Shown piece by piece: positions 1-37,370 of a stretch of DNA of 37,370 nucleotides. The stretch comes from an uncultured Eubacteriales bacterium. GTDB taxonomy: Bacteria > Bacillota > Clostridia > Oscillospirales > Oscillospiraceae. Numbering within the stretch: the stretch's first letter is position 1; each line of letters begins with the position of its first letter. A program made the position numbers and the translations under genes. The notes below the pieces were generated by a model that was not told the origin of the DNA, did no database searches, and saw nothing but the letters and a program-made list of their open reading frames with translations. The stretch is from contig USEU01000013.1 of the NCBI GenBank assembly GCA_900553805.1, forward strand, positions 1 to 37,370, read 5' to 3'.

Positions 1-52
1 ATTGAGCCAGAAATCCAGGCTGGGGCTTCTTGCCAAATTGTGCGGTGTTGCC
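1..52. repeat. Right-hand part of a fold-back (MITE-like) element, copy 1
   Basis: These 52 bases match 4594-4645 with essentially one difference, in the same orientation. In the second copy this segment is the right arm of an element with terminal inverted repeats (4482-4648), so this is the right end of a second copy whose left part lies outside the window. No coding potential is seen. Its family is not recognised. Confidence 0.75.
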
Positions 53-247
53 TTATTTTCCCGGCGCATGGGGCAAAGACCCGCGGCCCGACCGCAGATG
101 ACCGATTCGGAGCTTCTTTAGACAAGTTTGCTTTCTTTATCCGATTACATTTAGATACTGTCCAAAGGCTATCCGGCAGAATAACTAAGTAATTGCTGCC
201 CAAATGGTGCAGTTTTACTGAATCGCAAAAGAATAAGGGGGAACCTA
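53..247. other. Non-coding stretch upstream of the CUT1 operon
   Basis: No convincing gene is seen on either strand. The stretch becomes AT-rich towards the promoter. A weak inverted repeat (GGCAG...CTGCC, 175-200) is the only structure noted. The end of an upstream gene is not visible. Confidence 0.5.
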
Positions 248-275
248 TTGACTTTTTTTCGAGACAAGGTATAAT
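248..275 (+). promoter_or_regulatory. Sigma-A promoter of the CUT1 importer operon
   Basis: The -35 box TTGACT (248-253) and a perfect -10 box TATAAT (270-275) are separated by 16 bases. Transcription should start near 282, at the edge of the operator palindrome, leaving a leader of about 155 nt before the start codon at 440. Confidence 0.85.
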
Positions 276-281
276 AAAGAC

Positions 282-295
282 AAACGAAATCGTTT
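282..295 (+). promoter_or_regulatory. LacI-family operator-like palindrome
   Basis: The arms AAACGA and TCGTTT flank a two-base centre, directly after the -10 box, where a bound repressor would block initiation. The sequence resembles the sites near 4422, 9546, 9766 and 17683. The regulator at 9811 is the obvious candidate; binding is inferred. Confidence 0.6.
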
Positions 296-322
296 AAGGG
301 CAAGAGCAATTTTTGCATAGTG

Positions 323-430
323 ACGAAAAGGGATATCCCTTTTCCCGTTCCATCCTTCGGATGAAACGATGGCCGCTGTATTGTAATGTGGTTATCGCTC
401 ACAAGAGCGTTAACAAAATAAATGAGGAGG
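323..430 (+). promoter_or_regulatory. Structured 5' leader (type A) of binding-protein gene
   Basis: Three hairpins follow in order. The first is a perfect 20-base palindrome (325-344). The second is a CATCC/GGATG stem with further pairs (346-368). The third (391-414) has a GTTA/TAAC base, a T-T mismatch, a 5-bp stem and a 4-base loop. TTAACAAAA and the Shine-Dalgarno GGAGG follow. The same arrangement, with compensatory changes in the stems, precedes the unrelated binding-protein gene at 11326. Function is unknown: mRNA stabilisation or a regulatory RNA are both possible. Confidence 0.6.
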
Positions 431-439
431 AAACGCAAA

Positions 440-1777
440 ATGAAAAAGCTTCTTGCGCTCGTCCTGGCTGCCGTGATGGTGTTCGGTATGATGTCCATTA
501 CTGCCGCTGCCGACGACAAAATCACCGTCAACCTGTGGGCCTTCACCGATGAAGTGCCCGGCATGATGACCAAGTTCCTGGAGGCCCATCCCGAGCTGGC
601 CGACAAGTACGAGATCAACACCACCATCATCGCCACCACCGACGGCGCTTATCAGCCCGCTCTGGACGCCGCTCTGGCAAACGGAGAGGTCGATTTGTAC
701 GCTGCCGAGGCCGCCTTCGTCCTGAAGTACACCCAGGGCGACGCTTCCGAGTATGCCGCTTCCTACGCTGACCTGGGCATCGATGTGGACGCCGAGCTGG
801 AGGCCGCTGACATCGCGCAGTACACCGTCGATATCGGCACCCGTCCCGCCGACGGCGCTCTGGTCGGTCTGGGCTACCAGGCTACCGGCGGCGTGTTCAT
901 CTATCGCCGCTCCATCGCCAAGGACGTTTGGGGCTCCGACGATCCCGAAGTCGTTGCTGAGAAGATCGGCGCCGGCTCCGGCAACTGGGACGCTTTCTTC
1001 GCTGCCGCTCAGGAAGTGAAGGACGCTGGCTACGCCATAATCTCCGGCGACGGCGATATGTGGCACGCTGTGGAGAACTCCTCCGAGACCGGCTGGATCG
1101 TGGACGACACCCTGAACATCGACCCCGCCCGTGAGGCTTTCCTGGATCTGTCCAAGAAGCTGGTTGACAACGGCTATCATCACGACACCACCGACTGGCA
1201 GGAAGGCTGGTTCGCCGACATGAAGAAGGACGGCGGCGTCCTGGGCTTCTACGGTCCTGCCTGGCTGATCAACTACACCATCGCTCCCAATGCCGGTGAG
1301 GGCGACAACTCCTCCGCTGGCGACTGGGGCGTCTGCGCTCCCAACATCGGCTTCTTCTGGGGCGGCACCTGGCTGCTGGCTGGCAAGAGCGTTGTCGGCA
1401 CCGAGAAGCAGGATCTGATCCGTGACTTCATCCGCTGGGTCACCTTGGACTGCACCGAGGACGGCCTGCAGTATAAGTGGGCCAACGGCACCCTGAACGG
1501 CGAAGGCGGCACCAAGGACTGCGTCGCTTCCGGCACCGTCATGGCCATGTCCAACGGCGAGCTGGACTTCCTGGCCGGCCAGAACATGTTCGATGCCTTC
1601 GTTCCTGCCAACGCTTACGCCAACGGCAAGAACCTGACCCAGTACGACGAGACCATCAACACCGCATGGCGTGATGCCGTCCGTCAGTACGCTCATGGCG
1701 AGGTCGACCGTGACACCGCTATTGAGAACTTCAAGACCACCGTTGCCGATACCCTGGGCATCGATGTCGAGTACTAA
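440..1777 (+). CDS. Sugar ABC transporter solute-binding protein (family 1, CUT1 type)
   Basis: Extracytoplasmic binding protein of a carbohydrate importer, 445 residues, the usual length for family 1. The start at 440 is chosen because GGAGG (426-430) lies 9 bases upstream and the protein then begins with a signal peptide: MKK, a hydrophobic stretch to about residue 20, then TAAADD. A longer reading from 422 would add a charged prefix and lacks its own ribosome site. The mature part begins with the family-typical ITVNLWAF. There is no lipobox cysteine, which is unusual for a binding protein in a single-membrane bacterium. Two permease genes follow after a hairpin, but no ATPase gene does. 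The bound sugar cannot be told from sequence; the beta-mannosidase and beta-glucosidases nearby suggest a plant beta-glycan oligosaccharide. GCT and CGT codons are frequent, as in highly expressed genes. Confidence 0.88.
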   Translation: MKKLLALVLAAVMVFGMMSITAAADDKITVNLWAFTDEVPGMMTKFLEAHPELADKYEINTTIIATTDGAYQPALDAALANGEVDLYAAEAAFVLKYTQGDASEYAASYADLGIDVDAELEAADIAQYTVDIGTRPADGALVGLGYQATGGVFIYRRSIAKDVWGSDDPEVVAEKIGAGSGNWDAFFAAAQEVKDAGYAIISGDGDMWHAVENSSETGWIVDDTLNIDPAREAFLDLSKKLVDNGYHHDTTDWQEGWFADMKKDGGVLGFYGPAWLINYTIAPNAGEGDNSSAGDWGVCAPNIGFFWGGTWLLAGKSVVGTEKQDLIRDFIRWVTLDCTEDGLQYKWANGTLNGEGGTKDCVASGTVMAMSNGELDFLAGQNMFDAFVPANAYANGKNLTQYDETINTAWRDAVRQYAHGEVDRDTAIENFKTTVADTLGIDVEY

Positions 1778-1817
1778 TTTACTGCGGTACTTAAACTTCA
1801 TCATCTGATTGCCGTGT

Positions 1818-1847
1818 GGGGATAGGCAGCTTCGGCGGCCTATCCCC
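1818..1847 (+). terminator. Intercistronic hairpin after the binding-protein gene
   Basis: The arms GGGGATAGGC (1818-1827) and GCCTATCCCC (1838-1847) enclose a TTCG-containing loop. No T-run follows, so it is more likely a 3' stabilising or partial-termination hairpin that keeps binding-protein mRNA in excess over permease mRNA. The Opp-type operon has a similar hairpin at 13169. Confidence 0.6.
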
Positions 1848-1884
1848 CCATTGGCTTGTCTTAAAGATAAGGGGGCGCATACGT

Positions 1885-2856
1885 ATGAACAAGTCGAAAA
1901 GCTTCAGCTACGCCAAATACGGTTACCTGTTCAGCATTCCTTTCGTGGTGGCATACCTGATCTTCTCGTTTTATCCCACCATCAACACCATCATCCTTGG
2001 CTTTACGGATGCCAAGGGCATGGCCGGCCTGACCAACTGGAATTTCCTCCCTGCCGAGGATTTGTTCAAGAATTTTATCGCGGTCCTGAAGGCCCCGACC
2101 TTCCGCAAATCTCTGGGCAATACCATCATTCTGTGGGTCGCCAACTTTATCCCGCAGATTTCTCTGGCATTGCTGCTCACCGCCTGGTTTACCTCCAAGC
2201 GCAATGAGCTGCGCGGGCAGGGCTTCTTCAAGGTCGTGTTCTATATGCCCAATATCATCACCGCCGCTTCCATCGCGATCCTGTTCAAGGCGCTGTTCGC
2301 CTACCCGGTGGGCCCTGTGAACAGCCTGCTGGTCAAGCTGGGCCTTGCCACAGAAGCCGTTAATTTCACAACAAAGGTCTGGCCCACCCGGGGCATCATC
2401 GCCTTCATCCAGTTCTGGATGTGGTACGGCAATACGATGATCGTCCTGATCTCCGGTGTGCTGGGCATTAACCCCGATCTGTACGAGGCGGCCGAGCTGG
2501 ATGGCGCGTCCTCCTCCCAGATGTTCTGGAAGATCACCATGCCCAACCTGAAGACCATCCTGCTGTACACCCTGATCACCAGCATGATCGGCGGCCTGAA
2601 CATGTATGATATCCCCAAGCTGTTCAACGACGGCAACCCGGCCAACTCCACGATGACCACCAATGTGTTCATCTACAAGCAGGCCTTCAGCGGCAGCTAC
2701 ATGTACGCCCGCGCCGCCGCGGCCTCCGTGATCATGTTTATCATTATTGCCGTTATCTCCATTTTTATGTTCATGATGTTCCAGGACTCCGACAAGAAGA
2801 TGGAAAGAGCCGCGAAGCGCGCCGCAAAGCGCGCGGCAAAGAAGGAGGTAGGCTGA
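1885..2856 (+). CDS. Sugar ABC transporter permease (CUT1, MalF/UgpA-like)
   Basis: Inner-membrane permease of 323 residues. The start at 1885 has GGGGG (1871-1875) upstream, and the protein starts with a short polar segment followed by TM1 (GYLFSIPFVVAYLIF). About six membrane segments are visible. The EAA loop that docks the ATPase begins near residue 201 (EAAELDGASS...ITMPNLK). It ends with a lysine/arginine-rich tail made of AAKR-type repeats before KEVG. It pairs with the permease that starts 2 bases after its stop. The ATPase is missing from this operon and is presumably a shared MsiK/UgpC-type protein encoded elsewhere, as is common for CUT1 systems in Firmicutes. Confidence 0.92.
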   Translation: MNKSKSFSYAKYGYLFSIPFVVAYLIFSFYPTINTIILGFTDAKGMAGLTNWNFLPAEDLFKNFIAVLKAPTFRKSLGNTIILWVANFIPQISLALLLTAWFTSKRNELRGQGFFKVVFYMPNIITAASIAILFKALFAYPVGPVNSLLVKLGLATEAVNFTTKVWPTRGIIAFIQFWMWYGNTMIVLISGVLGINPDLYEAAELDGASSSQMFWKITMPNLKTILLYTLITSMIGGLNMYDIPKLFNDGNPANSTMTTNVFIYKQAFSGSYMYARAAAASVIMFIIIAVISIFMFMMFQDSDKKMERAAKRAAKRAAKKEVG

Positions 2857-2857
2857 T

Positions 2858-3724
2858 ATGGCACAGAGATCCATTCACATTCGCCGTACCCCCGGCCAGA
2901 AGATCGTTCGGGTGATCGCGTATATCCTGTGCATCTTCCTGGCCTGCCTGAGCCTGTTCCCGTTCATCATCATGGTGGTGAACGCCACCCGCGACACCCC
3001 CAGCATCCAGTCCAGCCCGATCTCCTTCCTGTTCGGCAGCAACCTGAAGCGGAACTTCGAGATCCTGACCAGCAAGGACATGTTCAGCCCCTGGACGGGC
3101 CTGAAGAACTCCCTGATCATCTCCGTGGGCGCCACGGTGCTCACCGTCTACTTCTCCACCCTCACCGCCTACGCGCTGGTGGCCTATGAGTGGAAGCTGA
3201 AGGGGCCGTTCTTCGCCGCGATCCTGGCGGTGATGATGATCCCCGCCACCATTACCTCCATCGGCTTCTATCAGTTCATGTACCGCATCAAGTGGACAAA
3301 TAATCTGCTCCCGCTGATCCTGCCCGCCATCGCGGCCCCCGGCACGGTGTTCTTTATGCGGCAGTTCATGATCCCGGCGCTGCCCATGGAGATCGTGCAG
3401 TCCGCCCGGGTGGACGGCGCTTCCGAGTTCCGCACCTTTAACCAGATCGTGCTGCCCATTATGAAGCCCGCCATGGCGACCCAGGCCATCTTCGCGTTCG
3501 TCGCCAGCTGGAATAATCTGTTCATTCCTCAGATTTTGCTGACCAAAAAAGAGGTCTATACCATGCCCATCATGGTGTCCCTGCTCAACGGCGACATCTA
3601 CAAGGTGGAGTACGGCGCGATCTATCTGGGCATCCTGCTGACGGTGCTGCCCATTTTCGTCATCTATTTCTCCCTGTCCAAGTACATCATTGCCGGTGTC
3701 GCCCTGGGCGGTGTGAAGGAGTGA
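2858..3724 (+). CDS. Sugar ABC transporter permease (CUT1, MalG/UgpE-like)
   Basis: Second permease of the importer, 288 residues, the normal MalG-like length. TM1 lies near residues 17-38 (VIAYILCIFLACLSLFPFIIM), followed by the typical extracytoplasmic NATRD segment. The EAA loop starts near residue 181 (QSARVDGASEFRTF...IVLPIMKPA). The C-terminus GVALGGVKE is characteristic of the family. The ribosome site GGAGG (2844-2848) lies inside the end of the preceding gene, so translation of the two is probably coupled. The YesL-like gene starts four bases downstream. Confidence 0.92.
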   Translation: MAQRSIHIRRTPGQKIVRVIAYILCIFLACLSLFPFIIMVVNATRDTPSIQSSPISFLFGSNLKRNFEILTSKDMFSPWTGLKNSLIISVGATVLTVYFSTLTAYALVAYEWKLKGPFFAAILAVMMIPATITSIGFYQFMYRIKWTNNLLPLILPAIAAPGTVFFMRQFMIPALPMEIVQSARVDGASEFRTFNQIVLPIMKPAMATQAIFAFVASWNNLFIPQILLTKKEVYTMPIMVSLLNGDIYKVEYGAIYLGILLTVLPIFVIYFSLSKYIIAGVALGGVKE

Positions 3725-3727
3725 CCC

Positions 3728-4357
3728 ATGAATGCCCGCTGGCAGGATACGCCTGCCGCCGTGTTCCTGCGGCTCCTGGCTGACCTGATGATCGTCAACC
3801 TGCTGTCGCTGCTCTGCTCCCTCGGCGTCGTTACCATCGGCGCGTCCCTGACGGCGATGTATACCGTCCTGTTCCATCGCCAGCGGGACGAGGGAATGGT
3901 GAATGCCACCAAGACATTCTTCCAGGCATTTGCCAAAAATTTCTGGAAGGCCACCGCCCTGGAGCTGGTGCTGGCTGCGCTGTTGCTGGTGGCCGGTGTG
4001 GACTTCTGGTATGCCGCGTCCATCCCCAAGCCGGGCAGCGTCGTGTTTACCGTGGTTGCGGTTGTGATCGCGTTCCTGGCCCTGGTGGTTTTCGTGATGG
4101 CCTTTCCCCAGCTGGCGGTTTACAGCAACAGCGTGAAGAACTATCTGAAGAATGGCTTTGTGCTGTTTATGTGCGCCCCCCATGCGCTGCTGCTTTCCGC
4201 CGCTGCCTGGGCTGCCCCCTGGGTCCTGGCCTGTATCGAGCCGGAGGTGATCGTCCGCTTTGGCGTGATGTACCTCCTGTGGGGCTTCGCGTTCCCGGCC
4301 TATGCCACAGTCAGACTGCTGAGCAAGGTGTTCCGGAAAACAAAACAGGGCGGATGA
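3728..4357 (+). CDS. YesL-like membrane protein (DUF624 family)
   Basis: 209-residue membrane protein with about five hydrophobic segments: residues roughly 22-45, 78-97, 106-130, 145-168 and 180-200. The N-terminal pattern of TM1, a short loop with GASLTAMY and then a basic loop is typical of the YesL/DUF624 family. Members are regularly found in operons with CUT1 sugar importers, but their molecular role is not established. The start is set by AAGGAG (3716-3721), which overlaps the end of the upstream permease gene. It is the last gene of the importer operon; a strong hairpin follows. Confidence 0.85.
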   Translation: MNARWQDTPAAVFLRLLADLMIVNLLSLLCSLGVVTIGASLTAMYTVLFHRQRDEGMVNATKTFFQAFAKNFWKATALELVLAALLLVAGVDFWYAASIPKPGSVVFTVVAVVIAFLALVVFVMAFPQLAVYSNSVKNYLKNGFVLFMCAPHALLLSAAAWAAPWVLACIEPEVIVRFGVMYLLWGFAFPAYATVRLLSKVFRKTKQGG

Positions 4358-4379
4358 TCTCATCCTACTTTCTACCGGC

Positions 4380-4406
4380 GGGCGGCAGCAAGGAATGCTG
4401 CCGCCC
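4380..4406 (+). terminator. Hairpin at the end of the CUT1 operon
   Basis: A 10-bp GC-rich stem, GGGCGGCAGC (4380-4389) and GCTGCCGCCC (4397-4406), lies 22 bases after the YesL-like gene. There is no clear T-run, so termination efficiency is uncertain. Confidence 0.55.
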
Positions 4407-4410
4407 GTGG

Positions 4411-4439
4411 CTGCATTCCGGGCGAAAACGTGCTATGAT
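4411..4439 (+). promoter_or_regulatory. Possible promoter of the GH3 gene
   Basis: A weak -35 CTGCAT (4411-4416), a 17-base spacer and TATGAT (4434-4439). The operator-like sequence GCGAAAACGT lies between the boxes. If real, the fold-back element at 4482-4648 lies in the transcribed leader between this promoter and the GH3 start. Confidence 0.4.
4422..4431 (+). promoter_or_regulatory. LacI-family operator-like half site before GH3
   Basis: GCGAAAACGT is identical to the core of the site in front of the GH2 gene (minus strand, 9546-9559) and close to the one before lacI. It sits between the possible -35 and -10 boxes of the GH3 promoter. Confidence 0.45.
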
Positions 4440-4481
4440 CTCCCGGTATCTTCGCGGGAGCGGACATTGGCCGGGAGCACC

Positions 4482-4648
4482 TAGGGCAACACCGCGCAAT
4501 TGTGTCTGCGAGCCACAGCCGTCTTTTTGCCCCACTTCTTCAGTTTGAAAAACGAGAAATACATACAGTATTCCTTCGTTTTCCAAACTTTGAATTGAGC
4601 CAAAAATCCAGGCTGGGGCTTCTTGCCAAATTGTGCGGTGTTGCCCTA
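4482..4648. mobile_element. Fold-back MITE-like element, complete copy
   Basis: A 167-bp non-coding element bounded by 20-bp terminal inverted repeats (4482-4501 and 4629-4648) with one mismatch. Each end is bounded by TA, which fits a TA target duplication as made by IS630/mariner-type transposases. Inside, a second AT-rich inverted pair (about 4540-4560 and 4568-4590) makes the whole element fold on itself. Its right third repeats 1-52. The mobilising transposase is not in the window. Confidence 0.65.
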
Positions 4649-4683
4649 TGAAAATACATTCTCTGAATGGAAGGAGAACTCTT

Positions 4684-6774
4684 ATGAATCGTGCGGAAGC
4701 AAGGAAAAAGGCCGAGGCGCTGGTTGCGCAGATGGATGTGCTGGAGGCAGCCGCCCAGCTACGCTATGATGCCCCCGCGCTGGACCGGCTGCATATTCCT
4801 GAATATAACTGGTGGAACGAGGCGCTTCACGGCGTGGCCCGGGCGGGCGTTGCCACCAGTTTCCCCCAGGCCATCGGTATGGCCGCCGCCTTCGACCCGG
4901 ACATGGTGGAGCGGCTGGGCGATATCGCCGCCACCGAGGGGCGGGCGAAGTACAACGCCCTGTCCGGGAAGGACGACCGGGATATCTACAAGGGGCTGAC
5001 CTTCTGGTCGCCCAACATCAATATTTTCCGCGACCCCCGCTGGGGGCGGGGCCATGAGACCTACGGCGAGGATCCCTACCTCACCGCCCGTCTGGGCCTG
5101 GCCTATATCCGGGGGCTTCAGGGCAGCGGAGAATTCCTGAAATCCGCCGCCTGCGCCAAGCACTTTGCCGTCCATTCCGGCCCGGAGGCCGAGCGGCACC
5201 GTTTTGACGTCCACCCCAGCAAAAAGGACATGGAGGAGACCTACCTCCCCGCCTTTGAGGCGGCGGTAAAGCAGGGAGATGTGGAGGCCGTCATGGGCGC
5301 GTACAACGCGGTCAACGGCTACCCCTGCTGCGGAAGCCCGGAGCTGCTTCAGGGATACCTGCGGGAAAAATGGGGCTTCCAGGGTCATGTGGTCTCCGAT
5401 TGCTGGGCGATCAACGATTTCCACGAGCATCACCACTTCACCGATACCCCTGCCGAGTCCAGCGCCGCCGCGCTGAAGGCGGGCACCGACCTGAACTGCG
5501 GCTGCACCTACCGCTGCCTGATCACGGCCCTGGCCCAGAAGCTGATCAGCGAGGACGATATCCGCCGCGCCGCCGTCCGCCTGTTCACCACCCGCTATCT
5601 GCTGGGCATCATGGACGGCCAGCAGACGGAGTATGACCGCATCCCATACAGCGTCGTGGAATGCAAGGAGCATGTGAGCGCCGCCCTGGAGGCGGCGGAA
5701 AAGGGGATCGTCCTGCTGAAGAACGACGGCGTCCTGCCCCTGCGTAAGGAAAAGCTGAACGCCATTGCCGTGGTCGGCCCCAATGCCAACAGCCGCGTGG
5801 CCCTGGTGGGCAATTACCATGGCACCTCCTCGCGCTACATCACCGTGCTGGAGGGGATCCAGGACGAGGTGGGCGAGGACGTGCGGGTCTACTATTCCGA
5901 GGGCTGCCACCTGTTCAAGGAGCGGACGGAAAATCTGGCCCATCCCGGCGATCGGATCTCCGAGGCGCTGATCGCGGCGGATCAGTCCGACGTGGTGGTG
6001 CTGGTGCTGGGCCTGGACGAGACCCTGGAGGGCGAGGAGGGCGACACCGGCAACGCCGATGCCTCCGGCGACAAGCTCAGCCTGCTGCTGCCCCAGAGCC
6101 AGCGTGACCTGGCCCAGGCGGTGCTGGGCTGCGGCAAGCCGGTGATCCTGGCGCTGATGTCCGGCTCCGCCATCGATATCAGCGACATTGCCCCCCGCTG
6201 CGCGGCGGTGGTCCAGCTGTGGTACCCCGGCGCGCGGGGCGGAAGGGCGGCGGCCGATATCCTGTTCGGCAAGCGCTCCCCCTCCGGCAAGCTGCCCGTG
6301 ACCTTCTATTACCAGCACGCGCTGGAGGAGATGCCGGCCTTTACGGATTACTCCATGCGCAACCGCACCTATCGCTACTATACCGGCAAGCCCCTGTATC
6401 CCTTCGGCTACGGCCTGACCTACGGCGACACCCAGGTGCTCAGCGTTTCCGCCGATACGCACCGGGCCAGCGTAAGGGTGATCAACCGCGGCGCACCCAC
6501 CGAGGACGTGGTGCAGCTGTATATCAAGGATGCCTCATCCCCGGACGCCACCGTCAACCCCAAGCTCTGCGGCTTCCGCCGCGTCCATCTGGATCGGAAC
6601 GAGGAAAAGGAAATCCAGATCGACCTGCCCGCCTCCGCGCTTCAGGTTTGCAGCGACGAGGGCGTATGGCGCCCCGGCAGCGGGAGATGGGATCTGTACG
6701 CCGCCTTTGGCCAGCCCGATCCCCGCACCCAGGAGTTGACCGGCAAGAGCGCCGCCCACTGCGTTATTGAATAA
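4684..6774 (+). CDS. Glycoside hydrolase family 3 (beta-glucosidase/beta-xylosidase type)
   Basis: Exo-acting beta-glycosidase of 696 residues without signal peptide, so probably cytoplasmic and acting on imported oligosaccharides. The start at 4684 has GGAAGGAG (4669-4676) upstream. The N-terminal GH3 barrel has the motif EYNWWNEALHG near residues 39-49 and the nucleophile loop VVSDCW with Asp239. The alpha/beta second domain (about 335-560) carries KNDGVLPL and GNYHGTSS. A fibronectin-III-like domain ends the protein (about 590-696, after YPFGYGLTYG). The EYNWWNEALHG subgroup contains beta-glucosidases, beta-xylosidases and arabinofuranosidases, so the substrate is not settled. It stands alone between the CUT1 operon and the convergent GH2 gene. 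Confidence 0.9.
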   Translation: MNRAEARKKAEALVAQMDVLEAAAQLRYDAPALDRLHIPEYNWWNEALHGVARAGVATSFPQAIGMAAAFDPDMVERLGDIAATEGRAKYNALSGKDDRDIYKGLTFWSPNINIFRDPRWGRGHETYGEDPYLTARLGLAYIRGLQGSGEFLKSAACAKHFAVHSGPEAERHRFDVHPSKKDMEETYLPAFEAAVKQGDVEAVMGAYNAVNGYPCCGSPELLQGYLREKWGFQGHVVSDCWAINDFHEHHHFTDTPAESSAAALKAGTDLNCGCTYRCLITALAQKLISEDDIRRAAVRLFTTRYLLGIMDGQQTEYDRIPYSVVECKEHVSAALEAAEKGIVLLKNDGVLPLRKEKLNAIAVVGPNANSRVALVGNYHGTSSRYITVLEGIQDEVGEDVRVYYSEGCHLFKERTENLAHPGDRISEALIAADQSDVVVLVLGLDETLEGEEGDTGNADASGDKLSLLLPQSQRDLAQAVLGCGKPVILALMSGSAIDISDIAPRCAAVVQLWYPGARGGRAAADILFGKRSPSGKLPVTFYYQHALEEMPAFTDYSMRNRTYRYYTGKPLYPFGYGLTYGDTQVLSVSADTHRASVRVINRGAPTEDVVQLYIKDASSPDATVNPKLCGFRRVHLDRNEEKEIQIDLPASALQVCSDEGVWRPGSGRWDLYAAFGQPDPRTQELTGKSAAHCVIE

Positions 6775-6781
6775 AACAGTC

Positions 6782-6807
6782 TTGGCTCCCCGTCTTTGGG
6801 GAGCCAA
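6782..6807 (+). terminator. Terminator hairpin of the GH3 gene
   Basis: A perfect 10-bp stem, TTGGCTCCCC (6782-6791) and GGGGAGCCAA (6798-6807), 7 bases after the stop, followed by a weak T-rich stretch. The same hairpin module forms the right end of the dispersed repeats at 10980, 26757, 29438 and 34706. Confidence 0.65.
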
Positions 6808-6880
6808 TGCTGTTTCCGCAAGCAAATTTCAGCTGCCCGGACCATGGCGGAACAAAGCCTCCGCGCGCCCTGCGGGGGGC

Positions 6881-7053
6881 TGATACTATTTCCTGATTAA
6901 AATCGTAATTTTAATCAGGAAGGCATCGCCTGAAGGCGCTGCCTGTTTTGTGATTTATAAGGAAAGAAATCACAAAACAAGTCTCATATGAACTCCATGC
7001 CCTTCAGGCAATTAAAATCTTTTTTAAAGATTTTAATTGGAGTTCAGTATGAA
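6881..7053. repeat. AT-rich triple-hairpin fold-back element
   Basis: The outer imperfect inverted repeat (6883-6904 and 7029-7050) shares ATACT, an eight-base spacer and ATTAAAATC. It encloses further perfect palindromes: CTGATTAAAAT / ATTTTAATCAG near 6893-6920, GTTTTGTGATTT / AAATCACAAAAC near 6944-6978, and CAATTAAAATC / GATTTTAATTG near 7009-7039. No coding. It lies between two convergent genes and its low GC stands out from its surroundings. Confidence 0.6.
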
Positions 7054-7061
7054 AGGGAAAA

Positions 7062-7090
7062 GGGGCGCGCCGCAGTCCGCGGCGCGCCCC
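7062..7090 (-). terminator. Rho-independent terminator of the GH2 gene
   Basis: 12-bp perfect GC stem (7062-7073 and 7079-7090). On the minus strand it is followed by CCTTTTCCCTTTC. It lies 16 bases downstream of the GH2 stop codon. Confidence 0.85.
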
Positions 7091-7106
7091 TGAAAAAATG
7101 GGATGC

Positions 7107-9533
7107 TCAACGAATGTCGTATACGCTCCGGGCGCGCAGCTCCTTCACCTCGCCCCGCAGCACCCTGACCCGCTTGGTCCCGGCGTTCAGGTCGAAGTAG
7201 TTGTCCTCCAGCAGGGTGTCCGGGCCGGCCAGAATTTCCACGCTCCGGGCGTAGGCCTTGGCGGTGACGACGATCTCGTCGCCCTCCTGCCGGACCTCCA
7301 GCCGGGGATCGGCGAAGTGGAAGTGCTTGGGGGCGCAGAAGAGCACGGTGCCCTCGCCCACCGGTTTACCTGCCGCGTCCTCGAGGGAGTAGGAGTAGTA
7401 GCAGCCGTAGGTGTCCTGATGGGAGAAGTCCTGCTCCGGCAGCCACTGGGTGCTCAGGGGAGCCACGCTCACGTCAAAGCTGCCGCGCTCAATGATGCTG
7501 GCGTCCGGCCGGCGCAGGGCCCAGTGGGCCTTGCCGGTGAAGGGCCGCAGCGTCTCGTTGCTCACGTTCAGCCGGGCGGATTTCTTCAGAGCAAAGGGCT
7601 CGGCGTTGACGTTGGTGTTCTGGCTCAGGATGCCCTCCTCATGGCAGGAGATCAGCACGGGAGCGAAGAACCGCTTCTCGTAGTAGTGCAGCGCCTTCCA
7701 GCGGCCGAAGTAGTCGATGGAGGCCCAGCTGGCTACCGGCCAGCAGTCGTTCAGCTGCCATACCACCGCGCCCATGCAGTGCTTGTCGTCCCGGTTGCGC
7801 CGCCAGTGCTCCACGCCGTACTGCATGGCCTGAGCCTGGAGCAGCTGAGAGGCATACACCAGGAGCTCCATGTCCCGGGGATACAGATACATCTGGGAGA
7901 GATAGGATACGATCTTGCCGTTGGCGGAGGCGTTGCGCTGATGCTTCTCCATCACATAGGAGAAGACGTTCCGATCCTCGGGCAGGGTGAAGGCCTGGAT
8001 GGTCTCCATGCAGGGGAAGCTCTGGAAGCCGAACTCGGACACGTAGCGGAACAGATAATTCCGATAGTCCGTGAAGGGCTTCAGCCCGTGCCACACATCC
8101 CAGTAGTGCACGTCGCCCCGGGTGGGATCCTGGGGCTTGTCGAAGCTGCCGCCGCTGGAGGGGGAGGCGGGCCAGTAGAAGGTCTGGGGGGCCTCCGTCT
8201 TCAGGATCTTGGGGATGATGTACTCGTACATCTTGATGTAGTCCGCTTTCTGGCGCGGGCAGTCCACCCACTCGCCCACGTTCACGAATTCCTCCATCTC
8301 GTTGTTGCCGCACAGCAGGGCCAGGGAGGGATGGTGGCGCAGACGGCGCACATTGTCCAGGAACTCCGCCCGGATGTTCTCTTCGAAGTCGTCCGTCAGG
8401 TTGTACACGGCGCAGGCGAACATGAAGTCCTGCCACACCAGCAGGCCCAGCTCGTCGCAGATGTCATAGAAATAGTCGTCGGGGTAGTAGCCGCCGCCCC
8501 ATACCCGGATGCAGTTCATGTTGGCCAGCTTGGCATCCTCCAGCAGGCGGCGGGTGCGGCCGGGATTCACCCGGGGCAGCAGATTGTCTTCGGGGATGTA
8601 GTCCGCGCCCATGGCGAACACGTCCACGCCGTTGACGCAGTGGCAGAAGCATTCGCCCCACTGATCCTTTTTCCGGGTCACCGTCATGGTCCGCAGGCCG
8701 ATGCGGCGCTTCCAGCTGTCCAGCCCGTCGCCCAGGGTCACCTCCACGGTGTACAGCGGCTGCGCGCCCAGACCGTTGGGCCACCACAGCCGGGGATCAT
8801 CGATAACGATTTCGGCCCGTTCTCCCCGGGCGGTGCGCACCGTTCCGTCGGGAGCGGTGACGGTGACGGTCACGGGCGCGGAGCCGGTCAGCTCGGTCAC
8901 ATGGGTGTTCACCGTCAGGGTGACCTTGCCGCCACTATGCTCCTGGAGCACCAGCACGTCCCGGATGCGGGCGGTGGTGATGCCGATGAGCTGGATGCTT
9001 CTCCAGATGCCCGCGTCGGGCAGGCGGGGACCCCAGTCCCAACCGAACATGCAGTGGGCCTTGCGCAGGTTGGGGAAGCCCACCATGGCGTCGGAGGAGC
9101 CGTCCGCCCTGGATTCGGCGTAGGACTTCTTAATAAAGCGGGTGGGGGAATCAAATTTGACGGAAATGTGGTTTTCTCCGGCTTTCAGCACGGATTTTAC
9201 GTCAAATTCATAGATTCTGTGCATGTTTTTGGCGGTCCCCACCACGGTGCCGTTAACGGTGACGGTGGCCAGGGTATCCAGTCCGTCGCAGCGCAGCAGC
9301 ACCGCGTCGCTTTCCAGCAGGCCGGCCGGTACGGTGAAGTCCCGGCTGTATATGAAGTCGTTGTCCATGATCTTCAGCGCTTCGTTTTCGTTGTCCCGGT
9401 AGAACGGGTCCTCGATCTGTCCGGCGGTGAGCAGATCATGATACACCGAGCCGGGAACGGTGGCGCTGACGCGGGGGAACCGGCTGCCGGGAATGTCCAG
9501 GACCCAGGCGCCGTTCAGGGTGAGTGTTTTCAT
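7107..9533 (-). CDS. Glycoside hydrolase family 2 beta-mannosidase
   Basis: Releases terminal beta-linked mannose from manno- or glucomanno-oligosaccharides. 808 residues, no signal peptide, hence intracellular. The N-terminal jelly-roll domain carries the beta-mannosidase signature VPGSVYHDLL...DPFYRDNE (about 26-50). The barrel domain holds the acid/base Glu412 in CGNNEME and the nucleophile Glu500 in YVSEFGFQ. VWGGGYYPDD and VVWQLNDCWP are further family marks. The length is typical. ATG at 9533 has GGAGGT (9539-9544) close upstream. It diverges from the LacI-type regulator and has its own consensus promoter and operator-like site, so local repression is likely. Other GH2 activities (beta-galactosidase, glucuronidase) fit the motifs less well. 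Confidence 0.92.
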   Translation of the reverse strand: MKTLTLNGAWVLDIPGSRFPRVSATVPGSVYHDLLTAGQIEDPFYRDNENEALKIMDNDFIYSRDFTVPAGLLESDAVLLRCDGLDTLATVTVNGTVVGTAKNMHRIYEFDVKSVLKAGENHISVKFDSPTRFIKKSYAESRADGSSDAMVGFPNLRKAHCMFGWDWGPRLPDAGIWRSIQLIGITTARIRDVLVLQEHSGGKVTLTVNTHVTELTGSAPVTVTVTAPDGTVRTARGERAEIVIDDPRLWWPNGLGAQPLYTVEVTLGDGLDSWKRRIGLRTMTVTRKKDQWGECFCHCVNGVDVFAMGADYIPEDNLLPRVNPGRTRRLLEDAKLANMNCIRVWGGGYYPDDYFYDICDELGLLVWQDFMFACAVYNLTDDFEENIRAEFLDNVRRLRHHPSLALLCGNNEMEEFVNVGEWVDCPRQKADYIKMYEYIIPKILKTEAPQTFYWPASPSSGGSFDKPQDPTRGDVHYWDVWHGLKPFTDYRNYLFRYVSEFGFQSFPCMETIQAFTLPEDRNVFSYVMEKHQRNASANGKIVSYLSQMYLYPRDMELLVYASQLLQAQAMQYGVEHWRRNRDDKHCMGAVVWQLNDCWPVASWASIDYFGRWKALHYYEKRFFAPVLISCHEEGILSQNTNVNAEPFALKKSARLNVSNETLRPFTGKAHWALRRPDASIIERGSFDVSVAPLSTQWLPEQDFSHQDTYGCYYSYSLEDAAGKPVGEGTVLFCAPKHFHFADPRLEVRQEGDEIVVTAKAYARSVEILAGPDTLLEDNYFDLNAGTKRVRVLRGEVKELRARSVYDIR

Positions 9534-9545
9534 TATAATACCTCC

Positions 9546-9559
9546 GAATACGTTTTCGC
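9546..9559 (-). promoter_or_regulatory. LacI-family operator-like site before GH2
   Basis: On the + strand GAATACGTTTTCGC. It shares ACGTTTTCG with the site before lacI and lies between the GH2 promoter and its ribosome-binding site. Confidence 0.6.
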
Positions 9560-9583
9560 AATAGTAAACAAGGGAGTACCCTT

Positions 9584-9612
9584 ACTATACGATGCTTCTT
9601 GTGAATTGTCAA
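9584..9612 (-). promoter_or_regulatory. Sigma-A promoter of the GH2 gene
   Basis: Read on the minus strand: TTGACA (9612-9607), 17-base spacer, TATAGT (9589-9584). Nearly consensus. It fires away from the lacI promoter 114 bases away. Confidence 0.88.
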
Positions 9613-9725
9613 CAGACAAAGCAGAGACAAAAGTGTTTTATGGGCTATTTGCACGAACGGAGAGCGTTGAATTTGGGCGTACTGCACAAATAATTCATAT
9701 TCTGCTTGCTTTTTCGTAATAACTA

Positions 9726-9754
9726 TTGACAGATGGATGCCGTGAACTTATAAT
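9726..9754 (+). promoter_or_regulatory. Consensus sigma-A promoter of the LacI-family gene
   Basis: A perfect TTGACA (9726-9731), a 17-base spacer and a perfect TATAAT (9749-9754). The strength and the operator just downstream suggest autorepression. Confidence 0.9.
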
Positions 9755-9765
9755 CGAAGTGAAGA

Positions 9766-9779
9766 TAAACGTTTTCGAA
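9766..9779 (+). promoter_or_regulatory. LacI-family operator-like site before the regulator gene
   Basis: TAAACGTTTTCGAA begins 11 bases after the -10 box. It contains the palindromic core AAACGTTT and shares ACGTTTTCG with the GH2 site, as expected for autoregulation. Confidence 0.65.
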
Positions 9780-9810
9780 AAACATTCCGACATAGGTAGG
9801 GCAACGAACC

Positions 9811-10812
9811 ATGGTAACATTAAAGATGCTGGCCAAGGAATGCGACGTCTCCGTCGCCACGGTCAGCAAGGCGCTCAACGGCGCACCTGACATCAGCGCC
9901 GAGACTGCCGCCCGTATTCAGCGGGCAGCCGTGGCCATGGGCTATACCCCCAATTCCGCCGCCCGTGCCCTCAAGACCAGCCGCTCTCACAATCTGGGCG
10001 TGATCTTTGACGACGGCACCAGCAGCGGCCTGACCCACGAGCATTTCGCCTACGTGCTGGACAGCCTCAAGCGCCGGGCGGAATCCCTGGGCTACGACAT
10101 CACCCTCATCAGCGTGCAGCCCGGCCCCTGGGGCGCGGATTACGTCAGTCACGTCCGCTTCCGCAGCTGCGACGGCGTGGCCGTCCTGGTCGCCGACAAT
10201 CCGGCGGCCACCATCGAGGAATTTATCCACACCGGCACGCCGGTGGTCTCCGTGGATTACCACCACAACAATTGCAGCTGCATCGAGTCCGACAACGTCA
10301 CCGGCATGCGCAGCCTCCTGGAATATGTCTATGATCAGGGCCACCGCCGCATCGCCGCCATCTTCGGCGAGGATACCGCCGTCAGCCGCATCCGGGTGTC
10401 CAGCTTCTTCAATACCTGCGCCCGGCTGGGCCTGGAGATCCCCAATGAGTACGTCATCCACGCCCGCTATCACGACGCCGACCTTTCCGCCGCCGCCACC
10501 CGCCAGCTGATGCGCCTGCCGGAGCCGCCCACCTGCATCCTGTATCCCGACGATTTCTCCTTCTTCGGAGGCAAGCGGGAGCTGGAGAGCATGGGCCTGT
10601 CCGTCCCCGAGGATGTGAGCGCCGCCGGCTACGACGGCATCTCCGTGGGCAAGGTCATTGCCCTGACCACCGTCCAGCAGGACACCGCCGCCATCGGCGC
10701 GGCCATTGCCGACGAGCTGATCCGCGCCGTGGAGGAGGGCAGAGGCTTCCTGCCCCGCCAGATCACCATTCCCTGCTCCCTGATCCCCGGCGCCACGGTT
10801 CGAAGGATTTAG
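9811..10812 (+). CDS. LacI-family transcriptional regulator
   Basis: DNA-binding, sugar-responsive regulator, 333 residues, full family length. The N-terminal helix-turn-helix (about residues 3-24) reads LAKECDVSVATVSKALNG, followed by the hinge helix region PNSAARALKTSRS. The rest is a periplasmic-binding-protein-like sensor domain (about 62-333) with the family patterns DQGHRRIAAI and the Asp/Gly-rich end of the sensor. It lies divergent to the GH2 beta-mannosidase, and operator-like sites are seen at its own promoter and before the GH2, GH3, GH94 and CUT1 genes. The inducer is not known; a beta-glycan-derived sugar is the natural guess. ATG at 9811 lies at the head of the HTH, without upstream in-frame coding. 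Only a weak Shine-Dalgarno (AGGTAGGG) is present. Confidence 0.92.
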   Translation: MVTLKMLAKECDVSVATVSKALNGAPDISAETAARIQRAAVAMGYTPNSAARALKTSRSHNLGVIFDDGTSSGLTHEHFAYVLDSLKRRAESLGYDITLISVQPGPWGADYVSHVRFRSCDGVAVLVADNPAATIEEFIHTGTPVVSVDYHHNNCSCIESDNVTGMRSLLEYVYDQGHRRIAAIFGEDTAVSRIRVSSFFNTCARLGLEIPNEYVIHARYHDADLSAAATRQLMRLPEPPTCILYPDDFSFFGGKRELESMGLSVPEDVSAAGYDGISVGKVIALTTVQQDTAAIGAAIADELIRAVEEGRGFLPRQITIPCSLIPGATVRRI

Positions 10813-10979
10813 TCTTTTATAATCTTAGAAGCGGAATGCGAATGCAGGGGACGATGTCCACCTCGTCCCGAGACCTCGCGGAATTGCCCCGGTACGTTGA
10901 ATGGTACGGGGTGATGGGATGGTAACATAGCATTCTCCCATTCAGCCGGGCCATGGAAATAAACCACCCCCGCCCCTCG
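10813..10979. other. Non-coding stretch after lacI with degenerate repeat pieces
   Basis: No gene seen. It holds hairpin-forming pieces, GGGACGA...TCGTCCC (about 10839-10860) and CCCGGTAC...GTACGGGG (about 10885-10911). The second loop contains CGTTGAATGG, a decamer that recurs in other spacers of this window. Confidence 0.45.
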
Positions 10980-11172
10980 CTGCCCCCTTTGGGGGTGGTG
11001 CTCCGCGCAGCGAATCAAGATTGTAATGATTGCCGGTGGCAATCATACCTCTGTTTTGTGCCGCGAAGCGGCAAAGGGGGTGCCGTCGGTACCTTTGAGC
11101 CGTTACCATTCAACGAACCACACCCCCTCAGTCAGGCCGTTCGGCCTGCCAGCTCCCCCATCGGGGAGCCCA
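10980..11172 (+). repeat. Dispersed multi-hairpin repeat, copy 1
   Basis: A roughly 195-bp intergenic repeat. It starts with CTGCCCCCTTTGGGGG, contains the hairpins TGATTGCC/GGCAATCA and TGCCGC/GCGGCA, then CAGGCC/GGCCTG, and ends with the AGCTCCCCC/GGGGAGCC hairpin. Copies 2-4 are at 26757, 29438 and 34706, in the same orientation. No open reading frame is conserved among the copies. Confidence 0.85.
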
Positions 11173-11197
11173 GATTCCCCCCCCGCCGAAGTTAAAA

Positions 11198-11318
11198 ACG
11201 GAAAAAAGGAGTGCTCCTTTTTTCATTTCATCCTGACGGATGAAATGATGATCTTCTGTTTCCGGCGGAAATGAACGTAGTTATTGCCCTTCGGGGTTTT
11301 AACAAAAATACAAGGAGG
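11198..11318 (+). promoter_or_regulatory. Structured 5' leader (type B) of Opp-type binding-protein gene
   Basis: Three hairpins in the same order as at 323-430. The first is a 24-base interrupted palindrome (11201-11224) ending in six T. The second is a perfect 9-bp stem (11225-11246). The third (11280-11303) has the same GTTA/TAAC base, T-T mismatch and 4-base loop as its counterpart. The inner stem sequences differ by paired changes. Hairpin 1 resembles an intrinsic terminator, so an attenuator is possible. No promoter was found for this gene; it may lie in or before the repeat. Confidence 0.6.
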
Positions 11319-11325
11319 ATTCATC

Positions 11326-13152
11326 ATGAAGAAAATCACCAAGCTCTTTGCGATGCTGATCGTCGCTGCTATGGTCTGCGGTTTGTTCGCAGTCTGCGGC
11401 ACCTCTGCATCCGGCGTTGTCGGTATGTCCGACGGCGACGTCGTTCTCCCCCGTGAAGAGACCCTGTACTTCGCAGGCCAGCAGTGGGGCGCTGTCAACA
11501 GCTGGAATATTGTTGGCACCAACCAGAACAATGCTATGGCCATTGCCGGCGGTGCCGGCGGCTACCGTACCACCATGTTCGAGACCCTGTTCATGTTCAA
11601 CCCTCTGACCGGCGAGAAGACCGGCCTGCTGGCTGACTCCTACGAGTGGAACGAGGACCTGACCGAGATGACCGTGTCCCTGAAGGACGCCGCTCACTGG
11701 TCCGACGGCACCCCCGTCACCGCTGCTGACGTGGTAGCCACCTGGGACGTGGGCGTGCTGACCAACAACGGCACCGGCGCCGGCAACAAGGCTTACGTCG
11801 CGGGCATCGAAGCCACTGGCGACAAGACCTTCGTGATCAAGGCCGTCCTGACCGAAGATGGCCAGCCCGTCAACCCCCTGAAGATCGAAGACTTCATCTG
11901 CGGCACCCCCATTGCCCAGGCCGCCTGGATCAAGACCCTGTGCGACCGCTGCGACAATGATCCCACCAAGATCCTGAACGATGCCGGTGAAGACGTCGTT
12001 TGGAGCGGCCCCTACCACAAGTATTATGCCGATGACCAGAAGGTCGTTCTGGTCCGTGACGACAACTACTGGGGCCAGGATGAGTCCATGTGGGGCAAGC
12101 TGCCGGTTCCCAAGTATCTGGCCCACGTTATCTTCGCCGACAACGCCGCCGGTGAGCTGGCCCTGAAGGCCGGCGAGGTGGATGTCTGCCAGCAGTTCAT
12201 CGGCAACATCCAGAACCTGTGGCTGGAAGACGATCTGCCCATCTCCACCTACTATGATGAAGCCCCCTACGGCGTCTGCCTGACCATGCCCACCGCATGG
12301 TACAACATGAACATCCCCGTGATCGCCGAGAACGCCGCTCTGCGGAAGGCCATCGCCATGGCCACCGACTACGAGGCCATCATTGCCAACGCCATGACCA
12401 ACCAGTCCCCCACCTTCGCCGATGTTCCCCGCTCCCTGATGAACCCCACCGACGGCGAGCAGGCTCTGTACGACCACGAGGCCGTTAAGGACCTGCAGTG
12501 GGCCGGCAACGACATCGACGGCGCCAACAAGCTGCTGGACGAGGCCGGTCTGCTGGACTCCGACGGCGACGGCTGGCGTGAATACAACGGCGAGAAGATC
12601 TCCCTGAACGCTGTCTGCCCCAACGGCTGGTCCGACTGGCAGGCTGCCATGCAGATCGTTGCCGCCGCTGGCGACAAGATCGGCATCTCCATCGAGCCCG
12701 AGTATCCTGAGTGGGACATCATGCAGACCCGCTTCACCGACCCCACCCAGACCGACTACGCCATCTTCATGTGGTCTCCCGACGCTGCTGCTCCCTCCAT
12801 GCCTTGGGGCCGCTGCAACCAGTTCCTGTCCAGCCAGTTCGTTGGCCTGCAGAACAACTGGTCCGGCAACTGGGGCCAGTACGTCAACGAAGAGGCTGAC
12901 AAGATCCTGGCTGAGATCCCCCTGACCACCGACCACGACAAGCTGGTTGAGCTGTACACCGAGCTGGTCAAGATCTACCTGACCGACGTGCCCAGCTTCT
13001 CCCTGATGTATCGTCCTTCCGTGTTCCACGCTGTCAATGAGAGCGTTTGGACCAACTATCCCACCGGCGACGACGGCCGCAACATTCCTCCCATGGACTG
13101 CACCGATGGCTACGGCATCGCTGCTCTGTACGACCTGGAACTGGTCGGCTAA
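11326..13152 (+). CDS. Opp/Dpp-type ABC transporter solute-binding protein (family 5)
   Basis: Large extracytoplasmic binding protein, 608 residues, family 5 (SBP_bac_5). The start at 11326 has AAGGAGGA (11312-11319) upstream and gives a signal peptide (MKKITKLF, then a hydrophobic run to about residue 24). Cysteines occur at the end of the signal but neither fits a normal lipobox (AVC, MVC), so lipid anchoring is doubtful. Family patterns include YEWNEDLTEMTVSLKDAAHWSDGTPVTAADV, given here only as location (about residues 107-137). Family 5 proteins bind peptides, but several members, for example in Thermotoga, bind cello- or manno-oligosaccharides. The GH94/GH1 genes directly downstream favour a sugar ligand here. 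The codon choice (GCT, CGT) suggests high expression. Confidence 0.87.
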   Translation: MKKITKLFAMLIVAAMVCGLFAVCGTSASGVVGMSDGDVVLPREETLYFAGQQWGAVNSWNIVGTNQNNAMAIAGGAGGYRTTMFETLFMFNPLTGEKTGLLADSYEWNEDLTEMTVSLKDAAHWSDGTPVTAADVVATWDVGVLTNNGTGAGNKAYVAGIEATGDKTFVIKAVLTEDGQPVNPLKIEDFICGTPIAQAAWIKTLCDRCDNDPTKILNDAGEDVVWSGPYHKYYADDQKVVLVRDDNYWGQDESMWGKLPVPKYLAHVIFADNAAGELALKAGEVDVCQQFIGNIQNLWLEDDLPISTYYDEAPYGVCLTMPTAWYNMNIPVIAENAALRKAIAMATDYEAIIANAMTNQSPTFADVPRSLMNPTDGEQALYDHEAVKDLQWAGNDIDGANKLLDEAGLLDSDGDGWREYNGEKISLNAVCPNGWSDWQAAMQIVAAAGDKIGISIEPEYPEWDIMQTRFTDPTQTDYAIFMWSPDAAAPSMPWGRCNQFLSSQFVGLQNNWSGNWGQYVNEEADKILAEIPLTTDHDKLVELYTELVKIYLTDVPSFSLMYRPSVFHAVNESVWTNYPTGDDGRNIPPMDCTDGYGIAALYDLELVG

Positions 13153-13168
13153 TATTTGACTGAGCACT

Positions 13169-13198
13169 GGCCATGCCCTGGGCAACCGGGGCATGGCC
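13169..13198 (+). terminator. Intercistronic hairpin after the Opp-type binding-protein gene
   Basis: Stem GGCCATGCCC (13169-13178) and GGGCATGGCC (13189-13198), followed by TCTTCTC. It probably acts as a partial terminator or 3' stabiliser that sets binding-protein mRNA above permease mRNA, like the hairpin at 1818. Confidence 0.6.
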
Positions 13199-13343
13199 TC
13201 TTCTCAAATGAATGCAAAACCCCCATGCCGCCTTTCCCTACCCGGGAGCCGGGCGGCATCCGGGCCCCCTCCGGGTGCGTATTCCGGCACCGGCGGCGGA
13301 TTTTGCCTTCTGCACTAAACAGAAACCACTGGAGGGTGAGCAA

Positions 13344-14348
13344 ATGAAAGGTTACAGAAAATATTTCGGCAAGAAGCTGCTGTGGTTCCTCATCACGCTG
13401 GTGTTTGCCGTCATTCTTAATTTCGTCCTGCCCCGGCTGATGCCGTCCGACCCCGTTTCCTCCATCACCGGCAAGCTGGCCGCCGGTATGTCCGACTCCG
13501 CCGCCGTCCGTGAAATTTACGAGCACTATCAGGAGGAGTTCGGCACCAACAAGCCCATGATCGTCCAGTTCGGCATGTTCGTCAAGAATATGCTCCATGG
13601 CAATTTCGGCAAATCCTTTAGTCAGTACCCCCGCGAGGTGAGCGACATCCTCGCCTCCTCCGTCGGCTGGACGGTGGCCTTGCAGCTGCCCGCCATTCTG
13701 GTCGGCTGGATCCTGGGCAACGTCCTCGGCGCAATGGCTGCATACCTGCGCAAGGGCTTTGATAAGGTCCTGCTGCCGGTATCCATCTTCCTCGGAAATG
13801 TCCCTGCCTTCGCAATGGCAGTTGTTTTGCTGGTCGTCTTCGGCGTCAATCTGAAGATCGCGCCCCTGGCAGGCGGCTATGCAAGTGATATGATCCCCAA
13901 CCTCTCCTGGCCGTTCATCAAGTCGGTCATCTCCCATTATCAGCTGCCCTTCTGGTCCATCGTCATCATCAGCATCGGCGGCCAGGCCATCGGCATGCGC
14001 TCCATGTCCATCTATGAGCTGAACGCCGACTACGTCAAGTACAGCCGCTTCCTGGGCATCAAGGACAGCAAGATCGTCGGCTACGTGTTCCGCAACGCCA
14101 TGCTGCCCCAGATCACCGGCCTGGCCATGAGCCTGGGCACCATGATGGGCGGCGCGCTGGTGGCGGAGAAGATCTTCTCCTACCCCGGCCTGGGCAACAC
14201 CATGTACAAAGCCGTGGTGGCCGCGGATTATCCCCTGATCTCTGCCTGTACCCTGATCATCACCATCATGGTCCTGCTGGCCAACTTCCTGCTGGACATC
14301 GTGTATGGTCTGATCGATCCCCGGGTCAAGGCGGCTCAGGTGGACTAG
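13344..14348 (+). CDS. Opp/Dpp-type ABC transporter permease (DppB-like)
   Basis: Membrane permease of 334 residues. The start at 13344 is preferred over an upstream in-frame ATG at 13212 because GGAGGGTGAG (13331-13340) lies just before it and the protein then starts [20 protein letters not shown], a normal TM1. The extracytoplasmic loop contains the family-typical [11 protein letters not shown]. Membrane segments follow to the C-terminus. The ATPase-docking loop is at about 230-262 ([12 protein letters not shown]...[10 protein letters not shown]). It partners with the DppC-like permease 18 bases downstream. Confidence 0.9.
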
Positions 14349-14366
14349 GGAAAGGGGGCACTTACC

Positions 14367-15611
14367 ATGAAAAATACACTGCGTAATGTTTTCCATTCCT
14401 CCAAATTTGTGGCAGGCTTCATTATCTTCATGTTCCTGCTGGTCACCATTATCGTCTATCCCCTCATCAACCCCGGCAGTCCCCTGGAGCAGATCGGCGT
14501 CGGCACCTTTGCCAGGCCCGGTACATATGTCTCCCTGTACGATGCCGCCAAGACCAACCCCGACCGGGAGCGGGAGACCCTGCGTCTTACCGACGCCGAC
14601 GACAAGCGTCTGGCCAAGGCCCTCAGCGATTCCGACCGGGTGCTGATGGTGGAGTGGCTGGGCCTGAAGGGCGTGGACCTGGAGGGTGTGGACTACCAGG
14701 ACACCGAGGCCCTGCTGAAGCTGTGGCATGAGAACTACGATTCCACCTTCAAGCCCAAGGGCATGACCTCCGCCGCCCAGAAGAAATACAAGCGGCTGAA
14801 CGACGCCCTGCTGGACCTGCAGACCGCTGAGAACCTCACCGTCTCCTCCGAGGGCGAGGAGCTGAGCACCATCAAGAAGAACGACTATGTGAACGTCAGC
14901 GCCGTCACCAACGTCAAGAACCTGCCCCTGGGCACCGATAACTTCGGCCGGGACGTGCTGAAGGAGCTGGTGGGCGCCACCAAGACCTCCCTGGTGGTGG
15001 GCCTGGTGGCCGGTGTGGTGGCTACCCTGATCGGCCTGACCCTGGGCCTGCTCTCCGGCTACATCGGCGGCGTGGTGGATGATGTCATCATGTTCGTCAC
15101 CAACCTGTTCACCGTCATCCCCGGCTTCATCCTGCTGATCCTGATCTCCTATTCCATCAGCCCGGAGCTGCGCGGCCCCACCACCGTGGCCGTGGTCATC
15201 GGTCTGACCAGCTGGACCTGGACGGCCCGTTCCGTCCGCTCCCAGGTCATCTCCCTGCGCAACCGGGACCATGTGAACCTGTCCAAGCTCTCCGGCCACA
15301 GCCTGATCCGCATTGTGGTCACCGATATCCTGCCCTATATTGCGTCCTACGTGGTAATGGCTTTCATCCTCCAGGTGTCCTCCGGCATCCTGAGCGAGGC
15401 GCAGCTGTCCCTGCTGGGCCTCGGCCCCAAGACCACCGTCACCCCCACCCTGGGCCTGATGATGAACTGGGCAATGAGCTACTCCGCGCACATCAACGGT
15501 ACCTGGTGGGCCTACCTGCCTGTGATCCTGACCATCACCCTCATCTCGTTCTCCCTGAACCTGATGAACACCGGCCTGGATCAGGTGTTCAACCCCACCC
15601 TGAGAGACTAA
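14367..15611 (+). CDS. Opp/Dpp-type ABC transporter permease (DppC-like) with large insertion
   Basis: Membrane permease, 414 residues against about 300 in most DppC proteins. TM1 lies at about 14-33. The conserved [11 protein letters not shown] begins at residue 188, so roughly 150 residues separate them, some 100 more than usual. The extra segment (about 40-180) is polar, rich in Asp, Lys and Glu, and predicted to be outside the membrane. The rest is normal: five further membrane segments and the docking loop ([15 protein letters not shown]...DILPYI) near 305-325. The insertion might contact the binding protein or ligand; that is inference. AAAGGGGG precedes the ATG. Confidence 0.9.
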
Positions 15612-15621
15612 GGAGGCAGTT

Positions 15622-16651
15622 ATGGCGAACGAGAATATGGAGAAAAAATCTTCCAGCCGCGTGATGCTGGAGGTTCGCAACCTGAAAACCAAGTACGTCA
15701 CCCGCTTCGGCGAGAGCGTCTACGCCGTGGACGGCGTGTCCTTCAAGATCGAGGAGGGCAAGTCCATGGGCATCGCCGGTGAGTCCGGCTGCGGCAAGTC
15801 CACCCTGGCCCTGAGCCTGATGGGCTACTACTTCGCCCCCCTGCACTACATCAGCGGCGACATCATCATTGACGGCAAAAACATCTCCGGCATGGACCCG
15901 GACACCGTCCGCAAGACCATCCTGGGCACCGAGATCGCCTACATCCCCCAGGCGGCCATGAACGCCCTGAACCCCACCCAGAAGATCATCCGCTTCATTG
16001 AGGACGTGGTCCATGCCCACGACCCCAAGGCCGACAAGAAGGACATCCGCGCCAAGGCAGAGCAGCGCTTTGCCGAGCTGGGCCTGCCCGCCAAGGTGCT
16101 GGACCAGCACGCCGTGGAGCTGTCCGGCGGCATGAAGCAGCGTACCGTCATCGCCGTGTCCACCATTCTGAACCCCAAGGTCCTGATCGCGGACGAACCC
16201 TCCTCCGCCCTGGACGTGACCAGTCAGAAGATGGTCATCAAGATGATGCGGGAGCTGATGGAAAAGGGCTATATCAAGGCCATGGTGTTCATCACCCATG
16301 AGCTGCCCCTGCTGTACAACGTCACCGATGATATCATGGTCATGTACGCCGGTCAGATCGTGGAGCGGGGCACCGCCAAGGAAATGGTGTTCGACCCCGT
16401 CCATCCCTATTCCCACGGCCTGATGGGCTCCATCCTGGTGCCCGAGGAAGGCACCCGCGGCCACAAGCTCACCGCCATCCCCGGCACGCCCCCCAACCTG
16501 AAGCACCCCCCCGCCGGCTGCCGTTTTGCCGAGCGCTGCAAGTACGCCAAGCCGGAGTGCAAATTTAACAGCCCCGCCGAGCGGGAGTTCGGCGACAACC
16601 GCATGTACCGCTGCCTGATGGGCGTGGACGAACTGAAGGAGGTATACAGCC

Positions 16652-16659
<8 letters not shown>
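15622..16659 (+). CDS. Opp/Dpp-type ABC transporter ATP-binding protein (DppD-like)
   Basis: Cytoplasmic ATPase subunit, 345 residues. Walker A is at residues 53-61 (GESGCGKST), the signature is LSGGMKQR, and Walker B is [12 protein letters not shown]. The H-loop follows in FITHELP. The C-terminal extension typical of oligopeptide-type ATPases carries [18 protein letters not shown]; in some relatives such cysteines bind an Fe-S cluster. The start has AGGAGG 7 bases upstream. Its end overlaps the next ATPase gene by 8 bases, so translation of the two is coupled. It forms a heterodimer with the DppF-like subunit. Confidence 0.93.
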
Positions 16660-17509
<850 letters not shown>

Positions 17510-17530
17510 TTTTCCCGCCCATTTTTACCA

Positions 17531-17556
17531 CCCCCGGCGAACCCCTTCGCCGGGGG
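17531..17556 (+). terminator. Rho-independent terminator of the Opp-type importer operon
   Basis: 11-bp stem CCCCCGGCGAA (17531-17541) and TTCGCCGGGGG (17546-17556), followed by CCTTTTC. It separates the importer from the GH94-GH1 pair. Confidence 0.88.
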
Positions 17557-17646
17557 CCTTTTCAAAACCCCGCCCGTTGAACGAAACGCACCCCGTCACG
17601 TTGAATGGAATGTGCCCCTGCAAACAGTCCATGCAAAAAATGCGCA

Positions 17647-17675
17647 TTGCTTTTTCCTGATCCACGTGATAAACT
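17647..17675 (+). promoter_or_regulatory. Promoter of the GH94-GH1 operon
   Basis: -35 TTGCTT (17647-17652), 17-base spacer, -10 TAAACT (17670-17675). The operator palindrome begins 7 bases after the -10 box, over the expected transcription start. Confidence 0.7.
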
Positions 17676-17682
17676 GGAACCG

Positions 17683-17692
17683 TAAACGTTTA
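17683..17692 (+). promoter_or_regulatory. LacI-family operator-like palindrome before GH94
   Basis: TAAACGTTTA is a perfect 10-base palindrome with the central CG typical of LacI-family operators. It shares AAACGTTT with the site at the lacI promoter. Confidence 0.65.
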
Positions 17693-17715
17693 AGCTCCCC
17701 TTCCAGGGGAGCCAG
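17692..17715 (+). repeat. Hairpin module related to the dispersed repeat end
   Basis: AGCTCCCC and GGGGAGCC separated by TTCCA. This is the same module that ends the dispersed repeats at 10980, 26757, 29438 and 34706. Here it lies in the leader of the GH94 transcript. Confidence 0.5.
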
Positions 17716-17754
17716 GATCGGGCAACGTTCAAATCAATTCAAAGGAGAGTCGAT

Positions 17755-20172
17755 ATGCGCTACGGTTATTTTGACGACGCAAGAAAAGAGTACGTAATTC
17801 AGACCCCCGCGACCCCCATGCCCTGGATCAACTATCTGGGCAGCAAGGATTTCTTCTCCCTCATCAGCAATACCGCCGGCGGCTACTGCTTCTATCGGGA
17901 TGCCAAGCTCCAGCGGCTGCTGCGCTACCGCTATAACAATGTCCCCGCCGACATCGGCGGCCGCTTCTTCTACATCAAGGAGGCCGGAAAGGCCCCCTGG
18001 AGCCCCGCCTTCCACCCCTGCGACACCCCCCTGGATGCCTATTCCTGCCGCCATGGCATGGGCTACACCATTTTCCAGTCCGAGAAGGACGGCATTGCCG
18101 CCGAAATGACCTTTCTGGTGCCGGGAGACGAGAACTGTGAGCTTCAGCAGGTCCGCCTGACCAACAAGTCCGCCGAAAAGCGGAGCTTCCGCTTTACCGC
18201 CGCCGTGGAGTGGTGCCTGTGGAACGCGGTGGACGACTCCACCAATTTCCAGCGCAACCTGAACATCGGTGAGCTGGAGGTGGAGGGCAGTGTGATCTAC
18301 CACAAGACCGAGTACCGGGAGCGCCGGGACCACTATGCCTACTACGGCGTGAACGCCCCCCTGTCCGGCTACGACACTGACCGGGATCACTTCCTGGGCC
18401 TGTTCGGCAGCTTCGCCGCCCCCCAGGCCATTGTCAGCGGCACCGCCGGTGACTTTGTCGCCCACGGCGGCGCGCCCATGGCGGCCCTGCACCTGGACGT
18501 GGAGCTGCTGCCCGGCGAAAGCAAGTCCTTTGTGTTCGTCCTGGGCTACGCCAGAAATGCCAGAGATCAGAAGTTCATCGCCCCCGGCGTTATCCGCAAG
18601 GACGGCGCTTACCGGGTGCTGAAGGAGTTCAGCACCGACGCGGCGGTGGATCAGGCCATGGCCGACCTGGCCGCCTATTGGGACGGTCTGCTGGGCACCT
18701 ATACCCTGAGCAGCAAGGATGAGAAGCTGAACCGGGCCGTGAACATCTGGCATCAATACCAGTGCATGGTCACCTATAATATGAGCCGCTCCGCCAGTTA
18801 TTTCGAGTCCGGCACCGGCCGGGGCATGGGCTTCCGGGACAGCTGCCAGGACCTGCTGGGCTTCGTCCACATCGCCCCCGACCGGGCGCGGGAGCGGATC
18901 ATCGACATCGCCTCCGTCCAGTGGGCGGACGGCTCCACCTATCACCAGTACCAGCCCCTGACCAAGCGGGGCAACAACGACATCGGCTCCGGCTTCAATG
19001 ACGACCCCCTGTGGCTGGTGGCCGCCACCCATGCCTACATTGCCGAGACCGGCGACTGGAGCATCCTGGATCATCCCACCCCCTTTGATAATGTCCCCGG
19101 CTCCGAGCAGCCCCTGATGGAGCACCTGCGCCGCAGCGTGGGCTATACCATGACCCACAAAGGCCCTCATGACCTGCCCCTGATCGGCCGGGCCGACTGG
19201 AACGACTGCCTGAACCTGAACTGCTTCTCCGAGGAGCCGGGCGAGAGCTTCCAGACCTCCGGCCCCTCCGAAGGCCCCGTGGCCGAGTCCGTGTTCATCG
19301 GCGGCATGTTCGTGCTCTATGGCCGTGCCTATGCCGAAATTTGCCGGGCCCGCGGTCTGACCGGAGAGGCCCAGACCGTCCTGGCCGCCGTGGCGGAGAT
19401 GGACAAGGCCATCCAGACCGCCGGATGGGACGGCGAGTGGTTCGTCCGCGCCTACGACGCCTTCTCCAACCCCGTCGGCTCCCACACCTGCGACGAGGGC
19501 AAGATCTACATCGAGCCCCAGGGCATGTGCGTCATGGCCGGTGTGGGCACGGACAATGGCAAGGCCGTGCAGGCCCTGGATTCCGTCCGCAAGCATCTGC
19601 TGGGCAAGTACGGCGTGGAGCTGCTGGCCCCCTGCTACACCGTTTACCACAAGGAGCTGGGCGAAATTTCCTCCTATCCTCCCGGATACAAGGAAAACGG
19701 CTCCATCTTCTGCCACAATAACCCCTGGATCTCCATCGCCGAGACCGTGGTGGGCCGGGGCGACAACGCCTTTGATATCTACAAGCGCACCGCCCCCGTC
19801 TATCAGGAGGAAAACAGCGACATCCGCCGGGTGGAGCCCTATGTGTACGCCCAGACCGTGGCCGCCCGCGCCTCCTTCGAGGAGGGCGCCGCCCGCAACA
19901 GCTGGCTCACCGGCACCGCTTCCTGGACCTTCGTCAATATCAGCCAGTACATCCTGGGCATCAAGCCCACCCTGGCGGGCCTGAGTGTGGATCCCTGCCT
20001 GCCCGCCGACTTCGGCGACTACACCGTCACCCGCCGCTTCCGGGGCGCGGTCTACCACATCCATGTGCGCCAGACCGGCGGCTACAGCCTGACCGTGGAC
20101 GGCGAGATCCTCCCCGGCAAGGTGATCCCCGATACCGGCAAAAAAGAATATAACGTGGAGGTTAGCGTATGA
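17755..20172 (+). CDS. Cellobiose phosphorylase (glycoside hydrolase family 94)
   Basis: Splits cellobiose with phosphate to alpha-glucose-1-phosphate and glucose in the cytoplasm, saving ATP. 805 residues, the normal length. It follows the clostridial cellobiose phosphorylase pattern from end to end as I recall it: MRYGYFDDARKEYVI, PWINYLG, SLISNTAGGYCFYRDA, YHKTEYRERR, FESGTGRGMGFRDS. The likely general acid is Asp481 in GRADWNDCLN. AAAGGAG (17741-17747) precedes ATG 17755. The next gene (GH1) overlaps by 4 bases. No signal peptide. Cellodextrin or mannosyl-glucose phosphorylase is a less likely alternative, the latter being in another family. Confidence 0.9.
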   Translation: MRYGYFDDARKEYVIQTPATPMPWINYLGSKDFFSLISNTAGGYCFYRDAKLQRLLRYRYNNVPADIGGRFFYIKEAGKAPWSPAFHPCDTPLDAYSCRHGMGYTIFQSEKDGIAAEMTFLVPGDENCELQQVRLTNKSAEKRSFRFTAAVEWCLWNAVDDSTNFQRNLNIGELEVEGSVIYHKTEYRERRDHYAYYGVNAPLSGYDTDRDHFLGLFGSFAAPQAIVSGTAGDFVAHGGAPMAALHLDVELLPGESKSFVFVLGYARNARDQKFIAPGVIRKDGAYRVLKEFSTDAAVDQAMADLAAYWDGLLGTYTLSSKDEKLNRAVNIWHQYQCMVTYNMSRSASYFESGTGRGMGFRDSCQDLLGFVHIAPDRARERIIDIASVQWADGSTYHQYQPLTKRGNNDIGSGFNDDPLWLVAATHAYIAETGDWSILDHPTPFDNVPGSEQPLMEHLRRSVGYTMTHKGPHDLPLIGRADWNDCLNLNCFSEEPGESFQTSGPSEGPVAESVFIGGMFVLYGRAYAEICRARGLTGEAQTVLAAVAEMDKAIQTAGWDGEWFVRAYDAFSNPVGSHTCDEGKIYIEPQGMCVMAGVGTDNGKAVQALDSVRKHLLGKYGVELLAPCYTVYHKELGEISSYPPGYKENGSIFCHNNPWISIAETVVGRGDNAFDIYKRTAPVYQEENSDIRRVEPYVYAQTVAARASFEEGAARNSWLTGTASWTFVNISQYILGIKPTLAGLSVDPCLPADFGDYTVTRRFRGAVYHIHVRQTGGYSLTVDGEILPGKVIPDTGKKEYNVEVSV

Positions 20173-21503
20173 TGTTTCCCGAGAATTTCCTGTGGGGCGT
20201 GGCCTGCGCCTCCTATCAGTGCGAGGGCGGCTGGAACGAGGACGGCAAGGGCCTGAGCATCTGGGACGAATTCACCCATATCCCCGGCAACGTCTATAAC
20301 GGCGACACCGGCGACACCGCCTGCGACAGCTATCACCGCTGCGCGCAGGACGTAGCCCTGATGAAGGCGCATGGCATTCAGGCCTACCGCTTCTCCGTCA
20401 GCTGGCCCCGCATCATCCCCGACGGGGACGGCGGAGTAAACGAGCAGGGCTTTGCCTACTATGACAGCCTGGTGAACGCGCTGCTGGAAAACGGCATCAA
20501 GCCCATGATCACCCTGTACCATTGGGACCTGCCCAGCGCCCTTCAGGACAAGGGCGGCTGGCTGAACCGGGACATCGTGGCCGCCTTCGGCCGGTACGCC
20601 GCCGTGGTGGCGGAGCATTTCGCCGGACGGGTGGATACCTACATGACCCTGAACGAGCCCCAGTGCGTCACCGCCCTGGGCTACGTCGCCGGCGTCCACG
20701 CCCCCGGCTGGAAGCTGGGCGAACCCGAGGCGCTGAAATGCTACTTCAACCTCTGCCTGGCCCACAGCGAGGCCACCCGGCAGATCCGCCGGGCTGCCCC
20801 CGGCGCGGTGGTGGGCCTGGCCTCCTGCGGCCGCCTGTGCTATCCAAGGGTGGATACCCCCGCGGGCCGTCAGGGCGCCTATGACGCCACCTTTGACCCC
20901 ACTGACTGGATGTTCAGCATGAACGTGTTCCTGGACCCCCTGTTCTTCCGCCGCTACGCCGAAGGCTCCCCCAAGGTGGTGGAGGATTTCGCCGCGAAGA
21001 TTCCCCAGGCGGACTGGGACAAAATGGAAAAGCCGGACTTCATAGGCGTCAACGTCTACCAGGGCGACCCGGTGGAGGAGGACGGGAGCAAGTCCCCCAT
21101 CCCCGCGGGCTTCCCCCTCACCGCGACCAAGTGGAAGGTCACCCCGGAGGTGATGCACTTCGGCATCCTGAATGTGCACAAGCGCTACGCCTGCCCCATC
21201 TACATCACGGAAAACGGCCTGTCCTGCAATGACCGCGTTTATCTGGACGGGGCCGTCCACGACGCCGACCGCATCGATTTCCTCACCCGCTACCTGCGGG
21301 AGCTGTCCAAGTGCCTGGAAGACGGCGTGGATCTGCGGGGCTATCTGCAATGGAGCTTCCTGGATAATTTCGAGTGGAGCAGCGGTTACAGCGAGCGCTT
21401 CGGCATCGTCTATGTGGACTACGCCACCGGCTGCCGCACCCCCAAGGACTCCGCCCGCTGGTACAGCTCCGTCATCGAATCCAACGGTGAGATCCTGAAA
21501 TAA
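20169..21503 (+). CDS. Beta-glucosidase (glycoside hydrolase family 1)
   Basis: Retaining beta-glucosidase, 444 residues. The acid/base is Glu163 in TLNEPQ and the nucleophile Glu348 in ITENGLS. The aglycone-side motif WSFLDNFEWSSGYSERFG has the Glu-Trp form of enzymes acting on unphosphorylated sugars, not the 6-phospho-beta-glucosidase form; this fits ABC import and GH94 partnership. GGAGG (20157-20161) and an ATGA overlap with the GH94 stop indicate translational coupling. The N-terminus has ASYQCEGG where ASYQIEGA is usual. No signal peptide, so intracellular. Confidence 0.93.
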   Translation: MMFPENFLWGVACASYQCEGGWNEDGKGLSIWDEFTHIPGNVYNGDTGDTACDSYHRCAQDVALMKAHGIQAYRFSVSWPRIIPDGDGGVNEQGFAYYDSLVNALLENGIKPMITLYHWDLPSALQDKGGWLNRDIVAAFGRYAAVVAEHFAGRVDTYMTLNEPQCVTALGYVAGVHAPGWKLGEPEALKCYFNLCLAHSEATRQIRRAAPGAVVGLASCGRLCYPRVDTPAGRQGAYDATFDPTDWMFSMNVFLDPLFFRRYAEGSPKVVEDFAAKIPQADWDKMEKPDFIGVNVYQGDPVEEDGSKSPIPAGFPLTATKWKVTPEVMHFGILNVHKRYACPIYITENGLSCNDRVYLDGAVHDADRIDFLTRYLRELSKCLEDGVDLRGYLQWSFLDNFEWSSGYSERFGIVYVDYATGCRTPKDSARWYSSVIESNGEILK

Positions 21504-21509
21504 CCCCAA

Positions 21510-21541
21510 GCGCCCTTGGTTCCCCCAGGAACCAAGGGCGC
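21510..21541 (+). terminator. Strong hairpin at the end of the GH94-GH1 operon
   Basis: A perfect 14-bp stem (21510-21523 and 21528-21541) with a 4-base loop, 6 bases after the GH1 stop. No T-run, so it may stabilise the 3' end as much as terminate. Confidence 0.7.
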
Positions 21542-21560
21542 AATCCATTCAATCGGCCTC

Positions 21561-21589
21561 TTCCATTTCCCCAAAATCTGTTGTATAAT
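21561..21589 (+). promoter_or_regulatory. Promoter of the rRNA methyltransferase gene
   Basis: A perfect -10 TATAAT (21584-21589) with a weak -35 TTCCAT (21561-21566) at 17 bases. The start codon is 29 bases downstream. Confidence 0.6.
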
Positions 21590-21617
21590 GTTCCCAAAAC
21601 GACCACGGAGAGGCTGT

Positions 21618-22421
21618 ATGAAGGAATTTATTGAGATCACGGATTTTCAGGACCCGGAGCTGGATGTGTTCGCCCGGCTCACCGAGGCCCAGCTGCTGAA
21701 TCGGTTCGAGCCGAAGAAGGGCATGTTCATTGCGGAAAGCCCCAAGGTCATCCGGCGGGCGCTGGCCGCCGGGTGCCGCCCGGCCAAGCTGCTGGTGGAG
21801 CGCAGCCACTGCAACCGGGAGGCCATGGAGGCCATCGAGGCCTGCGGCGATGTGCCGGTGTATACCGCGCCGCTGCCGGTGCTGACCCAGCTCACCGGCT
21901 TCCAGCTCACCCGGGGAATGCTCTGCGCCATGTACCGCCCGCCCCTGGGCCGGGCGGAGGATATTCTGCGCAACGCCCGCCGGGTGGCGGTGCTGGAGGA
22001 CGTGATGAACCCCACCAACCTGGGGGCGATCTTCCGCTCCGCCGCCGCATTGAACATGGACGCCGTGCTGCTCACCCCCGCCTGCACGGACCCGCTGTAC
22101 CGCCGCTGCGCCCGGGTGAGCATGGGCACCGTTTTCCAGGTCCCCTGGGCCTACCTGGGGGGCGACTGGCAGGCACTGCTCCACGATTGCGGCTTCCGCA
22201 CCGCCGCCATGGCCCTGACGGACGACAGCGTCTCCATCGACCACCCCGCCCTGGCCGCGGAACCCAGGCTCGCCATCGTCCTGGGTACCGAGGGCGACGG
22301 CCTGGCCCGGACCACCATCGCCGCCTGCGACTACACGGTGAAGATCCCCATGTCCCACGGCGTGGATTCCCTCAACGTCGCCGCCGCCAGCGCCGTGGCC
22401 TTCTGGCAGCTGGGAAGATAA
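21618..22421 (+). CDS. TrmH/SpoU-family RNA 2'-O-methyltransferase
   Basis: SPOUT-class methyltransferase, 267 residues, using S-adenosylmethionine to methylate a ribose in rRNA or tRNA. Start at 21618 with GGAGAGG upstream. The N-terminal substrate-binding part (about 1-105) has the RLTEAQLLNRFEPKKGMFIAES segment (positions 14-35). The knotted SPOUT domain has motif 1 NPTNLGAIFR (131-140), motif 2 IVLGTEGDGL and motif 3 IPMSHGVDSLNVAAA. The target base cannot be told; relatives act on 23S rRNA or tRNA. It has its own promoter and is a housekeeping gene unrelated to the sugar genes. Confidence 0.9.
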   Translation: MKEFIEITDFQDPELDVFARLTEAQLLNRFEPKKGMFIAESPKVIRRALAAGCRPAKLLVERSHCNREAMEAIEACGDVPVYTAPLPVLTQLTGFQLTRGMLCAMYRPPLGRAEDILRNARRVAVLEDVMNPTNLGAIFRSAAALNMDAVLLTPACTDPLYRRCARVSMGTVFQVPWAYLGGDWQALLHDCGFRTAAMALTDDSVSIDHPALAAEPRLAIVLGTEGDGLARTTIAACDYTVKIPMSHGVDSLNVAAASAVAFWQLGR

Positions 22422-22426
22422 TATTT

Positions 22427-22649
22427 AAGGAAACTCTGAATAAATCGCCTGCGGCTGGACAGCAGGTCTTTTGCCCCCATGCTGCGGGATGAAAAATGGG
22501 AAATATCGCGCAGCCGTTGCCAGCGTAAGCTGGCTTACGGATGCGGCATACCCCTTGCGGGTACACAAAGTATTCCTCCATTTTCCATCCCTTGCCTGGA
22601 AACAAAATCCCTCGCCGCCAGCTCTTGCCGATTTAATCAGAGCTTCCTT
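22427..22649. mobile_element. Fold-back MITE-like element of a second type
   Basis: A 223-bp non-coding element with 23-bp terminal inverted repeats (22427-22449 and 22627-22649; three mismatches), starting 6 bases after the methyltransferase stop. An inner inverted pair (about 22488-22508 and 22572-22592) is AT-rich and resembles the inner pair of the element at 4482, although the ends differ. No transposase is seen. Confidence 0.6.
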
Positions 22650-22668
22650 GAGAAATCCCTGAATACAA

Positions 22669-22706
22669 AATGGGCACACTGCGTTTTACTTTGCAGTGTG
22701 CCCATT
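22669..22706 (-). terminator. Rho-independent terminator of the phosphohexomutase gene
   Basis: A 14-bp stem (22669-22682 and 22693-22706). On the minus strand it ends in ATTTTG. It begins 5 bases after the stop of the minus-strand gene at 22712. Confidence 0.8.
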
Positions 22707-22711
22707 GTTTA

Positions 22712-24394
22712 TCAGGCCAGGACGGATTCGATGGCGGCGGCCAGGGCTTCCTTCTGGGCCTCGGCCTGGGCCAGATCCTTGCCCAGGGTGGTGAAGTAGA
22801 GCTTGATCTTCGGCTCCGTGCCGGAGGGGCGGACGATGACGGACGCGCCGCCCTCCAGGGCAAAGCGCAGCACATTGGAGGCGGGCAGCCCGGTCTTTTC
22901 CGGCTGCTCATAGTCCGTGAATTCCGTCACCCGGTAGCCCGCGATCTGGGCGGGGGGCGCGGTGCGCAGCGTCTGCATGATGGAGGCCATCTTGTCCATG
23001 CCGCTCAGGCCGGGGAATTCAAAGGAATCGGTCTTGTTCAGATACCGGCCGTAGCTGGCATAGATCTCATCCAGCCGCTCCCGCAGGGACGAGCCGACGG
23101 AGCGGTAGTAGGCGGCCATTTCGCAGATCAGCATGGAGCTGACGATGGCGTCCTTGTCCCGGACGTAGGGGCCAGCCAGGTAGCCGTAGCTCTCCTCGAA
23201 GCCGAAGATGAACCGCTGGACCTCACCGGCCTGCTCCAGCCGGGCGATCTGGTCGCCGATCCACTTGAAGCCGGTGAGCACACTGCGCATCTCCACGCCA
23301 TAGTGCTTGGCCACCGCGTCTGCCAGGGGGGTGGAGACGATGGATTTCACCGCCACGGGCCGCTGGGGCATGGTGCCGTTTTCGATCCGCCCGGCGCAGA
23401 TGTAGTCCAGCAGCAGCGCGCCCACCTCGTTGCCGGTGAGCAGCTCATAGCTGCCGTCCTTGCAGCGCACGGCGATGCCCACCCGGTCGGCGTCCGGGTC
23501 GGTGGCCAGCATCAGGTCGGCCCCGGTTTTCTTGGCCAGCTCCAGGCCCAGCCGCAGGGCCTCGAAGATCTCGGGATTGGGGTAGGGGCAGGTGGGGAAG
23601 TGGCCGTCGGGCTTTTCCTGCTCCGGCACCACGGTGATGTCGCTGATGCCGATGTCATGGAGCACCCGGGTCACCGGCACCAGGCCGGAGCCGTTCAGCG
23701 GGGAATAGACCAGCTTCAGCCCGGCGGTCTTGCACAGGCCGGGGCGGACGGCGCAGCCCTTGATGGCGGCGTACAGCGCCTCCTTGCAGTCGTCGCCCAC
23801 GTAGGCGATCATGCCGGATGCCAGCCCATCCGCAAAGGGAATGTGCTTCGCACCCTCCAGAATGTCGGTCTTCTGGATCTCGTCGTAGATCACCCCGGCG
23901 GCGTGATCGGTCACCTGGCAGCCATCGGGGCCGTAGGCCTTGTAGCCGTTGTACCTGGCGGGGTTGTGGGAGGCGGTGATCATAATGCCCGCGTTGGCGT
24001 GGTAGTACCGGGTGGCAAAGGACAGGGCGGGCACCGGCATCAGCACGCCATAGATCCGCACTCGGATGCCGTTGGCGGCCAGCACGCAGGCAGCCTCCCG
24101 GGCAAACACGTCGGAATTGATCCGGCTGTCATAGGAGACGGCCACCAGCTGGCTGCCCCCCTGGGTCTTGACCCAGTTGGCCAGGCCCTGGGTGGCCTGA
24201 CGCACGGTGTAAATATTCATGCGGTTGCTGCCTGCGCCCAGCACACCCCGCAGTCCGCCGGTGCCGAATTTCAGCGCGATGGCAAACCGCTCCTTGATCT
24301 CGTCCTCGTTCCCGGCGATGCTCTCCAGCTCCGCCGTCAGCGCCGCATCCTCCAGCTTCGCGGCCCGCCAGCGCTTGTAATCGTCCATATACAT
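22712..24394 (-). CDS. Phosphoglucomutase/phosphomannomutase (PgcA-like)
   Basis: Interconverts hexose-1-phosphate and hexose-6-phosphate in the cytoplasm. 560 residues, as in PgcA-type alpha-phosphoglucomutases. N-terminal KFGTGGLRG (42-50), the phosphoserine Ser142 in TASHNP, the metal loop DPDADR with Asp299, Asp301 and Asp303, the sugar loop GFEESYGY, and the C-terminal phosphate loop VRPSGTEPKIK. The start at 24394 is about 10 bases from AAGGATCGG; the second ATG (24388) is possible but further away. It would convert glucose-1-phosphate from GH94 to glucose-6-phosphate, and may also act on mannose phosphates. Confidence 0.92.
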   Translation of the reverse strand: MYMDDYKRWRAAKLEDAALTAELESIAGNEDEIKERFAIALKFGTGGLRGVLGAGSNRMNIYTVRQATQGLANWVKTQGGSQLVAVSYDSRINSDVFAREAACVLAANGIRVRIYGVLMPVPALSFATRYYHANAGIMITASHNPARYNGYKAYGPDGCQVTDHAAGVIYDEIQKTDILEGAKHIPFADGLASGMIAYVGDDCKEALYAAIKGCAVRPGLCKTAGLKLVYSPLNGSGLVPVTRVLHDIGISDITVVPEQEKPDGHFPTCPYPNPEIFEALRLGLELAKKTGADLMLATDPDADRVGIAVRCKDGSYELLTGNEVGALLLDYICAGRIENGTMPQRPVAVKSIVSTPLADAVAKHYGVEMRSVLTGFKWIGDQIARLEQAGEVQRFIFGFEESYGYLAGPYVRDKDAIVSSMLICEMAAYYRSVGSSLRERLDEIYASYGRYLNKTDSFEFPGLSGMDKMASIMQTLRTAPPAQIAGYRVTEFTDYEQPEKTGLPASNVLRFALEGGASVIVRPSGTEPKIKLYFTTLGKDLAQAEAQKEALAAAIESVLA

Positions 24395-24447
24395 CTATCT
24401 TCACCGATCCTTTTTTGGATTTTGATTTGGAATATGCAATCAAATAT

Positions 24448-24476
24448 AATATAAAGCATTTCCACCCGCTTGTCAA
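24448..24476 (-). promoter_or_regulatory. Sigma-A promoter of the phosphohexomutase gene
   Basis: Minus strand: TTGACA (24476-24471), 17-base spacer, TATATT (24453-24448). Leader of about 47 bases. Confidence 0.85.
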
Positions 24477-24596
24477 CGTGCGATACCAAAATCCCCCTCC
24501 CCGACCGCACACGCTGCGATTCTGTTTGTAGGGGAATCGTCCCCTGCAATCGCGATAGGGTGCGTTCCATTCAACGTACGGGGGGCAAGGCCCCCA

Positions 24597-24625
24597 TTGA
24601 CAGGGTTCCGTCCGCCTGATAAAAT
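24597..24625 (+). promoter_or_regulatory. Sigma-A promoter of the apbE-like gene
   Basis: TTGACA (24597-24602), 17 bases, TAAAAT (24620-24625). The transcription start would be only about 12-18 bases before the start codon, leaving room for little more than the ribosome-binding site. Confidence 0.82.
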
Positions 24626-24643
24626 GAGGGAAAAAGGAGCGCG

Positions 24644-25651
24644 ATGCTTATGAGGCGGATGGGGGCGCTGCTGGCGCTGCTGGCGGTGCTGTTGGCCGGG
24701 TGCGCGCCGGGGAGGCAGGTGTATGAGGCCACCTTCCTGGATGTGTTCGACACCGTTACCACCCTGCGGGGATACGACGTTTCCCGGCAGACGTTTCAGA
24801 CCCGGGCGGAGCAGGTGCACGAGGCGCTGCTGGAATACCACCGGCTGTTTGATGTCTATACGGATTTCCCCGGCGGCCTGAAGCGGGTCAATGACAGCGC
24901 GGGCATCGACCCTGTGGCGGTGGAGCCGGAGATAATCGCCCTGCTGAAGGACTGCCGGCAGGCTTATGATCTTACCGGGGGCCGGGTGAACGCGGCCATG
25001 GGCAGCGTGCTGTCCCTGTGGCACGATGCCCGGGAGGCGGGCCTGGCCGACCCGGACCATGCGGCCCTGCCGGACCGGGCGGCGCTGGAGGAGGCGGCAA
25101 AACACATTTCCTTCGACACGGTGCAGCTGGACGAGGAAGCGGGCACGGTGTACCTGGCCGACCCCGCCCAGCGGCTGGACGTGGGGGCCATCGCCAAGGG
25201 CTGGGCCGCTCAGCGGGCGGCCCAGCTGCTGCCGGAGGGCTATGTGCTCAGTGTGGGCGGCAATGTGTGCACCCGGGGCGTCAAGCCGAACGGGAGTCGC
25301 TGGATGATCGCCGTCCAGTCCCCGGAGCAGGGGGCGGGCAACCTGTGCGTGACGGCCCTCTCCGGCCAGTGCCTGGTCACCAGTGGAGATTATCAGCGCG
25401 GCTACACCGTGGACGGGAAGCGCTATCACCACATCATCGACCCCGATACCCTGATGCCGGCTTCCTTCTGGCGCAGTGTGACGGTGCTGGCCCAGGATTC
25501 CGCCCTGGCGGACTGCCTGTCCACCGCCCTGTTCCTGCTCCCGCTGGAGGAGGGCAAGGCCCTGGCCGCCCAATGCGGCGCGGAGGCCATGTGGGTGGAT
25601 GCCGGGCTGAACGTCACCCAGACCCCCGGCTTTGCCGCCGTTGTGCAGTAA
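24644..25651 (+). CDS. apbE: FAD:protein FMN transferase (ApbE family lipoprotein)
   Basis: Membrane-anchored enzyme that transfers FMN from FAD to Thr or Ser of flavoproteins such as the RnfG/NqrC subunits. 335 residues. The signal ends in the lipobox LLAGC with Cys20. Family marks: FDTVTTLRGYD, LDVGAIAKGWAAQRA, SVGGNVCTRG, SGDYQRGYTVDGKRYHHIIDP (at about 245-265) and the C-terminal metal-site Asp/Thr region. AAGGAG (24634-24639) is 4 bases from ATG 24644 and 10 from ATG 24650, so either start is possible; the difference is two residues. No flavoprotein target (Rnf/Nqr) is in the window. Confidence 0.9.
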   Translation: MLMRRMGALLALLAVLLAGCAPGRQVYEATFLDVFDTVTTLRGYDVSRQTFQTRAEQVHEALLEYHRLFDVYTDFPGGLKRVNDSAGIDPVAVEPEIIALLKDCRQAYDLTGGRVNAAMGSVLSLWHDAREAGLADPDHAALPDRAALEEAAKHISFDTVQLDEEAGTVYLADPAQRLDVGAIAKGWAAQRAAQLLPEGYVLSVGGNVCTRGVKPNGSRWMIAVQSPEQGAGNLCVTALSGQCLVTSGDYQRGYTVDGKRYHHIIDPDTLMPASFWRSVTVLAQDSALADCLSTALFLLPLEEGKALAAQCGAEAMWVDAGLNVTQTPGFAAVVQ

Positions 25652-25654
25652 AAT

Positions 25655-25686
25655 ACCCCGATGCGGCGCGTAAACCGCATCGGGGT
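25655..25686. terminator. Bidirectional rho-independent terminator
   Basis: 12-bp stem ACCCCGATGCGG (25655-25666) and CCGCATCGGGGT (25675-25686). Followed by CTCTTTTAT on + for apbE and by ATTTTAC on - for the convergent lipoprotein gene. Confidence 0.9.
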
Positions 25687-25698
25687 GCTCTTTTATGC

Positions 25699-26721
25699 TC
25701 AGGCGATCAGACACAGGTCAGGGAGGCACACGGCGTCCCGCCAGCTGTTGATGAAGGTCATGGCCGCCTTTTCCTCCATGGCGCTGTCCCCTGCCATCAG
25801 GGCAGGGTCGCCGTACTGGTTGGAGGTGGTGAAGTAGTAAGCCGTGGAGCCGTCACCCGCGGCATCCGTGGTGTACAGGCCGTTCAGGAACCGCAGCGTG
25901 CCGCCGGAATACTGCATCACGCTGTAACAGCTGCTGGCCGCGCCGTTGGAGCCCTCCAGGAAGAGCCTGCCGTCGTTCATCAGGTACAGCCGGGCGCGGA
26001 CGGTGGAACGGGAGACGCTCACCGGCGCGCCGTTCTGGAGGGTGAAGATCTCAAATAAAAACGTGTCCTGAGGAATGTCGTAGCCGATACCGGCGATGAT
26101 CAGCTCGTCGGTGCCGTCCCCGTCCAGATCCTGGGTGGCGTAGCCCACGTGGGCGGCGTAGAGGATCATTTCGCTGATGTCGTACTGGTAGGCAACGCTG
26201 TCCCCCTCGTCCTTGCGGGCCAGGGCAGTGCGGTATCTTTCGATCACCGCGTCATAGGCCCCCTGGCTCTGGGCCACGGTGATCAGCGCCGCCTGACTGG
26301 TGACGGAGCCGCCGGGGCCGTCAAACCTGGCCCGGGCGGACCAGCCGTTGAGGGACAGGGGCACATTCTCCAGGGTGATCGTATCCTCCTTGGAGATGTC
26401 CAGCAGCAGGCCGGGGTGCATGGTCATGGTGTCCGTGACGGAGTACACCGCCCCCTCCGGGGACAGGAACTCCCAGGTCAGGATGCTGGCCCCCTCCGCA
26501 CGGGCCACGAACCAGGTCTTTCCGCCGGGAGCCAGCTTCTCCCCGGTGGGGTCCTTGGTCACCACCGGCGGCTGGGCCGGGGCGTCCGTCGCCTCCGTGG
26601 GCGGCTGGGTCGTCTGCGTTATTTCAACCGTTGTCTCCGGCGCTGTTGCCTCCGGCGCGGCCGGGGAGGCGCACCCGCACAGCAGCACCGCCGTCAGCAG
26701 CGCGGCAATCCATTTTTTCAA
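25699..26721 (-). CDS. Lipoprotein of unknown function with a DxDxDG-type loop
   Basis: 340-residue exported lipoprotein: signal MKKWIAALLTAVLLCGC with the lipobox LCGC and Cys17, then a Thr/Pro/Ala-rich linker (about 18-60). Translation starts at a TTG codon at 26721, with AAGGAG 9 bases upstream; no ATG in this frame is near. A first domain (about 60-150) looks beta-rich. The second contains QDLDGDGTDELIIAG near residues 197-211, a calcium-binding-like loop of the kind seen in FG-GAP and dockerin-like repeats, followed by more beta-rich sequence. Catalytic motifs are not recognised. It stands alone, convergent to apbE. Function unknown. Confidence 0.8.
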   Translation of the reverse strand: MKKWIAALLTAVLLCGCASPAAPEATAPETTVEITQTTQPPTEATDAPAQPPVVTKDPTGEKLAPGGKTWFVARAEGASILTWEFLSPEGAVYSVTDTMTMHPGLLLDISKEDTITLENVPLSLNGWSARARFDGPGGSVTSQAALITVAQSQGAYDAVIERYRTALARKDEGDSVAYQYDISEMILYAAHVGYATQDLDGDGTDELIIAGIGYDIPQDTFLFEIFTLQNGAPVSVSRSTVRARLYLMNDGRLFLEGSNGAASSCYSVMQYSGGTLRFLNGLYTTDAAGDGSTAYYFTTSNQYGDPALMAGDSAMEEKAAMTFINSWRDAVCLPDLCLIA

Positions 26722-26756
26722 TCCGATCCACTCCTTAACTTACGGCCGCACCGTCT

Positions 26757-26950
26757 TGCCGCCCCCTTTGGGGGTGGTGCTCCGCGCAGCGAATCAAGAT
26801 AGCAATGATTGCCGATGGCAATCATACTTCTGCTTCGTGCCGCGATAGCGGCAAAGGGGGTGCCGTTGGTATTTTTGACCTGTTACCGTTCAACGAACCA
26901 CACCCCCTCAGTCTTGCTTTGCTCGACAGCTCCCCCATCGGGGAGCCAAG
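26757..26950 (+). repeat. Dispersed multi-hairpin repeat, copy 2
   Basis: Same layout as copy 1, including the perfect ATGATTGCC/GGCAATCAT hairpin. Its right end lies 3 bases from the stop codon of the minus-strand isomerase gene, so on that strand it is the immediate 3' untranslated region and its CCCC/GGGG end hairpin could serve as a terminator. It fills nearly the whole spacer to the lipoprotein gene. Confidence 0.85.
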
Positions 26951-26953
26951 GGA

Positions 26954-27643
26954 TCAATCCTTTGCCTTGGGGTATTCGTTGCACAGCAGGCGGTAGGGGG
27001 GCTCGTCCTCCTCGATGGTGGGGAAGCGGCCCACGGGGGGATTGAAGCGGTTGTCCGTGTTGTCGTCGTTGCACTGGCTGACCTCGCCCAGCAGCACCGG
27101 GCCGGTGCCCTCCTCCACGGAGAAGTCATGGTACAGATACTGCTGCACATGGATGCTCTCGCCGGGGGTCAGGCGGATCTGAGTTCCGGCGGGCACGGTG
27201 TAGGTGCGGCCGTCGGTATGGACGGTGACATCGCTCTTGTAGTCGATCTCCTCGTCGGGCAGGCTGTTGTATACCCGGATCAGCACGTTTCCGCCGCCCC
27301 GGTTGATGATGTCCTCGGTTTTGTACCAGTGGAAATGGTTAGGGGCGTACTGCCCTTCCTTCAGGTACAGCAGCTTTTCGGCATAGACCTTGGGGTACTT
27401 GTCCGCCATCTTGCGGTTGCCGTTGCGGATGGTGATGAGGGAGAAGCCGAACTTATCGAAATTGCCCATGCCGTAGTCGGTGATGTCCCAGCCCAGCATG
27501 CAGTCGCGCACCTCGTCGTATTCGTGGCCGATGCTCTGCCACTGCTCCGGAGTGAAATTGCAGAAGGGAGGCAGGTAGCAGCAGTGCTTGGCGCACATGG
27601 CCTCCAGCTCCTTCAGCGCCTTGTTGATTTCGGAACGCTTCAT
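26954..27643 (-). CDS. D-lyxose (D-mannose) ketol-isomerase
   Basis: Cupin-fold sugar isomerase, 229 residues, matching the D-lyxose isomerase family (E. coli YdaE-like type). It interconverts D-lyxose and D-xylulose, and D-mannose and D-fructose. Metal ligands are visible: His103, His105 and Glu110 in NHFHWYKTED, plus a later His (165 or 172) in ESIHVQQYLYHDF. In this setting the mannose activity is attractive, since a beta-mannosidase frees mannose nearby; that is inference. The start at 27643 is preceded by AAAGGGG. It has its own promoter just after thiN on the same strand. The ribosomal signals and length are normal. Confidence 0.88.
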   Translation of the reverse strand: MKRSEINKALKELEAMCAKHCCYLPPFCNFTPEQWQSIGHEYDEVRDCMLGWDITDYGMGNFDKFGFSLITIRNGNRKMADKYPKVYAEKLLYLKEGQYAPNHFHWYKTEDIINRGGGNVLIRVYNSLPDEEIDYKSDVTVHTDGRTYTVPAGTQIRLTPGESIHVQQYLYHDFSVEEGTGPVLLGEVSQCNDDNTDNRFNPPVGRFPTIEEDEPPYRLLCNEYPKAKD

Positions 27644-27678
27644 AAGAGGGAACCCCTTTCATATTTCTTTACATAAAT

Positions 27679-27706
27679 ATTATACCTGATTTTTGGGGAA
27701 ACGCAA
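27679..27706 (-). promoter_or_regulatory. Sigma-A promoter of the lyxose/mannose isomerase gene
   Basis: Minus strand: TTGCGT (27706-27701), 16 bases, perfect TATAAT (27684-27679). It lies in the 85-base gap after thiN. Confidence 0.75.
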
Positions 27707-27728
27707 GAGAAAAGTGACTGTTTGCCCC

Positions 27729-28367
27729 TTATTCCGCCGCATATTCCGGCAAGGGCGTCTGGGTCTGCCACAGGGCCAGCAGGGTGCCGGAGGCGGCGGT
27801 GACGCTGGCGGCCTGGCCCTCAAAGTGATTGCTCACGCCCAGGGGAAAGTCGGCGGTGAGGCGCACCCCCTCCGCCTCGTAGTGCAGCCCCCGGATGGTC
27901 ACGCCCAGGGCGTCCGCCCCCAGGCAGAAGAGGGAAAAATCCCCCCGCAGCCCGGCGGGAAGCCGCAGCGTGCCGCCCCGGAAGGCGCAGGCCAAATATT
28001 CCCGGCCCACCAGGAAGCCGAAGCCCCCGTGGGAGGCCAGATATCCCAGCGTCTGGAAATTCGCCACGGTGTGGTCCAGCCGTTTGCCGTCCAGCCCGCC
28101 GTAGAGCACAAAGCGCCGGTAGCCCAATTCCAGGCCCCGCTTCACCGCCAGCATGGAGTCGGTGTCGTCCTTCTCCACCGGGAACACCGCGCTGCCCCGG
28201 GGCACATACCCCAGGGAGTCGAAGTCGCCGATGATCTCTTTGGGGGTGATGCCCAGGCGCTGGGTGTGGACCAGGCCGCCGTCGGCGGCAATGACGTGAT
28301 CCTCCGGCCGGACCGGCTCGATCAAATTGTCAAACTCTGCCGCGCCGAAGATGATGCAGCTGGCCAT
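27729..28367 (-). CDS. thiN: Thiamine pyrophosphokinase (thiamine diphosphokinase)
   Basis: Transfers pyrophosphate from ATP to thiamine to give thiamine diphosphate. 212 residues, normal length. Motifs: AADGG (28-31 region), GDFDSL (from 48) and DDTDSMLA (from 68), which bind substrate and Mg. The C-terminal beta domain has the G-S-N pattern GVSNHFEG. ATG at 28367 starts one base after the stop of the epimerase gene, so the two are translated from one message. Pairing with a sugar epimerase is unusual, as thiN often follows rpe/engC/ribosomal genes. No thiamine riboswitch is seen upstream. Confidence 0.92.
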   Translation of the reverse strand: MASCIIFGAAEFDNLIEPVRPEDHVIAADGGLVHTQRLGITPKEIIGDFDSLGYVPRGSAVFPVEKDDTDSMLAVKRGLELGYRRFVLYGGLDGKRLDHTVANFQTLGYLASHGGFGFLVGREYLACAFRGGTLRLPAGLRGDFSLFCLGADALGVTIRGLHYEAEGVRLTADFPLGVSNHFEGQAASVTAASGTLLALWQTQTPLPEYAAE

Positions 28368-28368
28368 A

Positions 28369-29256
28369 TCAGCGGACGAACCGGGTGGTCAGGGTGGTGC
28401 TCCATTCCTCGCCGGGGGCAAGGATGGCGGCGGCGGGCTTCTTCATCCAATCGGTGCCGCTGCCCTCCATGCTGGGCAGGCTGTTCCAGGGCTCGATGCA
28501 CACAAACTGGGGCACCCCCGGCTTGCTCCACAGCAGGGTATAGGGGAAATCCTTGATGCTGCACACCACGGCCCGGCCGGTGTCCTTTTCGTAGATGCCC
28601 AGGGTATCGGAGCTGAGGTTGGTCATGCAGTGGCTGTCCCCCGCAAAGAGCGCCTCGTCGATGGGAATGCGGTCGATGTTGTCGCCCAGGTAGTAGCAGC
28701 TGCCGTGGAGCAGACCCAGGGGCTGGGTGCCCAGGCACAGAGGGGATTCCATCTTGTTAAACCGCAGCTCGTAGTCGGCGTAGGTATGCCGGTCGTCAAA
28801 GGGGATGGCAAAGGCGGGGTGGAAGCCGATGCCGAAGGGCATGACCTCCCCGTCCCGGTTCTTCACCGTCAGGGTGTGGTGCAGCTTGTCGCCCTCCAGA
28901 GCGAAGGTGGAGGTCAGCCGGAATTCATAGGGGAAGTGGGCCAGGGTTTCCGGGTTGCTGTGCAGCTCCAGCTCCAGGGTGGTGGCCGTCTGGCGCACCC
29001 AGTCGTGCTCCATCAGCCGGGCAAATCCATGCTGGCCGGAGGGGTAATCCTGTCCCTTGGCATGGATGATGTCGTCCACCACCTTCCCGGCGTGGGGGAA
29101 CAGAATGGGCGCGTGGTAGCCCCAGACATTGCTGTCCGCCTGCCACATATGCTCCACCCCGTCGCACTTGCGCACCACGCTCTTCACCTGCGCGCCCCAG
29201 GTAGTAACGGTCACTCTCAAAAATTCATTCTCAATGGTATATTCCTGAAAATCCAT
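28369..29256 (-). CDS. Aldose 1-epimerase family protein (LacX-like)
   Basis: Probable mutarotase for hexoses, 295 residues. The start at 29256 is set by AAGGAG 7 bases upstream; the frame is open further up but only through repeat DNA. Pattern of the LacX-like subgroup: N-terminal IENEFLRVTVTTWGAQVKSV, HGFARLMEHDW, the likely catalytic His in GIGFHPAF and the likely Glu in CIEPWNSLPS. The substrate may be galactose, glucose or another aldose. Coupled to thiN downstream. An extended stem-loop (29305-29340) lies in its leader. Confidence 0.85.
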   Translation of the reverse strand: MDFQEYTIENEFLRVTVTTWGAQVKSVVRKCDGVEHMWQADSNVWGYHAPILFPHAGKVVDDIIHAKGQDYPSGQHGFARLMEHDWVRQTATTLELELHSNPETLAHFPYEFRLTSTFALEGDKLHHTLTVKNRDGEVMPFGIGFHPAFAIPFDDRHTYADYELRFNKMESPLCLGTQPLGLLHGSCYYLGDNIDRIPIDEALFAGDSHCMTNLSSDTLGIYEKDTGRAVVCSIKDFPYTLLWSKPGVPQFVCIEPWNSLPSMEGSGTDWMKKPAAAILAPGEEWSTTLTTRFVR

Positions 29257-29437
29257 AATTTTCTCCTTTATAAAGTTAAAATCCAAACCTCCCCTGAAAG
29301 GTTTAGCAGGTGTAGCCGTCCTTGACGGCGTACAGCTGCTTAATGCAAAGCTGAGGCGGCGCATCGCGCCGGAGGGGTCAGGCGCGGTACGCAGAATACC
29401 AATCGGAATGCACCAAGGCGAATTCGCACAGACCCCT
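29257..29437. other. Non-coding leader of the epimerase-thiN operon with a long stem-loop
   Basis: No gene is seen. A stem of about 15 bp with a 3-base loop, one G-G mismatch and one bulge lies at 29305-29340 (AGCAG...GCCGTC / GACGGC...CTGCT). No convincing promoter was found; it may lie beyond the repeat copy at 29438. Confidence 0.5.
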
Positions 29438-29634
29438 TGCTGCCCCCTTTGGGGGTGGTGCTCCGCGCAGCGAATCAAGATAGCAATGATTGCCGATGGC
29501 AATCATACTTCTGCTTCGTGCCGCGAAGCGGCAAAGGGGGTGTTGTTGGTATTTTTGACTTGTTACCATTTAACGAACGACATCCCCTCAGTCAGCCCTT
29601 ACGGGCTGCCAGCTCCCCCATCGGGGAGCCAAGG
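29438..29634 (+). repeat. Dispersed multi-hairpin repeat, copy 3
   Basis: Nearly identical to copy 2 through the first two thirds. The penultimate hairpin reads CAGCCC TTAC GGGCTG where copy 1 has CAGGCC GTTC GGCCTG: paired changes that keep the stem. It lies between uppP and the epimerase gene. Confidence 0.85.
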
Positions 29635-29765
29635 TGGACTGTACGGATTCGCCTGAGATTTTATAAAACCATAACTGCCTACCGCAACCCCTCAGCCGCT
29701 GCGGCGGCAGCTCCCCTTTCAAGGGCGCTTTGGTGCATCTCCAGAGGGGGGAGCCGAGGTTTACA
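29635..29765. repeat. Spacer with a degenerate repeat end, downstream of uppP
   Basis: Contains CCCCTCAG, GGCAGCTCCCC and, about 35 bases later, GGGGAGCCGAGG (29687-29757). This looks like a decayed or interrupted right end of the dispersed repeat. On the minus strand its stem lies directly after uppP and may be its terminator. No gene seen. Confidence 0.45.
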
Positions 29766-30590
29766 TTACTTCACCCAGAAGTAGATCAGCACCACGATGC
29801 CCAGGATGATGCGGTAGACGCCGAAGGCGCTGAAAGAATGGCGGCGGACGTAGGACATCAGCCCCTTGATGACCAGCAGGCTCACAACGTAGGAAACGAT
29901 GCATCCTACCAGCAGGATCAGCAGATCCATGGCGCCAAAATCCACCCCGGACAGGAAGAACTTCAGCAGCTTGATGCCGCTGGCCCCCAGCATGGTGGGA
30001 ATGGCCATGAAGAAGCTGAATTCCGCCGCCGCGCCCCGGGAGACCCCCGCCAGGATGCCCCCCAGAATGGTGGAGCCGGAGCGGGAGGTGCCGGGCACCA
30101 GGCTCAGGCACTGGCTCAGGCCGATGACCATGGCGGTGGACATGGGAATGTCGTGCACGTCATGGATCCGCATTTCCCGGTGCTCGTTCCGCTTTTCCAC
30201 CAGAATAAAGGCCACGCCGTAGACGATCAGGGCAATGGACACCACGATCCCGTTGTGCAGGTGGGCGTCCATCCAGTCGTCGAACAGCACCCCCACGATG
30301 CCGGAGGGGATGATGGCCGCGATCACCTTGAACCACAGGCTCCAGGTTTGCTTCTTCTGCTGCTCATTTTTCCCGCTGTCAAAGGGATTGAGCTTGCGGA
30401 AAAACAGCGCGCACACCGCCAGAATGGCCCCCAGCTGGATCACCACGTCGAACATGCTCTGAAATTCGTCGCTGACGTTCAGGTTGATAAACTCATTCAG
30501 CAGGATCAGATGCCCCGTGGACGAAACGGGCAGCCATTCCGTGATGCCCTCCACGATGCCAAAGAGCACCGCCTTCAAAACCTCGATCAT
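29766..30590 (-). CDS. uppP: Undecaprenyl-diphosphatase
   Basis: Integral membrane enzyme (BacA/UppP family) that removes a phosphate from undecaprenyl diphosphate, recycling the lipid carrier of cell-wall synthesis; it also gives some bacitracin tolerance. 274 residues with about eight membrane segments. Both active-site motifs are present: EGITEWLPVSSTGH (14-27, with Glu14, Glu18, Ser24 and His27) and PGTSRSGSTI. Own promoter; single gene. Confidence 0.95.
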   Translation of the reverse strand: MIEVLKAVLFGIVEGITEWLPVSSTGHLILLNEFINLNVSDEFQSMFDVVIQLGAILAVCALFFRKLNPFDSGKNEQQKKQTWSLWFKVIAAIIPSGIVGVLFDDWMDAHLHNGIVVSIALIVYGVAFILVEKRNEHREMRIHDVHDIPMSTAMVIGLSQCLSLVPGTSRSGSTILGGILAGVSRGAAAEFSFFMAIPTMLGASGIKLLKFFLSGVDFGAMDLLILLVGCIVSYVVSLLVIKGLMSYVRRHSFSAFGVYRIILGIVVLIYFWVK

Positions 30591-30640
30591 TTCTGAACCC
30601 TCCTCCTCCGGCTCGCCGCCGATTTGTTCTTAGCTCCCCT

Positions 30641-30669
30641 ATCATACAGGAATCACCGGCACATTTCAA
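30641..30669 (-). promoter_or_regulatory. Sigma-A promoter of uppP
   Basis: Minus strand: TTGAAA (30669-30664), 17 bases, TATGAT (30646-30641). Confidence 0.8.
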
Positions 30670-30684
30670 TAGCTTTTTAAACCA

Positions 30685-30728
30685 CACCACCGGGACGGGA
30701 AAGATTTTTCTTCCCCATCCCGGTGGTG
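30685..30728 (-). terminator. Terminator hairpin of the glycogen operon
   Basis: Stem of at least 11 bp: CACCACCGGGA (30685-30695) and TCCCGGTGGTG (30718-30728), extended by further G-C pairs into the loop region. On the minus strand it is followed after a few bases by GGTTTAAAAAG. It lies 26 bases after the glgA stop. Confidence 0.75.
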
Positions 30729-30753
30729 ATATTCGGCAGGCGCGGCCGGGCGT

Positions 30754-32199
30754 TTACCAGGCCAGCATTTTCTGAAACAGAGCCATGTACTTTCCGGCGG
30801 GGACGTTCCAGCTGAAGTCCTGGGACATTTCCCGGTGCTGGAGGGCGCGGAAGGCTTCCCGGTTGTTGTTGTACAGGTTCAGGGCGCGCAGGATGGCGGC
30901 GAAGAAATCGTCGGCGTTGTAGCTCTGGAAGGTGAAGCCCAGGCCGTCCTCGCCCTGCTCGTTGCAGGGGGGCACCGTGTCCTTCAGACCGCCGGTGGCG
31001 TGGACCACGGGCACCGTGCCGTAGCGCATGGCGTTCATCTGGCTCAGGCCGCAGGGCTCGCTCTTGGAGGGCATCAGATAGATGTCGCCGCCGGCGTACA
31101 GCCGGGAGGCCAGCCCCAGGTCGAATTTGATCTGGGCGGAGACTTGCTCGGGGAACTGGGCCTGCAGGTCCCGGAAGAAGGCTTCGTACTGCGGCTCGCC
31201 GGTGCCCACCACGATCATCTGGGCATCCTGCTCCCACATCAGCCGCCGGGCGATGTAGCACAGCAGATCCAGCCCCTTGTGCCCGGCCAGCCGGGTGACC
31301 ATCACCATCAGCGGCACGTCGGGCTTCCGGGGCAGGCCCACCTCCGCCTGGAGGGCGGCCTTCACCGCCGCCTTGCCCTGGGCAAAGGAATCCGCGTTAT
31401 AATGCGCGGGCAGCGCCGGATCGGTCTCCGGGTTGAAGGTGTTCACGTCGATGCCGTTGGTGATGCCCGTCAGCTTCCAGGAGGCCCCGGCGATGATATT
31501 GTCCAGCCCGTGGGCGTAGTAGGGATACATCAGCTCCCGGGCATAGGTCTCAGAAACGGTGGTGAGCATGTCGCAGCACTCGATGCCGCCCTTCATCACG
31601 TTCACAGAGTGGTTCATGTCCAGAGCGCCCCGGTAGTCCCAGGGCAGGCCCAGCACATCGTCGAAGAAATTGGCGTTTGCCCAGCCCTGGTATTCAACGT
31701 TGTGGATGGTGTACATGATCCGGGTGCCGGGGAACTGAGCGCGGTACATGGCCTTGAGATACACGGGGATCAGGCCGGTCTGCCAGTCGTTGCACTGGAT
31801 GATATCCGGCACGAAGTCCAGCGCTGCCATGGCGTCCAGGCAGCCCCGGGAGAAGAAGGCGAACCGCTCGCCGTCGTCCATGTCGCCGTAGATGGCCCCG
31901 GTGCGGGCACCGAAATAATATTCGCTGTCCAGGAAATAGACCTGCACGCCGTCGCCGCGGCCCAGCAGCTTCATCACGCCGCAGTATTGCTGCCGCCAGC
32001 CCAGCCGCACCCGGAACTCGGCCACCTTCTCCGTCACATAGGCGGCGTTATGCTTGATTTTATGGTAGTAGGGCAGGAACAGCGCCACCTCGTTGCCGCC
32101 GATCCGGGACAATGCGGCGGGCAGCGCCTCCATCACATCTCCCAGGCCGCCGGACTTGGCATAGGGCGCGCCCTCGGAGGCACAAATGGCAATCTTCAT
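30754..32199 (-). CDS. glgA: Glycogen synthase
   Basis: GT5 enzyme that adds glucose from ADP-glucose to glycogen chains. 481 residues, normal. The N-terminal ADP-glucose loop KSGGLGD lies at 15-21. The C-terminal domain has MVMVTRLAGHKGLDL and the acceptor/donor motif PSKSEPCGLSQMNAMRYGTVPVV (near 373-395) with the conserved Glu. Its start overlaps the glgD stop by 4 bases (ATGA type), so the two are coupled. Last gene of glgC-glgD-glgA. Confidence 0.95.
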   Translation of the reverse strand: MKIAICASEGAPYAKSGGLGDVMEALPAALSRIGGNEVALFLPYYHKIKHNAAYVTEKVAEFRVRLGWRQQYCGVMKLLGRGDGVQVYFLDSEYYFGARTGAIYGDMDDGERFAFFSRGCLDAMAALDFVPDIIQCNDWQTGLIPVYLKAMYRAQFPGTRIMYTIHNVEYQGWANANFFDDVLGLPWDYRGALDMNHSVNVMKGGIECCDMLTTVSETYARELMYPYYAHGLDNIIAGASWKLTGITNGIDVNTFNPETDPALPAHYNADSFAQGKAAVKAALQAEVGLPRKPDVPLMVMVTRLAGHKGLDLLCYIARRLMWEQDAQMIVVGTGEPQYEAFFRDLQAQFPEQVSAQIKFDLGLASRLYAGGDIYLMPSKSEPCGLSQMNAMRYGTVPVVHATGGLKDTVPPCNEQGEDGLGFTFQSYNADDFFAAILRALNLYNNNREAFRALQHREMSQDFSWNVPAGKYMALFQKMLAW

Positions 32200-33305
32200 A
32201 CGGTTTCACCTCGCTTGATGACGATGGGGTTGGCATGGGTGCCGAAGAGCCGGGTGCCGGGGGTAACGGTGACGTTCTTATCCAGGATCACGTTCTTCAG
32301 CTCGCAGCCCGCGCCCACCGCGCTGTCGTTCATAATGACGCAGTTTTCCACGCTGCTGCCCTCGGCAATGGTCACCTGGCGGAACAGCACGGAATTTTTC
32401 ACGCTGCCCTCCACGATGCAGCCGTCGGCCAGCACCACGTTTTCCAGCTGGCAGTCCTCGCCGTAGTAGCTGGGCACCCGGCTGCGGACCTTGGTATAGA
32501 TGGGATGGATGCCGCCGAACAGCCCCTCCCGCACTTCCTTCTTGGTCAGCTCCAGGCTGTGCTCAAAGTATTCCTGGGTGGATTCGTTGAACATCACCAC
32601 GCCCTCGTGCTGATAGGCGTTGACGGTGACCTTGCGGCTTCTCCAGCCGCCCATCACCAGGTCCCGGTCCATGTGGAAGTAGTTCTTGGCCACCAGGACC
32701 CGGACCTCCCGGATCAGCATCTGACGGCTCATCACGTAGATGTCCATGGAGGCCTGGTAGTCCTCCGGGGCGGCATAGTCGCAGACCATGTCCTCCACCT
32801 GGCCGTCGCCGTCCAGCTTCAGGGCGAAGTCCATCACCTTCCGGCCGTTGCACACATTCTTGCAGGTGACCACGGTGATGTCCTTGCCGGAGGCAATGTG
32901 ATCGGCCAGCACCTTGTTCAGGTCCACGTTGGAGAGCACGGCGGAGTCGATCATCACCACATAGTCGTCGTCGCCGAATCCCAGAAAGTCCATGTTGTAA
33001 TACAGGGATTCCAGCTTGCCCCGGTAGGAGTGGTTGGTGGAGGTGGCGTAGGGGGTCAGGAACTCCAGTCCGCCCTCGCCCAGCTCCAGGCCCCATTCCT
33101 CGCCGTCGCCCACGTGGTTCATCAGCGACTGATAGCTGAACCGGGCGATGATGCCCACGTGCCGGATGCCGGCGTAGGCAAAGTTGGAAAGGCCGAAGTC
33201 CACCTGGCGGTAACGCCCGCCGAAGGGCAGGGAGGCCAGGGTGCGCTTGTTGGTCAGCTCGCCGATGCTGGCGTCATTGGTAAAGAGAATACCCATTACG
33301 TTCAT
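32196..33305 (-). CDS. glgD: Glucose-1-phosphate adenylyltransferase subunit GlgD
   Basis: 369 residues. Starts at 33305 (MNVMGILFTNDA) with AAGGAGGG upstream; the frame is open further up only inside glgC. GlgD resembles GlgC but lacks its nucleotide-binding GGxGxRL loop, here replaced by FTNDASIGELTNKR; in Firmicutes it acts as a modulatory partner that raises GlgC activity. A nucleotidyltransferase fold (about 1-240) and a left-handed beta-helix (about 270-369) are recognisable from the repeats VVLADGCIVEGSV and VTIAEGSSVENCV. Confidence 0.94.
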   Translation of the reverse strand: MNVMGILFTNDASIGELTNKRTLASLPFGGRYRQVDFGLSNFAYAGIRHVGIIARFSYQSLMNHVGDGEEWGLELGEGGLEFLTPYATSTNHSYRGKLESLYYNMDFLGFGDDDYVVMIDSAVLSNVDLNKVLADHIASGKDITVVTCKNVCNGRKVMDFALKLDGDGQVEDMVCDYAAPEDYQASMDIYVMSRQMLIREVRVLVAKNYFHMDRDLVMGGWRSRKVTVNAYQHEGVVMFNESTQEYFEHSLELTKKEVREGLFGGIHPIYTKVRSRVPSYYGEDCQLENVVLADGCIVEGSVKNSVLFRQVTIAEGSSVENCVIMNDSAVGAGCELKNVILDKNVTVTPGTRLFGTHANPIVIKRGETV

Positions 33306-33318
33306 TTCCGTTCCCTCC

Positions 33319-34509
33319 TTACAGCATGTCGCCCGGGGCCAGTACGGCGTTTTCCTCGATGATGACGCCCTTGCCCGCGACACTGATCTTCTTCTTCTCC
33401 TTGGGGCCGAACGCGCCGCCCACCACGGCGTTGCGGCAGACCTTGCTGTCCTCACCCAGGATGGCGTGGCGGACGATGGCGCCCGGCTCCACGATCACGC
33501 CGGGCATGACCACGGAGTCCTCGATCAGCGCGCCCTCGCCGATGGTGCAGCCGGTGCTGACCACGCTGTGCCGCACGGTGCCGTAGACCTCGCAGCCCTC
33601 GGCCACGAAGGAATTGACGATCCTGGCGGAGGCGTCAATATAGGAGGAGGGGAAGGCGGAGTTGCGGGCGTAGATCTTGGTGCGTTCGTCGCCCCGGATG
33701 TTGAAGGCGGGCTCCTTGCCCAGCAGGTCCATGTTGGCCTCCCACAGGGAATTGATGGTGCCCACGTCCTTCCAGTAGCCGTCGAAATTATAGGCCATCA
33801 GCTTGTGCCCGTCGGCCAGGAGCATGGGGATGATGTTTTTGCCGAAATCGTTGGAGCTGTCGGGATTTTCTTCGTCGGCGATCAGTGCCTCCCGCATCAC
33901 CTTCCAGGTGAAGCAGTAGATGCCCATGGAGGCGTTGGTGGACTTGGGCTTCTTGGGCTTTTCCTCGAATTCGTAGATGGTGTTGTCCGGGTTGGTGTTC
34001 AGGATGCCGAAGCGGCTGGCCTCCTCCAGCGGCACGTTGCGCACGGCGATGGTGCAGGCCGCGCCGTTCTTCTCGTGGTAGGCCACCATCTTGGAGTAGT
34101 CCATTTTATAGATATGGTCGCCGGAGAGCACCACCACATATTCCGGGTCGAACCGATCGATGAAGTCGATGTTCTGGTAGATGGCGTTGGCGGTGCCCTT
34201 GTACCAGCCCTGCTTCTTGTCGTGCCGCTCATAGGGGGGCAGCACCTGGGCGCAGCTGTGGGTCTTGTTCAGGTTCCAGGGCTGGCCGTTGCCGATGTAC
34301 TCGTTCAGCTCCAGGGGCTGATACTGGGTCAGGATGCCCACGGTGTCGATGCCGGAATTGATGCAGTTGGACAGGGGAAAATCGATGATGCGGTACTTGC
34401 CGCCGAAGGGGACGGCGGGCTTGGCGGTTTTTTCTGTCAGCACGTACAGCCGACTGCCCTGTCCGCCCGCCAGCAGCATGGCAATGCAGCGTTTTTTCTG
34501 AAAATACAT
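33319..34509 (-). CDS. glgC: Glucose-1-phosphate adenylyltransferase
   Basis: Makes ADP-glucose from glucose-1-phosphate and ATP, the committed step of glycogen synthesis. 396 residues. Motifs: [10 protein letters not shown] near residues 12-21, [37 protein letters not shown] and the sugar site [12 protein letters not shown]-terminal beta-helix is present. ATG 34509 is preferred over GTG 34515 because AAGGAG ends 8 bases before the ATG but only 2 before the GTG. First gene of the operon; glgD follows after 13 bases. Its substrate is the product of the GH94 phosphorylase. Confidence 0.95.
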
Positions 34510-34549
34510 GGTCACAGCTCCTTATGTAAATGAATTTGCTACCGTGTCG

Positions 34550-34576
34550 ATGGAGGTGTGGATATAGCACCTCCAT
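34550..34576 (-). promoter_or_regulatory. Hairpin in the glgC leader
   Basis: A 9-bp stem (ATGGAGGTG / CACCTCCAT) with a 9-base loop lies between the promoter and the ribosome-binding site. It contains GGAGG, a second Shine-Dalgarno-like sequence locked in the stem. Role unknown. Confidence 0.5.
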
Positions 34577-34585
34577 GAATAACAT

Positions 34586-34616
34586 ATCATATTTTGGCCA
34601 AAGAAAAAAGTGACAA
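34586..34616 (-). promoter_or_regulatory. Probable promoter of the glycogen operon
   Basis: Minus strand: TTGTCA (34616-34611) and TATGAT (34591-34586) with a long 19-base spacer in an AT-rich stretch. The long spacing may mean a regulated or weak promoter. Confidence 0.55.
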
Positions 34617-34705
34617 TTTGTCTAAAATATCGCTGGATTTTTCTACGTCTTGTATAAACCAAATTCTCCTATATCGCAGCGGTATCAACATAGCACCGCA
34701 CCAAC

Positions 34706-34907
34706 TTGCTGCCCCCCTTGGGGGAAGTGCCGCGCAGCGGCAAAGGGGGTGACGTTGGTATTTTTGACCTGTTACCATTCAACGAACCACACCCCCCTCT
34801 GCGACTCGCTAAGAGCCGCCTGACGGCGGTTGCTCGCTTGCATGGCGCCTGCGGGCGCACAAGTCAGCCCTTGCGGGCTGCCAGCTCCCCCATTGGGGAG
34901 CCAAGGG
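34706..34907 (+). repeat. Dispersed multi-hairpin repeat, copy 4 (rearranged)
   Basis: Same ends as copies 1-3, but the ATGATTGCC hairpin region is deleted, and about 65 bases with two extra hairpins (CCGCC...GGCGG, GGCGCC...GGGCGC) are added before CAGCCC/GGGCTG. It lies after pnp on the minus strand. No gene. Confidence 0.8.
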
Positions 34908-34935
34908 CCGTATTATCTTTCGCAGAGCGGCAAAA

Positions 34936-34967
34936 AAGGGGGCCGCTTCCTGGGAAGCGGCCCCCTT
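34936..34967 (-). terminator. Rho-independent terminator of pnp
   Basis: A perfect 15-bp stem (34936-34950 and 34953-34967) with a 2-base centre. On the minus strand it ends in TTTTTTG. It starts 5 bases after the pnp stop. Confidence 0.93.
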
Positions 34968-34972
34968 CAAAA

Positions 34973-37093
34973 TTACTTGTTTTCCATTTCCTTCAGGGCG
35001 TCCTTGCGGCTGAAGTTGGCGCGGCCCTTCTCGTCGAAGCCCATGAACTTCACGTAGGTCATGTCGCCCAGGTTCAGAACGTCCTCTACCTTCTCCACCC
35101 TGCGGTTCTCCAGCTTGGAGATGTGCACCATGCCGTCGTGGCCCGGCGCGATCTCCACGAAAGCGCCGATGGGCAGAATGCGTACCACCTTGCCGTAGTA
35201 GATCTTACCCACCTCGGGCACGAAGCAGATGTCGTCCACCATCTTCTTGGCGGCGTAGGCGGCGGCGGAATCCACAGCGGAGATGAACACGGAGCCGTCG
35301 TCGTCAATGTCCACCTTGGCACCGGTGTCGGCGCAGATCTTCTGGATGGTCTTGCCGCCGGAGCCGATGACCTCGCGGATCTTGTCCACGGGGATCTTCA
35401 GGCTGAGCATCTTGGGCGCGAACTCGGAAACCTCGGGCCGGGGCGCGGCGATGCAGGGCAGCATGATCTCATTCAGGATCTCCAGGCGGGCCTTGCGGCA
35501 GCGCTCCAGGGCGTCGGCAATGATCTCCATGGTCAGGCCCTTGTTCTTCAGGTCCATCTGGATGGCGGTGACGCCCTCGGTGGTGCCGGCCACCTTGAAG
35601 TCCATCTCACCGTGGAAGTCCTCCACGCCCTGAATGTCGGTGAAGGTTCTCCACTCGCCGGTCTCCTGGTCGGAGATCAGGCCGCAGGAGATGCCGGCCA
35701 CAGGCCGCTTGATGGGCACACCGGCATCCATCAGCGCCAGGGTGGAGCCGCAGATGGAGCCCTGGGAGGTGGAGCCGTTGGAGGACAGCACTTCGGAGAC
35801 CACCCGGATGGCGTAGGGGAACTCCTCCACGCTGGGGATCACGGGCAGCAGGGCCTTCTCGGCCAGCGCGCCGTGGCCGATCTCCCGGCGGGAGGTGGAG
35901 CGGGCGGCACGGGCCTCGCCGGTGGAATAGGCGGGGAAGTTATAGTGGTGGATATACCGCTTGGTATCCTCCTGATAGATGGTGTCCAGCTTCTGGGCGG
36001 CGGACAGGGTGTTCAGGGTGCACACGGACAGCACCTGAGTCTGGCCGCGGGTGAACAGGCCGGAGCCGTGCACTCTGGGCAGTACGCCGACCTCGGCGGC
36101 CAGGGGACGGATCTCGTCCATGCCGCGGCCGTCCACGCGCTTGCCCTGGAGCAGCCACTTCTTGACCACCTTCTTCTGCATCTTGTACAGGCAGACCTCA
36201 ATGTGGGTGTCGAAATCCTCATACTTGTCCGCGAACTTCTCGGCGAAGTCCAGCCGGGCGGCGGTCAGCCGCTCTTCCCGGACGTTCTTGTCGGGGGTAT
36301 CCAGAGCGTACTCGATCTGATCCAGGCCGTAGTTCATCAGGTCGTCCAGCAGCTCGTGATTCACGGCGGCCTTCTCGAAGGTGAACTTGGGCTTGCCGAT
36401 CTCGGCTACGATGCCGTTGATGAACTTCACGATCTCCATATTGGTCTCGTGAGCAATGCGGATGGCCTCCAGGACCACGGACTCGGGGGCCTCGTTGGCC
36501 TCGGTCTCGATCATGACCACCTTCTCGAAGGTGGAGGAGATGCACACGAAGCAGGAAGAAGCCTCCCGCTCGTCGGTGGAGGGGTTGATGATATACTGGC
36601 CGTTCAGGTAGCACACGTTGGTGGTGGCCACAGGCCCGTTCCAGGGCACGTCGGAGGAGGCGATGGCGATGGAAGCGCCCAGGGACGCCACGATCTCCAC
36701 GGGGTTGTCGTAGTCGTTGGCCAGCACGGTGCAGGTGACCACGGTGTCGTTGCGCAGCTCCTCGTCAAACAGGGGACGCATGGGCCGGTCGATGATCCGG
36801 CTGTTCAGGATACCCCGCTCGCTGGGCTTGCCCTCCCGGCGGTTGAAGGAGCCGGGGATGCGGCCCACGGAGTACATCCGCTCTTCAAATTCGATGGTCA
36901 GGGGGAAGTAGTCGATGCCCGCCTTGGGGATGGGGTTGGCGGTGCAGGTGGTCAGCACCACGGTGTCGCCGTAGCGGCAGATGCACTCGGCGTTGGCAAG
37001 CTCTGCCACCTTGCCGGTCTCCACGGTGAAGGGGCGGCCGCCGATCTCCATTTCGTAAACCTTGTGGTTCGGGAACTGTCTGTGAGTTACCAT
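34973..37093 (-). CDS. pnp: Polyribonucleotide nucleotidyltransferase (PNPase)
   Basis: 3'-5' phosphorolytic exoribonuclease of mRNA decay, a trimer in the cytoplasm. 706 residues from ATG 37093, which has GGAGGT (37101-37106) upstream; the open frame further up lies in the leader hairpin. Domains in order: first RNase PH domain (about 12-140), helical linker, second RNase PH domain (about 310-540, with GSGLFTRGQTQVL and SSNGSTSQGSICGSTLALMD region near 425-445), KH domain (IGSGGKTIQKI), S1 domain (GKVVRILPIGAFVEIAPG). It follows rpsO, the common order in bacteria. The leader carries a long imperfect hairpin (37126-37198) that recalls the RNase III-processed pnp leader of E. coli. Confidence 0.96.
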   Translation of the reverse strand: MVTHRQFPNHKVYEMEIGGRPFTVETGKVAELANAECICRYGDTVVLTTCTANPIPKAGIDYFPLTIEFEERMYSVGRIPGSFNRREGKPSERGILNSRIIDRPMRPLFDEELRNDTVVTCTVLANDYDNPVEIVASLGASIAIASSDVPWNGPVATTNVCYLNGQYIINPSTDEREASSCFVCISSTFEKVVMIETEANEAPESVVLEAIRIAHETNMEIVKFINGIVAEIGKPKFTFEKAAVNHELLDDLMNYGLDQIEYALDTPDKNVREERLTAARLDFAEKFADKYEDFDTHIEVCLYKMQKKVVKKWLLQGKRVDGRGMDEIRPLAAEVGVLPRVHGSGLFTRGQTQVLSVCTLNTLSAAQKLDTIYQEDTKRYIHHYNFPAYSTGEARAARSTSRREIGHGALAEKALLPVIPSVEEFPYAIRVVSEVLSSNGSTSQGSICGSTLALMDAGVPIKRPVAGISCGLISDQETGEWRTFTDIQGVEDFHGEMDFKVAGTTEGVTAIQMDLKNKGLTMEIIADALERCRKARLEILNEIMLPCIAAPRPEVSEFAPKMLSLKIPVDKIREVIGSGGKTIQKICADTGAKVDIDDDGSVFISAVDSAAAYAAKKMVDDICFVPEVGKIYYGKVVRILPIGAFVEIAPGHDGMVHISKLENRRVEKVEDVLNLGDMTYVKFMGFDEKGRANFSRKDALKEMENK

Positions 37094-37125
37094 TGTTTTA
37101 CCTCCATATAATATAATTTGTTTTT

Positions 37126-37198
37126 CGGGAGGTTTAGCCATTGAAACTGTCTCCAAAATTCTATTGGGGGACACTTTCAATCGCTAAAACAGCTCCCG
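37126..37198 (-). promoter_or_regulatory. Long imperfect hairpin in the pnp leader
   Basis: Left arm 37126-37151 and right arm 37170-37198 pair over about 24 bases: CGGGAG, then GTTTAGC, ATTGAAA and TGTC blocks, with single mismatches and a 3-base bulge. It lies between the rpsO terminator and the pnp ribosome site. By analogy with E. coli pnp it could be an RNase III target for autoregulation, which is inference. Confidence 0.6.
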
Positions 37199-37202
37199 TG
37201 AA

Positions 37203-37230
37203 AAAGGCGACAGGTTGCCCCGTCGCCTTT
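37203..37230 (-). terminator. Terminator hairpin after rpsO
   Basis: 9-bp stem AAAGGCGAC (37203-37211) and GTCGCCTTT (37222-37230). On the minus strand it ends in CCTTTTTC. It lies 8 bases after the rpsO stop; partial read-through into pnp is usual in this gene pair. Confidence 0.82.
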
Positions 37231-37238
37231 TGGTGAAC

Positions 37239-37370
37239 TTACTTACGGATACCCAGCTTGGCGATCAGGGCACGGTAACGGTTGATGTCCTTATTGGCCA
37301 GATAGTCCAGCATCTTGCGGCGCTTACCAACCATCATCAGCAGACCACGGCGGGAGTGGTTGTCGTGCTT
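37239..37370 (-). CDS. rpsO: 30S ribosomal protein S15 (partial, C-terminal 43 residues)
   Basis: The window ends inside the gene. The visible C-terminus starts [11 protein letters not shown], continues [11 protein letters not shown] and ends [10 protein letters not shown], which is the conserved C-terminal half of S15, the 16S-binding protein of the small subunit. The stop TAA is at 37241-37239. About half of the protein (89 residues in most species) lies outside the window. It precedes pnp on the same strand. Confidence 0.96.

Follow-up and report, generated by a model that had tools for sequence, protein, structure and literature searches.

A stretch of 37,370 nucleotides of contig USEU01000013.1, here called the window, carries two importer gene clusters, and in each the first gene encodes a substrate-binding protein (SBP). 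The two binding proteins are of different families, and the leaders in front of their genes, approximately 10.9 kb apart, are alike. How binding proteins come to exceed permeases in gut Oscillospiraceae is not described in the literature searched, and a leader conserved in shape and common to importers of two families would be a simple and testable part of the answer. It would also show that leaders can be reused as modules.

Gene content of the two importer operons

Genes, leader elements and putative control sites are shown in Table 1. The binding protein at the head of operon A has no match in Pfam or NCBIfam. One homologue, from a Clostridia bacterium, is 76% identical and bears the name "carbohydrate ABC transporter substrate-binding protein", and a second, from an Oscillospiraceae bacterium, shares 68% identity. 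The genes of operon A (440–6774) are assumed to form one transcript, and the GH94 and GH1 genes of operon B may have a promoter of their own. Judging from the gene families, the two operons together look like a single locus for the uptake and cleavage of beta-glucosides or cello-oligosaccharides.

Table 1. Positions in the window of genes, leader elements and putative control sites.
Feature	Position	Strand	Basis or remark
Promoter-like site upstream of leader A (TTGACT, 16, TATAAT)	248–275	+	11/12 consensus matches; pattern match only
LacI-family-type palindrome AAACGAAATCGTTT, close to where transcript A probably starts	282–295	+	Sole AAACGN4CGTTT site with 0 mismatches in the window
Leader A hairpin 1: 8 pairs, loop of 4	325–344	+	-9.7 kcal/mol
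Leader A hairpin 2: 9 pairs, one C.A mismatch, loop of 3	346–368	+	-7.8 kcal/mol
Leader A possible short upstream ORF, MAAVL, stop 4 bases 5' of hairpin 3	369–386	+	May be chance
Leader A hairpin 3: 4 pairs, U.U, 5 pairs, loop of 4, then AAAA	391–414	+	-9.8 kcal/mol
Gene A Shine-Dalgarno sequence GAGGAGGA	424–431	+	Read directly
Operon A gene 1: carbohydrate ABC importer binding protein (CUT1 type judging from adjacent genes)	440–1777	+	Name of a 76% identical homologue
Operon A downstream genes: two permeases, DUF624 protein, GH3 glycosidase	1816–6774	+	Family matches
LacI-family regulator, between operons A and B	9811–10812	+	Family match
Start of conserved block in B: unchanged at the protein level in P0245, different further upstream	11182–11199	+	Protein comparison
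Leader B hairpin 1: 10 pairs, loop of 4	11201–11224	+	-9.6 kcal/mol
Leader B hairpin 2: 10 perfect pairs, loop of 4	11224–11247	+	-12.1 kcal/mol
Leader B possible short upstream ORF, MIFCFRRK, stop 5 bases 5' of hairpin 3	11248–11274	+	Residues unchanged in P0245; may be chance
Leader B hairpin 3: 4 pairs, two U.U, 4 pairs, loop of 4, then AAAA	11280–11303	+	-8.1 kcal/mol
Gene B Shine-Dalgarno sequence AGGAGGA	11313–11319	+	Read directly
Operon B gene 1: Opp-type ABC importer binding protein (SBP_bac_5)	11326–13152	+	Family match
Operon B downstream genes: two permeases, two ATPases, GH94 phosphorylase, GH1 glycosidase	13212–21503	+	Family matches

The promoter-like site at 248–275 lies upstream of leader A, which would thus be within a transcript. 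The palindrome at 282–295 is a putative operator. A second LacI-type palindrome is found at 17678–17691, upstream of the GH94 gene, and both are possible sites of the regulator encoded at 9811–10812. In total, 11 AAACGN4CGTTT sites with up to 2 mismatches were found in the window, which is not above the 8.5 expected by chance. No recognisable promoter was detected directly upstream of leader B in a sequence scan, and this leader may be transcribed from a promoter-like site at 9726–9754, through the LacI-family regulator gene.

Further features were noted in the window. A direct repeat of 56 bases (96% identical) occupies positions 1–56, upstream of operon A, and 4594–4649, at the start of the GH3 gene. 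Two long ORFs, at 7098–9719 (873 aa) and 22670–24454 (594 aa), lack any match in Pfam or NCBIfam. PNPase shares 63% identity with its counterpart in Vescimonas fastidiosa and 60% with the one in Subdoligranulum variabile, which makes a source within the Oscillospiraceae most likely.

Similarity and predicted fold of the leaders

A preliminary description of this DNA held that the genes for two binding proteins of different families share a leader, and this was borne out. Local alignment of leader A (321–419) with leader B (11198–11309) gave a score of 61.5, which was reached by none of 5000 dinucleotide-shuffled pairs (maximum 48.5). With hairpin 1 removed the score was 48.0, and the maximum in 5000 shuffles was 43.0. 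When 9314 pieces of the window were compared on both strands, each leader was the best non-self match of the other. No similarity was seen in the 100 bases preceding hairpin 1. Within the two genes, the initial 120 coding bases are weakly similar (score 41.5, with 14 of 2000 shuffles as good), which could reflect a common origin of the operon head or merely two signal peptides.

The blocks GGATGAAA[CT]GATG, GT[GA]GTTAT and TTAACAAAA are present in both leaders, as described, and three hairpins can be formed in each (A 325–414, B 11201–11303). The order of the hairpins is identical, and the distance from the end of hairpin 3 to the start codon is 25 bases in A and 22 in B. Outside the stems, the conserved blocks are GATG, GT[GA]G and AAAA. 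Other details of the description required revision. The hairpin 2 stem occurs in both leaders but is longer than stated, with 9 pairs and a C.A mismatch in A and 10 pairs in B. The geometry of hairpin 3 is not identical, B having two U.U mismatches and just 4 inner pairs and A one U.U and 5. Paired changes were found, four in all, and hairpin 1 accounts for two of the four.

An interspersed repeat with a CTCCCC...GGGGAG hairpin is present at 11085–11173 and near 26930, 29613 and 34885, as three long copies and one partial copy. One copy ends directly upstream of leader B, near 11174, and nothing similar was seen in the third copy of the leader, P0245, described below.

Both leaders fold better than shuffled sequences, with z scores of -3.7 (A) and -5.0 (B) and none of 200 shuffles as good. 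The two-sequence alignment offers 28 possible pairs, of which 20 are invariant and 4 have both bases changed; 1 has a single changed base, and 3 no longer pair in one of the two leaders. Four double changes were reached by 26 of 500 shuffles, and slid registers gave 0 or 1, in what is a comparison of two sequences only. Pairing is retained in 53 of the 56 paired cells (94.6%), a proportion matched by 16 of 500 shuffles, with 42–57% in slid registers. Differences between A and B fall in 14 of 56 paired columns, 8 of 11 loop columns, 10 of 22 linker columns and 7 of 25 columns of the 3' tail that includes the Shine-Dalgarno site. Thus, the stems are kept no better than this tail. The covariation between A and B would by itself be borderline, suggestive but not conclusive.

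No further leader came from any DNA collection. A third, partial copy was detected using a spurious intergenic ORF (11026–11274) that runs through hairpins 1 and 2 of leader B, residues 43–82 of which were searched as protein. Two predicted proteins in ENA data, P0244 and P0245, were matched. Both are B-type, and they are the sole records found beyond A and B. P0244 reads as the B locus with a frame change upstream. P0245 shares just its last 30 residues with the query and is otherwise unlike it, which places the start of the conserved block near 11182, and the unrelated stretch upstream indicates that the block was kept on its own. Of these 30 codons, three are changed relative to B, each of them touching the loop of hairpin 1 or hairpin 2. 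Expressed by class, changes are found in 3 of 4 codons that touch a loop and in none of the 12 confined to stems (Fisher p=0.007, or p=0.001 when all 30 codons are counted), in a test that is post hoc but independent of the A/B comparison, and made at the protein level, where silent changes are invisible. The possible codons of P0245 permit a fully paired hairpin 2 with a new four-base loop. The pattern points in the direction of the A/B comparison, namely that shape has been kept. The selection on RNA structure proposed earlier thus gains support from two sides, the 4 double changes in 28 pairs (reached by 26 of 500 shuffles) and the confinement of third-copy differences to loop-touching codons. 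With two full sequences and one partial sequence, seen as protein, as its evidence base, the element may be called a new, unproven member of the structured 5' leaders.

Hairpin 1 has a pairing probability of at least 0.96 in both leaders. For leader B, hairpin 2 has 0.82–0.85 and hairpin 3 has 0.98–0.99. Hairpin 3 of leader A is weaker (mean 0.45–0.53) because positions 368–376 can pair with 388–396. Hairpin 2 of leader A has a probability of 0.86, 0.67 or 0.14 according to the length of flanking sequence folded, and with the least flanking sequence the 5' arm of this hairpin is predicted to pair with the Shine-Dalgarno region. Hence, the predicted fold of leader A is not settled, while leader B would keep all three hairpins at 0.82 or above.

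The total predicted pairing of the Shine-Dalgarno sequence is 0.58 in A and 0.81 in B, values that shuffled sequences also give. That the linker between hairpins 2 and 3 hides the Shine-Dalgarno sequence was suggested by the lowest-energy fold of B and by a fold enforced on A. As a common trait this was rejected by a shuffle test, in which pairing with the linker was 0.81 in B (8.5% of 400 dinucleotide shuffles as high) and 0.02 in A (68% as high).

Distribution of the leader

The window has no match in Rfam 15 at the gathering cut-off. Below it, the lowest E-value on leader B was 0.016, for isrK (20 bits, cut-off 50) over 11152–11223, and the highest score was 20.3 bits, for FTHFS (cut-off 72.6); leader A had four weak matches. 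The earlier impression that the leader is not a known family therefore stands, at least as far as Rfam is concerned. The leader is likewise not described in the literature searched. It may be among the thousands of microbiome RNAs listed as candidates in the supplement to PMC8040213.

One genome from each of 84,980 species was searched with an exact pattern of the shared blocks, and the 6 matches were judged by eye to be due to chance. The same judgement was made for exact patterns in viral contigs, which gave 3, 10, 14, 0 and 0 matches. Several of the set of 14 directly precede an ATG, and none of these has GATGAAA[CT]GATG in the preceding 100 bases. GH94 was found in neither of two chance-match genomes, and the viral contigs yielded no relatives of the A and B binding proteins. 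Among the 120 homologues of the A protein listed, the longer N-termini resemble, by eye, mostly lipoprotein linkers and not a translated leader. Distant blastn searches of both leaders against plasmids, and of leader B against phages, returned pieces covering 17–29% of the query with E-values of 0.1–0.4.

A covariance model built from A and B recovered both leaders in the window, together with four weak antisense echoes of their own palindromes. Over four records, one of them a large Paenibacillus record, the model gave two weak matches (E 0.9 and 5.9) under stricter filters. A second scan covered 1.70 Mb, made up of V. fastidiosa NZ_AP023416.1 (861 kb) and four S. variabile records (842 kb). 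This produced 17 matches at E-values up to 10, of which 10 were read and none was convincing. The top match (25.8 bits, E=0.0055; NZ_AP023416 29713–29833, - strand) consists of two G+C-rich hairpins directly before a gene with a cadherin-like annotation. Its shape fits but the conserved blocks are absent, and it was rejected. Likewise rejected was the second match (18.8 bits), which precedes groES and is presumably a CIRCE-like element. The remaining matches that were read look unrelated, several having little beyond a Shine-Dalgarno site and an ATG. One exact GATGAAATGATG in Vescimonas is within the RNA polymerase alpha gene.

Leaders of related binding-protein genes were also read by eye. 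The set included 8 from S. variabile (7 of its 10 binding-protein loci and one further SBP) and one from Paenibacillus, where the relative of the A protein is 60% identical, and the leader was absent from all 9. The other three of the 10 loci had been removed by a filter on the start codon. A wider occurrence before many binding-protein genes was therefore not supported, two B-type protein records being all that was found beyond A and B. Nor were there convincing wider homologues among the 10 covariance-model matches read in the 1.70 Mb of two related species. In this form the element seems not to be common, and the searches, one made with exact letters and the other in two genera, suggest a narrow spread. 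Strong covariation support is for this reason out of reach here.

Two of the records, OY725879 and NZ_AP023416, are labelled as plasmids but look like pieces of chromosomes. The S. variabile record carries PNPase, and that of V. fastidiosa includes rpsO, rpsD, the RNA polymerase alpha gene and groL.

Possible roles of the leader

A shape that is kept while the sequence has changed suggests a control or stabilising element, absent from the RNA libraries searched, and we infer that it acts at the mRNA level. We tentatively regard leaders A and B as copies of a single cis-acting structured 5' leader that stabilises the mRNA or aids translation of the binding protein, a reading to which we give somewhat less than an even chance. 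The leader would be located in the 5' untranslated region of the binding-protein gene, the first gene of each importer operon. In the likeliest mechanism, the 5' region of the mRNA would be shielded from decay by the tandem hairpins together with the A-rich single strand that precedes the Shine-Dalgarno sequence, the same features would help ribosomes load at a strong Shine-Dalgarno site, and the binding protein would be made in excess over the permeases. The leader would be constitutive, with on/off control left to transcription, possibly through the LacI-type regulator gene between the operons.

Precedents for such a protective role are the 5' stem-loops of ompA and aprE mRNAs, where hairpins near a strong Shine-Dalgarno site lengthen the life of mRNAs for abundant exported proteins. 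To our knowledge, these have no sequence relation to leaders A and B, and the present leader differs in having three hairpins and in preceding two genes of different families. Some observations fit the protective reading poorly. In both leaders the fold prediction leaves the Shine-Dalgarno sequence mostly paired (0.58 and 0.81), which is not expected of a ribosome site that is always open. Also unfavourable are the three pairs lost in one copy, the strong competitors of hairpins 2 and 3 in A and the lack of a recognisable promoter directly upstream of B. Furthermore, 5' protectors usually act at the 5' end of the transcript, and hairpin 1 of leader A lies approximately 40 bases after the presumed start.

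A parallel in gene context comes from cellulolytic Clostridia. SBPs are commonly produced in excess, and stem-loops adjacent to SBP genes were found there to set transcript levels and the ratio of SBP to translocator transcripts (PMC9045158). Like the present leader, they are tied to binding-protein genes at the heads of importer operons. However, they are described there as partial terminators immediately downstream of the SBP gene (PMC9045158), whereas the present element is upstream.

A regulated RNA is considered unlikely. Such a riboswitch or protein-binding leader would respond to a signal linked to sugars and would govern both importers by switching between the three-hairpin form and an alternative pairing. 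Both targets are importers of one catabolic locus, as expected of a common signal, and conserved blocks (GATG, GT[GA]G and AAAA) lie outside the stems. In leader A, the competing helix of 368–376 with 388–396 takes up the conserved GTGGTTAT and the GATG that follows hairpin 2, and the 5' arm of hairpin 2 can pair with the Shine-Dalgarno region in the shortest stretch folded. However, the competing helix is strong in A only, hairpin 3 of B being predicted at 0.98–0.99. Pairing of the linker with the Shine-Dalgarno sequence is likewise confined to B (0.81, against 0.02 in A, where it is no better than for shuffled linkers). Known aptamers have junctions or large conserved loops; neither is present here, and no Rfam family matched at its cut-off. 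A broader form of this reading, to which we attach the same low probability, would be a lineage-specific class of regulatory RNA in gut Oscillospiraceae. It would sense a breakdown product or an RNA-binding protein and co-control unrelated importers of one glycan locus, and its leaders would move between operons independently of the genes.

Two described regulatory leaders of ABC transporter genes are comparable. ROSE-like RNA thermometers are also structured 5' leaders of such genes, SBP genes included, and have a U(U/C)GCU motif paired with the Shine-Dalgarno sequence (PMC11342760). In the present leaders this motif is found once, in A at 395–399, inside hairpin 3, and is missing from B, and a ROSE-like thermometer was rejected by sequence. 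The livJ motif, a riboswitch candidate, is likewise found upstream of genes with ABC binding-protein domains (PMC11109978). It is mostly from Streptomyces, precedes LIVBP-like domains and has the Shine-Dalgarno sequence in a P1 bulge (PMC11109978), and by this description it differs from the present leader.

The leaders could also be a neutral leftover of a duplicated operon head, copied together with the gene start and now decaying without function. The location of both copies in one locus, 10.9 kb apart, would be expected in this case, as would the lack of a convincing copy elsewhere, the alignment of the first 120 coding bases (41.5, 14 of 2000 shuffles as good) and a 3' tail that is kept as well as the stems. 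Nevertheless, such a leftover appears quite unlikely, as change is less frequent in stem columns (14 of 56) than in loop columns (8 of 11), A and B are dissimilar in the 100 bases upstream of hairpin 1, and P0245 retains the block beside an unrelated upstream stretch, with its changes confined to loop-touching codons.

Hairpins 1 and 2 double as inverted repeats in the DNA, and a common transcription factor could in principle bind them in both operons, making the RNA hairpins a by-product. Several features make this decidedly unlikely. The centre of hairpin 2 is TTC (3 bases) in A and TGAC (4 bases) in B, and is changed again in back-translated P0245, and the core of hairpin 1 changes with its pairing kept. 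The non-palindromic GT[GA]GTTAT and TTAACAAAA, near the start codon, are conserved too, and a separate LacI-type palindrome is already located at the promoter of A.

Attenuation by a translated upstream ORF, in which a ribosome on the 5 (A) or 8 (B) codons that begin with the ATG after hairpin 2 and end 4–5 bases 5' of hairpin 3 would melt that hairpin, is very unlikely: the start codon is conserved in A, B and P0245, the frame end is kept in P0245, and the stop is close to hairpin 3 in both leaders (approximately 8% by chance for each, calculated after the pattern was seen), but the peptides MAAVL and MIFCFRRK are unlike, and the sole GGA resembling a ribosome site is within the hairpin 2 stem.

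An intrinsic terminator or attenuator has a G+C-rich stem followed by a run of T, and scans of the + strand found none of the hairpins of A and B to be of this kind. On the - strand, hairpin 1 of leader B is terminator-like and could thus end transcripts arriving from the other side.
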